From: Fusobacteria bacterium ZRK30
GTDB lineage: Bacteria; Fusobacteriota; Fusobacteriia; Fusobacteriales; Fusobacteriaceae
Length of the DNA: 64,000 nucleotides
Assembly (NCBI GenBank): GCA_024628785.1
Contig: CP102405.1
Coordinates: 1,364,001-1,428,000 of the forward strand
Reading direction: 5' to 3'
The position numbers and the translations under genes are program-made. The notes under the pieces are model-generated. The model saw only the letters and a program-made list of their open reading frames with translations. It was not told the DNA's origin and searched no databases. This document shows, piece after piece, positions 1-64,000 of this stretch. The first letter of the stretch is position 1. Every line of letters begins with the position of its first letter.

Positions 1-660
1 GACCGTTATATGGAGAAATTGTTGAAATTTAGAAGCACCGTCAATTTCTGCAGCTTCATATAATGTATCTGAAATTCCCTGTAAACCTGCAAGCATGATG
101 ATCATATTATACCCAGTCCACCTCCAAGTAAGAGCCGCCATGATGGATACTTTAGCCCAAAAAGGATGGACCAGCCAAGGGATAGATTCAATTCCCAATA
201 TAGATAAAAGGTAGTTTAACAGCCCTTTGTCGCTTAAAAAAAGTGAAAATATTATTGAATATGCGATCATCTCTGTTACAGAAGGCAGAAAAAATGCAAT
301 CCTAAATTGAGATTTCCATTTAATGATCTTTGAATTTAAAGCAACTGCTAAAATCAAAGATAATGTAGACATAAGGGGTACCTGTATCAGAAGGTATGTA
401 AAGGTATTTGAAAGAGCTTTAAAGAAAATAGCATCTGAAAAAAGCCTTTGATAATTTGAAATACCAGAATAAACATAACTTCCTCTTTGATAGCTATAGA
501 AACTCAATAAGATTGTTCTAAAAAAAGGATACAGGGTAAATAATAGAAAGAGTGCTACTGCCGGGGCTATAAAATAATAGGGAGCAGTCCTCTTATTTAG
601 TTTGAATTTAGAGAGAAGGTTACTCCTTCTCTCTTTCTCTCTTGTGATACTTATATCCAT
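1..660 (-). CDS. Sugar ABC transporter permease, MalF type (C-terminus cut off by window edge)
   Basis: Open from the ATG at 660 to the window edge (220 codons, no stop). A short basic cytoplasmic N-terminus is followed by hydrophobic segments typical of binding-protein-dependent permeases. Near the edge is the EAA-loop signature (YEAAEIDGAS), which docks the ATPase. It lies 9 bp downstream of the binding-protein gene at 670-1980 and is probably co-transcribed with it. A second permease and a glycosidase may follow outside the window. Substrate is unknown, but the context suggests an oligosaccharide. Confidence 0.9.
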   Translation of the reverse strand, partial: MDISITREKERRSNLLSKFKLNKRTAPYYFIAPAVALFLLFTLYPFFRTILLSFYSYQRGSYVYSGISNYQRLFSDAIFFKALSNTFTYLLIQVPLMSTLSLILAVALNSKIIKWKSQFRIAFFLPSVTEMIAYSIIFSLFLSDKGLLNYLLSILGIESIPWLVHPFWAKVSIMAALTWRWTGYNMIIMLAGLQGISDTLYEAAEIDGASKFQQFLHITV

Positions 661-669
661 GAAATCCTC

Positions 670-1980
670 CTAATTAGCAATAGATCTGCCAGTTGCAGTT
701 TTTATAGCTTCTGCTGCACCTTTTAATACTTTGTCTACATCAGCATTTCCAGTAAGTACAGCTGCTTGAGCATCCAATAAATAGTCGCTGGCTTCAGAAT
801 CATCTTCAGTACCATACTTTTTATTGATCAAAGGAACCATGTCAGCAAAAAGTTCAGATACTTTTTGACCTGCAAAATATGGATCCCCTTTTTTGAAATA
901 CTCATCTTCAAATGCCGGTAAATATGATGGGAAAAGATCATACTTTTTATACATCATAACTTGGTTTTCCTTGGTAGCTACAGCGTTTTTAATAAATTCC
1001 CATGCTAATTCAGCATTTTTAGATTGAGAAGGAATAGCTAAAGACGCTCCTCCTGCATAACTTACCCTTTTATCACCTTCTTCAAAACTAGGGATTGGAA
1101 TAACTCCCCATTTACCATTTTGCTCCGGCATCTGATCTTTTAGAGTTCCACCCCACCATCCGCCATAAAGGACAGTAGCTACTTCATTATTTTTAGTAGC
1201 AATAACTAGAGTGTTCCAAGAATCGGCATTATATGAAATGTCTTCGTCGATAAATTTTTTCTGCATCTTTAAAGCTTTTATATTACTTTTATCTGCTACA
1301 GTGATTTCACCTTCACTGTTAAAACTTCCAGATCCAAGAGAATTGACCATCATAGAGTGGATAGCGGTCCCCTTAGCATAGTTGATCGGGATCATCTTAA
1401 CCCCAGGATTAGCAACTTGTACTTTTTTACCAGCTTCTATAAAATCATCCCAAGTTTTTATATTATTTGGATCTATTCCTGCATTTTCAAAAAAATCTCT
1501 TCTGTAGAAGATTCCGGCAGGAGCTGAGTCCCACGGAAGTGCATAGAGTTTGTTTTCATACATACCCAGCTGCCATTTACTCGGATCAAAATCATTTTTT
1601 AAATCGGTACTTACCTTAGTGAGGTCATAAAATCCATTTGGAAAATTAGGTGGATATTTTATAAAAGCATCGGTTTCAATAGTCATAATATCAGGTAGTC
1701 CTGTATTAGAATTTAAACCGATAGTTAATTTCTGATATGTGTCGCCAGTTCCTACTTCCTCGACAATAACTTTTACATTTGGATACTTTTCATTAAAACT
1801 AGGTATAGTATCTTTAAGCCCTAGTGCAGCTACGTCCCACGACCAAATCTTTATTTCGGCCTTTATATCGCTCTTGATCTCTTTACCTGTTATTTCTGAA
1901 GTTTCCACAGGTTTAGAACCGCCACAACCAGTTAAAAATACGGCAACCAATCCTACAATTAAAAAAAATATTTTCTTCAT
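670..1980 (-). CDS. Sugar ABC transporter substrate-binding lipoprotein
   Basis: 436 residues with a lipoprotein signal (lipobox LTGC, Cys at about residue 19), followed by a family 1 (MalE/UgpB-like) extracellular solute-binding fold. Supporting segments include IWSWDVAALGL near the N-terminus and ALPWDSAPAGIFYRRD, the usual domain-hinge region. It is the first gene of a unit continuing into the permease at 1-660, and follows the GH63-like gene after an 82-bp gap. Its leader resembles that of the binding protein at 5531-6751, suggesting shared control. No ATPase gene is nearby. Confidence 0.92.
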   Translation of the reverse strand: MKKIFFLIVGLVAVFLTGCGGSKPVETSEITGKEIKSDIKAEIKIWSWDVAALGLKDTIPSFNEKYPNVKVIVEEVGTGDTYQKLTIGLNSNTGLPDIMTIETDAFIKYPPNFPNGFYDLTKVSTDLKNDFDPSKWQLGMYENKLYALPWDSAPAGIFYRRDFFENAGIDPNNIKTWDDFIEAGKKVQVANPGVKMIPINYAKGTAIHSMMVNSLGSGSFNSEGEITVADKSNIKALKMQKKFIDEDISYNADSWNTLVIATKNNEVATVLYGGWWGGTLKDQMPEQNGKWGVIPIPSFEEGDKRVSYAGGASLAIPSQSKNAELAWEFIKNAVATKENQVMMYKKYDLFPSYLPAFEDEYFKKGDPYFAGQKVSELFADMVPLINKKYGTEDDSEASDYLLDAQAAVLTGNADVDKVLKGAAEAIKTATGRSIAN

Positions 1981-2016
1981 TTTGTTTCTCCCCCTTTTTA
2001 TTTTGGTAAAAAAAGT

Positions 2017-2031
2017 TGCTAAAATTTTTAC
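2017..2031 (+). promoter_or_regulatory. Candidate LacI-family operator
   Basis: TGCTAAAATTTTTAC lies just upstream of the binding-protein gene that ends at 1980. It matches 13 of 15 positions of TACTAAATTTTTTAC before lacZ. Related sites occur before the other binding-protein gene and before the LacI-type gene. Assignment to that regulator is inference. Confidence 0.4.
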
Positions 2032-2063
2032 ATAAATCGCCTTCTTTTTTTTATAAAGTAAAG

Positions 2064-3722
2064 TTAATAATAGTTGTTAAGAATAAGGTAAACACTTGAA
2101 GTCCAGTTAAAACCGTCGTCTCTTTGCCCTTCTCCAGTAATAGAATTGTGATTTTCATTGAAACCAAATTGATCTATAAGATTACAATATTTTTTTGCCA
2201 AATCATTTGCAAATTCTGCTTCACCAGAGCGAAGGATCCCATCGATAAATAACATTGTTGTAGGAGCCCATATAGGTCCACGCCAATAACCATCACCTCT
2301 ATAGTATTGACTTTTTTTAGATTCTGTTGAAAGACCAAATTTAGTCAAAAATCTATGCTCATCTTTTAATTCTACAATTAATTTATTTCTAATTTCAGAA
2401 GGTAATTTTTTACCTAATAAAATAGGCATATAGACAACAAGACTGTCACCTTTTTTAACAGGTATAAAATCCTCACCATTATATCTATAACCTATAAATT
2501 TTCCATTTTTATAGAATTTATTAAGAAGTAGATTTAATAAATTCTCGGAGTTTTGTATCCATTGATTTATCTCACCTTCAGGTTTACTTAATTTTTTTGC
2601 AAAATAACTTAATGTATCACATTGTAATATTAAAAAAGTCAATAGATCTGGACCTGCTAGAGGAGCACCATCGATAAAAATAGTAGAATTATCCCATCCA
2701 GAATCATTTCCATGTGTATAATATGGGATTCCATCAATTACTTTATGTTTTAACCAATAGTTAGTCCATTTAGTCAACATACTATAAATTTCATTTAAAT
2801 ATGGAATTATTTCTTTTTTATTTTTTTCATACATCCACTTTAAAGCCCAACCATGAATAGGTGGTTTAGAGCATGAAAAAGATGAATACATATTATTGGC
2901 AAAATCAGGAAATGCCCCATTTTCATCTTGTAAATCCCCAAAAATTAAAATTTGATCAATTGCTAATTTTGAATCTAAATCTAAAAGAGACATTGCAGCA
3001 AAGCAGTTGTCCCAGCTCCAAATATTTGTCATCCAGTTCATAGACATGTAGGAAGCTTTTCTTTTTAAAATACCATATTCGGAGACAATGCTAGACCAAA
3101 GACAGTATTTAGCTAACTCACTTTTCAAACTTTCTTTTTTTAAGCCTTTAGACTTCCAGGAGTCAAATTCCAGCTTTACTTTTGTTGTTTCATCACTAAA
3201 ACTTAGTCGTGTAGGTTCTATCCAGACACTTTTATAAAAATCTAAGGCTAAAGAAAAGTATTTTTGTGTGATGATTTCAACTTTCTCACATCTATCTTTT
3301 TCCCAAGGGGCATCTACTTCTAAGACTCCCTCTATAGGGACAGCCATGACCTTAATTTCCTTTGAATAGCTATTGATCTCCCATTTGCCGTGGCTATTAG
3401 GGATAGCGTTGTCATAAGTTTTAGAGTTGAGAGTCAGCTTTATACTAGCACCTTTACCTTTTATTCTTATTTCATTTCCTCTCGGGAAATTTACTTTAAC
3501 ACTACCCTTTCTTCCATGTATTGTTAATAATTCAGGAGAAGTAGTAAAGTTGACTACTTCATCATCTATTAATTCTAATAAAAATAAATTCCCTAAATCT
3601 AAATCACCATCTTTAACATTTCTAATATAGATACCATCTCCTAATTCTCCCTTACCAATCCAATTTGTAACAGCTAGATAGGAATTATATCTACTAAAAG
3701 ATATTTTTGATATATCAAACAC
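2064..3722 (-). CDS. GH63-like (alpha/alpha)6-barrel glycoside hydrolase
   Basis: Cytoplasmic protein of about 552 residues without a signal peptide. The C-terminal two thirds carries motifs of clan GH-G (GH63/GH37) enzymes: WSWDNCFAAMSLLD, GAFPDF, GNDSGWDNS (a likely catalytic-acid segment), GDGYWRGPIWAPTT and TGEGQRDDGFNWTSS. I start at GTG 3722 because AGGAGG at 3729-3734 sits 6 nt upstream of it. A GTG at 3737 would place that ribosome site inside the gene. It follows two permeases and probably hydrolyses the imported alpha-linked oligosaccharide or glycoside. Exact specificity is not readable. Confidence 0.8.
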   Translation of the reverse strand: MFDISKISFSRYNSYLAVTNWIGKGELGDGIYIRNVKDGDLDLGNLFLLELIDDEVVNFTTSPELLTIHGRKGSVKVNFPRGNEIRIKGKGASIKLTLNSKTYDNAIPNSHGKWEINSYSKEIKVMAVPIEGVLEVDAPWEKDRCEKVEIITQKYFSLALDFYKSVWIEPTRLSFSDETTKVKLEFDSWKSKGLKKESLKSELAKYCLWSSIVSEYGILKRKASYMSMNWMTNIWSWDNCFAAMSLLDLDSKLAIDQILIFGDLQDENGAFPDFANNMYSSFSCSKPPIHGWALKWMYEKNKKEIIPYLNEIYSMLTKWTNYWLKHKVIDGIPYYTHGNDSGWDNSTIFIDGAPLAGPDLLTFLILQCDTLSYFAKKLSKPEGEINQWIQNSENLLNLLLNKFYKNGKFIGYRYNGEDFIPVKKGDSLVVYMPILLGKKLPSEIRNKLIVELKDEHRFLTKFGLSTESKKSQYYRGDGYWRGPIWAPTTMLFIDGILRSGEAEFANDLAKKYCNLIDQFGFNENHNSITGEGQRDDGFNWTSSVYLILNNYY

Positions 3723-3736
3723 CTTTAACCTCCTCA

Positions 3737-4564
3737 CTATCCTTTTAGTCCAGTACTACTTACACCATCAATTATATGCTTTTGAGCTAAGAAAAACATG
3801 ATTAAAGGTGGTAGACATATGAGAGTAGTAATAGCCATCATTGATGTAGTATCTACTCCATTCATACCTTTAAATTGTGAAAGACCTAAAGATAGAGTAT
3901 ATTTTCTTTGGTCATTCAAAAATATTAATGGTCCTAAATAATCATTCCAAGTTCCTAAAATATTAAAAACTGAGATTAAAACTAATGCAGGTTTCATTAA
4001 TGGTAGATAAATTTTCCAATATATTTGAAATGCATTTGCTCCATCTATTCGAGCTGCTTCATCTAAATCTTTGGGAATACCCATTAAAAATTGTCTGAGT
4101 AAAAATATAAAGAAAGCTGACCCAAAATATGAAGGCACAATTAATGGTTTTAGAGTATTGATCCATCCTAAAAAGTTAAATTGCATATAGAGAGGTATCA
4201 TTGTAACATCCCAAGGTATCATCATAGTAGCTAAAACTATTAAAAATAAAAAATTTCTTCCTCTAAATTCAAATCTTGCAAAACCGAAAGCTACCAATGA
4301 AGATGAGAAGACTTGCCCTATAGTCGATAGTACTACAACAATTAATGAATTTTTTAAAAATAAATTAAATGGTTGTAAATTCCATGCTTTCATAAAATTT
4401 TCAAAATGCCAAGTAGTAGGAATCCATTTAGGTGGAAATAAAAATACCTCTTCTGGTCCCTTTACTGAAGTTGTTAAAAGCCAAAAGAATGGGGCTAAAA
4501 ACAAAAGAGAAAAGAATATTAATATTGCGTAAATAAAAGTTTTTTTTAAATTTTTTCTAAACAT
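3737..4564 (-). CDS. Sugar ABC transporter permease, MalG type
   Basis: 275 residues, about six membrane helices, with an EAA loop (DEAARIDGANAFQIYWKIYLP) at mid-length for contact with the ATPase. The C-terminus IIDGVSSTGLKG is typical of MalG/UgpE-like CUT1 permeases. It lies 3 bp after the MalF-type gene, and the ribosome site of the following glycosidase gene overlaps its last codons. It is part of a minus-strand operon of binding protein, two permeases and GH63-like enzyme. Confidence 0.92.
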   Translation of the reverse strand: MFRKNLKKTFIYAILIFFSLLFLAPFFWLLTTSVKGPEEVFLFPPKWIPTTWHFENFMKAWNLQPFNLFLKNSLIVVVLSTIGQVFSSSLVAFGFARFEFRGRNFLFLIVLATMMIPWDVTMIPLYMQFNFLGWINTLKPLIVPSYFGSAFFIFLLRQFLMGIPKDLDEAARIDGANAFQIYWKIYLPLMKPALVLISVFNILGTWNDYLGPLIFLNDQRKYTLSLGLSQFKGMNGVDTTSMMAITTLICLPPLIMFFLAQKHIIDGVSSTGLKG

Positions 4565-4567
4565 AAA

Positions 4568-5521
4568 TTACCCCTTTTTCTTTTTAGTTGTTGCTTCGCT
4601 CTCATAGAAAACCCACATAGAAGAAGATTTAAATACAAGTAGCGTTAGCGATAAAATAATTAAAAACATAAACCAAGCGTTAGCCGCTGAATATCCCATC
4701 TTAAAATATTTAAATGCATTATCATAAACAAACATTGCATAGAAATAAGTAGAACCGACTGGACCACCACCGGTTAACAAGAGTGCAAGAGATAATTGCT
4801 GAAAAGCACCTATAATACTGGTAATGACATTAAATAATATTGTAGGACTTAACATAGGTAAAGTAATATACATGAATTTTGAAATAACATTGGCACCGTC
4901 TATGTCAGCTGCTTCATAGAGTTCTTTTGGTATATTTTTTAAACCTGCTAAAAAGATTAGCATCATAGTCCCCTGTCCCCAAACACTAGCAAAGACCATG
5001 GCAAAAGTAGCCCAATTAGGGTCTCCTAACCAATTTGGCCCTTTTATTCCTATGGTAGATAAAAAATAATTTAATATACCGTATTCATCACTATATACCC
5101 AGCCCCAAATCATAGCAAGTGCTACCCCTGATATAACAGAAGGCATATAAAAGAGTGTTTTAAATATTCCAGAACCTTTAACGTTATTATTTAAAAGTAG
5201 AGCTAAAATTAAAGCCACACTAATATTTAAAGGTACGAATATCCCTGCAAACTTAGCTGTAATTCCTAAAGATTTCCAAAATTGTGGATCTTCAAAAAAC
5301 ATCTCTTTATAGTTTGCTAACCCAATAAAAGTTGGATTCCCTATTATAGGCCAGTCAAAAAAACTAATCACCAATGAAAATAATAATGGTCCTAGAGTGA
5401 AAAATAGGAAACCCAAAATCCAAGGCATAATAAATAAATAAGGTACAAGAGTATCTCTTTTTATTTTAAAGATACTAATTTTTTTTCTTTTTGTTTTTTT
5501 TATATCAAGAGAAATATCCAT
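4568..5521 (-). CDS. Sugar ABC transporter permease, MalF type
   Basis: 317 residues. A lysine-rich cytoplasmic head precedes the first helix (LVPYLFIMPWILGF), with further helices and the EAA loop ELYEAADIDGANVISKFMYI. It pairs with the MalG-type protein encoded 3 bp downstream. The gene starts 9 bp after the binding-protein gene. CUT1-family permeases of this kind import di- and oligosaccharides using an ATPase that here must be encoded elsewhere. Confidence 0.92.
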   Translation of the reverse strand: MDISLDIKKTKRKKISIFKIKRDTLVPYLFIMPWILGFLFFTLGPLLFSLVISFFDWPIIGNPTFIGLANYKEMFFEDPQFWKSLGITAKFAGIFVPLNISVALILALLLNNNVKGSGIFKTLFYMPSVISGVALAMIWGWVYSDEYGILNYFLSTIGIKGPNWLGDPNWATFAMVFASVWGQGTMMLIFLAGLKNIPKELYEAADIDGANVISKFMYITLPMLSPTILFNVITSIIGAFQQLSLALLLTGGGPVGSTYFYAMFVYDNAFKYFKMGYSAANAWFMFLIILSLTLLVFKSSSMWVFYESEATTKKKKG

Positions 5522-5530
5522 AAAACACCC

Positions 5531-6751
5531 CTATTCTTTTAATAATCTTTCAGATTTTTCTATAACTTCATTCATTATGATTTGAGGATCTCTTAATCCT
5601 AACATAGCTTCTTCAATTGCTGGAGAAAGATTTCTCTGAACTTCTTTCCAATTTGAATTTAATAAGAAAGATGGTGTACTATCTGCTAAAGCTAACATTT
5701 CATAGAATGGTTTTAATTCTTCATTTTTTTCTATGCCAAAGGACTTAACTAAAGATTTTCTAACTGGTAGATCAGCAACTCTTAACTTTGCAGCCTTTTC
5801 ACTATTATAAAATTCTATAAATTTCCATGCCTCTTCTTTATGTTTAGATCCTTTCCACATTGAGAGTGCAGAAACTGACATTACAGACTTAGGTGATTTT
5901 CCATTAAAAGACGGAAGAATAGCAACTCCTACATTAATCCCTGCTTTCTTATAACCGTTTAATGGCCAAATACCATTTTCAAACATTGCAATTTTAGAAG
6001 CTTTAAATATATCGCTTCCACTTTGTTGTTGCTTCCCACCAACTAAGATACCGGATTTATTATCAACTAATCTTCTCATGTCCTTAAAAACTTCTACAGA
6101 TTCTTTACTATTTAGATAACCTTCAAGTGTTTTTCCATCTGGGCTAATATAAGATGAACCATTACTCCATAAAAATTGCTCGAAATCATAAGGATCGGGT
6201 TTACTTAATAATCCAATACCATATACTCTATCATCAGGGTTAGAGAGTTTAGCTGCTTTTTCAGCTAATTCATTCCATGACCAATTTTTACTAGGATATT
6301 CTACCCCAGCAGCATCAAACATATCTTTGTTGTAAAATACAACATGGGTAGTAAATCCAGAAGGAACCCCATATGTATTATTATTTACTTTAACATAGTT
6401 TAAAAGTCCATCATAATAATCATCTAAATCAACGTCTACACTATTTTCAATGTAAGTATCTAAGTTTTCCAACTGTGATGAGTAAGTTGGAAAATCCCAC
6501 ATATACATAAGATCAGGAGCATTTCTAGCTCCAAAAGATGCAACCAATTTTTGATCAAATCCTGATCCGTACGCTTCTACTTGTACTTTGATATCAGGGT
6601 TATCCTTCATAAATTCATCTGCAATATCCTGCTGAATTTTTAATGCATCTCCGGAATCCCATGTTGCAAATCTAAGAGTTATACCTTCGTCTTTTTTACC
6701 ACAACTTATTAAAACTAAGCATGCGATTAACACAAATATAATTTTTTTCAT
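5531..6751 (-). CDS. Sugar ABC transporter substrate-binding lipoprotein
   Basis: 406 residues with a lipoprotein signal (LISCGKK; Cys at about residue 17) and a family 1 solute-binding fold (LRFATWDSGDALKIQQDIAD at the start of the mature protein; VPSGFTTHVVFYNKDMFDAAG; a tryptophan-rich C-lobe). It is the first gene of the operon that continues with two permeases and the GH63-like enzyme. A near-consensus promoter and a candidate operator lie just upstream. It is transcribed divergently from lacZ. Confidence 0.93.
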   Translation of the reverse strand: MKKIIFVLIACLVLISCGKKDEGITLRFATWDSGDALKIQQDIADEFMKDNPDIKVQVEAYGSGFDQKLVASFGARNAPDLMYMWDFPTYSSQLENLDTYIENSVDVDLDDYYDGLLNYVKVNNNTYGVPSGFTTHVVFYNKDMFDAAGVEYPSKNWSWNELAEKAAKLSNPDDRVYGIGLLSKPDPYDFEQFLWSNGSSYISPDGKTLEGYLNSKESVEVFKDMRRLVDNKSGILVGGKQQQSGSDIFKASKIAMFENGIWPLNGYKKAGINVGVAILPSFNGKSPKSVMSVSALSMWKGSKHKEEAWKFIEFYNSEKAAKLRVADLPVRKSLVKSFGIEKNEELKPFYEMLALADSTPSFLLNSNWKEVQRNLSPAIEEAMLGLRDPQIIMNEVIEKSERLLKE

Positions 6752-6773
6752 CTCTTTCCCCCTTTTTATTTTA

Positions 6774-6788
6774 GTAAAAAAATTAGTA
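6774..6788 (-). promoter_or_regulatory. Candidate LacI-family operator
   Basis: On the minus strand this reads TACTAATTTTTTTAC, 14 of 15 identical to the site just before lacZ (7002-7016). It lies between the promoter at 6808-6836 and the binding-protein start, where a repressor would block transcription. Confidence 0.45.
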
Positions 6789-6807
6789 TAATTTTACCTA
6801 TATTTCG

Positions 6808-6836
6808 ATTATAGTTCTTATTCACTTCGATGTCAA
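6808..6836 (-). promoter_or_regulatory. Sigma-70-type promoter of the sugar ABC/GH63 operon
   Basis: Minus strand TTGACA (6836-6831), 17-bp spacer, TATAAT (6813-6808): a perfect consensus pair, about 57 bp upstream of the binding-protein start codon. Confidence 0.75.
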
Positions 6837-6958
6837 TAAATTTATAACATTTATTGTAATCCCTTTAAATAGTGCTCACTAATAAGAATTTTTAGATTGT
6901 TTGTTTATTTTGAAATAGGTATTAAATAATTTTTTAAACTACTATTTAAATATATAAC

Positions 6959-6987
6959 TTGACAATGAACGGAACATAAAATACAAT
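6959..6987 (+). promoter_or_regulatory. Promoter of lacZ
   Basis: TTGACA (6959-6964), 17-bp spacer, TACAAT (6982-6987). The candidate operator at 7002-7016 lies just downstream, close to the expected transcription start. Confidence 0.65.
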
Positions 6988-7001
6988 TGTATAAAAATAT
7001 T

Positions 7002-7016
7002 TACTAAATTTTTTAC
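7002..7016 (+). promoter_or_regulatory. Candidate LacI-family operator before lacZ
   Basis: TACTAAATTTTTTAC, an imperfect palindrome (GTAAA/TTTAC arms), sits immediately before the lacZ ribosome site (aaggagg). Near-copies occur upstream of three other genes in this sugar island. Confidence 0.45.
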
Positions 7017-7020
7017 TTAA

Positions 7021-10089
<3,069 letters not shown>

Positions 10090-10098
10090 AGTATAGAG

Positions 10099-10137
10099 AA
10101 AACCAGACTTTGAAAGATACAGAGTCTGGTTTTTTTA
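10099..10137 (+). terminator. Rho-independent terminator after lacZ
   Basis: AAAACCAGACT and AGTCTGGTTTT arms (10099-10109, 10123-10133) followed by a T run. It may also serve the convergent regulator gene weakly. Confidence 0.85.
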
Positions 10138-10169
10138 TTTATGATTAATTGGGTGCAAGATTACGTTGC

Positions 10170-11225
<1,056 letters not shown>

Positions 11226-11274
11226 TTAATTAGTTATTAATTCAATGAAAGCTTTTAAATATAATAGATTAAAA

Positions 11275-11289
11275 TGGTAAAATTTTTAC
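11275..11289 (+). promoter_or_regulatory. Candidate LacI-family operator (autoregulatory)
   Basis: TGGTAAAATTTTTAC, an almost perfect inverted repeat, upstream of the LacI-type gene and touching the stop codon of the exchanger gene. It shows a 13 of 15 match to the consensus of the other three sites. Confidence 0.35.
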
Positions 11290-12230
11290 TATATTGAGAT
11301 TGCAAGAGATAACAAGTATCCACCTAACAATAAGAAAGAAAATTTTTCCTTTTTATAGTAGAGGCCGATACTGAAGATACCTTGGATTAAAAGAGCTGCA
11401 CCAACAACAGAGAAGTTAAAACCTTCTAAATAGTTATAGAGACTCCCTCTAGATATAAATTCAACTACCATAAGGGTAGCCAGATTAAATAAATTACTCC
11501 CTAAGATATTTCCCATAGCCATCTGAAAATCTCCTTTTTTTACTGCTTCTGTAGAAACTATCAATTCTGGAAGGGAGGTGGAGACAGCCAATAGAAAACC
11601 TCCTATTATTGACTGTCCCAAAACAATACCCATTATCGGGGTAACAGCTAATTTATCCGCAGTCTGGGATAAGATAAATCCTAAAATAACTACCCCTATA
11701 GAATCAATTAAAAATATTTTAAATGGTTTAATAACCTTAGTATAATCGATCTTCTTTTTTTCCTCCTCATTACCACCTTGGGATTTCATAAAGAAGATAT
11801 AACCTCCAAAGATAAAAAGAATAAATGGACTTTGTCCTAAAAGTTCAACTTCTTTAAAGAGTGAACCAAGTATGAAGATACTGCTTAAAAATAAAGTAAG
11901 GATAGATAGCTTTAATCCCTCTTTTCTATCAATGTTTTTGATAAAAACAAACCTTTTTAAGATGATAGCATCCAGAATAAAAATTATAAAGAGATTAAAA
12001 GTGTTGCTCCCAAAAATATTAGCTACAGCCATGGTTTGATTCCCTAGATTAGTAGAGGTTATTCCAGTGACTAATTCCGGTAAAGATGTGATAGATGCAA
12101 GTAAAACTATTCCTACCCACGAGGACTCCATCCCTAGAGATTTTCCCAGGCTATCTCCTGAATAAGTGAGTCTTTTAGCGAAAAATACCATCCCCCCGGC
12201 AACAATAAAAAATAATATTAAATAAATCAT
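11289..12230 (-). CDS. Sodium/calcium exchanger family membrane protein (YrbG-like)
   Basis: 313 residues, about ten membrane helices. It has the two inverted alpha-repeats of the Ca2+/cation antiporter family: SITSLPELVTGITSTNLGN with AVANIFGSNTFNLF, and SLPELIVSTEAVKKGD with AMGNILGSNLFNL. I start at ATG 12230 because GGAGG lies 7 nt upstream; an earlier in-frame ATG would include that site. The gene sits behind a yybP-ykoY riboswitch, so the physiological cation could be Mn2+ rather than Ca2+. Confidence 0.9.
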   Translation of the reverse strand: MIYLILFFIVAGGMVFFAKRLTYSGDSLGKSLGMESSWVGIVLLASITSLPELVTGITSTNLGNQTMAVANIFGSNTFNLFIIFILDAIILKRFVFIKNIDRKEGLKLSILTLFLSSIFILGSLFKEVELLGQSPFILFIFGGYIFFMKSQGGNEEEKKKIDYTKVIKPFKIFLIDSIGVVILGFILSQTADKLAVTPIMGIVLGQSIIGGFLLAVSTSLPELIVSTEAVKKGDFQMAMGNILGSNLFNLATLMVVEFISRGSLYNYLEGFNFSVVGAALLIQGIFSIGLYYKKEKFSFLLLGGYLLSLAISI

Positions 12231-12261
12231 ATTTATTCCTCCTTTTTTATAGATCAAAATA

Positions 12262-12304
12262 AAAAAAGAGACTTCTGTTAGAAAAAAATTCTAACAAAAG
12301 TCTC
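12262..12304 (-). terminator. Intrinsic terminator of the riboswitch
   Basis: On the minus strand, AGACTTTTGTTAGAA and TTCTAACAGAAGTCT form a long hairpin followed by seven T. Its 5' arm overlaps the 3' closing strand of the aptamer, so ligand-stabilised aptamer folding would prevent termination (an ON switch). Confidence 0.8.
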
Positions 12305-12397
12305 ACCATATACTGTAGTATATTGATAGGTCCAGGCTTTTAGAGCCATGCATGTTGAACCTACCTGCTCTATTGAGCCGGTTACTCCCCTTTGATC
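12295..12397 (-). promoter_or_regulatory. yybP-ykoY family (Mn2+) riboswitch aptamer
   Basis: On the minus strand the conserved elements appear in order: ATCAAAGGGGAGTAAC, then a GGCTC/GAGC helix, then the CATGCATGGCTC...GCCTGG segment, closing with GGTGAGACTTTTGTTAG. This matches the yybP-ykoY consensus (GGGGAGUA 5' element and UGAGAC 3' element). The family senses Mn2+ and commonly precedes cation exporters, here the YrbG-like exchanger at 11289-12230. Recognised by eye, not by covariance model. Confidence 0.82.
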
Positions 12398-12477
12398 ATT
12401 ATTATAAGAAATAGTACCATATTGAACTTTTATAATCAATAAATATTTTTAAAGAAGTATCAGATCTCCTATATTTT

Positions 12478-13839
12478 TTATTTGGCTAATCTATAGATAG
12501 CTTCTACATAGATCTTTAACAATGTATCTAACTTGTTGATCTCTAAATACTCATTTTTTTGGTGCATATTGTCCTCTTGATCATGTAATAATGCTCCAAA
12601 TGCTACACCATTGTCTACGGCTCTTGCATATGTTCCCCCACCAATAGCTACAGGTTCAGCATCTGCATCTCCTGTGATCTCTTTGTATACATCCATAAGT
12701 GTTTTTACTAAGACAGTGTCTTTAGGAGAATAAAGCGCATTGGTGTGGCTCTTTACAGTTAATTCAAAATTATTTTCTGCAGCAGCTTTTTCTAATCCTT
12801 CTAAAACAGCTTCTTTTTTAGTTGTTACAGGATATCTCATATCGATACTTAACTCTACCTTACCATCCTGGATAGATACTTTTCCAATATTTAAACTTAA
12901 TTTTCCAGAATCTGCATCTTCAAATCCAATTCCCATAGAAACACCATTGTACTCCATTCCTATTTTAGAGTTATAGAAAGTTACAAATTCAGAGATCTCT
13001 CCTAAATCTACTCCTTCTAAAGTTCCCATCAATGCAGAGATAGCATTATATCCACTTTGTGGTCTGGCTCCATGAGAAGATTTACCATAAGAGATTAATT
13101 TTCCATCTTTGATTTCCATCTTATATTCATTGTTTTCATTGTACTCTTTCACTTTAGCTTCTAAAATGCTTAAAAGTTCAGCTGGGAATGTCATTTCACA
13201 ACTTTCTGCTACTGAGTTAAATGCTTTTCCACCTTCGATAGTGATGTTTTTAGTATCGATATTTTTAGTCATAGTCACCTGCATAATTCCTTTTTCTGCA
13301 AATGTAACTGGGAAACTTGAATCAGGAGTAAATGCTAAAGTTGGCTGAGGCATCTTTAAAGTTCCAAAGTAGTGATCCATACATCCCCAGTTAGTTTCCT
13401 CATTAGCTCCTAAGATCATTCTGATCTTCTTGTTTAGTTTTAGTCCAGAATCTTTTAACGCCTTCATAGCATACATACACATGATCATAGGACCCTTGTC
13501 GTCTAAAGTTCCTCTACCATAAATTTTACCATCAGCAATGATCCCGCCATATGGATCGTGGTCCCATCCTTCCCCTTCAGGTACTACATCTACATGTCCA
13601 AGGATAGCTAGAGTTTCCTCTCCATCTCCGAAATCAATATGTCCTGCATAGTTATCAAAGTTAGTAGATTCAAATCCTAATTTTTCTCCTAACTCTAAAA
13701 AGTGAGCCAGGGCTTTTGCAGGACCTTCTCCAAATGGCATTCCAGGTAGAGCAGCTTCCTCTACACTCTTAATTCTAATAGCTTCCTGTATTGATTTTAC
13801 TACGTCATCTTTATAGTTTAATACTTTATCTTGTAACAT
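12478..13839 (-). CDS. pepV: M20-family dipeptidase PepV
   Basis: 453 residues. The metal-binding motifs of M20 peptidases are present: GHVDVVPEGEGWDHDPYGG, GRGTLDDKGP and GANEETNWG, plus a C-terminal GGGTYARA segment typical of PepV. It is a cytoplasmic Zn-dependent dipeptidase that cleaves dipeptides and some N-terminal amino acids. It stands alone: the riboswitch is downstream and a MarR gene lies upstream in the same direction. Confidence 0.94.
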   Translation of the reverse strand: MLQDKVLNYKDDVVKSIQEAIRIKSVEEAALPGMPFGEGPAKALAHFLELGEKLGFESTNFDNYAGHIDFGDGEETLAILGHVDVVPEGEGWDHDPYGGIIADGKIYGRGTLDDKGPMIMCMYAMKALKDSGLKLNKKIRMILGANEETNWGCMDHYFGTLKMPQPTLAFTPDSSFPVTFAEKGIMQVTMTKNIDTKNITIEGGKAFNSVAESCEMTFPAELLSILEAKVKEYNENNEYKMEIKDGKLISYGKSSHGARPQSGYNAISALMGTLEGVDLGEISEFVTFYNSKIGMEYNGVSMGIGFEDADSGKLSLNIGKVSIQDGKVELSIDMRYPVTTKKEAVLEGLEKAAAENNFELTVKSHTNALYSPKDTVLVKTLMDVYKEITGDADAEPVAIGGGTYARAVDNGVAFGALLHDQEDNMHQKNEYLEINKLDTLLKIYVEAIYRLAK

Positions 13840-14044
13840 TTAAAACACCCCTTTGATTTAATTATTTATTCTATTAATTTTTTTTCATATTTCACCCTCT
13901 TAGTATATAACCTATTTTCGTTTTTTTCAAGGGTTATAATTCATTTTCTTCGTAAAAAGTACAATTATTATAGGAGTATTCTGTGGAATCATTCTATTTT
14001 TTCATTATTTTTTTAATTTTTCCCTCTCTGTGTTTTTATAAAAA

Positions 14045-14524
14045 TTATTCAAATTTATTATGGTTAATATCAGACTCATTGACCCTTCTTTTATTAAATT
14101 TATTTAAATTATTTTTTATAGAATTTAAAATTATTATATATTCATCTATTTTTTTTTCAGAAAACTCCTCAAACATAATGCTTCCTAGGAGTTCTAAAAT
14201 TTCATTAAAACTTTTATAGATTTCCACACCTTTATCTGTAAGATAAATTTGTTTTTTATTTAAATCAGCTTCTACTTTATATATGATATTTTTTTTCTCT
14301 AGACTACCGATGTGTTTTATTGTAAGGGTTTTACTCATGTGAAGAGATTTTGCTATCTCATACTGGGTTAGTCCTTCTGACTCATATATCAGCTTGATAT
14401 ATACACTTTCTGCCTTGGTAATCCCTAATAATTTTAATCTTTCTTTGGCCGTATAATTTATCTCTTTATCAATAGATGAAAATGTTTTAACCAGTCCAGC
14501 GAATTTACTTGTTATTTTCTCCAT
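14045..14524 (-). CDS. MarR-family transcriptional regulator
   Basis: 159 residues with a winged helix-turn-helix: GLTQYEIAKSLHMSKTLTIKHIGSLEKKNII (about residues 50-80), then the wing (YLTDKGVEIYKSF). It is divergent from the alkylsulfatase gene, with a 201-bp shared promoter region, so control of the sulfatases is plausible but not shown. The C-terminal tail is Asn/Lys-rich. Confidence 0.88.
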   Translation of the reverse strand: MEKITSKFAGLVKTFSSIDKEINYTAKERLKLLGITKAESVYIKLIYESEGLTQYEIAKSLHMSKTLTIKHIGSLEKKNIIYKVEADLNKKQIYLTDKGVEIYKSFNEILELLGSIMFEEFSEKKIDEYIIILNSIKNNLNKFNKRRVNESDINHNKFE

Positions 14525-14725
14525 AATTCCTCCATGAATTTTGTTATATTAATGAATATTAGCACAAATAATTAAAAATTCAAAACAAGTTATTGGCAGG
14601 GATATTTTTTTATTTCAAATCAAAGGATGAAGTATTCACCCGTTTTCAGAGATAATTAATTTTGTTAGAATCTTTTCATAAAACTTAGATTTATAAAAAT
14701 TAATCGATGGACTGAGGAGGGAAAA

Positions 14726-16753
14726 ATGAAAAAAATGAAATTTGCAATAGTTGTACTGATCTTAGTAGCAGTTACTGGATGCAACGATAGTAAGACAGAA
14801 GTTAAAGCAGAGGAGAAAACAGAAGTTAGTTCTGCCCATTTTGATCCAAAGGGAAAGGAAGCATCAAAGTATACAATTAAAAAATGGGAGGAGCAAAAAA
14901 ATAAACTGCCATTTGAAGACAAGAGAGACTTCGAGGAACAGAGAAAAGGATTTATAGCTGCCCCGGATTACAGGGAGATTAAAGATAAAGATGGAAATGT
15001 AGTATGGAATATAGGAAGTTACGATTATCTGTTGAAAGATGGGGAAGAGTATAATACTATCCACCCTTCACTGCAAAGGCAGGCAATTCTCAATATGAAT
15101 TATGGATTGTATAAAGTAAGAGATGGAGTTTATCAAATTAGAGGCTTTGATCTAGCTAACATCACATTTATTAAAGGTAAAACAGGTTGGATTGTGTTTG
15201 ACCCATTGACATCACCAGAAACTTCATCGGCAGCTCTTAAATTTATAAATGAACAATTAGGAGAACGGCCAGTAGTTGCAGTAGTTTACTCTCATTGCCA
15301 TGCAGATCATTTTGGCGGGGCTAGAGGAGTAATTGATGATAAAGATGTGGCCAGCGGAAAGGTAAAAGTAATAGCTCCTATTGGATTTATGGAACATGCC
15401 ATATCGGAAAATTTAGCATCAGGAAACGCTATGAATCGACGTCTATATTTCCAATATGGAGTGCTTCTTCCGGCAGATCCCCATGGACACGTAGACCAGT
15501 CTATAGGTAAAAATGTCTCAAAGGGTCAGGTCGGGTTATTAGCTCCAAATGTAATTATATCAAAGGATATAGAAAAAATGACAGTAGATGGTGTAAAAAT
15601 GGTATTCCAAAATACACCTGGTACAGAGGCACCAGCTGAGATGAATACATATTTTCCTGATTTAAAAACATTCTGGGCAGCAGAAAATGTTACAGCAACA
15701 ATTCATAATATTTATACATTAAGGGGGGCCTTGGTAAGAGATTCCCTTCTGTGGTCAAAAGAGATAGATAAAGCTCTATATATGTTTGGACAAGATGCAG
15801 ATTATATGATGGCATCTCACAGCTGGCCGAGATTTGGAAATGACAGGATACAGGAAGTCATGAGAGATCAAAGAGATACATATGCCAACCTAAATAACGG
15901 AGTATTAAATTTAGCCAATAAAGGTGTAACTATCAATGAAATACATAATGAATATGAAGTTCCAAAAAGTCTTCAAAATAAATGGCATGCAAGAAGTTAC
16001 CATGGATCGGTACAGCATAATAGTAGAGCGGTAATAAATAGATATTTAGGTTATTGGGATGCCAATCCAGCTACATTGATTCCACTATCTCCATCAGATT
16101 CAGCACCGTTATATGTAGAGATGATGGGTGGAAATAAGGAAATTATTAAAAAAGGACAGGAGTTATATAGTACTGGGAAATACAAATTAGCCCAGGAAAT
16201 ATTAAATAAATTAGTATATGCAGAGCCTGAAAACCAAGAAGCAAAAGATCTTTTGGCAGATGTGTTTGAACAGATAGGATATCAGCAGGAGAGTCCAAGT
16301 GTAAGAAATAGTTTCTTAGAAGGGGCATATGAACTTAGAAATGGTATACCAACAGGAGGTTCTGTAGATACAACTGGACCAGATTTCATTAAAGGAATGG
16401 AGACAGAATCATGGATAGATTTCTTATCAATTAGATTAAATAGTAAAAAAATCGGAGATACTAAATTCATTGCAAATCTAAAGACACCGGATAATAAAGA
16501 GGAATATATTGTAGAGTTAAATAACTCAACTTTGACAACAATAAAAGGATTCCAACATGAAGATCCTACATTTACTATTACAGTAAATAGAAAGGATTTG
16601 AATCCTATATTGATGGGTCAAAAAACAATTGAGCAACTGTTAGAAGAGGGGATAGCCACGAGTACAGGCGACACATCAGCAATAAAAAAAGTAAGAGAAT
16701 CTTTAGATACATTTGAGAAAGGATTTGAAATCTTGCCAGGGACTAAAAAATAA
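14726..16753 (+). CDS. Alkylsulfatase lipoprotein, metallo-beta-lactamase fold (SdsA1/BDS1 type), copy 1
   Basis: 675 residues with a lipoprotein signal (AVTGCND; Cys19). The metallo-beta-lactamase domain carries SHCHADHFGG (189-198, Zn ligands His190/His192/Asp194/His195). Then come the alkylsulfatase dimerisation domain (YLGYWDANPATLIPL onward) and a C-terminal SCP2-like domain that binds the hydrophobic chain (MGQKTIEQLLEEG). Family members hydrolyse primary alkyl sulfates such as SDS to alcohol and sulfate. Codons for residues about 113-437 are nearly identical at DNA level to the next gene. Confidence 0.93.
   Translation: MKKMKFAIVVLILVAVTGCNDSKTEVKAEEKTEVSSAHFDPKGKEASKYTIKKWEEQKNKLPFEDKRDFEEQRKGFIAAPDYREIKDKDGNVVWNIGSYDYLLKDGEEYNTIHPSLQRQAILNMNYGLYKVRDGVYQIRGFDLANITFIKGKTGWIVFDPLTSPETSSAALKFINEQLGERPVVAVVYSHCHADHFGGARGVIDDKDVASGKVKVIAPIGFMEHAISENLASGNAMNRRLYFQYGVLLPADPHGHVDQSIGKNVSKGQVGLLAPNVIISKDIEKMTVDGVKMVFQNTPGTEAPAEMNTYFPDLKTFWAAENVTATIHNIYTLRGALVRDSLLWSKEIDKALYMFGQDADYMMASHSWPRFGNDRIQEVMRDQRDTYANLNNGVLNLANKGVTINEIHNEYEVPKSLQNKWHARSYHGSVQHNSRAVINRYLGYWDANPATLIPLSPSDSAPLYVEMMGGNKEIIKKGQELYSTGKYKLAQEILNKLVYAEPENQEAKDLLADVFEQIGYQQESPSVRNSFLEGAYELRNGIPTGGSVDTTGPDFIKGMETESWIDFLSIRLNSKKIGDTKFIANLKTPDNKEEYIVELNNSTLTTIKGFQHEDPTFTITVNRKDLNPILMGQKTIEQLLEEGIATSTGDTSAIKKVRESLDTFEKGFEILPGTKK
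15062..16038 (+). repeat. 977-bp identical tract, copy 1
   Basis: Identical base for base to 17267-18243 (constant offset 2205; bounding mismatches at 15061/17266 and 16039/18244), while the flanking parts of the two genes differ at many positions. This is the pattern of recent gene conversion between tandem paralogues. Confidence 0.9.
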
Positions 16754-16767
16754 AAGTTAAAAATAAG

Positions 16768-16795
16768 AAGCATGAGTAAATTCTCATGCTTTTTA
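16768..16795 (+). terminator. Rho-independent terminator between the two alkylsulfatase genes
   Basis: AAGCATGAG and CTCATGCTT arms with a 6-nt loop, followed by TTTAT. The second gene therefore probably has its own promoter. Confidence 0.85.
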
Positions 16796-16930
16796 TATTG
16801 GAAGTTTAAAAGGATTATATAAGTAGTAATTTTGTGATATGAAATGAATTTTTGTGAAAAGGAAATAACATTTTAGTTAGTAATTAATAGTTGTAGAAGT
16901 AAATAAAGTTATTTTCACGGGAGGTAAGAG

Positions 16931-18958
16931 ATGAAAAAAATTAAATTTGCATTATTGGCTTTAATGTTAGTATCGGCAGCAGGGTGTAATAACCTAAATA
17001 TGGGTAAAAATACACAAACTGCTGCTGAGGTTCCTAATAACCATTTTGATCCTAAGGGGAAACCTGCATCGGCATTTACTGTTGCAAAATGGGAAGAACA
17101 AAAGAATATTCTACCATTTGAGGATAAGCGGGATTTCGAAGATCAGCAAAAAGGATTTATAGCTGCACCTGATTATAGGGAGATTAAAGATAAAGATGGA
17201 AACGTTGTGTGGAGTATGGGAAGCTATGATTTCTTACTGAAAGAAGGGGAAGAGTATAATACTATTCACCCTTCACTGCAAAGGCAGGCAATTCTCAATA
17301 TGAATTATGGATTGTATAAAGTAAGAGATGGAGTTTATCAAATTAGAGGCTTTGATCTAGCTAACATCACATTTATTAAAGGTAAAACAGGTTGGATTGT
17401 GTTTGACCCATTGACATCACCAGAAACTTCATCGGCAGCTCTTAAATTTATAAATGAACAATTAGGAGAACGGCCAGTAGTTGCAGTAGTTTACTCTCAT
17501 TGCCATGCAGATCATTTTGGCGGGGCTAGAGGAGTAATTGATGATAAAGATGTGGCCAGCGGAAAGGTAAAAGTAATAGCTCCTATTGGATTTATGGAAC
17601 ATGCCATATCGGAAAATTTAGCATCAGGAAACGCTATGAATCGACGTCTATATTTCCAATATGGAGTGCTTCTTCCGGCAGATCCCCATGGACACGTAGA
17701 CCAGTCTATAGGTAAAAATGTCTCAAAGGGTCAGGTCGGGTTATTAGCTCCAAATGTAATTATATCAAAGGATATAGAAAAAATGACAGTAGATGGTGTA
17801 AAAATGGTATTCCAAAATACACCTGGTACAGAGGCACCAGCTGAGATGAATACATATTTTCCTGATTTAAAAACATTCTGGGCAGCAGAAAATGTTACAG
17901 CAACAATTCATAATATTTATACATTAAGGGGGGCCTTGGTAAGAGATTCCCTTCTGTGGTCAAAAGAGATAGATAAAGCTCTATATATGTTTGGACAAGA
18001 TGCAGATTATATGATGGCATCTCACAGCTGGCCGAGATTTGGAAATGACAGGATACAGGAAGTCATGAGAGATCAAAGAGATACATATGCCAACCTAAAT
18101 AACGGAGTATTAAATTTAGCCAATAAAGGTGTAACTATCAATGAAATACATAATGAATATGAAGTTCCAAAAAGTCTTCAAAATAAATGGCATGCAAGAA
18201 GTTACCATGGATCGGTACAGCATAATAGTAGAGCGGTAATAAACAGATATTTAGGTTATTGGGATGCCAATCCAGCTACATTGATTCCATTATCACCTGG
18301 AGACTCAGCACCACTATATGTAGAAATGATGGGTGGAAGTAGAAAAATAATTAAAAAAGGACAGGAATTATATGATAAGGGAGAATATAAGCTGGCTCAG
18401 GAAATATTAAATAAACTGGTTTATGCAGAACCTGAGAATCAAGCAGCCAAAGATCTATTAGCAGATGTATTTGAACAAATAGGGTATCAGCAGGAAAGTC
18501 CAAGTGTAAGGAATAGTTTCTTAGAGGGAGCGTCTGAACTTAGAAATGGTGTACCGACAGGAAGTTCAGCAGACACAACTGGTCCTGATTTTATTAAAGG
18601 GATGGATACAGGATCGTGGCTGGATTTCTTATCTATTAGGCTGAATAGCGATAAGATAGGAGATACAAAATTTATTGCAAATCTAAAGACACCGGACAAT
18701 AAAGAGGAATATATTATAGAATTAAATAATTCAACTCTAACTAATATAAAAGGATTCCAGCATAAAAATCCGGATTTAACTATTACAGTTAATAGGAGTG
18801 ACTTAAACTTAGTTATGATGGGTCAAAAAACGATTACGCAGCTTTTAGAAGAAGGGGGAGCTAAGAGTACAGGAGATACATCGGGAATTAAAAAATTAGA
18901 AGAATCTTTAGATACATTTGATAAAGGTTTTGAAATCTTACCGGGGACCAAGGGATAG
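16931..18958 (+). CDS. Alkylsulfatase lipoprotein, metallo-beta-lactamase fold (SdsA1/BDS1 type), copy 2
   Basis: 675 residues, exactly as long as copy 1, with its own lipoprotein signal (SAAGCNN; Cys19). The Zn-binding SHCHADHFGG motif is at 189-198, followed by the same dimerisation and SCP2-like domains. The N-terminal ~110 and C-terminal ~230 residues differ from copy 1 while the middle is identical. The differences lie mainly in the mature N-terminus and the SCP2-like domain, which may shift chain-length preference. The gene is preceded by its own ribosome site (gggaggt). Confidence 0.93.
   Translation: MKKIKFALLALMLVSAAGCNNLNMGKNTQTAAEVPNNHFDPKGKPASAFTVAKWEEQKNILPFEDKRDFEDQQKGFIAAPDYREIKDKDGNVVWSMGSYDFLLKEGEEYNTIHPSLQRQAILNMNYGLYKVRDGVYQIRGFDLANITFIKGKTGWIVFDPLTSPETSSAALKFINEQLGERPVVAVVYSHCHADHFGGARGVIDDKDVASGKVKVIAPIGFMEHAISENLASGNAMNRRLYFQYGVLLPADPHGHVDQSIGKNVSKGQVGLLAPNVIISKDIEKMTVDGVKMVFQNTPGTEAPAEMNTYFPDLKTFWAAENVTATIHNIYTLRGALVRDSLLWSKEIDKALYMFGQDADYMMASHSWPRFGNDRIQEVMRDQRDTYANLNNGVLNLANKGVTINEIHNEYEVPKSLQNKWHARSYHGSVQHNSRAVINRYLGYWDANPATLIPLSPGDSAPLYVEMMGGSRKIIKKGQELYDKGEYKLAQEILNKLVYAEPENQAAKDLLADVFEQIGYQQESPSVRNSFLEGASELRNGVPTGSSADTTGPDFIKGMDTGSWLDFLSIRLNSDKIGDTKFIANLKTPDNKEEYIIELNNSTLTNIKGFQHKNPDLTITVNRSDLNLVMMGQKTITQLLEEGGAKSTGDTSGIKKLEESLDTFDKGFEILPGTKG
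17267..18243 (+). repeat. 977-bp identical tract, copy 2
   Basis: Partner of 15062-16038. See that entry for boundaries. Confidence 0.9.
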
Positions 18959-18970
18959 TAACTCAATTAA

Positions 18971-19010
18971 AAAGAGGTGATTTCTGTATTATCAGAAATC
19001 ACCTCTTTTA
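18971..19010. terminator. Bidirectional terminator
   Basis: AAAGAGGTGATTTCTG and CAGAAATCACCTCTTT, a perfect 16-bp stem with a 6-nt loop. It has T runs on both strands and serves the alkylsulfatase gene and the convergent acetyltransferase gene. Confidence 0.9.
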
Positions 19011-19011
19011 T

Positions 19012-19296
19012 TTAAATTATTTTTACATCATCATATTTATCTGTTTTTTCAAATAGCCTTGCAGCATATGAGCATCGAGGAAAAATCTTAAAGCCTTCTT
19101 TTCTGGCATAAGCCACACACTGATCCAATAATTTTTTACCTAAAAATCTATTTCTATATTCAGGATCTACATATATACTATTGACATATATAATTTTATC
19201 TTCAGATTCATATATCAGATGACCTGCCACAATCTCTCCATCCATAGCTAAAATTTTTTTCTCATCCAATAAGTTTATAATTGCAATGTTTTCCAT
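19012..19296 (-). CDS. Small GNAT-like N-acetyltransferase (YjdJ/COG2388 type)
   Basis: 94 residues, the size of minimal GNAT proteins. It has a beta-strand core (EIVAGHLIYES, IIYVNSIYVDPEYRN) followed by the acetyl-CoA loop and helix (RFLGKKLLDQCVAYARKEG) and FPRCSYAARLFEK. A strong ribosome site (agggggt) precedes ATG 19296. Substrate unknown. Confidence 0.8.
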   Translation of the reverse strand: MENIAIINLLDEKKILAMDGEIVAGHLIYESEDKIIYVNSIYVDPEYRNRFLGKKLLDQCVAYARKEGFKIFPRCSYAARLFEKTDKYDDVKII

Positions 19297-19334
19297 AGAG
19301 AACCCCCTAAAAATCTATTTTTATTCTATATTTT

Positions 19335-19372
19335 TTAAAAAGGAGAAGTCTACCTAAAACAGGTAAACTCCA
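19335..19372 (-). terminator. Terminator of the RND efflux operon
   Basis: On the minus strand, GGAGTTTACCT and AGGTAGACTTCTCC pair around a GTTTT loop, followed by a T run. It lies directly downstream of the RND gene. Confidence 0.75.
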
Positions 19373-19382
19373 CTTAATTTTG

Positions 19383-22300
19383 TTACCCTTCTATAACTTC
19401 ATCTTCATCTTCATATTGGTATTCCTTGTAGGAAACTCTATGAAAAATTGCAAATAAGATAGGTACTATACCTAGTGTTATACCTAGACAGAAAATAAGT
19501 CCGAAGATCATAGTTACGGCCATTCCTGCAAACATAACTCCTCCACCTAACCATAATGGAATAAGTCCACACACTGTAGTAGCTGTAGTAAGGACTATTG
19601 GTCTGAATCTAGCCTGTGCAGCATGTACTATTGCATCTGGGAGTTCCCGTCCCTCTTCATCTCTTTCAATATTTATCCTGTCTATCAATACTATGGCATT
19701 ATTTATCATGATACCAACCAGAGATAGTGCACCTAATATCGGCATGAATCCAAATGGAAGCTGAGTTAACCCCAATCCAAATGTTATTCCTGATAAGATA
19801 AGTGGCAGTGCTGCTAAAATTGTGATTAAGATTGTATATGAATTAAATTGAATTATAAGTAATAACAATATAAATATTCCTGCTATAGGGAACTTTGCAG
19901 ATAATGCATCATTTGCTTTTTTACTGTTATAATATTCTCCTTTAAATTCATAACTGTAACCATAATCCCATTTAGATGCAGCTTCATCTAATAGTGGTTT
20001 AATTTTTAATGTCTGTTCCATAGCTGTTGCTGTATCTCTTAATCCTACTTGGTATAGGATAGCTTTAATCTTATCTTTTCTAACTATTTTAGGAGCTTCC
20101 CAAACTGTTTTTATATCAGCTACCTGCCCTAGAGCAACTGATTTACCTGTAGTCTGGTTATAGATAGGAGTATTTTTTAATACCTCTATATCTTCCCGTG
20201 AAGTTCCCTGGGATCTCAACATTACCGGGATTAGTCTGTCTTTCTCTCTATAGTCTGTCAGCTTTATTCCACTTAAGATACTGTTTAAAGATATTGCTAT
20301 ATCCTGACTTGTAAGCCCGGCTCTAAGTGCTCTTTGCTGATCAATGTTAACTGTAAATTTTCTATTTTTTACACCCCAGTCAGTCTTTATATCGGCCAAT
20401 CCTACGATATTTTCTTTTACTATTTTTTCTATTTGGCCAATATATTCGTATAATTTATCTGTGTCTCTACCTTTTATTCTGATCTCTATTGGACGGTCAC
20501 TTGGAGATCCATTTTGAAGAGTATCGATCTTAATATTAGCATCTGGATAGTTTTCTTCAAACCAAGTTATAAGTTTAGGTTGTATCTCAGATTTTATAAT
20601 ATCAAAACTGGTAGTATTGATTATTGCAAAAGCCAAATTCGGCTGACTCATCTTAGGAGTATGAGACAGTATATATCTTGGTGCACTTTCTCCTATAAAT
20701 GTTCCTGTACTTAATATTCCTTCTTTTTCGTATTTAACTAAAGTTCCGCCTGCTAAAATATTGGCAACTAATGGTGGTTTTACTTGTTTTGGATGGTCTA
20801 AGAAATATTCCTTTCTGATATATTTTTCTGCATCCGATACCATCTTAGTAGTAGTTTCTATTGAAGTTCCAAATGGAAGTTCTGCTTCTACTGTTAAAAG
20901 CGGTATATCTTTGTCAGGCATGAATTTTACCTTAACAAAAGTTTTAAATCCAAATAAAGATATAAAGAATATTCCAAGAATTACTATTCCTGCCACAAAT
21001 TTATGTTTTAGTGCTTTTAGAAGAGAACCTCTATAAAGTTTATAAAACTTACTGTTATAACCAGCTTCCTGTTTTTCTACCTTTAAAAATAATACACAGA
21101 GTAGAGGAATAAGAGTTATTCCTAATATCCATGAAAGTCCTAAACAAATAGCAACTACATAGGTTATAGGTCCTGTATATTCTCCCATAGTTCCCTCTGC
21201 CAGCACGATTGGTAAAAATGCTGATATGGTAACCATAGAAGATATCATAAGTGGTCCTTTGAGAGTTCTTGCAGCTTCCAGGGCTGCATCAATTTTCTCC
21301 ATTCCTTTTTCCATATTTACCATGATTGCTTCGGAGATTACTATTCCGTTATCTACCAGCATTCCCAATACAATTATCAGAGCTGCCAGTGAAATCTGAT
21401 CCAGACTCAGTCCAAAATAACTTAAAAATACCATACATGATGCCATTACTATAGGAATCAATGATGCTACGATAGCTCCGATTCTAACTCCTAAAAATAC
21501 TATTAATACTACCATTACCGTAAGTATAGATTGAGCTACATTAGATAGGAAACTTTGGACACTCTTATCTACCCTTGCAGCTTCCTGTGTTAAATATGTG
21601 AAATCTACTCCTATAGGGTAACTAGATTCTACAGCTCTAATTTTTTCATCTATCTCTTTTTGAAGGTCTAGGATGTTTCCTCCCTCTTTTAAAGAGATTG
21701 CAATAAAGATAGTATCTTTTCCATTAAATTTTTCCCTTGTAAGAATAGGTTCCTGATATGCTCTTCTTACTCTGGCAATATCTTCTACTCTCACTAAATT
21801 TCCCTTTGGAAGTCTGATAACTGTATTTCTTATATCATCTACAGAATCAAAGTTTCCACTAGGTTCAAAACTTAATCTTTCTTTCCCTAAAAGTATTTGT
21901 CCTCCAGGAGATAGTATATTTGTACTCTCTAGAGCATTTTTTAAATATCCTGGAGAAATTCCAAACTGTGCCAGTTTAGCATTATCATAATCTATAAATA
22001 CATTTTCTGGTCTAACTCCATATTTAACTACCTTACCTACATTTTTCATAGTCAATAATTCTTCCATTGTAAATTTTGCGATCCTTCTCAGATCTTCAGG
22101 TGAATATCCATCAGCTGTTACAGCTATCATTGTACCGTAAACATCACCAAAATCATCATTTACAAATGGCGCCATTGCTCCGCTAGGCAGATCTTTAACA
22201 GCGTCATCGACCTTTCTTCTCAACTTATCAAAGATTGGTCTCATTACTTTATATTCGTCCTTAAATTGTACGGTAATATATGAGAACCCTTCCCTACTTT

Positions 22301-22547
22301 CACTGTCGATATAGTCAACTTCCGGCATCTCTTGAATTCTCTGCTCAATCTTATCTGTCACTAAGTTCTCTACTCTGCTTGGGCTGGCCCCTGGATATAG
22401 AGTAGCCACTGTAGCAGTTCTTACTACATATCCTGGATCCTCTGCCTTTGGTAATTTAAAGTAGGTAGAAACTCCAGCTAATGCTAAAAGCAATATAAAA
22501 GTAAATGTGACTACTTTTTTCTTAATTGCTATCTCTGTTAAATTCAT
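19383..22547 (-). CDS. RND-family efflux pump inner-membrane transporter (AcrB/HAE1-like)
   Basis: 1054 residues, the normal RND length. It has one N-terminal helix, two large periplasmic loops (about 35-335 and 560-865) and two six-helix bundles. Proton-relay helix 4 contains GMLVDNGIVISEAI, where the two usual Asp residues are represented by Asp plus Asn, and ALSLVGIMINNAIVLIDRI is the repeat counterpart. It sits 12 bp after the membrane-fusion gene and exports hydrophobic compounds across both membranes with its two partners. The C-terminus is acidic (EYQYEDEDEVIEG). Confidence 0.93.
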   Translation of the reverse strand: MNLTEIAIKKKVVTFTFILLLALAGVSTYFKLPKAEDPGYVVRTATVATLYPGASPSRVENLVTDKIEQRIQEMPEVDYIDSESREGFSYITVQFKDEYKVMRPIFDKLRRKVDDAVKDLPSGAMAPFVNDDFGDVYGTMIAVTADGYSPEDLRRIAKFTMEELLTMKNVGKVVKYGVRPENVFIDYDNAKLAQFGISPGYLKNALESTNILSPGGQILLGKERLSFEPSGNFDSVDDIRNTVIRLPKGNLVRVEDIARVRRAYQEPILTREKFNGKDTIFIAISLKEGGNILDLQKEIDEKIRAVESSYPIGVDFTYLTQEAARVDKSVQSFLSNVAQSILTVMVVLIVFLGVRIGAIVASLIPIVMASCMVFLSYFGLSLDQISLAALIIVLGMLVDNGIVISEAIMVNMEKGMEKIDAALEAARTLKGPLMISSMVTISAFLPIVLAEGTMGEYTGPITYVVAICLGLSWILGITLIPLLCVLFLKVEKQEAGYNSKFYKLYRGSLLKALKHKFVAGIVILGIFFISLFGFKTFVKVKFMPDKDIPLLTVEAELPFGTSIETTTKMVSDAEKYIRKEYFLDHPKQVKPPLVANILAGGTLVKYEKEGILSTGTFIGESAPRYILSHTPKMSQPNLAFAIINTTSFDIIKSEIQPKLITWFEENYPDANIKIDTLQNGSPSDRPIEIRIKGRDTDKLYEYIGQIEKIVKENIVGLADIKTDWGVKNRKFTVNIDQQRALRAGLTSQDIAISLNSILSGIKLTDYREKDRLIPVMLRSQGTSREDIEVLKNTPIYNQTTGKSVALGQVADIKTVWEAPKIVRKDKIKAILYQVGLRDTATAMEQTLKIKPLLDEAASKWDYGYSYEFKGEYYNSKKANDALSAKFPIAGIFILLLLIIQFNSYTILITILAALPLILSGITFGLGLTQLPFGFMPILGALSLVGIMINNAIVLIDRINIERDEEGRELPDAIVHAAQARFRPIVLTTATTVCGLIPLWLGGGVMFAGMAVTMIFGLIFCLGITLGIVPILFAIFHRVSYKEYQYEDEDEVIEG

Positions 22548-22559
22548 GTAAACTCCTCC

Positions 22560-23642
22560 CTATTTTAATTTTACCTGTTGACCGTCTTCTAATTTAGTCA
22601 TTCCAGCAGTAATTAATTCGTCTCCTTCTGATAAACCTTCTAAAATTTCTAAACCTTTGTTGGTAACCATTCCTGTTTTAACTTCAACTTTTCTGACAAC
22701 TCCTATACCTTCACCATCTTTTTCTACGATAAAGACATAGTTAGTATTTACATCCTTTAAGATTACATTAAGAGGTACGAATATCTTATCCTTTTCACTT
22801 AATATGTCTTTATTGAAATCTACTACAACGGACATTCCACTTCTTAAACTTTTATCTATCCCTAAGATAGCTACTTTTACAGGGTATGTAGATCCATATT
22901 GAAGAGATGAAGTACCTACTTCTACAACCTCGCCTAAATAATTTTTCCCTATAGCCCCTGCATGTATATTGACCTGTGATCCTATATTTATTTGTCCTAT
23001 AGCACTTTCTGGAACAAATGAGATTGCTTCTAAATCTGTATCTGTATTTAAAATATATACAGATTGACCAGCAGCTACATTTTCATTTACTTCTGATACT
23101 TTTACAGCTACTGTTCCATCTATGGAAGATTTTAATTCAGTATATTTCAATTGACGTTTTGCATATTTTATACCTTCCGACGCAACTCTTAAAGATGCTG
23201 ATGTAGAGTCCATCCTAGCTTTTGCACTGTCAAATTCACTTTTAGATACACTGTCATTTTGATATAGTTCTTTTATCCTGTTATAGCTCGATTGAGCTTC
23301 TATTTGTGATGCTTTGGCAGTTTCATAAGAACTCTCTGCCTTTCTTAATTGAATTTCATAGTCGATCTTATCTAAGGTAGCTAAAACATCTCCTTTTTTC
23401 ACTGATTGTCCTAATTTAAAATTCATTTTTTCAATGTTTCCAGGCACTCTGAAACTCACCTCAGGTTCTACAGCAGATTTTATATCTCCTGTAAAGCTAA
23501 GAGCTTCTACCGGACTTTTTAATTCTATGGTTTCATGTCTAACAGATCTTAAATTTATTTTTTCCTCTTCTTTTTTAGTCCCACAGCTTGCAAGGGTAAC
23601 TACTATAAATCCAATTAGTAATGTTTTTTTATATAATGACAT
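22560..23642 (-). CDS. RND efflux membrane-fusion (periplasmic adaptor) lipoprotein
   Basis: About 360 residues. The signal ends in a lipobox-like LASCGTK. A lipoyl half-motif (EPEVSFRVPGNIEKMNFKLG), an alpha-hairpin coiled coil (about 90-160, QLRKAESSYETAKASQIEAQ), the second lipoyl half (SIDGTVAVKVSEVNENVAAG) and beta-barrel domains follow. I start at ATG 23642, preceded by AGGAGG; an ATG 15 nt earlier contains that site. It bridges the RND pump and the outer-membrane channel encoded upstream. Confidence 0.92.
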   Translation of the reverse strand: MSLYKKTLLIGFIVVTLASCGTKKEEEKINLRSVRHETIELKSPVEALSFTGDIKSAVEPEVSFRVPGNIEKMNFKLGQSVKKGDVLATLDKIDYEIQLRKAESSYETAKASQIEAQSSYNRIKELYQNDSVSKSEFDSAKARMDSTSASLRVASEGIKYAKRQLKYTELKSSIDGTVAVKVSEVNENVAAGQSVYILNTDTDLEAISFVPESAIGQINIGSQVNIHAGAIGKNYLGEVVEVGTSSLQYGSTYPVKVAILGIDKSLRSGMSVVVDFNKDILSEKDKIFVPLNVILKDVNTNYVFIVEKDGEGIGVVRKVEVKTGMVTNKGLEILEGLSEGDELITAGMTKLEDGQQVKLK

Positions 23643-23664
23643 TTGTTTCCTCCTCATTTTTTGA

Positions 23665-25965
23665 TTATTGTACCTTTAAATTAGTTTCACCCAGTAACTC
23701 TGAATACGCTTCAGGATTTAATAGGTGATAAGCTCCTACTGCTCTTTCTGTTATCATTAACTTAGTATAATAATCATATTTAGATGCACTTTCACTTTCT
23801 TTAGCTTGAATTGCGACATTTTGAGAATCTAATAACTCAGTTATAGATACTTCTCCTCTTGAATATGAATCTGTTACTAGTTCAAGAGTTTTAACTGCTG
23901 CAACTCTTGCATCTTTTGAAGTTTCAACACTTATTTTAGCTGTTACTAAATCTGTTAGAGAAGCTCTGATATTTTGTTTTACGCTATTTTCAACATCTTC
24001 TTTTTGAAGTGTTAATTTTTGAACCTGTTCTGTAGCGGTATTTCTTAGGGCTATTCTTTCTCCCCCTTCTAATAATGGGATACTTACCTGTACTCCTACA
24101 GTCCAAGCTTCCTTTCTAGGGTCTCCATCAGGAGCATATAACTCTCCACTACCCTTTCTATCCATATAGTAGTTGTAGTCAGCAGTTAATGCTACTTCAG
24201 GACTATAGAAACTTCTATTAGCTTCCTTGAGTTTTCTTTCAGCTGCCGCTGTATAACTTTCGATTTGTTTGATCTCTGTAGAGTTTTCAAGACCTAATTT
24301 TATTAATTTATCTAAGGTATCATCCATTACATTTTTCTTAGTTAACTCCAAACCTGCTATTCCTAAAAACTCTTCAGTATCTAAGATATCTATCGGTTGA
24401 AAGTTTGTATTAAGATCGTTGTTTAAAATTCTCATCAATTGTTCCTTGGCATTTTGAAGTTTAGCCTGAGAATCACTTAACTTGCTGATATCTGTAGCTA
24501 GCTTACTTTCCCATCTGTATACATCTGATTTTCTAGAGTATCCAACTTTTTCCCTGACTCTGGCTAACTCTAAATTCTTTTTAGTTAGTTCTAAGTTACT
24601 GTATTGTATGCTTTGAGAAGCTTTTAATTTCAAGACATTAAAATAAGCTGTAGAAATTTTTAAGACTGTATCCAATTCACTCTGTTTATAGCTCTCTTTT
24701 TCTGCATTATAAATACTTTTTTCTATAGATACCGATGAATTTAATTTATCGTTCCATATTACCTGTTTTAATCCTACACCTACATAGGTATTATCTTTTT
24801 TTACATCATTTTGAGCATCTGCCTGACCCTGATCTACTGCTTTGTATCCACCTGTTGCAACTACTTGAGGCAGTCTAGATGACTTGGCAGCATCTACTTG
24901 GTATTCCTGGATATTCAGGTCATTTTTATCTATTGTTAGTTGCAGGTTATCATCTAATCCCTTTCTTAGAGATGAATAAAGAGTCAGTTCCTCTCCTAAA
25001 TTTTCTTTTCCTACTATTTTAGCCGCTACTGTTGTTCTCCAATTTGGCCATTTTTCTATTTTTTCAGCCACAGACTGGTTTATAACTGGTCTCATCTCTC
25101 CGCCAACTACATAAACTTTCTGGTCTTTTGCACTTCCTCCATCTAGTATTTCTAAGAGGGAGATAGCTGATTTTCGAAGTCTTCTTTGAATATTTGTATC
25201 CACTTCAAAAGATAGGTAGGCTTTTTCACTGATGCCTGTACCATATCCATCTGCATATGTTACTATCTTTTCATTATTTAAAACATCCATAACTTGGACA
25301 AATTTATCTGGATCTGAAAAGCCGCCTAAAAGAGCTACGGTTTCTCCCTTAACATCTGTGGCTAATTTTTCAAAATCTCCATTAAAAGGAATCCATTTGA
25401 CCTTTGATACTCCATTTTTTTTGACTTCTTTTTCTATATAGGAAAACATTTTTTTATCTACATCAAAAAATTCTTCCGGAGCTATAAGGGCAATTTCTGA
25501 GAAATCCTTATCTACACTTCTTAGAAGCTGAAAGATCTTATCGAATCCGATCTCTTGTACACTGTAGGTAAGATTTTCAACCTGACTAGTTTCACCGTGT
25601 AATATATATTGAGCAAATGGCATAATACTTAATTTTTTTACACTCTCTTTGCTTATGATTTGGTTGGAAACAGAGTGGTCTCCACCTATAATTACATCGA
25701 CCTTTTTGTTTTTAGCTAGATCTGAATAACTTTTATCAATTTCTTCAGATCCTTCTTTGGCTATAACCTGTAGTTCCTTTGGAAAAACTACAGTATAATT
25801 TCCTTCTAAAACGTCTGTAAATTCTTTTTCGATGACACTTTGAGAATTTTTTATGTTATTACTGCTTTTTTGACTGTATAATACAGCAATATTTACAACT
25901 TCTTTAGCAAAGGTGAAAACATTTATAATGAATAACATAATAATTAAACTTATTTTTTTTATCAA
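23665..25965 (-). CDS. Fused solute-binding-like domain plus TolC-type outer-membrane efflux channel
   Basis: 766 residues, far longer than TolC proteins (about 430-490). Residues 1-20 are a signal peptide. Residues about 22-310 resemble a type 1 periplasmic-binding fold (VVNIAVLYSQKSSNN; KKVDVIIGGDHSVSNQ; FSEIALIAPEEFF; TVALLGGFSDPDKF). Residues about 330-766 have the two coiled-coil repeats of outer-membrane efflux proteins (LKISTAYFNVLKLKASQSIQ; SVKQNIRASLTDLVTAKISV). The frame runs through without interruption. It is the first gene of the efflux operon. The binding-like domain could sense or gate substrate; this is inference. Confidence 0.85.
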   Translation of the reverse strand: MIKKISLIIMLFIINVFTFAKEVVNIAVLYSQKSSNNIKNSQSVIEKEFTDVLEGNYTVVFPKELQVIAKEGSEEIDKSYSDLAKNKKVDVIIGGDHSVSNQIISKESVKKLSIMPFAQYILHGETSQVENLTYSVQEIGFDKIFQLLRSVDKDFSEIALIAPEEFFDVDKKMFSYIEKEVKKNGVSKVKWIPFNGDFEKLATDVKGETVALLGGFSDPDKFVQVMDVLNNEKIVTYADGYGTGISEKAYLSFEVDTNIQRRLRKSAISLLEILDGGSAKDQKVYVVGGEMRPVINQSVAEKIEKWPNWRTTVAAKIVGKENLGEELTLYSSLRKGLDDNLQLTIDKNDLNIQEYQVDAAKSSRLPQVVATGGYKAVDQGQADAQNDVKKDNTYVGVGLKQVIWNDKLNSSVSIEKSIYNAEKESYKQSELDTVLKISTAYFNVLKLKASQSIQYSNLELTKKNLELARVREKVGYSRKSDVYRWESKLATDISKLSDSQAKLQNAKEQLMRILNNDLNTNFQPIDILDTEEFLGIAGLELTKKNVMDDTLDKLIKLGLENSTEIKQIESYTAAAERKLKEANRSFYSPEVALTADYNYYMDRKGSGELYAPDGDPRKEAWTVGVQVSIPLLEGGERIALRNTATEQVQKLTLQKEDVENSVKQNIRASLTDLVTAKISVETSKDARVAAVKTLELVTDSYSRGEVSITELLDSQNVAIQAKESESASKYDYYTKLMITERAVGAYHLLNPEAYSELLGETNLKVQ

Positions 25966-26089
25966 TTTTATCTCCTCCTATATGTTCTTTTTTATTTAAA
26001 TTAGTGGTTAACTTTTTTCGCCTCCCTTTATAATTTTTCTAATCTATATTATATGGAAAATAGTTGAATTTCCTATAAATTAATTAATT

Positions 26090-26641
26090 TTAATCTGTTA
26101 TGCTGTCAGTGATATACTTACTGATATCTAAATCTTTATCCCCAAAGGCTCTGGCATAGATATAACCTCCGATACTTATAAGGATTATCCCCATTGTAGC
26201 TTCTTCTAAATCTTTTTTTATGCTAAATTCTTTTTTTTCTGCCCCTCTTTTCAAGATTCCCAAGACAAATTCATAATTGCGTATAGAATATTTTCTTATT
26301 TTTTCTTGAAGCTTTAAAGGTAATCCGTTAAAATCAAAAGTTAATTTTGCTTTGGCTTCATAGTATAGTGTATCTTCTTCGTTTGCTTTTTCTAAATAAG
26401 CATTTAATTTGTCTTGTTCACTTTCATAAGTTAATATCTCTTCTTTTTTTTTCTGAATTTTTTCTTCTATTAACTCCATTATTGCGATCCCTAAATCTTC
26501 TTTCTTTTTAAAATAGTGGTAGATACTGGATTTTGCAATACCGATTTCATCTGCAACTTTTTGAAAACTTAACCGTTCATATCCATTTTCACTGACCATC
26601 CTTAGCGCTACTCTGATTATTTCCCTTTCTGTATTATTCAT
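26090..26641 (-). CDS. TetR-family transcriptional regulator of the efflux operon
   Basis: 183 residues from ATG 26641, chosen because GGAGGGG lies 5 nt upstream. The N-terminal helix-turn-helix is typical of TetR proteins (NGYERLSFQKVADEIGIAKSSIYHYFKKKEDL). The rest is an all-helical ligand domain. It lies 124 bp upstream of the efflux operon in the same orientation. A palindromic operator within its own promoter indicates autorepression, and control of the pump is likely. Confidence 0.9.
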   Translation of the reverse strand: MNNTEREIIRVALRMVSENGYERLSFQKVADEIGIAKSSIYHYFKKKEDLGIAIMELIEEKIQKKKEEILTYESEQDKLNAYLEKANEEDTLYYEAKAKLTFDFNGLPLKLQEKIRKYSIRNYEFVLGILKRGAEKKEFSIKKDLEEATMGIILISIGGYIYARAFGDKDLDISKYITDSITD

Positions 26642-26667
26642 TCTTCCCCTCCTAAATATCTTAATCA

Positions 26668-26695
26668 TTATAGCCTACCTATCGGTCGGTGTCAA
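26668..26695 (-). promoter_or_regulatory. TetR-gene promoter with embedded operator
   Basis: On the minus strand, TTGACA (26695-26690), 17-bp spacer, TATAAT (26673-26668). The spacer holds CCGACCGATAGGTAGG (26674-26689), an imperfect inverted repeat positioned to block RNA polymerase. Confidence 0.75.
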
Positions 26696-26703
26696 TTTAA
26701 AGA

Positions 26704-27480
26704 TTAATTTTTTTTAATGTTCGACTTTCTAATCTCCATAGATCTTAAATAAAGGAGTCTGACATATTCATATTCAAATGGAGTTCCCAAGCTGTAATAT
26801 CTAAAGTCAACTTCACTCCTAACATCAACTGCCTCTAATCCTTTTACGGTTAGGTCTTTCCATAAAGTATCGGAACCGCCATAAACATTGATAGGATCGA
26901 GAGGTGCCCTTAAAACAAAGGTTGTCAACAAGGAACTGGCATTTCTAAGATCGCTGGGGCCTAAAAATGGGAGTATTAAATATGGACCACCCTTTACTCC
27001 ATAAAGGGCCAGAGTATCGTTTAAAGTAACTTTATGTTCAGGTATTTTTACAAGGGTTGCTACATCAAATAAACCCACAACACCTACTGTAGTATTTATA
27101 AAAAATCTGCCTATCCCCGTAAATACAGTTTTATAATCTAAAATTAATACTCCGTTTATTACACTGATAGGTTCATATAAATTGCTAAAAAAATTACCTA
27201 CACCGGTTCTGATAGTTTGTGGCAGGAAAAATTTATATGAATTAGAGACCGGTAAGGCTACCCAATTATCGAATTGATAGTTAAAATAATATATTCTTCT
27301 ATTTAGTGGTTCAAATGGATCGTATGCATCCATGATATTAGATTCACCATCATTTAAATGAAGTTTAGGTTTCTCTGTTACCTCTATTCTCCCTCCTCTA
27401 TTATAAGAAATGTCATCCTCTACTTTTATATTGCTGCAACCCATAAAAATTAAAGTCATTAAAATAAGTATTTTTTTCAT
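26704..27480 (-). CDS. mlaA: MlaA (VacJ) family outer-membrane lipoprotein
   Basis: 258 residues with a lipobox (FMGCSN, Cys15). Family motifs: YDPFEPLNRRIYYFNYQFD, RTGVGNFFSNLYEPISVIN, GRFFINTTVGVVGLFDVAT and GVKGGPYLILPFLGPSDLRN. MlaA extracts mislocalised phospholipids from the outer leaflet of the outer membrane. It overlaps the upstream hydrolase gene by 4 nt (ATGA), so the two are translationally coupled. Other mla genes are not in the window. Confidence 0.93.
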   Translation of the reverse strand: MKKILILMTLIFMGCSNIKVEDDISYNRGGRIEVTEKPKLHLNDGESNIMDAYDPFEPLNRRIYYFNYQFDNWVALPVSNSYKFFLPQTIRTGVGNFFSNLYEPISVINGVLILDYKTVFTGIGRFFINTTVGVVGLFDVATLVKIPEHKVTLNDTLALYGVKGGPYLILPFLGPSDLRNASSLLTTFVLRAPLDPINVYGGSDTLWKDLTVKGLEAVDVRSEVDFRYYSLGTPFEYEYVRLLYLRSMEIRKSNIKKN

Positions 27481-28733
27481 TTTAACTCACCTCTTTTAAG
27501 GTAGTGAATCATAGAAGTCACATTCTCCCTATAGAACATATTTCCACAGTGTCCTCCATAGGGATAAACTTTTATCCTGCTTCCCATTGTCTCCTTTAAA
27601 TATTCTAGATTGTCTGGAGTCAATATCAATTCATCTTCATTGGTAACTACTGCAATATTTTCAGCACCTTTTAGATAACTTTCTATAGATTTTAGACTGC
27701 TGTTCTCTATCATTTCCTCCATAGTAAGGGATTTATCCAGTTTTTTATATGTTTTAAATCCAATTCTATCTATATAATTTTGAAAGTTACTGTAATTAAC
27801 AGCGCTGTAATATTCACTCATACTCTGAAATTTAGTTAATTTTTTATCAGGATCTGTGTATACCCCGCTTTTAGTCATAAGATCACTGATATAGTTGATA
27901 TCTATTGCTATAAATCTAAATGCAATTCCTATAAGAATCTTTAACTCTTCATCATTCATATTTAATTCTTTAAAGAGGGCATAAATGGCCGCCTCATCTA
28001 TCTTCATCTTTCCATTATCCTGACTGTATTGCATTATACCTAAGATTATCCTTTGTAATAATTGATCTAATTCTTCTTCGGTTCTTATATTGTCATCCAA
28101 CAGATGATCTAAAATTTTAGCAGATTCATATAAATTTACCGTGGGGTTGACAGACATAATTCTCTTAAAGTTGAAATGCTTTTTTCGGCTGTCTATCTCT
28201 CCTACTGCAAGTGCAACAGTTCCTCCAAGGCTGTATCCGGTAACATAGGTTTCTTTGTACTGAATTTTATCTTTTACTTTATTCAGTGCTAAGCTCATGA
28301 TATCGTATATCTCATTGCTGTCTTTTTCTAAAAACCCAGGTGCATGAGTTTCGGAAGCAGAAATAACAAAGTTATAATCAAAGCTGGTAGGGAGCATAAT
28401 AACACTAAATCCATTTTGATATAGGATCCTGCTCATAGTCAGCATCTTAGGAGAATTATATTTAGACCCTGTTCCAGCCAATAAAAATATCAGGGGAGCT
28501 TCACGATCTTGAGCCATCAATCCAAATCTAAATCCATCTAAATACCATAGATTAGGCGGTGCTTTTTCATTCTTTAAGTTTAACTTTATCTCCTTAAAAC
28601 TTGTGTTTTTAAATGGTGCCATATCTTTAGTAGGAGTGGCTAAAACTGTTGCTAAATATGGATCTTTATATGGGTAATCATATCCATAACTCCACAAACT
28701 TATAATCATATATATCAATATTATTTTTTTCAT
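27477..28733 (-). CDS. Exported alpha/beta-hydrolase (serine hydrolase)
   Basis: 418 residues with a short signal-like N-terminus (KKIILIYMIISLWSYG). The nucleophile elbow is VTGYSLGGTVALAVG (Ser in GYSLGG). An oxyanion-type segment (APLIFLLAGTGSKYNSP) precedes it, and a C-terminal YPYGGHCGNMFY supplies the likely catalytic His. It is coupled to mlaA by a 4-nt overlap, suggesting an envelope-lipid role such as acyl-ester hydrolysis, which is inference. Confidence 0.82.
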   Translation of the reverse strand: MKKIILIYMIISLWSYGYDYPYKDPYLATVLATPTKDMAPFKNTSFKEIKLNLKNEKAPPNLWYLDGFRFGLMAQDREAPLIFLLAGTGSKYNSPKMLTMSRILYQNGFSVIMLPTSFDYNFVISASETHAPGFLEKDSNEIYDIMSLALNKVKDKIQYKETYVTGYSLGGTVALAVGEIDSRKKHFNFKRIMSVNPTVNLYESAKILDHLLDDNIRTEEELDQLLQRIILGIMQYSQDNGKMKIDEAAIYALFKELNMNDEELKILIGIAFRFIAIDINYISDLMTKSGVYTDPDKKLTKFQSMSEYYSAVNYSNFQNYIDRIGFKTYKKLDKSLTMEEMIENSSLKSIESYLKGAENIAVVTNEDELILTPDNLEYLKETMGSRIKVYPYGGHCGNMFYRENVTSMIHYLKRGELK

Positions 28734-28892
28734 ACGAACTCATCCTTTTATTTATTTATTTTATCCCTATACACATATTTATTCTATTTGACCTGTCAGT
28801 TTCCTTTTTTTCATTGTGTTTTCTGTGGTTCTTTCCCCTTTTATATTACTTTGTATTTAAGATTTTATCTCCTGAGTTTATTTATACTCATA

Positions 28893-28916
28893 TAAAAAGG
28901 GCATAAAGTATGCCCC
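28893..28916 (-). terminator. Terminator after the wHTH-like gene
   Basis: On the minus strand, GGGCATA and TATGCCC arms with a 3-nt loop followed by TTTTTAT. It lies directly downstream of the gene at 28924-29559. Confidence 0.75.
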
Positions 28917-28923
28917 TAAAATA

Positions 28924-29559
28924 TTATAGATATTGAATTTTGTAAGATATAGCTGTTAAAAATAAAGTTACATAAAATGGATTTTCTTCTACAGGTAAAT
29001 TTAATTTATAATAGATGATCTCTTCCAGACTTTTTAAATCATCCTCATCAGCCTCTTTAGCAATTTCAAATATGGTTTTATTTAATAAAGTTCTATTTTT
29101 TTCTTCATTTAAAATATCTTTGATACCTTTAGAAATAATATCGCTTATATCAGTATTTGGTCCTTTTTCATCCATTAAATTTCTGATTTCCAGGGCATAT
29201 CGTGATATATATTCATTTGTACTATTCATATTGAAGTATGAAATTTTTTTCTTTATGAAATCACTTATATTAGAAATTTTTTCCTCTACTGCATCGACAG
29301 ATATAATCTCTAATAGTTTATCATGTGTTTTTTCAAAGTGAAGATAAACATTTCCATCGACCTCATTTAATACTTCAACTAATCCGTTTTCTTGTAATTT
29401 TTTTAAGAATTTAGAAATTATTTTAATGTCTATTTCCATTTTATTGGAGAGATCACTTATAGATATACTATAATTCAATGTTTCGTTTCCTAATTTTGGT
29501 GCAATTAACCCCTTTAATAAATTAAAAAAAGCTATATCCTCAGATATATTTTTGTTCAT
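28924..29559 (-). CDS. Protein of unknown function with winged-helix-like segment
   Basis: 211 residues, rich in Ile/Lys/Glu and predicted helical. Residues about 25-70 (SISISDLSNKMEIDIKIISK, then a wing-like VEVLNEVDGNVYLHFEKT) look like a DNA-binding winged helix. The rest is a helical domain I do not recognise. No signal peptide. The IS30 element lies only about 30 bp upstream of its start, so its original promoter was probably displaced. Confidence 0.55.
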   Translation of the reverse strand: MNKNISEDIAFFNLLKGLIAPKLGNETLNYSISISDLSNKMEIDIKIISKFLKKLQENGLVEVLNEVDGNVYLHFEKTHDKLLEIISVDAVEEKISNISDFIKKKISYFNMNSTNEYISRYALEIRNLMDEKGPNTDISDIISKGIKDILNEEKNRTLLNKTIFEIAKEADEDDLKSLEEIIYYKLNLPVEENPFYVTLFLTAISYKIQYL

Positions 29560-29590
29560 TTTTTCACCGCCCTATTATTTTAAAACTTAC

Positions 29591-30647
29591 GTTGTCAAAT
29601 TAAATGCAACACTTTTCAATTTCACCCCAAAATACTTCTTTTGGGGTTTTCCAATTTAAACACTTCCTTGGTCTATTATTAATTTTGTTTACCGCTTTAT
29701 AAAATTCACATCTCTTTATCTTACTAAAAATAGTCCCTTTAGGGAAAGTTCTCCTTAATAAACCGTTTGTATTCTCATTTGTTCCTCTCTCCCATGAGTG
29801 ATAAGGGTTAGCAAAATAAGCTTTAATACCTAATGCTTCCTCTAATTCTTTAAATTTAGAGAATTCTTTCCCGTTATCCGATGTAAATGTTTTTATGTAT
29901 TCTTTAGGTATATATTTAAAATTCTCTATTGTTGCCTCATTAAAAGTATCTGATTTTCTATTAATCATTAGCTCCGCTACAAGATATCTTGATTTCCTAT
30001 CAACATAAGTCATCATAGCACCTTTTTTTCCTGCGCCAACGATAGTATCGCTTTCAAAATGACCAATCTCACTTCTATCATTCGCTTCTTCAGACCTTTC
30101 TTCTATCATCTTTTTATTAGGGATTTTACCCCTTGTTTCTTTCAATCCTCTAGGCTTTTGTTTGCCTTTTCTAGTTAAAAGGTATTTAGTACTCTCCGTA
30201 AGAAAATCAAGATATATTGCTCTATAAATTGTTTTAAATGAAATAGAATATTGGTTGTCTAATTTAGCTCTTCCTGATATTTGTTCTGGACTCCAACCTG
30301 ATTCTAACTTTTCTTGAATATCTACCAAAAGGATCGAATCTCTTAATTTGTGCTTTCTTCCACAAAGTTGTTTTCTTTTTTTGTATAAAAACTGGGCTTT
30401 ATTAGGAGTGTACTCACCATCAACTGAATTTCTATTAATTTCTCTATAAATACTAACTCTATTTTTCTTTAATTTAGCTGCAATAAAACTAATTGATTTT
30501 TTTTGCGCTAAAAATTTAAATATACTTTCTCTTTCTTCAATGGTAAAATGTTTATGATTCATAAATACTCCTTTAATGTTTGGTCGCACTTACATTATAC
30601 CAAGGAAATATTTATGAATTTTTTTTGTTGCATTTAATTATACAATT
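29591..30647 (-). mobile_element. IS30-family insertion sequence
   Basis: One transposase gene flanked by terminal inverted repeats. The left end reads GTTGTCAAATTAAATGCAAC (29591-29610). The right end, on the complement, reads ATTGTATAATTAAATGCAAC (30646-30627). They share the inner 13 bp and a TTGT. About 1.05 kb, normal for IS30 elements. The exact outer ends and target duplication could not be fixed by eye. Confidence 0.85.
29600..30562 (-). CDS. IS30-family transposase
   Basis: About 320 residues from the ATG at 30562. The N-terminal helix-turn-helix region is typical (FTIEERESIFKFLAQKKSIS; AAKLKKNRVSIYREINRNS). The DDE core shows HFESDTIVGAGKKG, FTSDNGKEFSKFKELE and NTNGLLRRTFPKGT. It appears intact, with no internal stop, and the C-terminus reaches into the left inverted repeat. 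Confidence 0.93.
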   Translation of the reverse strand: MNHKHFTIEERESIFKFLAQKKSISFIAAKLKKNRVSIYREINRNSVDGEYTPNKAQFLYKKRKQLCGRKHKLRDSILLVDIQEKLESGWSPEQISGRAKLDNQYSISFKTIYRAIYLDFLTESTKYLLTRKGKQKPRGLKETRGKIPNKKMIEERSEEANDRSEIGHFESDTIVGAGKKGAMMTYVDRKSRYLVAELMINRKSDTFNEATIENFKYIPKEYIKTFTSDNGKEFSKFKELEEALGIKAYFANPYHSWERGTNENTNGLLRRTFPKGTIFSKIKRCEFYKAVNKINNRPRKCLNWKTPKEVFWGEIEKCCI

Positions 30648-30843
30648 CAAGAAACAATACTTATTTAACTAAAAATATCTTTATTTATTACATTATAAAT
30701 ATTTACTTCTAATAAATCAACACTTAATTTTATCTCCCCTAAATAAAAGATTGCTAATTAGTATACTCTAAATAAAATCAACTTCCTTCTTTTTTAGGCA
30801 ATTATATTGTATAATTAATAAAAAATTATAATTGGAGGGAAAT

Positions 30844-31581
30844 ATGAAATTTTTGGGAGTTATTCCGGCACGATATGCTTCAACGAGGCTAGAAGGGAAA
30901 CCTTTAGCTGATATAGATGGTCATTCTATGATTGAATGGGTATACAAGCGTACTCTATTATCCAACCTAGATATGGTTGTTGTAGCAACTGACAATCAAC
31001 TTGTATATGATAAAGTAAAATCTTTTGGGGGAGAAGTTGTTATGACCTCTGAGAATCACCCTAATGGAACCTCTAGAATAGCTGAAGTCGCAGAAATTTA
31101 TAGTGAATTTGATGTGATTATAAATGTACAGGGAGATGAACCTCTTATAGAAAAAGAGATGATTAATGCTCTGATTACACCATTTTTAAAGGAACCAGAC
31201 TTAAGTATGGCAACTTTAAAGCATAGGATAGATACTATAGAAGAGGTTGAGAATCCAAACAATGTAAAGGTAGTTACAACTAAAGGTGACTATGCAATTT
31301 ATTTTTCTAGATCACCTATCCCATACCCGAGGGAACTGGATATGAAGAATTATTTTAAACATGTAGGAATATACGGATATAGAAGGGACTTTGTTATCAA
31401 ATATTCACAGATGCCTCAGACACCTTTAGAGATATCCGAATCATTAGAGCAGCTTAGAGTTTTAGAAAATGGTTATAAGATAAAGGTTTTAGAGACACCC
31501 TATAAAATTGTAGGAGTTGATACTAAGGAAGATTTAGAAAGAGTTAGAAAAATAGTAAAAAAAGGTAAGATCACTATATAA
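30844..31581 (+). CDS. kdsB: 3-deoxy-manno-octulosonate cytidylyltransferase
   Basis: 245 residues from ATG 30844 (GGAGG 5 nt upstream; an in-frame TTG 12 nt earlier contains that site). The nucleotide-binding start is FLGVIPARYASTRLEGKPL, with NVQGDEPLI for metal and CTP binding and YFSRSPIPYPRE. It activates KDO with CTP for lipopolysaccharide inner-core synthesis in the cytoplasm, evidence for a Gram-negative envelope. It lies alone, just beyond the IS30 right end. Confidence 0.95.
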   Translation: MKFLGVIPARYASTRLEGKPLADIDGHSMIEWVYKRTLLSNLDMVVVATDNQLVYDKVKSFGGEVVMTSENHPNGTSRIAEVAEIYSEFDVIINVQGDEPLIEKEMINALITPFLKEPDLSMATLKHRIDTIEEVENPNNVKVVTTKGDYAIYFSRSPIPYPRELDMKNYFKHVGIYGYRRDFVIKYSQMPQTPLEISESLEQLRVLENGYKIKVLETPYKIVGVDTKEDLERVRKIVKKGKITI

Positions 31582-31620
31582 AAAACTTTGTATAAGTTGG
31601 TGTAATATCATGTAATAAAA

Positions 31621-31657
31621 AAGGTGATCTCTTAAAATATAGAGATCACCTTTTATT
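31621..31657. terminator. Bidirectional terminator between kdsB and the LysM gene
   Basis: AAGGTGATCTCT and AGAGATCACCTT arms with an 8-nt loop, with A/T tracts on both sides between convergent genes. Confidence 0.85.
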
Positions 31658-31682
31658 TTATACATAAATAGTCATTAAAAAA

Positions 31683-32063
31683 TTATTTTATAGGGATTGT
31701 TAATACTTGACCAGCTTCAATAACATCCGGGTTAGAGATATTGTTTTCTTCAGCTAATTTTTCCCAAGACATATTGTATTTTAATCCTATTCTGAATAAG
31801 TTATCTCCCTCTACAACAGTATAGTTTATAGGTGCTTCTTCTACCATTGGAACATCTTCAACGACAACTTCTTCTTCTATAGCAGTCTCTTCAACAACTA
31901 CTGGCGCCTCTTCAGCTACTACCTCTTCTTCAACAACTACCGGAGTCTCCTCAACAACAACCTCAGTAACTACAGGTGTAGTTTCTATTTTCTCTTCCTT
32001 TGGTTCATTACTGCTGCATGCTACAAGTGATAGAGCTGCTAATAATATTAATAATTTTTTCAT
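31683..32063 (-). CDS. LysM-domain lipoprotein
   Basis: 126 residues from ATG 32063 (AGGAGG 7 nt upstream; an upstream in-frame ATG would add 15 residues before the signal). The lipobox is LVACSS. A long low-complexity linker of Val/Glu/Pro (residues about 27-75) leads to one C-terminal LysM domain (YTVVEGDNLFRIGLKYNMSW through GQVLTIPIK) that binds peptidoglycan sugars. It probably tethers the outer membrane to the wall. Confidence 0.88.
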   Translation of the reverse strand: MKKLLILLAALSLVACSSNEPKEEKIETTPVVTEVVVEETPVVVEEEVVAEEAPVVVEETAIEEEVVVEDVPMVEEAPINYTVVEGDNLFRIGLKYNMSWEKLAEENNISNPDVIEAGQVLTIPIK

Positions 32064-32147
32064 TAAAATCCTCCTGATTAATGTGATATTTATATGAGTA
32101 TATTCCATAATTAGGGATTAGTCAATGTAAATATTAATTTTATTAAT

Positions 32148-33320
32148 TTATTTTAATATTTCTAGAATTTTAAATGCAAGATCATCTTTTTTCATTTGTG
32201 GGATCTCTAAAATATTTTTTTCTTTATCGATAAAGAATACTTCATTGCTGTCATTTCCAAAAGCATTGGTAGAATTGGCTACTATGAGATTCAGGTTTTT
32301 TTTCTCTAATTTTTTCATAGCATTTTCAATTAGGTTATCAGATTCAGCAGCAAATCCAATAAGAATTTGTTCTTTTTTTCTCCTACCCATCTCCATTAGG
32401 ATATCTGGATTTCTAGTCAATTCAAAAACCAGATCTCCATCATTTTTTTTGATTTTAGAGTCTGAATACTCTTTTATTCTATAATCTGCCACAGCTGCAC
32501 AGCCGATGGCGATATCCATATTTTCAAACTTACTAAAGACAGCCTCATACATATCGTTAGCACTCTTCACAGATATAAATTCTACCCCATTTGGAACTTC
32601 AAGATTAGTCGGCCCGCTGACTAAGGTAACATTGGCTCCTAATTGAGCACTTGCAGCTGCCAGGGCATATCCCATCTTGCCTGTAGACCGGTTGCTCAGA
32701 TACCTGATAGGATCGATGGCTTCCTCAGTAGGACCAGCTGTAATCAATATATTTTTTCCCTCTAAAAATCTTTCCCTTTCTAAAGATTCAAAGTAGTTAT
32801 TTACAATATCAACTATGTCGGTTTCTTTTTTTAGTCTTCCCTTAGCTACCCAGTCACAGGCAAGCTGACCTGAATCTGCATCGATAAAACTATATCCATA
32901 TCCTTCTAATTTTTTGATATTATCTTTTAAGATGGGATTGTTATACATATTTACGTTCATAGCCAGAGCAAAATAAGTAGGAGCACAAGATGCAGAGATC
33001 ACAGTAGAAAGCATATCGTCAGCTATACCATTTGCCACCTTCCCAATGATATTATAGGTAGCAGGTGCTATTAAAACCAGGTCAGCCCAGTCAGCCAAGT
33101 TTATATGTTCCACATCTATGTTTGATTTTTCTGCCCACATATCAATGGCTACTCTGTTTTTAGACAGGGTTTCCAAAGTAAGAGGGGTTATTATTTCAGT
33201 AGCATTTTTGGTCATTATGACCTTTACATTGTATCCGTTTTTCTTTAAAAGAGAACAGATATTAGCAGACTTATAGGCTGCAATACCTCCGGTAATTCCT
33301 AATAATATATTTTTATTCAT
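32148..33320 (-). CDS. coaBC: Bifunctional phosphopantothenoylcysteine decarboxylase/phosphopantothenate-cysteine ligase
   Basis: 390 residues from ATG 33320. The N-terminal flavoprotein CoaC half contains LLGITGGIAAYKSANI, ALAMNVNMYNNP and the Cys loop GQLACDWVAKGRL. The C-terminal CoaB half contains ITAGPTEEAIDPIRYLSNRS and GFAAESDNLIENA. It makes 4'-phosphopantetheine on the route to coenzyme A. The internal order and length are normal. Confidence 0.95.
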   Translation of the reverse strand: MNKNILLGITGGIAAYKSANICSLLKKNGYNVKVIMTKNATEIITPLTLETLSKNRVAIDMWAEKSNIDVEHINLADWADLVLIAPATYNIIGKVANGIADDMLSTVISASCAPTYFALAMNVNMYNNPILKDNIKKLEGYGYSFIDADSGQLACDWVAKGRLKKETDIVDIVNNYFESLERERFLEGKNILITAGPTEEAIDPIRYLSNRSTGKMGYALAAASAQLGANVTLVSGPTNLEVPNGVEFISVKSANDMYEAVFSKFENMDIAIGCAAVADYRIKEYSDSKIKKNDGDLVFELTRNPDILMEMGRRKKEQILIGFAAESDNLIENAMKKLEKKNLNLIVANSTNAFGNDSNEVFFIDKEKNILEIPQMKKDDLAFKILEILK

Positions 33321-33447
33321 TGATATATCTCCTTTTTTTACAATTTTCATTTAATTTGAGGTTTTTATATTTATAAGTATAGCATACTAAAAAAAAAAGG
33401 AAAAATATGATTTTAGCAAATAAATGTTAACAATGAGGGGTGGTTGG

Positions 33448-35034
33448 ATGAGTCTTAAAAGAAAAATTTTTACCTTAACTTTTTTTACAGCAACAATACC
33501 TATATTGATCATTTCTGTAATTACATTATATATATTCTCTGGGAAAATGAAGGAAGTACAAAGTCAAAAAATGGACTTAATCAGTCAAAATATAGAGCAG
33601 TCTATTCAAAATGAAATCAATTCTGTCAGTGAAACTCTTGAACATTTAGCTAATACATATAACGAAAAGCATGAAGGCCTAACCTCATTAAATTTTCAAA
33701 TAAATAATGAATACAGACTTAAACATATGTTTTACCATATGAAGGATATAGCTGAGAAGAAAAAATCTATAAAATTTATAGCCTTTGGAAGTTCCGATAA
33801 GAAAATAGTCTTTGATGATCTAGCTGAAGATCAAAATTTACCATCTAGTTATGATCCTACAACAAGGCCATGGTATACAGGAGCTCTTAATTCTAAAGGA
33901 ACCTATCTATCAAAAATTTTTATCCATGCAGGTACAGGAAATCCCATAGTAACACTATCTAAAAAAATTGAATTAGATGATGAAATAATAGGTGTGTTGG
34001 TAGCAATGATTGATTTGTCTCATATAGAGGATGAAATTTCAAAATTTAAAATTGATAATACAGGGTCATTTTTCATAGTGGATAAGAATAATAGAATTTT
34101 AGTAGATGGAGGAGATAACAAGAAAAACTTTAATTATATATCAAAAATGGATTTATTTTCCAAAGATCATCTTGAAATTATAAAAAAGACTCCCATGGGA
34201 AAAAATCTTTACCATACAAAAAAAATACAAGACTTGGATATTCTTCTAATTGGAAGTATCTATGAAAAAGATATAAATAATACAATTTTAAGGTTGAGAC
34301 TCTACATCATTGGGATAGTTCTGTTGACTATAATTTTTATTCTCATTATTTTATCTGTTATAAGTAAAAATTTTGACAGCTCTTTAAATCAATTATCTGG
34401 TGTTATTGACAGTATTTCTCAGGGGAACTATAATAAAAATATAGGTAAGTTAACCGAAATAATAGATGAAAAAAATGAATTAGGTTTTATCAATAGTGCC
34501 ATAAAAAAAATGAATTATGAGATCATAAAAAGAGAGAATGATCTGAAATATATCTCTGAAACAGATCCATTGACGGGGTGTTACAATAGACGAGCAATTA
34601 TAAATTTAATTGAAAAAGAAATAGAGCAGTCAAAGAACTATAATTTAAATTGTTCTTTAATTATGTTTGATTTTGATAATTTTAAAAAAATAAATGATAC
34701 CTTTGGTCATCTATTTGGAGATACAGTTTTAAAAGAAGTATCTAAGGTTATCTTAAGTAACGTAAAAAATACAGATATATTCGGCAGGTATGGAGGGGAA
34801 GAATTTTTAATCTTATTACCTGATACTCAGTTAAGAGAGGGGATTATAATTGCAGAAAGATTGAGAGTAACTATAGAAAAAATGACATGGGAATACGATA
34901 CTATAATTACAGTCAGTATGGGAGTCGTAAAAAAATTACCTAATGACACTTTAGATTTAATCCTGGGAAGGGTCGATAATTTGTTGTATAGAGCAAAAAA
35001 AAATGGAAGAAACAGGGTGGAATACGAAAAATAA
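33448..35034 (+). CDS. Membrane-bound diguanylate cyclase with extracytoplasmic dCache-like sensor
   Basis: 528 residues from ATG 33448 (GAGGGGTGG just upstream). Membrane helix at about 10-30, periplasmic Cache-like sensor at about 35-275 (YDPTTRPWYTGALNSKGTYL is typical), second helix at about 285-310, HAMP-like linker, then GGDEF domain (about 370-525: DPLTGCYNRRAI; FGRYGGEEFLILLP). The GGEEF catalytic motif is intact, so it likely makes cyclic-di-GMP. The usual RxxD inhibitory site is replaced (KNTD), suggesting no product inhibition there. Confidence 0.9.
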   Translation: MSLKRKIFTLTFFTATIPILIISVITLYIFSGKMKEVQSQKMDLISQNIEQSIQNEINSVSETLEHLANTYNEKHEGLTSLNFQINNEYRLKHMFYHMKDIAEKKKSIKFIAFGSSDKKIVFDDLAEDQNLPSSYDPTTRPWYTGALNSKGTYLSKIFIHAGTGNPIVTLSKKIELDDEIIGVLVAMIDLSHIEDEISKFKIDNTGSFFIVDKNNRILVDGGDNKKNFNYISKMDLFSKDHLEIIKKTPMGKNLYHTKKIQDLDILLIGSIYEKDINNTILRLRLYIIGIVLLTIIFILIILSVISKNFDSSLNQLSGVIDSISQGNYNKNIGKLTEIIDEKNELGFINSAIKKMNYEIIKRENDLKYISETDPLTGCYNRRAIINLIEKEIEQSKNYNLNCSLIMFDFDNFKKINDTFGHLFGDTVLKEVSKVILSNVKNTDIFGRYGGEEFLILLPDTQLREGIIIAERLRVTIEKMTWEYDTIITVSMGVVKKLPNDTLDLILGRVDNLLYRAKKNGRNRVEYEK

Positions 35035-35046
35035 AGATTGGTTTAT

Positions 35047-35111
35047 AGAAAAACTGTAGTCTGCAAAGTAGGTGTTTTTAACATTTTATCTTTAGAGTGC
35101 AGTTTTTTTAT
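35047..35111 (+). terminator. Probable terminator after the GGDEF gene
   Basis: AAAACTG...GCAAAG and CTTTAGAGTGCAGTTTT form a long imperfect hairpin followed by a T run. The stem has several mismatches. Confidence 0.55.
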
Positions 35112-35289
35112 TATCTAAAAATTTTACCTCTGTAGGAATCATTAAAATATTAATAAGGAATTTTTTAGATATAGGATATTGTCTATCTGTAATGTCACTA
35201 TGTTTATTTATTGACCATAATGAGTGTATTTAGGATAGAGATTTTAAGAACGAAATAGAGAAATGATTCAAATGAATTTAATTTTTTAA

Positions 35290-35318
35290 TTGATAAATCA
35301 AATAAAAAATGGTATAAG
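35290..35318 (+). promoter_or_regulatory. Candidate promoter of repeat-element copy A
   Basis: TTGATA (35290-35295), 17-bp spacer, TATAAG (35313-35318), about 30 bp before the micro-ORF start. Copy B has GTGACA/TATAAA with the same 17-bp spacing. Confidence 0.5.
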
Positions 35319-35615
35319 TTATGTAAATAAATTTTAAAGGAGAGGAATTATGTTTAAATCAAGATTTAATTGAGCCTGAGTAGCTGATAAACTTCTGGAT
35401 GAAGTTATAACGGAACTTTTAGAATCTGAAAAAAGGATATATTAGGTAGTGCCTATTACTTCAATATGATAAACATTTATTCCAATTCACTCTTTAACTT
35501 CCAACCCATTTTAAAATTATTGCGGATATAAATAAAAATATTAACGAGATATTATGACCTTAATACTTTATCTATTCCTAAAATAATTACTTTCGGAACT
35601 ATTCTGTTCCAACAA
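35303..35615 (+). repeat. ~300-bp dispersed element, copy A
   Basis: Diverged copy of 49979-50288. Both contain, in order: a -10 box, a purine-rich ribosome site, a micro-ORF with UGA-GCC-UGA, a stretch with CACTCTTTAACTT and CAACCCATTTTAAAATTAT, and a hairpin GGAAC/GTTCC (35595-35610) with a different loop in each copy. A further match of about 50 bp follows at 35673-35724 versus 50410-50460. No transposase is associated. Function unknown; either a regulatory leader or a relic. Confidence 0.7.
35350..35445 (+). CDS. Micro-ORF with two in-frame UGA codons (putative UxU peptide), copy A
   Basis: ATG after AAAGGAG, reading MFKSRFN-U-A-U-VADKLL and on to a TAG at 35445: 31 residues if both UGA codons (35371-35373, 35377-35379) are read as selenocysteine. 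A hairpin with AACTTC/GAAGTT arms and loop TGGAT (35390-35406) starts 11 nt after the second UGA, the position of a bacterial SECIS. The same UGA-GCC-UGA and hairpin recur in copy B. I recognise no family. It could be a tiny selenoprotein, a selenium-sensing leader peptide or a gene remnant. Confidence 0.35.
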
Positions 35616-35818
35616 TCATTGTAAAAAACGAAGAAAATGAAAGAATAAAATTTAATCTCAATGCATATTAGACTATTAAATTATAGTGGCTATTTATGCC
35701 ATGTTTTTTAATGCAAAAATATAATCTCTCTGGTAAATCAGAGGGTCACTTATGATGCATTAAATTCGAAGTTATCATAAAAATAAAAATTATTAATTTT
35801 AAACTTCATTCAAAGTTC

Positions 35819-35991
35819 CAAGCCTCAATTGATTTTAGAAGGATGTTGTTGAATTAGATATTAAAAATTTAATAAACTTTGTCAATAATAACGATTCTAT
35901 TTTAAAGTAGTTCTGATAAATTATTAATTTTGAAAATTTACCCTTACTTTCAAGCCTCAGTTGATTCTGGAAGGATGTTGCCGGGATAGAT
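35819..35991 (+). repeat. Two 41-bp direct repeats in a gene-poor stretch
   Basis: CAAGCCTCAATTGATTTTAG... at 35819-35859 and CAAGCCTCAGTTGATTCTGG... at 35951-35991 agree over most of 41 bases, including GAAGGATGTTG. In one frame both read QAS(I/V)D..RML.. followed by TAG, so they may be relics of the same transposase C-terminus. The rest of 35112-36285, apart from the elements listed, shows no gene I can support. Confidence 0.5.
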
Positions 35992-36100
35992 TAAATTTCT
36001 AAACCTTGAGTGATAAGAGCCGTATCTTCAAATAATTCAGGATATTTCACACCTTAATAAATATTTTAAGATTAAATATAGAAAATGAATCAGGCATTAG

Positions 36101-36153
36101 CCTTTTTCTTATTACCTGTTTGTGCCCTAAATCAAACAGGTAATGAGAAAAGG
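36101..36153. repeat. Long inverted repeat without T-tract
   Basis: Arms 36101-36122 and 36133-36153 (inner part TTACCTGTTTG and CAAACAGGTAA) form a stem of about 21 bp with loop TGCCCTAAAT. Neither strand has a terminator-type T run. It lies about 130 bp upstream of the third sugar ABC operon and could be an mRNA leader hairpin or an element end. Confidence 0.6.
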
Positions 36154-36285
36154 AGAGGAATGTAAAAAAATCAAATTAAGTGAACAAAAAAACAGTATGT
36201 ATTTAAGAGGGTAATAATCTTTAAACTCATTTTAAATGATGAGAGTATATTATCTTTTTATATAAACAAAAAAAGGGAGGAAAAA

Positions 36286-37554
36286 ATGAAAAAAATATTA
36301 GCGTTAATATTGTCAGTAATTTTATTGACTGCAGTAACAAGTACAGAGGCCATGGCTTTTTGGGGGAAGAAAGAGAAGAAGGAAAAAATAGTTGTATGGT
36401 TACCGCCTATTGGAGAAAATGACAAAGTTGTCTGGGAACCGATTATCAAAGAATATGAAGAAGCAAATAATGTAGATGTAGAATTAGAGATTATTCCGTG
36501 GGAGAACTATTCTGAAAAATATGCTGCCGGAATAGCTTCGGGACAGGGACCAGACGTAGGGTATATGTATGCTGAGATGTTTCCGCAGTTTATAGAGATG
36601 GGAGCAGTTGAAGATCTGACGCCCTACCTTACAAAGGAAGATTATGAAAAATATATATACATCAAACACGGAAAGATGATGGGTGGTATGTATGGACTCG
36701 GGATAGAAGCGGCTAACCCTGCAGTTATCTACTACAACAAAGATATACTTGCATCTATAGGTGAAGATGTTCCTGTTACATGGGAAGATTTCATAAGGTG
36801 TGCAGTAAAGGCAACTCAAGATACAAATAAAGATGGAAAAGCAGATCAATGGGGATTTTCTCAAGGATGGGGAGCACCTTATTTTGGAGATCTTAACTGG
36901 AACTGGTATGGATTCCTTTGGCAGGCAGGTGGAGATATATTTAATGATGATTTAAAATCTGTAAAATTTAATAATGAAGCCGGAGTTAAAACCGCTGAAT
37001 TTTTAAAAGACTTAAAATTTAAATATGATGTATTGCCTCCATACTATATGGCACAAACTAATAAAGAGATGTTACAAACAACATTTGGTCCTGGAAAATC
37101 ATTATTTTCTATATATTTATCTTCAGCAGCAGGAGAGATCTTAGATAAATCATTTCCTGATTTAAACTATGGAATAATTCTTTCCCTTGAAGATGAAGAT
37201 AAAGGAACTTTTGCATCAGTAGACCAATTAGTACTTATGTCAGGTGCTAAAGATAAAGAATTAGCTTTTGGATTGATAGAGCATATGTTAAGTACTCAAT
37301 CTATGACTAAATTCCATAAACATCACCCAAGAGCACCTATTGCTAAGGGAGAGCCATATCAGGGAGACCCAAGATTACAAAAGATGATAGAAACTCAAGA
37401 AGGAGTATATAGACCACTTGTAGTAGGACCTCATGGGGTAGAGATATATGAATATCTATGGAAACAGCTCCAAATGATGATGGCCGGAGAACAAAGTGCT
37501 AAGGAATCTTTAGATGAAGCAGCAGAGTATTCTAATAGATTATTAGCTAAATAA
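36286..37554 (+). CDS. Sugar ABC transporter substrate-binding protein
   Basis: 422 residues with a cleavable signal (TSTEAMAFWGKK) rather than a lipobox, unlike the other two binding proteins here. Family 1 solute-binding fold: IVVWLPPIGENDKVVWEPII at the start, ASGQGPDVGYMYAEMFPQF, NPAVIYYNKDILASIGEDVP and Trp/Tyr-rich binding segments. It heads a five-gene operon with two permeases, a GNAT and a GH123-like protein. GGGAGG precedes the ATG. Confidence 0.92.
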   Translation: MKKILALILSVILLTAVTSTEAMAFWGKKEKKEKIVVWLPPIGENDKVVWEPIIKEYEEANNVDVELEIIPWENYSEKYAAGIASGQGPDVGYMYAEMFPQFIEMGAVEDLTPYLTKEDYEKYIYIKHGKMMGGMYGLGIEAANPAVIYYNKDILASIGEDVPVTWEDFIRCAVKATQDTNKDGKADQWGFSQGWGAPYFGDLNWNWYGFLWQAGGDIFNDDLKSVKFNNEAGVKTAEFLKDLKFKYDVLPPYYMAQTNKEMLQTTFGPGKSLFSIYLSSAAGEILDKSFPDLNYGIILSLEDEDKGTFASVDQLVLMSGAKDKELAFGLIEHMLSTQSMTKFHKHHPRAPIAKGEPYQGDPRLQKMIETQEGVYRPLVVGPHGVEIYEYLWKQLQMMMAGEQSAKESLDEAAEYSNRLLAK

Positions 37555-37567
37555 GAAGGAGCTGGAT

Positions 37568-38503
37568 ATGCAAAACGTAGAAATTCTTTTAAGCAATGAA
37601 AAACCTAAGAAAAGATTTTGCATAAAAAGGTTAGCAGGTAAAGGAAAGCCCTATGGTTTTATAGGGCCCCTCAGCCTCCTACTGTTTACTTTTTATGTGA
37701 TTCCTATTTTTCTTTCAATATACTTTAGTTTTACAGACTATAACATAATAAAAAATCCAAAATTTATAGGCTTTTCAAACTATAAAAACCTTCTTTTGGA
37801 TAAAACATTTAAAGCATCTCTGAAAAATACTTTTTTATTTACATTGGGAGTAGTTCCTGCTCAGACTATATTTTCTTTATTCATGGCTAATTGGCTGGTG
37901 AGCAGGGGGAAAAGCAGACTGACAGAATTTGTAAAGGGAGCTATGTTTATTCCTGTGATCTCTTCTATGGTATTAGTAAGTATTGTGTGGAGGATACTAT
38001 TAAATGGAGAAGGATCTCCCCTCAATATGATCCTTAATATATTAAATATAACTCAGCCTAACTGGTTAGGAGATTCGTCTATAGTGTTATTTGTTCTTAT
38101 GGGAATAACAGTATGGAAGAATACAGGTTATTTTATGATCCTATATATCGCCGGGTTGATGGAAATTCCTAAAAATTATACAGAGGCTGCCAAGGTAGAC
38201 GGAGCAGGCAGGTGGAGTGTTTTTTATCATATAACTCTGCCGTTACTAAAACCTACAACAATAATGGTAGTGTTTTTAGGGATGGTCTGGTCACTTCAAA
38301 CATTTGATCTTATCTATACGTTGACAGGAGGAGGGCCTGGAAATGCTTCTATGACCCTTGTCCTCCATATATATAACAATGCATTCAAAAATTTAAATGC
38401 AGGGTATGCCATGACAATAGCCAATATATTGCTTTTCTTTTCGGCTATTGCAGCAATAGTTCAAAAAAGTTTTTTAAAAAAAGAAAAATCAGAAGTTTAT
38501 TAG
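37568..38503 (+). CDS. Sugar ABC transporter permease, MalF type
   Basis: 311 residues. A basic cytoplasmic head precedes the first helix (SLLLFTFYVIPIFLSIYFSF), about six helices in all, with EAA loop YTEAAKVDGAGRWSVFYHIT. GGAG lies 7 nt upstream of the start. It forms the channel together with the protein encoded 9 bp downstream. Confidence 0.92.
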   Translation: MQNVEILLSNEKPKKRFCIKRLAGKGKPYGFIGPLSLLLFTFYVIPIFLSIYFSFTDYNIIKNPKFIGFSNYKNLLLDKTFKASLKNTFLFTLGVVPAQTIFSLFMANWLVSRGKSRLTEFVKGAMFIPVISSMVLVSIVWRILLNGEGSPLNMILNILNITQPNWLGDSSIVLFVLMGITVWKNTGYFMILYIAGLMEIPKNYTEAAKVDGAGRWSVFYHITLPLLKPTTIMVVFLGMVWSLQTFDLIYTLTGGGPGNASMTLVLHIYNNAFKNLNAGYAMTIANILLFFSAIAAIVQKSFLKKEKSEVY

Positions 38504-38512
38504 GAGGAAAGG

Positions 38513-39313
38513 ATGAAAAAACAATTAGGCAGGCTGATTTTAATATTAATCTCCAGCTTTATGATAATTCCGTTTCTCTACATGTTTATGACATCTCTAA
38601 GGGTAACTTATACGGCTTATAACTTTAAGTTTGCTTTAGATGATTTAACATTGAGAAATTACAGGGAAATTTTTTACAACACAAGTTTTATAGTTTATTT
38701 TTTTAATAGTTTATTTATCTCCCTCAGTGGAGTAGTGTTAAATGTGGTATTCAGTGCCATGGCAGGGTACGCCTTTGCTAAACTTGAGTTTAAGGGGAGG
38801 GAAAAGATATTTTTCTTCATGTTATTGACCCTTATCATACCTTCCCAGGTAACCCTCCTGCCCCTCTATGTGATAATGAGACATCTAGGGTGGTTAAACA
38901 CTTATAAGGCATTGATACTTCCCCTTCCCACAGCTGTGGGAGTATTTATAATGAGGCAGAGTATCTTAAAAGTTCCCAGAGATCTTATGGATTCTGCCAG
39001 AATAGATGGGTGTTCAGAATTTAAGATATTTATGGAGATAGTACTGCCCCTTATAAAACCAGCAATAATAGCACTTTCAATATTTACATTTATAGGAGCG
39101 TGGAATGAATTTTTGTGGCCACTTATAGCTACTACATCGGATTCTATGAGAACCCTTACAGTGGGAATGGCCAGTATGAATGCCCAGTATACTGTGAATT
39201 ACGGGTTGGTCATGGCAGGAGCTACCATGACATTTTTACCTTCGTTTATATTTTATATCCTCCTTCAGAGACAGTTTGAAGAGGGGGTGGCACTATCAGG
39301 ATTAAAGGGATAG
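38513..39313 (+). CDS. Sugar ABC transporter permease, MalG type
   Basis: 266 residues, six helices. EAA-loop equivalent MDSARIDGCSEFKIFMEIVL, and the C-terminus QFEEGVALSGLKG is characteristic of MalG-type proteins. As with the other two sugar systems in this window, no ATPase gene accompanies it, implying a shared MsiK/MalK-type ATPase elsewhere. Confidence 0.92.
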   Translation: MKKQLGRLILILISSFMIIPFLYMFMTSLRVTYTAYNFKFALDDLTLRNYREIFYNTSFIVYFFNSLFISLSGVVLNVVFSAMAGYAFAKLEFKGREKIFFFMLLTLIIPSQVTLLPLYVIMRHLGWLNTYKALILPLPTAVGVFIMRQSILKVPRDLMDSARIDGCSEFKIFMEIVLPLIKPAIIALSIFTFIGAWNEFLWPLIATTSDSMRTLTVGMASMNAQYTVNYGLVMAGATMTFLPSFIFYILLQRQFEEGVALSGLKG

Positions 39314-39348
39314 AAACCATAGAGGTAAGAGGAACAAAGGAAAATGAG

Positions 39349-40422
39349 GTGGAAGAGGTAATTGATCTTATAAATTATGTATTCAGAACCGGCAGGGGAG
39401 AACTTCCCCACACGATGGAGAAGGAGTTCCCATTACTTCTTTCACCTAAAAATAGAGAAAATATGAGGATAATGAAAGAGGAACAAAAGATTATTTCTGT
39501 TGTGAACTTTCTCCCCCAAAAGATCCTCATAGAGGGGACACCTGTATCGGTAGGATCTATAGGGGCTGTATGTACCCATCCTGATCATAGAGGGAGGGGA
39601 TATTCTTCGAGAGTTTTAAAAGATGTAGAAAATAGGATGGAGGAGATAGGAGTAAATCTATGCCTTATATCCAGCACGAGAAATTTGTATAAAAACTGGG
39701 GAGCCAGTAAGGTAAAAAATTGCAGGAGATACAAAATTTATGCTGGTCTTCCGGCTTTAAAATTTATTGTTAGAGAATATAGGGAAGAGGATCTTTTGTT
39801 TCTCAAGAAAATCTATAACTCTCAAGGGACTAGGTATTTAAGGCAGGATAGAGATTTTGAAACTCTTATAGATTCAGGAACCTTTCCCTTTGGAGATACA
39901 TCGTATAAAAGGTATGTATTGGAAGATGAAGATGGTCTAAGGGGATATATAATCCTGAAAGAAACACCTGAAAGAATAGAAGTAAAGGAAGCAGTAGGAG
40001 ACAAGAGTGAAATATTTTATGCTCTGGCTCTTTTAGGAGATCAATTAGGAGTGGATAAAATTGATTATATTCTACCTCATGGAGAAATAGCTCCTGCAGG
40101 GTATCTAGGAGAAGAGGAGTATCTTTCGGGAGTTTTAAAGATAGTAGACTTTGTAGGGTTCATAGAGGAATTAAAACCATACTTTAGTCAATATCTTTCA
40201 GATGAAAAAGTAGAGTATTTTAAAGCTGAGGAAGAAAATGGGAAATATCAACTGAGTTTAGGATCAGAAAAATTGGAAATAGAATCCCATAAGGAACTCC
40301 TTAAATTAATTTTTGAAAAAAAAGAAGATAAAAAAAGTATAGATGAAGGGAAATTGGATGAGTTAATAGACACAATATTTCCACTTCCATTTCCATGGAC
40401 AGAAAATTTAAATTACCAATAG
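39349..40422 (+). CDS. GNAT-family N-acetyltransferase (Eis-like two-domain type)
   Basis: 357 residues from GTG 39349 (AAAGGA 6 nt upstream). The N-terminal GNAT core has VGSIGAVCTHPDHRGRGYSS for acetyl-CoA binding and the NLYKNWGASKV segment. A second GNAT-like half and a C-terminal SCP2-like piece follow. The frame is open upstream to about 39280 and encodes a plausible missing first strand (IETIEVRGTKENE), so a non-AUG start such as ATT 39301 is possible. Substrate unknown; the operon suggests amino-sugar or glycan chemistry. Confidence 0.8.
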   Translation: MEEVIDLINYVFRTGRGELPHTMEKEFPLLLSPKNRENMRIMKEEQKIISVVNFLPQKILIEGTPVSVGSIGAVCTHPDHRGRGYSSRVLKDVENRMEEIGVNLCLISSTRNLYKNWGASKVKNCRRYKIYAGLPALKFIVREYREEDLLFLKKIYNSQGTRYLRQDRDFETLIDSGTFPFGDTSYKRYVLEDEDGLRGYIILKETPERIEVKEAVGDKSEIFYALALLGDQLGVDKIDYILPHGEIAPAGYLGEEEYLSGVLKIVDFVGFIEELKPYFSQYLSDEKVEYFKAEEENGKYQLSLGSEKLEIESHKELLKLIFEKKEDKKSIDEGKLDELIDTIFPLPFPWTENLNYQ

Positions 40423-40431
40423 GAGAAATCG

Positions 40432-42147
40432 ATGAATATTCAATATAAACTTTATAATTCAGCATTCAAACACATAAATGGCACCAGTCTTCCTGTGGAA
40501 GATAAATTAAATTTGAGGGTGTTAAAGGGAGAAAAATTTGCATTTCAGATAGCCCTAACCAGTGAAGAAAGTATACTGCTTTCTCTGGGACCTCATAACC
40601 ACATAGGTTATAAAGGATTGAAAAAAAGGGTAAGAATAGACCTTGAAAAAAGAGAAAACGCAGACCTTAAAGGATATTTTCTGGGATATGTATTGGATGA
40701 TGATTCAAAGACCCTCATAACAGATCCCATATTGAAGAAGGAGTACCTATATAATGAAGCAGGTAAACCGACTATGATCTGGGTAGAGGGAAAAGTGGAT
40801 AAAGAATATTGTGGAGATAACCTGAATATTACCATAAATTTATTTGGTCAGGAAGGGTATGAGACGGAAATAAAGGAGAAGATCATAAACTTAGATATTG
40901 CTGTAATGGACGTAGTGCTTCCTGAGTTGAAAGAGTCGGATTTTCATCTGGATCTCTGGCAGCACCTTTCATCCTGGGCAAGGATGTATCAGGTGGAGTT
41001 TTGGAGTGATGACCACTTCAAGATAATAGAAAATTATACAGCAGAACTGGCTTCACTGGGAGAAAAGGTGATCACTGTGGTAGCTTCTGATTTTTCTTGG
41101 GAGGGACAGGGATGCTTCCAGATAGAGGAAAATTCTTCAAACCTGTTTGAACATAATATCATTGGAGTAAAAAAAGATATGGAAGGAAAGATACAGTGTG
41201 ATTTTACCGCCCTGGAAAGATATTTGGAGATTTGTTTTAAATATGGGATGGAAAAGGAAATTGATATCTTCGGTCTTTTGGCGAGCTGGCAGAGGACAAA
41301 TTTTGGAAACCCTCTAAAGGATTATGATGATTATATCAGGATAAGTTTCTTTTCTGAAGAAAGTGGAACCCATGGCTACATAGACAATAAAAAAGATTTG
41401 GGAGAATATATCAGACAGATATTTAAATTTTTTAATGAAAAGAACCTTATGGACAGAGTAAGGGTAATCAGTGATATGCCTAAAAATCCCGAGTACTTTA
41501 AAAAATGGTCAAAATTTTTAAAAGATTCAGCCAAAATGGATCTTCTTATAAAAACTGCCCTTCATGAAGACAGTTTTACCGATAGATTGGATGGAATTTC
41601 GGATATATCTCTTTCTCTGCCTCTATTATTAAAAAGTAAAAATATTTTAGATGAGATAGAAGAAAAAATAAAAGGGAAATTAACCTGGTATGTATGCTGG
41701 TTCCCGGATAAATTAAACCATTTTATAAGTTCACCACTGATGGAGAGCAGATTAACAGGTTGGTACTCCTACTATATGGGACTCAATGGTTTTTTAAGGT
41801 GGGACTATGCACTCTGGACAAGCAAGCCATTTGAAAATATCAGCTATAAACATCCTAGATGGAAGGCAGGAGATATGTTCTTTGTCTATCCCGGGAAAGA
41901 TATGAAACCCATAAGATCTATAAGGTGGGAAAATCTGAGGTTTGGAATACAGGATCAGGAGATAATGAAGATGGCTGAAAAAAAAATCGGAAGGGAAAGA
42001 ATAGAGACTCTTATGGTGGAAGTTTTAGGAGATAAAAAAGAGATGAAAGCTACAGAAGAATTTTCTGTAGATATGAATTATTCTGTAGACTATAAAAAAT
42101 ATATGGTTATAAAGGATAAACTTATGAAAGTATTGACTAACAACTAA
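40432..42147 (+). CDS. DUF4091 (GH123-like) glycoside-hydrolase-type protein
   Basis: 571 residues without a signal peptide. The N-terminal part is beta-rich and the C-terminal TIM-barrel part shows DUF4091/GH123 hallmarks: DFHLDLWQHLSSWARMYQVE, SWEGQGCF, a late NGFLRWDYALWTSKPFE segment, and WENLRFGIQDQEIM. GH123 enzymes are beta-N-acetylgalactosaminidases using substrate-assisted catalysis. Specificity here is inference. It is the last gene of the third sugar operon, 9 bp after the GNAT gene. Confidence 0.75.
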   Translation: MNIQYKLYNSAFKHINGTSLPVEDKLNLRVLKGEKFAFQIALTSEESILLSLGPHNHIGYKGLKKRVRIDLEKRENADLKGYFLGYVLDDDSKTLITDPILKKEYLYNEAGKPTMIWVEGKVDKEYCGDNLNITINLFGQEGYETEIKEKIINLDIAVMDVVLPELKESDFHLDLWQHLSSWARMYQVEFWSDDHFKIIENYTAELASLGEKVITVVASDFSWEGQGCFQIEENSSNLFEHNIIGVKKDMEGKIQCDFTALERYLEICFKYGMEKEIDIFGLLASWQRTNFGNPLKDYDDYIRISFFSEESGTHGYIDNKKDLGEYIRQIFKFFNEKNLMDRVRVISDMPKNPEYFKKWSKFLKDSAKMDLLIKTALHEDSFTDRLDGISDISLSLPLLLKSKNILDEIEEKIKGKLTWYVCWFPDKLNHFISSPLMESRLTGWYSYYMGLNGFLRWDYALWTSKPFENISYKHPRWKAGDMFFVYPGKDMKPIRSIRWENLRFGIQDQEIMKMAEKKIGRERIETLMVEVLGDKKEMKATEEFSVDMNYSVDYKKYMVIKDKLMKVLTNN

Positions 42148-42294
42148 TAAGATTTAATCATGAATTACAGAAATTAAAATCAAAAAATAGAAGACTGGAC
42201 ACAGAGATATCCAGAGGGAAAAGAGAGAGTATATGGAGAGAAATTTTTATGAATATCTATGTCAAAAAAAGTTTAAAAAGGAGCAGAGAAAATT

Positions 42295-42534
42295 ATGCAA
42301 GAAAAGGTAGAATTTATTAACGCATGTCCATGATGCACTAAGTTTGAGGTCTTCGTGGAAGATTATGCAAGAAAAAAAGGAATAACAGCTAAAATTTATA
42401 AAGCAGGGAAAGACTTCGATTATTTAAAAAAATACGGAGTTGTAATGAAATCGATACTTATTATCAATGAAACAAAAAAATACCAGACATTGACCGAAGA
42501 GATAATAAAAAAAGCAATAGATGAGGCGGTTTAA
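42295..42534 (+). CDS. saoT: Thioredoxin-like selenoprotein (CPUC motif), SaoT type
   Basis: 79 residues if UGA at 42331-42333 is selenocysteine: EFINACP-U-CTKFEVFVEDYA, then YGVVMKSILIINE, the beta-strand and pseudo-cis-Pro region of small thioredoxin-fold (TM0996-type) proteins. The redox motif is Cys11-Pro-Sec13-Cys14. A hairpin GTCTTC/GAAGAT with loop GTG (42349-42363) begins 15 nt after the UGA, as expected of a bacterial SECIS. The stop codon is 1 bp before the permease start. It probably passes electrons or metal-thiolates within the operon. The symbol follows NCBI-style naming from memory. Confidence 0.82.
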
Positions 42535-42535
42535 A

Positions 42536-43597
42536 ATGATAAAGTTTTTAGAAGAAATATTGAGAACTTCATTTGAAATTTTAAATTCAGCATCTATATG
42601 GTTGATATTTAGTTTTTTATTGGCAGGATTTTTAAGAAATATACTAAATCCTTTGAAATTCCAAAAGATGCTGGGGAATACAAAACTATCTTCAATACTT
42701 AAAAGTACCCTATCTGGAATGCTTCTTCCCATATGCAGCTGTGGAGTTATACCTCTCGGTATGAGTATGTATTTTTCAGGAGCCTATCTGGGGCCTGTCT
42801 TAGCCTTTATGACATCAACTCCTATGATCAATCCTGTGGCAGTTTTATTAGCTTTTGGACTATTGGGGCCAAAGATAGCTGGTATCTATGTTTTAACAGG
42901 GTTTTGCCTGCCGTTTTTAATTGGAATAATTGGAAATAAATTTGGAAAAGGTGAACTACATGCCCCTGGTATGGAGGAGTTTATCGAATCAGATTACGAT
43001 GATGACAGAAGTTTTAAGAAAAAAATTATAGATGGATTTAACTGGGCATTTAACGATTTGGCCCTTGTTGTGAGTAAATATGTGATCTTAGGTATGGTTA
43101 TGGCCGGATTTTTATTCACTGTTTTTCCTAAGGGGTATATAGAAAAGTATTTAGGAGATCCAAGTGTGTTGTCTCTTGGGAGTATAACTATCTTAGCAAT
43201 GATAATGTATGTGTGTGCTGTTGGTCATATTCCATTTATTGCTGCCCTGGTTGCCAGTGGAGCTGCCCCCGGTGTGGCTGTTACATTTTTAATGGCAGGT
43301 ACTGCAACAAATCTACCAGAACTACTCAGTATGTATAAACTTATGGGGAAAAGAACGGTTATAATCTATTCTTTAACTATGGTTATATCATCGCTGGGAG
43401 TAGGATATTTAACAAATATTTTATTATCTGATTTTAAACCAGTGATCGATTTCGATAAAAATTTAGGTTCTATTAAAGCTGCTAATTTTTTACTTATTGA
43501 ACCACCGGAATACCTTAAATATCTGTGTTCTATTATAATTATTTTACTGGCGGTAAAAGCTATTTATCCTACGGTAAGAAAGAGAGTGATAGCATGA
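42536..43597 (+). CDS. saoE: DUF318/ArsP-like efflux permease, SaoE type
   Basis: 353 residues from ATG 42536 (AGGCGG just upstream; an earlier in-frame ATG at 42521 lies within saoT). Eight or more helices in two repeats. The conserved LPICSCGVIPLGMSMYFSG segment has the CxC pair shared with ArsP-type organoarsenical exporters, followed by TSTPMINPVAVLLAFGLLGP and GHIPFIAALVASGAAPGVA. It likely exports the metal(loid) product. It overlaps the next gene by 4 nt (ATGA). Confidence 0.85.
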   Translation: MIKFLEEILRTSFEILNSASIWLIFSFLLAGFLRNILNPLKFQKMLGNTKLSSILKSTLSGMLLPICSCGVIPLGMSMYFSGAYLGPVLAFMTSTPMINPVAVLLAFGLLGPKIAGIYVLTGFCLPFLIGIIGNKFGKGELHAPGMEEFIESDYDDDRSFKKKIIDGFNWAFNDLALVVSKYVILGMVMAGFLFTVFPKGYIEKYLGDPSVLSLGSITILAMIMYVCAVGHIPFIAALVASGAAPGVAVTFLMAGTATNLPELLSMYKLMGKRTVIIYSLTMVISSLGVGYLTNILLSDFKPVIDFDKNLGSIKAANFLLIEPPEYLKYLCSIIIILLAVKAIYPTVRKRVIA

Positions 43598-44064
43598 AAA
43601 AAAATGTTAAATTATGTCTAAGTAGACAAAATATCATATTACTTATTATCTTTTTTATTGGATTTATCTTTTATATGTATTCTTCACAAGAAGGAAATCA
43701 AGAAGACATAGATCAAAAAAATCCATTATTGAAAGTGTTTCAAAGTAAATATTCAAATAAGGTCATTCTTATGAAAGAGGGAGATGTTACAAATGATGGA
43801 ATTGAAGATTTGATAGTTATCTATGATATATCCAAATCGGAAAAAAGGATGGTTATTGTTATGGGAAGAACCAACACTTTAACAAATAGTGTAAAAGCTC
43901 CCATAGAAAGACAGAATATAAAATTTAAAAATATTGATGAGAAAGATCAAATGGAATTTATAGTCTCTGGGTATAAGGGAAGTAATCTAGGCTATGCAAT
44001 ATATAGGATAGAAAACAGTAGGATCGTAGATCTCTTTGGTGAGGGTATGGATCAATGTTGTTAA
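43594..44064 (+). CDS. saoC: Membrane-anchored Cys-Cys-COOH protein, SaoC type
   Basis: 156 residues from ATG 43594, coupled to saoE by ATGA. One N-terminal helix (IILLIIFFIGFIFYMYSS), then an extracytoplasmic domain with DVTNDGIEDLIVIYD, resembling an EF-hand/FG-GAP Ca-loop. It ends exactly in Asp-Gln-Cys-Cys, a C-terminal vicinal dithiol suited to binding a soft metal. I recall homologues ending in Cys-Sec. Here both positions are Cys codons followed by TAA. Confidence 0.75.
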   Translation: MKKNVKLCLSRQNIILLIIFFIGFIFYMYSSQEGNQEDIDQKNPLLKVFQSKYSNKVILMKEGDVTNDGIEDLIVIYDISKSEKRMVIVMGRTNTLTNSVKAPIERQNIKFKNIDEKDQMEFIVSGYKGSNLGYAIYRIENSRIVDLFGEGMDQCC

Positions 44065-44093
44065 ATAAATAAAAAATACAAAAGGAGAACAAA

Positions 44094-45146
44094 ATGAAAA
44101 AATTTATACTAGGGTTATCATTACTGGCACTATTAGGTTGTGGGGAAAAAAAAGAAGAGGATTATACGGTTAAACTAGGTTACTATAACTGCGATCATAT
44201 GACTGCATCGGTTATTGCTAAAGATGCTGGAATATTTGATGAGATGGGCCTTTCGGTAGATATCAGCGGGAATGGAAAAGTTCCTCAGGCAATGGCTGCG
44301 GGGCAAATGGATGTTGGATATATAGGAGTAAATAATGTATTTAGATCGCAACTTAAAGGGGCACCACTTGTAATAGGGGCAAATAACCATAAAGGGGGAT
44401 CATTTTATTTAGTTGTTGCAAACGATGTTGAAAAACCTGAAGATTTAATTGGTGAAAAACTTGCTATAGGGACTCATCCTGAAAGATCAACTGGATGGAC
44501 ACAGATTGCAAAGAGTCTAAACCTGCCAGTAGATGGAAAAAACTATCAAGGGATTGATATCGGGTCATCAACAGATGCGTTGACAACTCTTAGAATGGGA
44601 GAGATCAAAGGGTTTACAGCATGTGATCCATGGGCATCAATGGCAGAATATCAAGGTGTTGGAAAGATTATGGGAACTGAAAATAAACTATTAAATGGTG
44701 AATGGGGAGTATGTTGCACATATACTTTGAATAAAAAATTTATAGAAGAATACAGAGGTTTAGCTAAAAAAATGATATTAGCTCATGCAAAAGCTATTGA
44801 ATATATCTATGAAAATCCTTTAAAATCAGCTAAGATTTTTGCCGATAACTACAATGTTCCGTTGGAGGTTGCTATAAGTACAATCTATAAAAAAACTGTA
44901 GGGGAAGGAAGAACTCTAACATGGAAACTTGATCCTCAGGAGATTAAAAATGAATTAGAGTGGGCACAGGAAAATGGATTTACTCCTAGAGAAGTTAAAT
45001 ATGAAAATATTGTGGATGAATTAATTTATAATGAAGCTAATGTTCCTGATTTTGATAGATTTATAGCTGAAAAGATCGAGAAAAATTTTCCATTGGATAT
45101 GGGTTTTGACTCATGGTATGCAAAAGCTCAGGAATTAGATAAGTAA
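44094..45146 (+). CDS. NitT/TauT-type ABC substrate-binding lipoprotein with cysteine-rich ligand site
   Basis: 350 residues with lipobox LLGCGEK (Cys16). The SsuA/NrtA-type fold is recognisable (VKLGYYNCDHMTASVIAKDA; GQMDVGYIGVNNVFR; TDALTTLRMGEIKGFTACDP). Mature-protein cysteines sit where such proteins hold their ligand: Cys33 (YNCDH), Cys177 (TACDP) and the pair Cys207-Cys208 (GVCCTY). This suggests a soft-metal or organometal ligand rather than a sulfonate. It precedes a second, smaller binding protein, a permease and an ATPase. Confidence 0.85.
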   Translation: MKKFILGLSLLALLGCGEKKEEDYTVKLGYYNCDHMTASVIAKDAGIFDEMGLSVDISGNGKVPQAMAAGQMDVGYIGVNNVFRSQLKGAPLVIGANNHKGGSFYLVVANDVEKPEDLIGEKLAIGTHPERSTGWTQIAKSLNLPVDGKNYQGIDIGSSTDALTTLRMGEIKGFTACDPWASMAEYQGVGKIMGTENKLLNGEWGVCCTYTLNKKFIEEYRGLAKKMILAHAKAIEYIYENPLKSAKIFADNYNVPLEVAISTIYKKTVGEGRTLTWKLDPQEIKNELEWAQENGFTPREVKYENIVDELIYNEANVPDFDRFIAEKIEKNFPLDMGFDSWYAKAQELDK

Positions 45147-45148
45147 AA

Positions 45149-45880
45149 ATGAAAAAAATTAATCTAGTATTTATTATATTATTTATTGGGGCATTTCTCC
45201 TGCCAAAAGAAAAAAGAATGGAAAAACCACTAAGAATTGCCAGCGGTAAGGATACAACAGGCCTTTTACTCAATAGACTCCTACGTGAAAATGTTGAATT
45301 TCAAACAGTAGTTGGAGAATATGAATTACAGGATTGCTGAAGTTCGACAGCTCAGTGGGCACTGAGTAGTGATGTACTGGATATAGCTTTCCTATGTGAT
45401 GATGCTGTAATTTCATTCAAAAAAAATACAGAATTTAAAAGTTTAGGAAGTGTAATAAAAAATTCAGACATAGTTGTAAAAAATAAAGAAACTCCTAAAA
45501 TGATCGCATACGAAGGGAAAAAACAATATCAAAAAAAAATAATCCAAAAATATAAAATCAAATATCCTGTAAAGGCTAATTCTATTCCTATATTATTGGA
45601 AAGAGATGTAGTTGATGCAGCTATATTAGATGGGATTAAGGCTATTACCATAACAGGGAGCTATGAAGAAATCTACCAAGATTACACTACATATAATATG
45701 GTAGTCAGGAAAGCTGTAATAGAAACTAAAGAATTTAAGGAGTTTATTAAAAAATATAATGAAGTGGCAGATGAATTAAATGATGAGAAATTATATCGAA
45801 ATGAAGTAAAAAATTATTTAAAGGAGGGGAAATGGCCGAAGCATGTCTCTACACCAAAGTTTCAAAAGATCAAAATTTAA
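45149..45880 (+). CDS. Small ABC substrate-binding selenoprotein (Cys63-Sec64)
   Basis: 243 residues if UGA at 45338-45340 is selenocysteine. The two open parts are in one frame with a continuous fold: signal anchor, RIASGKDTTGLLLNRLL, YELQDC-U-SSTAQWALSSDVLD, then IAFLCDDAVIS and the C-terminal lobe. The Cys-Sec pair sits in the ligand loop. The hairpin CTCAGT/ACTGAG with loop GGGC (45351-45366) starts 10 nt after the UGA. It may correspond to the (seleno)protein family I recall as SaoB; this assignment is less certain than for its neighbours. Its 3' end overlaps the permease start. Confidence 0.78.
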
Positions 45881-46635
45881 TAAAGACTAAGATGAAAAAT
45901 ATATGTAATAGATCAATTGCATTTATAGGGATCTTAACTGTATGGCAGATAATGTCATTACATTATAACAATGAATTATTGCTCCCCTCACCTATTATCA
46001 CAATTAAAGAATTTTTTAATTGTATAGTAGATGTAGAAGTATTAAAAAACATGGGAATTACAATGGGCCGTGTGTTGAGAGGATTTTTATTATCTCTTTT
46101 ATTTGGGCTTCCCCTTGGATTTTTAATGGGTTATTTTAGACAGGTTGAAAAGGCCATGGGTGGGATTATTGATGCAGTGCGTCAAATCCCGGTTATGGCA
46201 TGGGTTCCATTGACAATTGTATGGTTTGGTATTGGAGACGGACCTACTCTATTTTTAATAGCATTTTCAGGAGTATTTCCTATAATACTAAATACCCTAG
46301 AAGGGGTAAAGGGAATTTCATCTGACTATTATAATGCAGCTAGGAGTATGGGGGCTAGTAGATTCAGCCTGTTTAAAGATGTTACCCTTCCTGCTGTTGT
46401 TCCGGATATACTGACCGGAGCCAGGATTTCTATCAGTACAGGGTGGATGTCGGTTATATGAGCGGAGTTCATAGCGACAAGTGCCGGGTTCGGTCACTCA
46501 ATGGTAGAAGCACAAGCTTATATGCAGACAGAAAGGTTAATCGCTCTGATGATGTTAGCTGCAGTAGTGGGTTATACAATAGACAGGGGACTTTTATTGA
46601 TAAATAAAAATCTAACCAGCTGGAGGGAAATATAG
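45832..46635 (+). CDS. saoP: ABC transporter permease selenoprotein (Sec210), SaoP type
   Basis: 267 residues if UGA at 46459-46461 is selenocysteine. The SsuC-type permease has helices from about 25, an EAA loop (YYNAARSMGASRFSLFKDV) and DILTGARISISTGWMSVI-U-AEFIATSAGFGHSM, which aligns with the SsuC helix usually reading WxxxVAAEM. The frame then runs to TAG 46633-46635. The hairpin GTGCCG/CGG(T)CAC with loop GGTT and a bulged T (46481-46497) closely resembles the E. coli fdhF SECIS apex. Start 45832 follows a strong GGAGGGG; ATG 45892 is an alternative. Confidence 0.8.
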
Positions 46636-47384
46636 TGGAAATAAAAAATATATCTAAAGTATTTTCCTCAAAGGGGGAGGAAAATACTGTGCTCCAAAAT
46701 GTAAATTTAACCGTTAATAAGGGGGAATTTATAACTTTATTAGGACCGTCTGGATGCGGGAAAACAACCTTATTGACTATGATGGCAGGATTTCAAAAAC
46801 CTACCTCTGGTGAAATTTGGTTAGGTGATGAAATGGTAACGAAACCATCACCTAAAAAGGGATTTGTATTTCAAAATTATGCACTTTTTCCCTGGATGAC
46901 AGTAAAGGAGAATATACTTTATCCCATGAAACAACAGAAATTAGGAAAAGATGAGATGGAAAAACGGTTTGAAAAATTAATAGAGATAGCCCATCTTGAA
47001 GGGAAGGAAGATCTATATCCCAAGGAATTATCCGGAGGAATGAAACAAAGGACAGCTTTTGTAAGGGCCCTGGCAGGTAATCCTAAAATTTTACTCTTAG
47101 ATGAACCATTGGGGGCAATAGATTTTCAGATGAGAAAGTCTATCCAGGTACAGCTGGAAAAGCTCTGGCAGGAAACTAAGATCACTACTGTAATGGTTAC
47201 CCATGATGTAGAAGAAGCGCTCTATCTCAGCGACAGGGTGATAGTGATGTCTAAAAATAGAGGAGAGATCATAAAAGATTTTAAAGTTCAGATGGAGAGG
47301 CCTCGTAACAGAGAATTTAAGGAATATAAAGATTATAAAAAAGAACTAGAAAAATTATTAGAATTGGCATTAAAAGGAGTATAG
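46635..47384 (+). CDS. saoA: ABC transporter ATP-binding protein, SaoA type
   Basis: 249 residues, NitT/TauT class. Walker A GPSGCGKTT, Q-loop FVFQNYALFPWMTV, signature LSGGMKQRTAFVRALAG, Walker B ILLLDEPLGAID and the switch His in VMVTHDVEEAL. GTG start overlaps the permease stop by 1 nt (TAGTG). It energises the two-binding-protein importer of this operon. It has no in-frame UGA. Confidence 0.93.
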   Translation: MEIKNISKVFSSKGEENTVLQNVNLTVNKGEFITLLGPSGCGKTTLLTMMAGFQKPTSGEIWLGDEMVTKPSPKKGFVFQNYALFPWMTVKENILYPMKQQKLGKDEMEKRFEKLIEIAHLEGKEDLYPKELSGGMKQRTAFVRALAGNPKILLLDEPLGAIDFQMRKSIQVQLEKLWQETKITTVMVTHDVEEALYLSDRVIVMSKNRGEIIKDFKVQMERPRNREFKEYKDYKKELEKLLELALKGV

Positions 47385-48038
47385 GTGTATACAAAACAAG
47401 AATTTTTAGAACTGGAATTTGAAAATTATACCAGTCAAGAACTGTATTTAGAACGAAGATATAAAGATTTAAAGGGGAAATATCAAGATATCAGACTTTT
47501 TATTATGGAGTCTGTAATTGAGTCTAAAACTTCTTTGAAAGATATAAAAAATAAATTAAAAAATAAATATCAAGATATAGATGATATTTTGATAAAGATG
47601 CAGAAAAAAGGAATATTTGTAGCCGATGAGGATGTTAAATTTATATATCCTGTTTCAGCCCTGCCTACATCTCACAGAATAAAAAGAAAAGATGGCAAAG
47701 AATTTTATTCTATGTGTGCAATAGATTCAATAGGAACTCATTTTACTTTTCATCAAGATATTGAAATTAATTCTAGATGTTCCGAAACAGGAGAAAGTAT
47801 CAATTTAAAATTATCCAATGGAAAACTGATTTCACACTATCCCAAAGATCTGCATATACTTCATGTGGATTTAAACAATCATACTAACTGGGCTGGAAAC
47901 TGCTGAAATATTATGAACTTCTTCCGTGGGGAGAAAGAACTAAAAAACTGGATGAACAAAAATAATAACCAAGACGGGGTATACTGTCTTCCGGTAAAAG
48001 ACGCATTTAAGGTGAGTAAATTGCTGTTTGAAATATAA
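47385..48038 (+). CDS. saoL: MerB-like organometal lyase selenoprotein, SaoL type
   Basis: 217 residues if UGA at 47904-47906 is selenocysteine; MerB is about 212. The MerB catalytic set is present: Cys111-Ala-Ile-Asp114 (MerB Cys96/Asp99), structural Cys132 (SRCSETGE) and Cys173, with Sec174 next to it (NWAGNC-U-NIMNFF). This aligns with the FCCHVHFF of MerB. The distal frame NIMNFFRGEKELKNWM...GVYCLPVKDAFKVSKL is the normal MerB C-terminus. The hairpin TTCTTCC/GGGAGAA with loop GTG (47919-47935) starts 12 nt after the UGA. GTG start directly after the ATPase stop, AAAGGAG upstream. Likely cleaves C-Hg or similar bonds. Confidence 0.85.
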
Positions 48039-48063
48039 GAGGAATTAAGAGAGGAGTTGAATT

Positions 48064-49074
48064 ATGACTTTAATGGAATATATAAACAAAGAGGAGAGAG
48101 GTTACCTCCTACCATTTATGGGAGCTAATGGAGCTATTATGACAGGAAAACCCATGGAAGATATATATACCTCTCCTAAAGAGCAGTTGATACTAGCAAA
48201 GAAGATGGATGAAAAATTTCCTGGTGACTTTATCTATGCTTTAGATGAAGGAAATATATTTTGTGATGTTATGGGAGTTGCTCTCAAAAAACCAGAATAT
48301 GATTTTTCCATGGTAATAGATCATCCGATAAAAACTGTAGAGGATTTAGAAAAATTGGAAGTTCCTGATCCATATATTAACAAAAGGATGAAAACTAATT
48401 TGAAATCGTTAAATCTTATTTCAGAAAATATAGATAAGCCACTGTTTGTATCCCTCCAGGGGCCATTTACTATGGCTGTACAGTTAGCTGGAGCCACAGG
48501 ATTACTCAAGGCAACTATAAAAAATCCTGACTTTGTAAAAAAACTTTTGGAGTTTACAGGGGAGGTAGTGGATAGGTATGCAAAGGCTATAGTAGAAGCA
48601 GGGGTAAATATGATATCTATAGCGGAGCCGTCGACAGTTATGCTGGCACCAAAGAAGTTCCCTGTGATGGTAGTAGATAATTTAAATAAAATTTTTAAAG
48701 ATTTAAACTGCTGGAAATGTGTGCATATATGCGGGAATACAACTAAGATTTATCCTTATATATTAGAAGCTCAAATTGATGCATTTAGTTTTGATCAGAT
48801 AATGGATCTAGAAGAGGTTATAGAAAATTTTCCTAAAGATAAAGTTGTTATAGGAAACTTGGATCCTGTATATCTTCTCGGAAGAGGGAGTGTAGATGAG
48901 GTGGCTGATAAAACCGCTGAATTACATCACAAGATGAAAAAATATAATAATTATCTTATGGGGTTTGGATGTTCATGTGCTAATACTGCTCCTACAGAAA
49001 ATTTAGAGACTGTATCTAAATGGGGAAGAACTAGTTATGAAGAGATAAGAAATTTTGTAGAAGATAATAAATAA
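48064..49074 (+). CDS. UroD/MtaA-family methyltransferase (1)
   Basis: 336 residues, TIM-barrel of the uroporphyrinogen decarboxylase/cobamide methyltransferase family. The Zn-thiol site typical of MtaA/MtbA is visible: CVHICGNTTKIY (His-x-Cys) and the late Cys in MGFGCSCANTAPTEN. Such enzymes move methyl groups between a corrinoid protein and a thiol. It follows saoL after 25 bp with a good ribosome site, so it may be co-transcribed with the selenoprotein operon. Confidence 0.88.
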   Translation: MTLMEYINKEERGYLLPFMGANGAIMTGKPMEDIYTSPKEQLILAKKMDEKFPGDFIYALDEGNIFCDVMGVALKKPEYDFSMVIDHPIKTVEDLEKLEVPDPYINKRMKTNLKSLNLISENIDKPLFVSLQGPFTMAVQLAGATGLLKATIKNPDFVKKLLEFTGEVVDRYAKAIVEAGVNMISIAEPSTVMLAPKKFPVMVVDNLNKIFKDLNCWKCVHICGNTTKIYPYILEAQIDAFSFDQIMDLEEVIENFPKDKVVIGNLDPVYLLGRGSVDEVADKTAELHHKMKKYNNYLMGFGCSCANTAPTENLETVSKWGRTSYEEIRNFVEDNK

Positions 49075-49123
49075 AATATGTTTGGCAGATGGGATTATAA
49101 CAATATCAAAGTAGGTGATGAGG

Positions 49124-49918
49124 ATGATTAAGGTCGAAGTTGTTTCTGGTTTTTTAGGAGCCGGGAAAACAACTTTTATAAATAAGAGATTGAAAGAGCT
49201 GAAGGAAAAATTGAGGGAAGAAAAAATAGTTTTGATTGAAAATGAATTTGGAGATATATCCATAGACAGTGAATTTATAATGGAAGGGGTAAAGATAGAA
49301 GAGATATCCAGTGGGTGTATCTGCTGTGTTTTAAAGGAAAACTTTAAGGAATCCCTGGAAAAAATAATAGAGAATGATATCGACAGGATCATAATTGAAC
49401 CTACAGGTTTGGGACTGCTGGGAGAAATTTTAAAGATATTGAAAAGTGAAAAAATATCTCAAAGATGCGAAATTGTTGCGGTAACTACGGTTATTGACGG
49501 AAAAAATTATATGGAACAGGTGGAGATATTCGGTAGTTTTTTCATGGATCAAATAGAAAATGCCGAAACCATCTATATAAGTAAAACAGACCATATGGAT
49601 ATTGAAATAGTTTCTGAGGTAGAAGAATCACTGAAAGAGATAAATTCCAAGGCAAAAACTGTTTTTGAGACTATAGATATAAAAAGTATGTCTATAACGG
49701 ATTTTGAGATAGACATAGAAAGATTAAAGCAGATATTAGAAATTTTATCCTCTGAGCAGTATGGGAAGGTCCTAAGAGGAAAGGGTTTTTTGGGGAATTA
49801 TTCATTTAATATTGTAAATGGAGAATATGAACTAGTGGAAGAAAGGGTGAAAAAAAACAATAAATTAATTCTCATAGGTGATTTAGACAGAGGAAAGATA
49901 ACAAAATTATTTAAATAA
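49124..49918 (+). CDS. CobW/COG0523-family GTPase (metal or cofactor chaperone)
   Basis: 264 residues from ATG 49124. P-loop VVSGFLGAGKTTFINKRL, the family's metal-binding motif SSGCICCVLKENF (CxCC) and the switch segment IIEPTGLG. The C-terminal CobW domain is short. Such GTPases deliver metals to target proteins. Here the neighbours suggest zinc for the methyltransferases or a corrinoid/metal-related task, which is inference. It is the last gene before the gene-poor stretch at 49919-50808. Confidence 0.88.
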   Translation: MIKVEVVSGFLGAGKTTFINKRLKELKEKLREEKIVLIENEFGDISIDSEFIMEGVKIEEISSGCICCVLKENFKESLEKIIENDIDRIIIEPTGLGLLGEILKILKSEKISQRCEIVAVTTVIDGKNYMEQVEIFGSFFMDQIENAETIYISKTDHMDIEIVSEVEESLKEINSKAKTVFETIDIKSMSITDFEIDIERLKQILEILSSEQYGKVLRGKGFLGNYSFNIVNGEYELVEERVKKNNKLILIGDLDRGKITKLFK

Positions 49919-49930
49919 GGAGAAAAAGAC

Positions 49931-49966
49931 CACTAAAAACTAGTAAGAAAATCCTAGTTTTTAGTG
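49931..49966. terminator. Perfect inverted repeat after the CobW gene (possible terminator)
   Basis: CACTAAAAACTAG and CTAGTTTTTAGTG, 13-bp perfect stem with a 10-nt loop, 12 bp after the CobW stop codon. A distal T run is lacking, so it may be a rho-assisted or regulatory hairpin. Its 3' end abuts the promoter of repeat copy B. Confidence 0.5.
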
Positions 49967-49992
49967 ACAAGTCGGGGAAAAAATGGTATAAA
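49964..49992 (+). promoter_or_regulatory. Candidate promoter of repeat-element copy B
   Basis: GTGACA (49964-49969), 17-bp spacer, TATAAA (49987-49992), in the same position relative to the micro-ORF as the promoter of copy A. Confidence 0.45.
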
Positions 49993-50288
49993 TTATGTAA
50001 ATAAATTTTTAAAGGAGAAGGACTATGTTTAAATTAAGATTCAATTGAGCCTGAATAGGTTATAAACTTCTGGATGAAGTCATGATGAAATTTTTAGAAT
50101 CTGAAAAAATTATATATTAGGTAGACCTATTGCTTCAATATTATAAACATATATTTCTTTTCACTCTTTAACTTTCAACCCATTTTAAAATTATGATGGA
50201 TATAAATAAATATATTAACGAGAAATTTTGACCTTAATATTTTATATATACCCTAAATAATTATTTTCGGAACAACTAGTTCCAACAA
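49979..50288 (+). repeat. ~300-bp dispersed element, copy B
   Basis: Partner of 35303-35615. Hairpin GGAAC/GTTCC at 50269-50283 has a loop unrelated to that of copy A, so the stem rather than the loop is kept. Downstream, TTTTTTRATGCAAAAATATA occurs twice (about 50370 and 50444) and once in copy A. Confidence 0.7.
50025..50120 (+). CDS. Micro-ORF with two in-frame UGA codons (putative UxU peptide), copy B
   Basis: ATG after AAAGGAG, reading MFKLRFN-U-A-U-IGYKLL and on to a TAG at 50120; UGA codons are at 50046-50048 and 50052-50054. The hairpin ACTTC/GAAGT with loop TGGAT (50066-50080) lies after the second UGA as in copy A. The two peptides share start, length, the UxU pair, KLLDEV, LESEK and the stop, but 9 of the 11 differing codons change the amino acid. 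Selection on the peptide is therefore uncertain. Confidence 0.35.
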
Positions 50289-50462
50289 TCATTATAAAAA
50301 GAACAACAAATAAACAATACAATATTACAACTAGTTATATAAATTAGTTAAAATAGAAACCTTTATATTTTTTAATGCAAAAATATAAAAAATCACAATA
50401 CATATGAAACTATTAATTTATAGTAGTTATTTATGTCACCTTTTTTGATGCAAAAATATAAA

Positions 50463-50808
50463 AATGAACTAAATAACTAAAAAAATAGAATGTAGATATT
50501 ATGCACACATAGATAAAGAAACCAAAGGTGAAGTGAAAGAAAAAAGCTTACTCACGAATTTGACAAAGACTAAGTAGAAACAGATTAGAACGTTAAGAAA
50601 AAAGAGCGAGTACACAAAAAATATCTGAAACTTAGTGAGATTAGTATGGTTAATAACGAAAAGGTTGTAACTTTTAAATCTAAAGGAATGCTGACATTGT
50701 AATTTCATAACAATCTCAATACATCTGACTAAATTTAACTACAGAGTTATGTTTATAACTCTAGGTTTCAGTTATGTGTAAAAAATAAAATAAAAAAAGG
50801 GAGAAAAA
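50463..50808 (+). other. Gene-poor leader upstream of the corrinoid cluster
   Basis: No gene supported. A degenerate frame from about 50489 (ECRYYAHIDKETKGEV..., with several stops) may be a relic. A perfect hairpin AGAGTTAT/ATAACTCT with loop GTTT lies at 50743-50762, about 45 bp before the corrinoid-protein start. It has no following T run and could act in the mRNA leader. I see no cobalamin-riboswitch core. Confidence 0.4.
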
Positions 50809-51456
50809 ATGACTAAAAAAGAATTATTTGAAGAAATTAAAAACAATTTAATTGAGATGGAAGAAGAAGTTGTAGAGGAACTATGTAAAAAATCACTTGA
50901 AATAGGAATACCGGCAAAAGAAACTATCCAGGAAGGTTTGATTGCAGGAATGGAAGTTGTAGGTCAGCTGTATGAAGAGGAAGAATATTTTCTGCCTGAA
51001 GTATTGATCTGTTCAGATGCTATGAATATAGGAATAGACGTATTAAAACCTCATTTAGAAGGAGATGTATCTAGCGATAAAATAAGAGCAGTGATAGGTG
51101 TAGTAGAAGGAGATACCCATGATATCGGAAAGAACTTGGTTAAAATCATGTTAGAAGCCGGAGGTATAGAGGTCCATGATCTAGGAAGAGATGTTGTATT
51201 AGATGAGTTTGTAAATAAAGCAAAGGAAGTAGATGCTCATTTTATTATTATGTCTACCCTCATGACAACTACCATGGAAGGGATGAAAACAGTTATTGAA
51301 AAATTAAAAACCGAAGGACTAAGAGATTCAGTAAAGGTTGCCATAGGAGGAGGGCCTATCTCCCAAAGGTTTGCAACTGAGATCGGAGCAGATCTGTACA
51401 CTAAGGATGCCAATGAAGCTGTCAGAAAGATAAAAGAAATTCATGAGGCGGCATAG
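50809..51456 (+). CDS. Corrinoid (B12-binding) methyltransferase subunit, MtaC/MtbC-like
   Basis: 215 residues. The N-terminal helical cap (about 1-85, EGLIAGMEVVGQLYEEEEYF) and the Rossmann B12 domain carry GVVEGDTHDIGKNLVKIML, where His104 is the lower-axial cobalt ligand. MSTLMTTTMEGMK and GGGPISQRFA complete the pocket. It carries the methyl group between the methyltransferases around it. It is the first gene of a run where stop and start abut (51456/51457). Confidence 0.94.
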   Translation: MTKKELFEEIKNNLIEMEEEVVEELCKKSLEIGIPAKETIQEGLIAGMEVVGQLYEEEEYFLPEVLICSDAMNIGIDVLKPHLEGDVSSDKIRAVIGVVEGDTHDIGKNLVKIMLEAGGIEVHDLGRDVVLDEFVNKAKEVDAHFIIMSTLMTTTMEGMKTVIEKLKTEGLRDSVKVAIGGGPISQRFATEIGADLYTKDANEAVRKIKEIHEAA

Positions 51457-52515
51457 ATGGAAGTAAAAAAGGATATATTGACATCTAAAGAAAGAGTTAT
51501 GGCGTTTTTACAGGGTAAGAATATAGACAGAATTCCGTGTATGCCCATAGTAACATCAAATGCATCTCATTTGATAGGCAGAACTATCAATGAATTTCAA
51601 CTAGATCCGAAGATTATGGCTGACTCCTATATTGCTGCATATGAAAGATATAAGTATGATTTATCGTATTTATTTACCAATACCTCCTATGTTGCAGAAG
51701 CCATGGGACAGAAATTAGTCTATTATGACGATGAACCAGCATGCACCCATAATCCTATTATACAATCAAGGGAAGATCTGAATAAGATTAAGATTGCAGA
51801 TAAAAATGACGGGAAATTTCCGATCTTCTTTGAAGCTCTGGATATATTAAATGAAAAAGTCGGAGATGAAGTGATTTCAGCTGTATGTTTTTCCGGTCCG
51901 TTATCTACTGCTGCTACTTTGAGAGGAACCCAGGATTTTGTAAAGGAGATGTATAATGATCCTGAGTTTTGTATGGATTTACTCAAAATGACAACCGAAA
52001 GCTGTAAAAATTTTATGAAGGAATGCATAGATCATAATGCACTGCCTATAATTTTAGAGCCGATCTCTTCTGGAAGTATACTAAGTCCTAAATTATATAA
52101 GAAATTTTCATCACCATTTACCAAAGAATTAGTGGACTTAGCTCATGAGATGAACTCCCTTATAGCTCTTCATATCTGTGGGAAAACACATAAAATTATC
52201 GATCTTATGGCAGATACAAAAGCAGATATTTTAAGTATAGATATCTGTGATTTGAATGTTGCCAGGGAAAAGGTAGCCGGGAAATCAGCAATACTCGGAA
52301 ATATAACGCCGGCAGATGAATTATTATTTGGAACAAGGGAAGATATAATGAAGGTCTGTAAAAAAGTATTACAAGAGATGGAAGGATATGAAGGTGGTTT
52401 TGTATTGTCTTCAGGGTGTGAAATTCCAAAAAAAGTACCATTTGAAAATATAGACGCAATGATGGATGCAGCGAGAAGTTATGGTGCTTATGATTTTAAA
52501 AGTGAGACCAAATAA
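51457..52515 (+). CDS. UroD/MtaA-family methyltransferase (2)
   Basis: 352 residues. Zn site LHICGKTHKII and the late Cys in GGFVLSSGCEIPKKVPFENI. ILEPISSGSILSPKLYKKFS is the barrel segment typical of corrinoid-dependent members. It starts on the base after the corrinoid-protein stop, so the two probably work as a pair (methyl donor or acceptor). It shares its closest visible motifs with the protein at 55903-56937 (FSGPLSTAATLRGTQDFVKE versus AGPFSTAATVIGTEKFLKD). Confidence 0.9.
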   Translation: MEVKKDILTSKERVMAFLQGKNIDRIPCMPIVTSNASHLIGRTINEFQLDPKIMADSYIAAYERYKYDLSYLFTNTSYVAEAMGQKLVYYDDEPACTHNPIIQSREDLNKIKIADKNDGKFPIFFEALDILNEKVGDEVISAVCFSGPLSTAATLRGTQDFVKEMYNDPEFCMDLLKMTTESCKNFMKECIDHNALPIILEPISSGSILSPKLYKKFSSPFTKELVDLAHEMNSLIALHICGKTHKIIDLMADTKADILSIDICDLNVAREKVAGKSAILGNITPADELLFGTREDIMKVCKKVLQEMEGYEGGFVLSSGCEIPKKVPFENIDAMMDAARSYGAYDFKSETK

Positions 52516-52563
52516 TTTTGAGCAGAAGATAAAAAGATTTTTTATCCTAAATATGGAGGGAAT

Positions 52564-53553
52564 ATGACTGAAAAACAAAGACTGATAGATGTCTTAAATG
52601 GAAAAGCTACAGACAGGCCGCCTGTTATTTGTCCGGGAGGGATGATGAATGCTGCGGTAACAGAAGTTGTAGAAGGGATGAAAAAAAATCATAACAGTGA
52701 CGTAGATGCAATGGTAAAAGCTGCTGTAAAAGTACATGAAATAACAGGGTTTGAAAATTATGGAGTCCCTTTTTGTATGACAATAGAGAGTGAACCTTTT
52801 GATGTGGAAGTGGATCTGGGGAGTAAATTAGTTGAACCGCGAATAACTAAATATAATGAGGGTATCTTAAACCATTTAGATGAGATAAAAGTAAAACATT
52901 CTAAAAGGGCTTTGGTTGTGCTAGAAGCAATATCAAAGCTAAAAAATGATGAAATCCCGGTAATCGGTAATATAACAGGTCCCATGAGTGTGGTGACATC
53001 TGTTATTGAACCAACAGACTATTATAAGATGATGAGAAAAGATAAAGTTATGGCTATGAAATTTTTAGAAGTCGTTACAGATTATTTGATTCAATTTGCC
53101 ACTGAGATGATAGATAGTGGTGCTGACCTTATAGCTATGTCCGATCCAAGTGCTACAGGGGAGATCTTGGGGAAGAAAAATTTTGAAGAATTTATGATAC
53201 CTATGTATAAAAAGATCTCAGAAGCAGTACATGAAAAAGGAGTAAAAATAATTATTCATATATGTGGCAAGAGTAAGAGTATTTTAGAAAGCTTAAATAA
53301 ATCTGGAGCAGATTCCCTCAGTTTTGACTCAGCAGTAGGGATAAGGCAGGCTAAAGAAATAATCCAAGCTCCAATTATGGGGAATGTGAGTACTCAGCTT
53401 TTAGATCAGGGAGAGAATGAAAAAGTTAAATTACATACAGAGGCAGCTATAAAAGATGGAACCAGCATTGTATCACCAGCCTGTGGACTGGCCATGAGTA
53501 CATCTATTAAAAATTTAAAAGTAATGACAGATACAGTAAAGAGTAAAGGGTGA
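52564..53553 (+). CDS. UroD/MtaA-family methyltransferase (3)
   Basis: 329 residues. Zn site IIHICGKSKSILESL and a late Cys in IVSPACGLAMSTSIKN; PVICPGGMMNAAVTEVVEG replaces the usual N-terminal substrate loop. This N-terminus (PGGMMN) resembles MtaA-like proteins found with methylamine or methoxyl systems. It ends in UGA used as a true stop, followed by the reactivase gene 6 bp on. Confidence 0.88.
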   Translation: MTEKQRLIDVLNGKATDRPPVICPGGMMNAAVTEVVEGMKKNHNSDVDAMVKAAVKVHEITGFENYGVPFCMTIESEPFDVEVDLGSKLVEPRITKYNEGILNHLDEIKVKHSKRALVVLEAISKLKNDEIPVIGNITGPMSVVTSVIEPTDYYKMMRKDKVMAMKFLEVVTDYLIQFATEMIDSGADLIAMSDPSATGEILGKKNFEEFMIPMYKKISEAVHEKGVKIIIHICGKSKSILESLNKSGADSLSFDSAVGIRQAKEIIQAPIMGNVSTQLLDQGENEKVKLHTEAAIKDGTSIVSPACGLAMSTSIKNLKVMTDTVKSKG

Positions 53554-53559
53554 GTATGG

Positions 53560-55050
53560 GTGAAAGATAATTATAAGAAAGAGAATCATAGTCTGGTAAC
53601 AGTCAGATATAAAAATAAAAAAATAAAGGTAGAAAAAGGAACTATATTAAGTGATGCCATAAGACTTATGGAGGAAAAAATAGAGACACCATGCAATTGT
53701 ATGGGGATCTGTAAAAAGTGTCAGATAAAAGTAAATGGAAATCTATCTCCTAAAGAAAAAATAGAGGGAAGTCTCCCTAAAGAAGTCCGGCTGGCCTGTA
53801 TAACAAAGGTATTGGGAGATGTAGAAGTTTTCGAACTGACAGACTCAGAACTAAAAATATCAGAAGAAGAGATAAATTTGGATATAGATACCGAGGAGAG
53901 GGGAAGGGTACTTGCTATAGATGTAGGGACAACAGGTGTTTCAGCTAGATTAATTGATTTGGATAAAAAAAGAATAACAGGAAATTATTCAGGTTTAAAC
54001 TATCAGAGTGAATATGGAGCAGATGTACTGTCTAGAATTACATATTGTATACAAAGTGATGTTACAGACTTGCAAAATGCTATCCGAAGTCAAATAAAAG
54101 ATATAGTGAAAAAAGTAGGAACTACAGACAGGATAGCAATTGCCGGAAATACTACTATGCAGCATCTGATCTATGGAGAAAACCCTAAGTCACTTGCGAT
54201 CTCACCCTATGAACCTGTATTTTTAGAAGAAAAATCATTTTTCATAGATGATATAGAAACAACCTTACTTTCCAATGCTTCTAGCTATGTAGGAGCTGAT
54301 ATAGTTTCTGGTGTAGCAGCTATAAAATTAGAGGAAAAGAATAATACCCTGTTTATAGATATCGGAACAAACGGTGAGATGGTTTTATCTATTGACGGGA
54401 AACTACATGGGACATCGACTGCTGCCGGGCCTGCATTTGAAGGTATGAATATCGAGTGTGGAATGAGGGCAGGAAATGGTGCTATTGAAGGTTTTGAGAT
54501 AGTTGAGACAGAAAATAAGTTTAATATAAAAACAATAGGAGAGACTCCTACAGGAATATGTGGAAGCGGACTATTAGACATCATGTCTGAATTTGTTAAA
54601 CACAAGATTGTCTTAAAAAGCGGGAAATTAAATCCCCGAATGAAACCGGAATTCAAAGAAAAGTTAAGGGATAAAAAGTTTTATATAACTGAGAATATAT
54701 ATTTGAGCCAGGGGGATATCAGACAGATACAGTTAGCTAAGGGAGCTATTGCAGCAGGAGTAAAATTACTCCTTTTAAAAGTAGAAAAAGATATATCTGA
54801 TATCGATGAGGTAATAATAGCCGGGTCATTCGGATATCATCTGAATGCTGAGAGTATATTAAATATAGGTATTATCTCTGATTTTGACGGAGAAATAAGT
54901 TTTGCTGGGAATACATCATTAAATGGTTGTATTGGGTACTTGGTTAATAAAGAGATGAAACAAAAAATAAGGACTACTAAGATCGATGTAATAGAGCTAT
55001 CTAAGAGTGCAAAATTTCAGGATGTTTTTATAAAAGAACTACAATTTTAG
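53560..55050 (+). CDS. Corrinoid-protein reductive activase (2Fe-2S plus ASKHA/DUF4445)
   Basis: 496 residues. The N-terminal 2Fe-2S ferredoxin domain has Cys45-x5-Cys51-x2-Cys54...Cys80 (PCNCMGICKKCQ; RLACITK). The C-terminal ATPase-like part starts GRVLAIDVGTTGVSARLIDL and includes LFIDIGTNGEMVLS, GPAFEGMNIECGMRAG and IIAGSFGYHLN. Such RACE proteins use ATP and low-potential electrons to reduce accidentally oxidised Co(II) back to Co(I). GTG start after AAAGGGTG. It clearly serves the corrinoid protein encoded upstream. Confidence 0.92.
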   Translation: MKDNYKKENHSLVTVRYKNKKIKVEKGTILSDAIRLMEEKIETPCNCMGICKKCQIKVNGNLSPKEKIEGSLPKEVRLACITKVLGDVEVFELTDSELKISEEEINLDIDTEERGRVLAIDVGTTGVSARLIDLDKKRITGNYSGLNYQSEYGADVLSRITYCIQSDVTDLQNAIRSQIKDIVKKVGTTDRIAIAGNTTMQHLIYGENPKSLAISPYEPVFLEEKSFFIDDIETTLLSNASSYVGADIVSGVAAIKLEEKNNTLFIDIGTNGEMVLSIDGKLHGTSTAAGPAFEGMNIECGMRAGNGAIEGFEIVETENKFNIKTIGETPTGICGSGLLDIMSEFVKHKIVLKSGKLNPRMKPEFKEKLRDKKFYITENIYLSQGDIRQIQLAKGAIAAGVKLLLLKVEKDISDIDEVIIAGSFGYHLNAESILNIGIISDFDGEISFAGNTSLNGCIGYLVNKEMKQKIRTTKIDVIELSKSAKFQDVFIKELQF

Positions 55051-55059
55051 GAGAAAAAT

Positions 55060-55776
55060 ATGAAATGTATCAGAGAGAATGATCTGGAAATATCAAAAAA
55101 AATAATGGACAGCTATAATTTAAAAACACCAGAGGGCAGGCTAGAATATATTCTGCAGGAAAAAGAAGGGTTCTTTCCTTTATTCTCTAATTCATTATTC
55201 GGTGCCATGGGAGGCATGACAGAATACAATAAGGTAAAAGAAATAATGTGTAAAAATATAGATGAATTCTTAAATCTGGAAGATCTAAAAAAAGAAAATA
55301 TAGATATTGAAGATCTCTTAAAAGCAAAGGTTTATTCCTTGGATGGAATATTTACAACCTTAATTTCCTTTGTTGAAATAAGTAAGATGTTGAGATTTAT
55401 GAGAAAAGATACAGATAAATTAGAAACAGCTTTTGAAAAAATAGAAAGGAATTTTATTTTATTTTTAGAGACCCTGAATTTAAATGGGGTAAGACATTTT
55501 TCTTATGCCGATCCCTCTGCCATGCCTGAAATATTAGGAAAGTATCATGAAAGATGGATAGTAGAGAGGTTTGTCAATATTTTGGATGAATTATCCCACC
55601 TGGATATAGTAATTCATATATGCCCGGTTTTATTCAATGGTCTAAAAAAAAGACTGGATATGAAAAGTTATCCGGTGGAATCTTATCAGGATGAATTTTT
55701 AAATGAAAAAGGTTTTAAAGTAGTAGGAGGCAGCTGTATTAAAAATAAAAATAAAGCATTGTATTTTTATTTTTAA
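55060..55776 (+). CDS. Short, diverged UroD-family protein
   Basis: 238 residues, about 100 fewer than its paralogues. Only the distal barrel is recognisable: HFSYADPSAMPEILGKYHER and VIHICPVLFNGLK (His-x-Cys kept, Gly lost), ending near VVGGSCIKN. The N-terminal half is unlike the others. It may be a degraded methyltransferase or a regulatory/structural subunit. It starts 9 bp after the activase gene with its own ribosome site and has no stop within. Confidence 0.6.
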   Translation: MKCIRENDLEISKKIMDSYNLKTPEGRLEYILQEKEGFFPLFSNSLFGAMGGMTEYNKVKEIMCKNIDEFLNLEDLKKENIDIEDLLKAKVYSLDGIFTTLISFVEISKMLRFMRKDTDKLETAFEKIERNFILFLETLNLNGVRHFSYADPSAMPEILGKYHERWIVERFVNILDELSHLDIVIHICPVLFNGLKKRLDMKSYPVESYQDEFLNEKGFKVVGGSCIKNKNKALYFYF

Positions 55777-55902
55777 ATGTAGTTAATTTATATATCGCTT
55801 TCGGTAGAATAAAATTTGTAGAAGGGATATCGCCTTTAAAATTAAAATAAAACTAGGTAAGTATTTTGAACTTGTAAATCAGTAAGAAGAGGGAGAGAGA
55901 GT

Positions 55903-56937
55903 ATGAAACCGTTAGAAAGAGAAAAGATGATAGAAAAGACAGGAAGTGCAGATAGAATTTTAACCTGTCCCTTTATAGATATGTTTGGAGCTCAGCTCAT
56001 CAATAAAAACATCAGGGAAGTAAATTTATCGGGAAGACTCATGGCAGATCTTGAAATAGAAGCCTATAGAATTTTTGGCCATGATGGTGTCAGTGTAGGA
56101 CCTGGGTTATACGGAGTACCAGAGGCTTTAGGAGTGGTTTTGGATCTGCCAGAGACCAGTTATCCATATGTGAAAAAATATGTAGAAATAGACTATGATA
56201 ATATAGAATCTTTACCTATATGTGACTCTAAATCAGATGGGAGATTACCTATTTTTTTAGAAGGGGTAAGGATACTCATAGACGAAGTTTCAGATGAAGT
56301 ATCTGTGGGAAGCAGTGTTGCAGGACCATTTAGTACTGCCGCAACAGTTATAGGAACAGAAAAATTTCTAAAGGATATAAGAAAAAATCCAGAAGGAGTT
56401 CACCGATTATTAAAAAGAGTCACCCAAAGTGTACTGGGCTATATGGATGCTGTGATGGATATGGGAATAGTTCCTAGTATGCCTGATCCTGTAGCTTCAG
56501 GAACTCTTATAAGCACTAAAACTTTTAGAGAATTTGCACTTCCATATTTGGAGATATGTGTAGAACATATCAGAAATAGGATGGGAAGGGGGCCTGCTCT
56601 TCATATATGTGGGACTACAAAAAAACATTGGCTGGAGATAAAAAAACTTAATTTGTCAGCTCTTAGTTTAGATAATATCGATGATATTGGAGAAGCATGT
56701 GAAACTCTAGGGGATAAATTTTGTATCATAGGAAATGTTGATCCTGTAAATGTCGTATTGAATGGAACTAGAGAAAGTATCCATAGGGAAGTAAAAAAGT
56801 GTATAGATAAAGCGTACAATAATCCTAAGGGGTTTGTTCTGGCTACAGGATGTGATATACCTATAAATGCATCTCCTAAAAATGTAAAATATTTTATGGA
56901 AGCAGCCAGACTGTACAGTCGTTTTAGAGAAAAATAA
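55903..56937 (+). CDS. UroD/MtaA-family methyltransferase (4)
   Basis: 344 residues. Zn site ALHICGTTKKHW and late Cys in GFVLATGCDIPINASPKNV. MPDPVASGTLISTKTFREFA corresponds to the barrel segment of the family. It is followed after 16 bp by the HgdC-type activator gene. A 126-bp gap separates it from the short UroD-like gene upstream; nothing distinctive was seen there. Confidence 0.9.
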   Translation: MKPLEREKMIEKTGSADRILTCPFIDMFGAQLINKNIREVNLSGRLMADLEIEAYRIFGHDGVSVGPGLYGVPEALGVVLDLPETSYPYVKKYVEIDYDNIESLPICDSKSDGRLPIFLEGVRILIDEVSDEVSVGSSVAGPFSTAATVIGTEKFLKDIRKNPEGVHRLLKRVTQSVLGYMDAVMDMGIVPSMPDPVASGTLISTKTFREFALPYLEICVEHIRNRMGRGPALHICGTTKKHWLEIKKLNLSALSLDNIDDIGEACETLGDKFCIIGNVDPVNVVLNGTRESIHREVKKCIDKAYNNPKGFVLATGCDIPINASPKNVKYFMEAARLYSRFREK

Positions 56938-56953
56938 AAACAGGGGGATAGCA

Positions 56954-57715
56954 ATGTATCAAATTGGAATAGATATTGGATCTACAGCAGCCAAGGTTGC
57001 AGTTATGAAAAAAACAGACATCTTGGAAACTTTTGTTCTGCCAACTGGATGGAGCAGTATCGATACTGCTAATAATATAAAAAAAAGATTGAGTGATATG
57101 GGGGTAGAAGAATCAAACTCTAAAGTTGTTGCTACAGGTTATGGAAGGGTTTCAGTTCCCTTCGCTGATAAAACAATTACAGAGATAACCTGTCATGCAG
57201 TAGGAGCAAAACACTTTATTGGAGAGAATACAACAGTTGTAGATATCGGCGGGCAGGATACCAAGGTTATTTCATTAGAAGATGGAGTGGTTAAAGATTT
57301 TACCATGAATGATAAATGTTCTGCCGGAACAGGTAAATTTATAGAGGTTATGTCAAACTCTCTTGGGGTAGATATAGATACTTTAACGGATTTAGCTAGG
57401 GAAGGTGCTGGGATAGAGATAACTTCTATGTGTACTGTTTTTGCTGAATCAGAGGTTATAAGTCTTATCGGCAGGGGAGAAAAAAGAGAAAATATAGCAT
57501 TTGGAATAGTGGATTCTGTAATAAAAAAAGTAAATTCATTGTGTTCAAGACACGGGGAATCAGAAAGCTACTTTCTTACAGGGGGACTTTCAAGAAATCC
57601 ATATATATTGGATGAGCTGTCTAAAGCTATAGGAAAAAAAGTTGTAACCCATCAATTGGGGAGATATGCAGGAGCCATTGGAGCTGCTATTTTGGCTAAA
57701 AAAATAAAGAAATAA
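56954..57715 (+). CDS. ATP-dependent electron activator, HgdC/BcrAD-like (ASKHA, 4Fe-4S dimer)
   Basis: 253 residues, typical length. ATPase motifs YQIGIDIGSTAAKVAVMKKT and TVVDIGGQDTKVISLEDG. The cluster ligands that bridge the homodimer are Cys122 (MNDKCSAGTGKFIE) and Cys160 (TSMCTVFAESEV). FLTGGLSRNP closes the fold. It hydrolyses ATP to push electrons at very low potential into a partner iron-sulfur protein; the two double-cubane proteins downstream are the obvious partners. Confidence 0.93.
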   Translation: MYQIGIDIGSTAAKVAVMKKTDILETFVLPTGWSSIDTANNIKKRLSDMGVEESNSKVVATGYGRVSVPFADKTITEITCHAVGAKHFIGENTTVVDIGGQDTKVISLEDGVVKDFTMNDKCSAGTGKFIEVMSNSLGVDIDTLTDLAREGAGIEITSMCTVFAESEVISLIGRGEKRENIAFGIVDSVIKKVNSLCSRHGESESYFLTGGLSRNPYILDELSKAIGKKVVTHQLGRYAGAIGAAILAKKIKK

Positions 57716-57736
57716 AAAATAAAGGGGGAAGATGGG

Positions 57737-58177
57737 ATGAAAAAATTATTATTGGTTTTAGGGGTTATGGTTGTGATGGCAGTTCAAGTAATGGCATCAA
57801 ATAAAGTTAAAATTGTGGACATGAACTATGTAACGGAAAAGTTAAGCAGCGATGCAGTCATTATAGATGTGAGAAGTGAAGAGGTATATAACGGGAAAAC
57901 ACCGGGAAGAGGAATAAAAGGTGGACATATCTCAGGAGCAATAAATGTACCTTTGGACATATTTATGGATATAGAGGATGATTCGGTAAAGTTAGAGTTT
58001 CTTAAATCTAAGGGAGTGAATTCAAAAACTAAAATTATTACTTACTGTAATACAGGTAGAAAAAGCCAGGTTTTAGCAGAAGAATTGGTGAAATTGGGAT
58101 ATTCTGATGTAAATAATTATAAGGGAAGTATGAAAGAGTGGGGAGGAGTTTCTACAAATATAGTTGTAGTTAAATAA
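57737..58177 (+). CDS. Exported single-domain rhodanese
   Basis: 146 residues with a cleavable signal (VMVVMAVQVMASNK). One rhodanese domain: VIIDVRSEEVYNGKTPGRG, GGHISGAINVPLDIF, and active-site loop YCNTGRKSQVLAEEL with the catalytic Cys present. Located in the periplasm, it may hand sulfane sulfur to or from an acceptor. It follows the activator gene by 21 bp and is the first of three exported rhodaneses in the cluster. Confidence 0.9.
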   Translation: MKKLLLVLGVMVVMAVQVMASNKVKIVDMNYVTEKLSSDAVIIDVRSEEVYNGKTPGRGIKGGHISGAINVPLDIFMDIEDDSVKLEFLKSKGVNSKTKIITYCNTGRKSQVLAEELVKLGYSDVNNYKGSMKEWGGVSTNIVVVK

Positions 58178-58213
58178 CTAAAGATAGAAACTTTTAGAAG
58201 TAGTTATGATAAA

Positions 58214-58259
58214 AGAGGGAGAGGTGGATACCACCAATTTTCACCCCCCTCTATTTTTT
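58214..58259 (+). terminator. Probable terminator after the first rhodanese gene
   Basis: AGAGGGAGAGGTG and CACCCCCCTCT pair with small bulges, followed by ATTTTTT. Confidence 0.65.
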
Positions 58260-58367
58260 CTGCAAATATTTAGATGAAAAAGCAAAATATTACTGTATTT
58301 AACTAGTCGTAAATTAAAAATAAAATAACGATTTATATAATAAAAATAAACTTTAGGGGGATAAAAA

Positions 58368-59531
58368 ATGAAAAAATTAAATGAAAACAGCTTACCGGAA
58401 AAATTTGAGGAGTTCGGGGAAAAAAGAAGGGATGGATTTCTTACTGTAAAGGAATTTAAAGACAGGGGAGAAAATGTAGTGGGAACTTTTTGTACATATA
58501 CTCCAAAGGAAGTTATATATGCAGCCAATGCTCATCCTATATCACTTTGTTCTGTCAGTGAGGAGACTATTCCGGCAGCAGAAAAACATTTGCCAAAGAA
58601 TCTATGTCCACTTGTAAAAGCCAGTTATGGATTTGCTCTTACTGATAAATGCCCGTATATGTATTTTGCCGATATGGTAGTTGGGGAAACAACTTGTGAC
58701 GGGAAAAAGAAGATGTATGAACTCTTGGGAGAGATAAAAGATACCCATGTAATGCAATTGCCACAGACCCAGGATAAGGAACATGCAATGGATCTTTGGA
58801 AGAGTGAGATCAGGTTCTTAATAAAGAAATTAGAGAATAAATTTGATGTAAAGGTTACAGAAGAGGGATTAAAAGAATCAATCAAATCATGCAATGAAGA
58901 CAGAAGGTTATTAAAGGAATTCCATGAACTTGGAAAGATAAAACCATCGGTTATATCAGGATTTGATATGTTTACTGTTTTAAATGGTGCAAACTATACA
59001 TTTGATAAGGAAAAGATGAGAAGCAATGTAAGGGAACTTATAGGAGATTTAAAGAAAAAACAGGAAGAAAACAATACTGCATACACAGAAACAACACCAA
59101 GAATATTAGTAACAGGATGTCCTATAGGAGGAGTAGCTGAAAAAGTTATAAAAGCCATTGAAGATGCAGGAGCGGTAGTAGTAGCTTTAGAAAACTGTCA
59201 AGGATATAAGGAACTCCATGAGGAAGTAGATGAAACTATAGATCCTGTAGAAGCTATTGCTAAAAAATATCTAAACATTCCATGTTCTGTAATGACACCA
59301 AATAAAGGAAGGGAAGAGTTATTAAAAAATATGGTAGATGAATATAAGGTAGATGGTGTAGTAGATATGATATTACAAGCCTGTCATACCTATAGTATCG
59401 AAAGTCATAGTGTAAAAAGATTTTTAACTAAGGAAAGAAATGTTCCGTATATTGCTCTTGAAACAGATTATTCTACAGGAGATGCAGGACAGATAAAAAC
59501 AAGGATGGAAGCATTTATAGAGATGCTGTAA
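58368..59531 (+). CDS. Double-cubane-cluster reductase (2-hydroxyacyl-CoA dehydratase subunit-like), copy 1
   Basis: 387 residues of the HgdB/BcrB-type family. Cysteines cluster in the N-terminal half: GTFCTYTPKEVIYAAN, PISLCSVSEETIP, KNLCPLVKASYG, TDKCPYMYF and GETTCDGKKKMYELLG. Later ones are ILVTGCPIGGVAEK, ALENCQG and ILQACHTYS. It ends in the substrate segment ALETDYSTGDAGQIKTRMEA. As a single-gene (not heterodimeric) form with an HgdC-type activator nearby, it fits double-cubane-cluster proteins, which perform ATP-driven low-potential reductions. Physiological substrate unknown. Confidence 0.9.
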   Translation: MKKLNENSLPEKFEEFGEKRRDGFLTVKEFKDRGENVVGTFCTYTPKEVIYAANAHPISLCSVSEETIPAAEKHLPKNLCPLVKASYGFALTDKCPYMYFADMVVGETTCDGKKKMYELLGEIKDTHVMQLPQTQDKEHAMDLWKSEIRFLIKKLENKFDVKVTEEGLKESIKSCNEDRRLLKEFHELGKIKPSVISGFDMFTVLNGANYTFDKEKMRSNVRELIGDLKKKQEENNTAYTETTPRILVTGCPIGGVAEKVIKAIEDAGAVVVALENCQGYKELHEEVDETIDPVEAIAKKYLNIPCSVMTPNKGREELLKNMVDEYKVDGVVDMILQACHTYSIESHSVKRFLTKERNVPYIALETDYSTGDAGQIKTRMEAFIEML

Positions 59532-59679
59532 GAGGTGTAATTATAAATTAATTGATATTTATAAAAAAATTAATTTTTTAATACTACAAGAATATTATTA
59601 ATGATTTAAGTTCATCTGAGGATGATGAACTTAGATCTATTACTTAGCTATATTTGGAATACAAAATACAGGGGGAGTT

Positions 59680-61035
59680 ATGAAAGAAGAAAATATAAAA
59701 GGAAGTTTTAAGGGACTGATACCTTTCTTTATCTTTATTGGTCTTTATTTAGGAAGTGGTTTGGTTCTTCAATCTCAAGGTGTGGAGTTAGCATTTTATC
59801 AGCTGCCTGCTCCTATTGCGGCATTTGCCGGTATTGTCAGTGCGTTTATTCTTTTTAAGGGAACAATCACTGAAAAATTTAATACCTTTATCAGCGGATG
59901 TGGTCACCAGGATATAGTAATCATGTGTATAATTTATTTACTTGCCGGGGCTTTTGCCGGAGTATCTAAGGCCATGGGAGGAGTGGATTCTACGGTTAAT
60001 CTGGGACTTACTTATATTCCTGCAGAGTATATAGCTGCCGGATTGTTTATTATAGCCGGGTTTATTTCTACAGCTACAGGAACTTCAATAGGAGCCATTG
60101 TTGCTATTGCTCCTATAGCTGTAGGATTAGCTGAAAAGGGAGGACTTTCCCTGCCATTGGTTCTTGCAGCAGTTATGGGTGGAGCCATGTTAGGAGATAA
60201 TCTTTCGATAATTTCAGATACTACTATTGCTGCGACGAGAACACAAGGTGTAGAGATGAAGGATAAATTCAGGGTGAATATCTTAATTACGGCTCCTGCA
60301 GCTATTATTACTATTATATTATTAGTTGTTTTTGGAAGGCCGGAAGTATTGCCTGAAGTTCAAAATTATGATTTCAATTTAATTAAAATTTTGCCTTATA
60401 TCTTTGTATTGGTATTTTCTTTGATAGGGCTGAATGTTTTCACTGTTCTAACTGGAGGAATTGCTCTTTCAGGAATACTAGGGTTTGCCTATGGAAGTTT
60501 TAATTTTCTTGGTTTTTCAAAGGAGATTTATAACGGGTTTACAGGGATGAATGAGATCTTTCTTCTTTCCTTCCTGACAGGTGGTCTGGCTACTATGGTT
60601 GCTAAAGCTGGAGGGATCCAGTGGCTCCTGGACAAGATACAAAAAAGTATCAGAGGACCTAAGACTGCTCAATTGGGGATAGGGGCATTGGTAGGACTTA
60701 CAGATATGGCTATTGCCAACAATACTGTAGCTATCATTATAAATGGTCCGATAGCTAAAAAGCTGTGTAGAAAATATGATGTAGATCCGAGAAAAAGTTC
60801 AGCAATCCTGGATATTTTTTCATGCATAGCCCAGGGATTTATTCCATATGGAGCACAAATGCTGATTTTAGTTGGATTTGCAGGGGGAAAAGTAACGCCA
60901 TTGGAAGTTATGCCACTATTATGGTATCAACAGTTATTGTTGTTATCTGTGATAATTTCAACTCATATACCCTTTGCTGACGGTCTTATGAGAAAAAAAC
61001 CATGGGTATGGGAAGCAGATATAGAAAAGGGATAG
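59680..61035 (+). CDS. NhaC-family Na+/H+ (or organic-ion) antiporter
   Basis: 451 residues, about eleven helices. NhaC-type motifs: FIAGFISTATGTSIGAI, MGGAMLGDNLSIISDTTIAA, KAGGIQWLLDKIQKSI and LTDMAIANNTVAIIINGP. It lies between the two double-cubane genes, suggesting it exchanges a substrate or product of the pathway, or maintains Na+ circulation. Both are inference. Confidence 0.85.
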   Translation: MKEENIKGSFKGLIPFFIFIGLYLGSGLVLQSQGVELAFYQLPAPIAAFAGIVSAFILFKGTITEKFNTFISGCGHQDIVIMCIIYLLAGAFAGVSKAMGGVDSTVNLGLTYIPAEYIAAGLFIIAGFISTATGTSIGAIVAIAPIAVGLAEKGGLSLPLVLAAVMGGAMLGDNLSIISDTTIAATRTQGVEMKDKFRVNILITAPAAIITIILLVVFGRPEVLPEVQNYDFNLIKILPYIFVLVFSLIGLNVFTVLTGGIALSGILGFAYGSFNFLGFSKEIYNGFTGMNEIFLLSFLTGGLATMVAKAGGIQWLLDKIQKSIRGPKTAQLGIGALVGLTDMAIANNTVAIIINGPIAKKLCRKYDVDPRKSSAILDIFSCIAQGFIPYGAQMLILVGFAGGKVTPLEVMPLLWYQQLLLLSVIISTHIPFADGLMRKKPWVWEADIEKG

Positions 61036-61098
61036 AATTGTTCTTTTGAATAATTTTGTATTAAGGTAGAGATACTATAAAACAAACTAGGGGGGAAG

Positions 61099-62460
61099 AT
61101 GAAAAAAAGAGGTAGAAAAGATATAAATGTATTTATAGTCACTATTTTGATAATTTTAGGCTTTGTAAATTATGGGTGCAGAAGAGCTCCTGTTAAAGAG
61201 GTAAACAATCAAGATACTATAAAAACAGTGACTAAAGAATATATAAAAAATACAGAAAATTTAATCGTAATCGACACCAGATCAGATGAGGAATTTAACG
61301 GATGGAGTTTAAATAAAGGGATAAAAGGCGGACATATTCCCGGAGCTATAAATCTTTCTGCTAAATTATTAGAGGGTTTAAATGACAATGAGATGAAAAA
61401 GATATTTAAAAAAAATGGGTTGTCACCGGAAAAAAATATAGTCGTATATTCTAATTACGGAAAAGAAAGTTTGAAACTTTATAATATTCTAAAAAAGTCA
61501 GGTTATAAAAATGTGGCTAATTATGAAGGCGGTATGCAGGACTGGAGCAAAGATAACTCTTTAGAGGTGGAAAAATTAAAGAACTATGAAAAATTAGTCT
61601 ATCCTCAGTGGGTTAAAGATTTAACAGAGGGAAAAGAAGTAAAAAATTATGATGGAAGGGAATATATCATTGTAGATGTAAACTATAAGCAAAAAAAAGA
61701 ATATAAAAAAGGGCATATAAAAGGTGCTATTTATATAGATACAAACGATATAGAAAGCCTTCCACTTTGGAATGTAGTTTCAGATGATAAAATAAAAAAA
61801 TTATTAAATGAAACAGGGATAACTAAAAATAAGATGATTGTAATCTATAGTGATGAAGCTATGGCAGCAGGCAGATTAGCACATGTTCTCATGTATGCCG
61901 GGGTTGAAGATGTCAGAATAATAAATTCTAATATAAAAGGATTGATAGATGCCGGATTATCTCTGGAGCAGGGTGAGAATATTTGGGTTTCAGATAGTGA
62001 TTTTGGAGGCCAGATACCTATGCAACCGGAATATACAAAGAATTTGAAAGAAGCAAAAGAGTTAATTGAAGACCCTAATGGAAGATTGGTAGCAGTGGTT
62101 TCATGGGAAGAATATGCAGGAATAAACAATGGAGGATATTCTTATTTCACTGAAAAAGGTCGTATACCGGGATCTGTATTCGGGTATGGTGGTTCAGATG
62201 GATATCACTCAGAAGATTTTGTGGATTCAGACGGAACAATGAGGGACTATACTCAAATAAAAAAAATGTGGAAAGAATGGGATATCAAAGCTGAAAATGT
62301 ATCTGCTTTTTTCTGTGCTACAGGATGGAGAGGAGCACTAGCTTTCTTTGACGCATATTTGATGGGCTGGGAAAATGTAAGTGTATATGATGGAGGATTC
62401 TACGAATGGATACAGGATCCTACAAACCCTATCGCTACAGGAGATCCTAGGGTAAATTAA
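61099..62460 (+). CDS. Triple-rhodanese lipoprotein with one intact active site
   Basis: 453 residues with lipobox VNYGCRR. There are three rhodanese domains. In domain 1 (about 40-155) the Cys of the loop is Ser (VVYSNYGKESL). Domain 2 (about 170-295) also lacks it (VIYSDEAMAAGR). Domain 3 (about 325-445) keeps Cys (FFCATGWRGALAFF). Such tandem exported rhodaneses resemble ExtH/sulfur-trafficking types. It lies directly before the second double-cubane gene and is presumably anchored in the periplasm. Confidence 0.85.
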   Translation: MKKRGRKDINVFIVTILIILGFVNYGCRRAPVKEVNNQDTIKTVTKEYIKNTENLIVIDTRSDEEFNGWSLNKGIKGGHIPGAINLSAKLLEGLNDNEMKKIFKKNGLSPEKNIVVYSNYGKESLKLYNILKKSGYKNVANYEGGMQDWSKDNSLEVEKLKNYEKLVYPQWVKDLTEGKEVKNYDGREYIIVDVNYKQKKEYKKGHIKGAIYIDTNDIESLPLWNVVSDDKIKKLLNETGITKNKMIVIYSDEAMAAGRLAHVLMYAGVEDVRIINSNIKGLIDAGLSLEQGENIWVSDSDFGGQIPMQPEYTKNLKEAKELIEDPNGRLVAVVSWEEYAGINNGGYSYFTEKGRIPGSVFGYGGSDGYHSEDFVDSDGTMRDYTQIKKMWKEWDIKAENVSAFFCATGWRGALAFFDAYLMGWENVSVYDGGFYEWIQDPTNPIATGDPRVN

Positions 62461-62483
62461 AAACTATAAAAAGGGGGGCAGCT

Positions 62484-63641
62484 ATGAAAGATATTAATAA
62501 ATTACCAGAAAATTTTCAAGATTTTGAAGAAGCAAGACGAGACGGATTTTTAACTATAAAAGAACTCAAAGACAGCGGAAAAAGCATAGTAGGGACATTT
62601 TGTACCTATACACCTAAGGAATTAATCTATGCAGCAGGAGCTGTCCCGGTATCACTTTGCTCGCTAAGTGAAGAAACTATACCGGCGGCAGAAAAACACC
62701 TGCCAAAAAACTTATGTCCATTGATAAAGGCCAGTTATGGTTATGCTCTTACAGATAAATGCCCGTATATGTATTTTTCGGATATGATTGTAGGAGAAAC
62801 AACGTGTGACGGGAAAAAGAAGATGTACGAACTCTTAGGAGAGTTAAAAGACACCTATATAATGCAGCTTCCCCAGACACAGGATAAAGAGAGGGGAATG
62901 GATCTTTGGAAAGAAGAGATATCCAGATTTAAAGATAAATTAGAGAAAAAATTTAATGTATCTATCTCAAAGGAAAAAATTTCAGAGGCAATCTCCCAGA
63001 TTAATGATGAAAGAAAACTTCTAAAGGAGTTTTATAGTCTGGGGAAATTAACTCCGCCGCCTCTTTCAGGATATGAGATGCATAAGGTTTTAAATGGTGT
63101 AAGTTATACCTTTGATAAAAAAATTCAAAATGAAAAAATTAGAGAAATAATAGAAAATTTAAAGGAGATTGACAGGAATAATAATTCCAAGGTTTCTGTG
63201 AAAGCACCGAGAATATTAATTACAGGATGTCCTATAGGAGGAGTAGCAGAAAAAATAATAAAGCCTATTGAGGATGCAGGAGCTGTGGTAGTTACATATG
63301 AAAATTGTGGGGGAGCTAAGAACTTGGACAGGCTTGTAGATGAAACAATAGATCCTATTCAGGCACTTGCAGAAAAATATATATCTATTCCTTGCTCTGT
63401 TATGTCACCAAATACAGACAGGGAAGATCTTTTAAAGAGACTTATCGATGAATATCAGGTAGATGGAGTTGTAGAGTTAATTCTTCAAGCTTGTCACACC
63501 TATAGTGTAGAAACTCACAAGATAAAAAGGGTTGTGACCAAGGAAAAAGATATTCCATATATATCCCTTGAAACAGATTATTCAACAGGGGATACAGGGC
63601 AGATAAAAACAAGGATAGAGGCATTTATAGAGATGTTGTAG
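62484..63641 (+). CDS. Double-cubane-cluster reductase (2-hydroxyacyl-CoA dehydratase subunit-like), copy 2
   Basis: 385 residues, a close paralogue of the protein at 58368-59531 over its whole length, with the same cysteine set (GTFCTYTPKELIYAAG, SLCSLSEETIPAAEK, LCPLIKASYGYALTDKCPYM, ETTCDGKKKMYELLGE, ITGCPIGGVAEK). The central region (about 150-240) is the most divergent. The pair may form a heterodimer or serve two substrates. Both depend on the activator at 56954-57715 as the only such gene in view. Confidence 0.9.
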   Translation: MKDINKLPENFQDFEEARRDGFLTIKELKDSGKSIVGTFCTYTPKELIYAAGAVPVSLCSLSEETIPAAEKHLPKNLCPLIKASYGYALTDKCPYMYFSDMIVGETTCDGKKKMYELLGELKDTYIMQLPQTQDKERGMDLWKEEISRFKDKLEKKFNVSISKEKISEAISQINDERKLLKEFYSLGKLTPPPLSGYEMHKVLNGVSYTFDKKIQNEKIREIIENLKEIDRNNNSKVSVKAPRILITGCPIGGVAEKIIKPIEDAGAVVVTYENCGGAKNLDRLVDETIDPIQALAEKYISIPCSVMSPNTDREDLLKRLIDEYQVDGVVELILQACHTYSVETHKIKRVVTKEKDIPYISLETDYSTGDTGQIKTRIEAFIEML

Positions 63642-63686
63642 AAAACTAAAATTTCGACAATTGAATAAGGTTATGTACACTATACC

Positions 63687-63780
63687 TAAATAGTGCAAAT
63701 TATACCTTTGATAAAATAGAACAAAATGATAGAATAATAGATATAACTGCTAAAATGAAGAGAAAGTATAAAAATGCATA
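63687..63780 (+). pseudogene. Fragment of a third double-cubane reductase gene
   Basis: In the frame starting at about 63690 the stretch reads NSANYTFDKIEQNDRIID. It matches the central segment NG(V/A)(S/N)YTFDK of both intact paralogues, at DNA level as TAAATAGTGCAAATTATACC against TAAATGGTGCAAACTATACA. No upstream or downstream remainder is present. Probably a leftover of a deleted tandem copy. Confidence 0.6.
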
Positions 63781-63826
63781 AAATTTTAGAAGTTGAGACA
63801 TAAAAATATAAACTGGGGTGAAGATC

Positions 63827-64000
63827 ATGAAAAAATTGTTTGTTATACTGACACTGGCGATTGGTTTAATAGGATGTGGCAGTAAAGTAGAGGAACCAAA
63901 AAGTCAAGTAACTAAGGAAGGTTCTGTTAGTGTAAAGGAAGTACAAAAAGCAGAAAAAGATAAAAATATAGTTTTAATGGATACCAGAAGTTATGATGAA
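63827..64000 (+). CDS. Rhodanese-like lipoprotein (N-terminal part, cut by window edge)
   Basis: 58 codons visible. Lipoprotein signal with lipobox IGCGSK-type Cys (LIGCGS), then VKEVQKAEKDKNIVLMDTRSYDE, the start of a rhodanese fold (compare VIIDVRSEEVYNG in the first rhodanese). GGGGTGAAG precedes the ATG. It appears to be the third exported rhodanese of the cluster. Confidence 0.75.
   Translation, partial: MKKLFVILTLAIGLIGCGSKVEEPKSQVTKEGSVSVKEVQKAEKDKNIVLMDTRSYDE

Follow-up and report, generated by a model that had tools for sequence, protein, structure and literature searches.

A complete SAO operon encoding four selenoproteins within a corrinoid methyltransferase gene run of a Fusobacteriota genome

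The window, a stretch of 64,000 nucleotides from Fusobacteria bacterium ZRK30 whose first letter is position 1, contains eight tightly packed genes on the plus strand at 42295-48038. Their products exceed the curated cut-offs of all eight NCBIfam equivalog models for the SaoT, E, C, X, B, P, A and L families (8/8), and four of them are interrupted by a single in-frame UGA:

42295..42534, + strand: saoT, thioredoxin-like selenoprotein with CPUC motif, UGA at 42331 (NF040730, 104.7 bits, cut-off 65; PF13192)
42536..43597, + strand: saoE, ArsP_1/DUF318-type efflux permease (NF040736, 529.5 bits, cut-off 325)
43594..44064, + strand: saoC, membrane-anchored protein with Cys-Cys-COOH end (NF040734, 168.6 bits, cut-off 80)
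44094..45146, + strand: saoX, substrate-binding lipoprotein, Cys form, YYNCDH (NF040735, 478.9 bits, cut-off 300)
45149..45880, + strand: saoB, second binding protein with Cys-Sec pair, UGA at 45338 (NF040727, 192.3 bits, cut-off 140)
45832..46635, + strand: saoP, ABC permease with Sec210, UGA at 46459 (NF040733, 393.6 bits, cut-off 295)
46635..47384, + strand: saoA, ABC ATPase (NF040729, 401.9 bits, cut-off 360)
47385..48038, + strand: saoL, MerB-like lyase with Cys173-Sec174, UGA at 47904 (NF040728, 178 bits, cut-off 140; PF03243)

The operon is thus, with near certainty, a complete Sec-assisted organometallic (SAO) operon encoding four selenoproteins, a rare bacterial operon type that has already been described. 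The eight-gene span, the four in-frame UGAs and the Sao family names given in an earlier sequence-only reading of this DNA were all borne out, and its two binding proteins can be specified as SaoX, in the Cys form at 44094, and SaoB, in the Sec form at 45149. No member of the SaoD family lies near this operon; saoD is an accessory gene, present in 39 of the loci clustered, so its absence is no bar to SAO membership. The searchable literature yielded no experimental test of SAO function.

Standard gene callers end the four UGA-containing frames early, breaking these genes as had been anticipated, which would fit a reading of the UGAs as ordinary stops and of the genes as decaying pseudogenes. 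This is extremely improbable. Each frame continues to a TAA or TAG with family homology present past the UGA, as previously claimed, the downstream part of SaoL being covered by Pfam MerB 91-215. The four UGAs encode selenocysteine, a conclusion held with very high confidence because the genome contains selC and selB, with selA and selD beside selB, because Sec alternates with Cys, because hairpins accompany the UGA copies and because the sequence past each UGA is under purifying selection. UGA or Cys occupies the same position in 75/75 SaoP, 76/77 SaoB and 45/46 SaoL homologues (U48/C27, U26/C50/D1 and U43/C2/A1, respectively, in a census of 80 loci, in which the first Cys of SaoT is U17/C56), and this alternation, nearly strict across 76 loci outside this genome, spans dozens of genera. 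The ratio of nonsynonymous to synonymous change past the UGA is 0.04-0.29, and the UGAs are retained in two sister genomes. Neither of the two findings that would have pointed to pseudogenes, a genome lacking selB and selC or homologues lacking Cys and Sec at the UGA sites, was obtained; the alternation, the selection tests and the contrast in hairpins between UGA and Cys copies lead to rejection of the pseudogene reading.

A SECIS-like hairpin follows each UGA, starting 15, 10, 18 and 12 nt downstream in SaoT, SaoB, SaoP and SaoL, respectively, in line with the 10-19 nt first noticed:

42349..42363, + strand: SECIS-like hairpin of saoT, stem GTCTTC/GAAGAT, loop GTG
45351..45366, + strand: SECIS-like hairpin of saoB, stem CTCAGT/ACTGAG, loop GGGC
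46480..46498, + strand: SECIS-like hairpin of saoP with bulged U, AGTGCCG-GGTT-CGG-T-CACT
47919..47935, + strand: SECIS-like hairpin of saoL, stem TTCTTCC/GGGAGAA, loop GTG

Plain minimum free energy past the UGA gave no discrimination, and a constrained hairpin test that used synonymous recodings as controls took its place. Hairpins surpass synonymous recodings at UGA copies and not at Cys copies (SaoB, p=4e-9; SaoP, p=4e-6; SaoT, p=0.011), and the SaoL hairpin averages -3.1 kcal/mol over 40 UGA copies. The saoB hairpin of this operon is stronger than all of its synonymous recodings, and that of saoT is the weakest of the four.

SaoL has the fold of MerB (E=1.9e-12), and equivalents of the MerB residues C96, D99, C117 and C159 are present in 46/46 homologues, which supports computationally the MerB-like lyase proposed earlier, with the Sec of SaoL aligning with C160. 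Its score against the MerB equivalog model is 58.6 bits (cut-off 193), making it MerB-like and not MerB. SaoL is present in 34/47 complete loci and missing from 13/47, and 31/32 SaoL-less SAO genomes do not encode it anywhere, which means that cutting carbon-metal bonds cannot be what the system chiefly does. Its conserved core consists of SaoTECXBPA, and SaoL is a dispensable accessory, not the heart of the system. Substitution of SaoL by the double-cubane-cluster protein (DCCP) was unsupported (Fisher p=0.20).

The completeness of the seven-gene core without SaoL in many loci is one reason to consider that SAO handles inorganic soft metals (Hg, Cu, Zn, As or similar) through a Cys/Sec relay, with SaoL as an added lineage module. 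SaoE resembles the SO_0444 Cu/Zn efflux family most, while scoring under that family's cut-off, and potential soft-metal ligands recur in the invariant CSC motif of SaoE (no variation in 74 homologues), the terminal CC of SaoC (75/75 homologues) and the Cys or Sec residues of SaoX, SaoB, SaoP and SaoT. However, SaoL retains the full Cys-Asp-Cys site in 46/46 homologues, including the Asp missing from MerB2-type variants, and there would be little sense in importing an inorganic ion only to export it again, leaving this explanation rather unlikely. Against an organometal role, the neighbours of SAO include no conspicuous mer or ars regulators or reductases; the non-Sao genes most often found there encode SaoD and the double-cubane protein.

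The earlier reading treated the eight genes as an operon of their own; they are as tight as described, but form a 5.9-kb cassette within a longer co-directional run (36286-63641). The cassette is missing in a sister species, and where SAO is absent the methyltransferase gene at 48064 directly adjoins GH123. The run comprises, in order, a sugar ABC importer, a GH123-like protein, SAO, and then corrinoid Se/S-methyltransferases with double-cubane proteins:

36286..39313, + strand: sugar-type ABC importer (binding protein and two permeases)
39349..40422, + strand: GNAT acetyltransferase
40432..42147, + strand: GH123, beta-N-acetylgalactosaminidase fold (PF13320, 2.8e-83; PDB GalNAcases)
48064..49074, + strand: UroD-family corrinoid methyltransferase, Mlp-like, 25 nt downstream of saoL, with zinc ligands His-Cys-Cys
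49115..49918, + strand: CobW/COG0523-type GTPase (PF02492)
50809..51456, + strand: methyltransferase corrinoid protein
51457..52515, + strand: UroD-family corrinoid methyltransferase
52564..53553, + strand: UroD-family corrinoid methyltransferase, exceeding the PRK06252 cut-off
53560..55050, + strand: corrinoid reductive activase, RACo/AcsV-like
55903..56937, + strand: UroD-family corrinoid methyltransferase
56954..57715, + strand: activase for double-cubane protein (TIGR00241, above cut-off)
58368..59531, + strand: double-cubane-cluster reductase, DCCP (NF040772, 536 bits)
62484-63641: DCCP, close second copy of 58368..59531

The four full-length UroD-family methyltransferase copies have His-Cys-Cys zinc ligands of the S/Se type, and the corrinoid demethylation run is a plausible route for recovering selenium from its methylated compounds. 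DCCP occurs in 38/80 SAO loci; counts for its activase were left out, the profile being contaminated by read-through fusions. No Rfam riboswitch was found in the 890-bp gap between the GTPase and corrinoid protein genes.

The position of SAO inside this Se/S-methyltransferase locus also bears on whether SAO is itself a selenium or organoselenium system, whose cargo would be a selenium species such as a methylated selenium compound or a metal-selenide, with the neighbouring methyltransferases and double-cubane protein completing selenide production. MerB chemistry acts on C-Hg, C-Sn and C-Pb bonds and not on C-Se, which counts against such a cargo, and an ArsP-type exporter is hard to fit into an uptake route. 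Type I mlp gene clusters (MGCs), some of which carry sao genes, have been implicated in the use of methyl-selenide (Kountz & Balskus, PMC10418091, Fig. 5 legend). SAO coincides with the GH123-Mlp48 locus in 3/4 Fusobacteriota (p=5e-4, kinship ignored), and Clostridia Mlp48 orthologues are found in 2/5 SAO genomes (p=4e-4). However, only 2/80 SAO loci, both from the host genus, have MGC genes within 10 kb, and no general linkage of SAO with mlp clusters was found. A strict match of all-Cys SAO operons with selB-less genomes was not found either, as selB is present in 19/22 genomes with such operons, compared with the 42% quoted for Clostridia (PMC10418091), which may point to a connection with selenium metabolism as such. 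A selenium cargo is rather unlikely, at about the level of the inorganic metals.

The best explanation of the locus, with a probability of roughly 55%, is an SAO operon following the organometal route, lying as a cassette in a corrinoid demethylation run. The mechanism itself stands at even odds. SaoX and SaoB would capture a soft metal or metalloid species with an affinity for thiols, in many cases alkylated, via Cys and Cys-Sec ligands, and the cargo would move by ligand exchange to Sec210 of SaoP, a permease whose NrtB/CmpB fold is established computationally and in which this residue lies five positions before the end of the membrane helix following the EAA loop, for import with SaoA. Inside the cell, SaoL would cut the carbon-metal bond by MerB-type protonolysis (Cys111/Asp114/Cys173; the MerB mechanism is described in PMC4525700), Sec174 assisting in the takeover of the metal, SaoT providing thiol/selenol reducing power and SaoE exporting the freed metal. 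We infer the substrate, the order of the relay and the direction of SaoE. In this genome, SAO may protect the methyl-selenium pool against metals that have a very high affinity for selenol, methylmercury among them. Organometal import, cleavage and export had been proposed from the outset; the Sec recoding, Sao names and MerB-like lyase of that proposal stand, but its organometal substrate is not established and its lyase is accessory.

The wider block (~35300-63641) is tentatively proposed as a selenium-salvage locus for a methyl-selenosugar, possibly the selenium-sugar excreted by animals, which would combine import, GH123, demethylation, SAO protection and leader control. Se-methyl beta-GalNAc would enter via the sugar ABC importer, and GH123 would free methylselenol without its acid/base Glu, a residue that a selenol leaving group would not need. 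The catalytic pair is Asp-Met in six host-clade copies and Asp-Glu in four other Fusobacteriota and PDB homologues; myrosinase, in which the Glu is lost for S-glycosides, offers a comparison. The zinc/corrinoid methyltransferases would then remove the methyl group to give selenide, while SAO would clear soft or alkylated metals that would otherwise poison the selenol pool. The GNAT homologue in C. difficile adjoins a corrinoid protein and methyltransferase. Expression may be tuned to selenocysteine supply by a leader with two Sec codons, which is present twice:

35325..35660, + strand: leader element, 31-codon ORF with two UGAs (U-x-U), preceding the run of sugar ABC, GH123 and SAO genes
50000..50335, + strand: second copy of this leader element, preceding the corrinoid protein operon

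The micro-ORF has no match in Pfam or NCBIfam, and its reading as a plain small selenoprotein is doubtful because conservation extends equally into the following non-coding 200 nt and covariation is weak.

SAO places selenocysteine in the binding protein, permease and lyase of a single pathway, and this locus provides testable leads: an optional SaoL, a SaoTECXBPA core and, in this genus, the placing of SAO as a cassette in an operon for methyl-selenium demethylation whose glycosidase is altered. Should the selenosugar reading prove true, the locus would supply genes by which microbes return the chief selenium compound of human urine, and a first lead on selenocysteine-responsive leader elements of the U-x-U kind. 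We propose the selenosugar-salvage setting as new; the SAO system itself, with families NF040727-NF040736, was published by Haft and Gwadz in 2023 (J Bacteriol 205:e00259-22).

Compared with that system, this locus likewise has all eight equivalogs and Sec in SaoT, SaoB, SaoP and SaoL, but lacks saoD in the operon, has SaoX and SaoC in the Cys form and is set within a glycosidase/corrinoid methyltransferase operon. SaoL shares the MerB fold and residues C96, D99, C117 and C159, and differs in the Sec at position 160, its own N-terminal region and its ABC import operon setting. SaoP shares the fold of NrtB/CmpB-type permeases for nitrate and bicarbonate (26-30% identity), with Sec or Cys where NrtB has Ala and a different substrate. 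The GH123 protein shares the domain and fold family of beta-N-acetylgalactosaminidases, but in the host clade Met stands in place of the acid/base Glu. With type I mlp clusters the run has in common several UroD-family methyltransferases with His-Cys-Cys, a corrinoid protein, a reductive activase and a double-cubane protein, to which it adds the sugar ABC importer, GNAT and GH123 protein.

The eight-gene operon proposed by the sequence-only reading lies at 42295-48038 on the plus strand as described, and its Sao naming proved correct: with UGA read as selenocysteine (Sec, U), each gene scores at or above the curated threshold for a single NCBIfam equivalog (SaoT, SaoE, SaoC, SaoX, SaoB, SaoP, SaoA and SaoL). 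Judged by these profile matches, the operon belongs to the already known Sec-assisted organometallic (SAO) kind; what is new here is the evidence on the SAO core, the Sec/Cys contrast, the SECIS contrast and the genomic setting. The in-frame UGAs at 42331, 45338, 46459 and 47904 are followed by hairpins starting 15, 10, 18 and 12 nt downstream, with loops GTG, GGGC, GGTT and GTG, respectively. selA, selB, selC and selD, the search for which had been proposed as a check, are all present in the host genome, selA and selD adjoining selB. A transposase of the same translation occurs at window 29600-30589 and next to selD (locus L026, 14849-15838).

One SaoX scan yielded 76 SAO loci in named genomes, spanning Clostridia, Fusobacteriota, Desulfobacterota, Synergistota, Actinobacteria, Chloroflexota and Brachyspira. 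Among homologues, the UGA column holds U48/C27 in SaoP, U26/C50/D1 in SaoB and U43/C2/A1 in SaoL, while for SaoT the first Cys is U17/C56, and the middle position, the one used in the host, has U14. When constrained hairpin strength was compared with synonymous recodings, SECIS-like hairpins were stronger after UGA than after Cys codons in SaoB (p=4e-9), SaoP (p=4e-6) and SaoT (p=0.011), the loci being non-independent; SaoL contributed 40 UGA copies. Between the host and two sister genomes, both of which keep the UGA, the nonsynonymous/synonymous ratio 3' of it is 0.04-0.29. The case for UGA as selenocysteine in the sao genes is a computational one. selB exceeded the cut-off in 24 of 28 tested genomes with Sec-bearing SAO; in one of the other four it is apparently split between contigs, and three are metagenome-assembled genomes (MAGs) without selB. 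It also occurs in 19/22 all-Cys SAO genomes, which suggests that SAO is tied to the selenium trait more broadly. Two rumen-type MAGs (loci L094 and L097) carry SaoP with UGA (QSVIUAEF) and no SelB meeting the cut-off, reflecting either missing contigs or an odd case.

Of the SAO loci, 47 are flanked by 3 kb or more on each side; all of these have SaoE, C, X, B, P and A, and 46 have SaoT, but only 34 have SaoL. Among 32 genomes whose SAO locus is without SaoL, just one encodes it elsewhere, so the lyase behind the organometal name is an SAO accessory, which limits the organometal interpretation. Of the further partners, SaoD (39 loci), which the host operon lacks, and a double-cubane protein (38/80 loci, often directly adjacent) are the most frequent. 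In 12 loci (including L074, L039, L057, L060 and L061), SAO has a member of one molybdopterin oxidoreductase family as a neighbour. Every core component bar the ATPase has an invariant Cys or Cys/Sec site, a pattern that fits a soft-metal relay.

Invariant sites of SAO components
SaoX: Cys in YYNCDH (column partly fixed by the search pattern)
SaoB: DC[CU]
SaoP: [CU]
SaoT: CxxC
SaoC: CC-COOH
SaoE: CSC

SaoL has the predicted fold of MerB (E about 1e-12), an enzyme that binds Hg through Cys96/Cys159 and transfers the proton through Asp99 (PMC4525700). Equivalents of MerB Cys96, Asp99, Cys117 and Cys159 are kept in 46/46 homologues, and Sec174 aligns to Cys160. SaoP has the NrtB/CmpB fold, with Sec210 where NrtB has Ala. 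The helix that follows the EAA loop ends at residue 215, five residues beyond Sec210, so Sec210 is probably near the outer face, given the orientation we infer.

The operon and its surroundings are arranged as follows.

Features of the host locus (window coordinates)
35325-35660 and 50000-50335: leader element of about 300 nt (third copy at C1:267821, L115, of the host genome)
36286-42147, upstream of SAO: sugar ABC importer, GNAT protein, GH123 protein
42295-48038, plus strand: sao operon
48064-56937, downstream of SAO: UroD-family methyltransferases (His-Cys-Cys ligands), CobW GTPase, corrinoid protein, reductive activase
3' of 56937: double-cubane activase, two double-cubane proteins

Elsewhere in the window, tandem near-identical 675-residue proteins (14726-16753 and 16931-18958) resemble, by eye, metallo-beta-lactamase-fold alkylsulfatases.

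SAO is wholly absent from a sister species (G055), in which GH123 and the 48064 methyltransferase gene are 3 nt apart. By this comparison of gene order, the GH123/methyltransferase operon holds SAO as a 5.9-kb cassette that has been either gained or lost. Of the named members of the host's 98-genome phylum, Fusobacteriota, Propionigenium maris was the closest found. Its genes for the double-cubane pair, rhodanese, sugar ABC, GNAT, GH123, methyltransferases, corrinoid protein and activase lie in a single unbroken run, and SAO is sited away from it. A further Fusobacteriota family has sugar permeases followed by a corrinoid protein and a 53% methyltransferase orthologue, about 5 kb from GH123. 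GNAT, corrinoid protein and 48064-type methyltransferase are neighbours, with no GH123, in two SAO genomes, one of them that of C. difficile CD160 (G138). Close to this module (L136 and L137, from C. difficile and a relative), there are what by eye resemble nitrogenase-like proteins and an iron/cobalamin-type ABC importer.

Four genomes of the host genus hold all 11 copies of the leader element. The operons behind it are selenium/sulfur-linked: the sugar ABC/GH123 run, the corrinoid operon and a VTT/rhodanese operon. The element consists of a ribosome-binding site, an ORF of 31 codons whose two UGAs stand in U-x-U spacing (M-F-K-L-R-F-N-U-A-U) and, after this, a hairpin whose loop contains G. 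As conservation runs on beyond the ORF, the element may exert control as an RNA or through a leader peptide, and not be a protein gene. It is a possible selenocysteine-responsive leader.

GH123 enzymes are beta-N-acetylgalactosaminidases. Six host-clade copies have Asp-Met at the site of the catalytic Asp-Glu, which is present in solved GH123 enzymes and in four other Fusobacteriota. With myrosinase as precedent, an enzyme acting on an S- or Se-glycoside would be expected to lose the acid/base Glu, though Asp-Met could equally reflect a dead enzyme or other chemistry. Across the phylum, selA is present in 10/10 GH123 genomes versus 52/98 overall (p=0.001), and in one family in 4/4 with GH123 versus 6/33 (p=4e-4), p-values that ignore kinship. 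In one other Fusobacteriota genus, selD and selB lie in the 11-13 kb that separate selA from a canonical Asp-Glu GH123 gene (L139, L140, also G086 C82). The dominant selenium compound of human urine is 1beta-methylseleno-N-acetyl-D-galactosamine (PMC4425141, PMC5187540), and methylselenol-type substrates have been suggested for such methyltransferases (PMC10418091). We hypothesise that the GH123 protein at 40432-42147 is a candidate selenosugar glycosidase, the methylselenol released passing to the methyltransferases. The host genes downstream of SAO have the same anatomy as type I mlp gene clusters, which are implicated in the use of methyl-selenide and some of which contain sao genes (PMC10418091).
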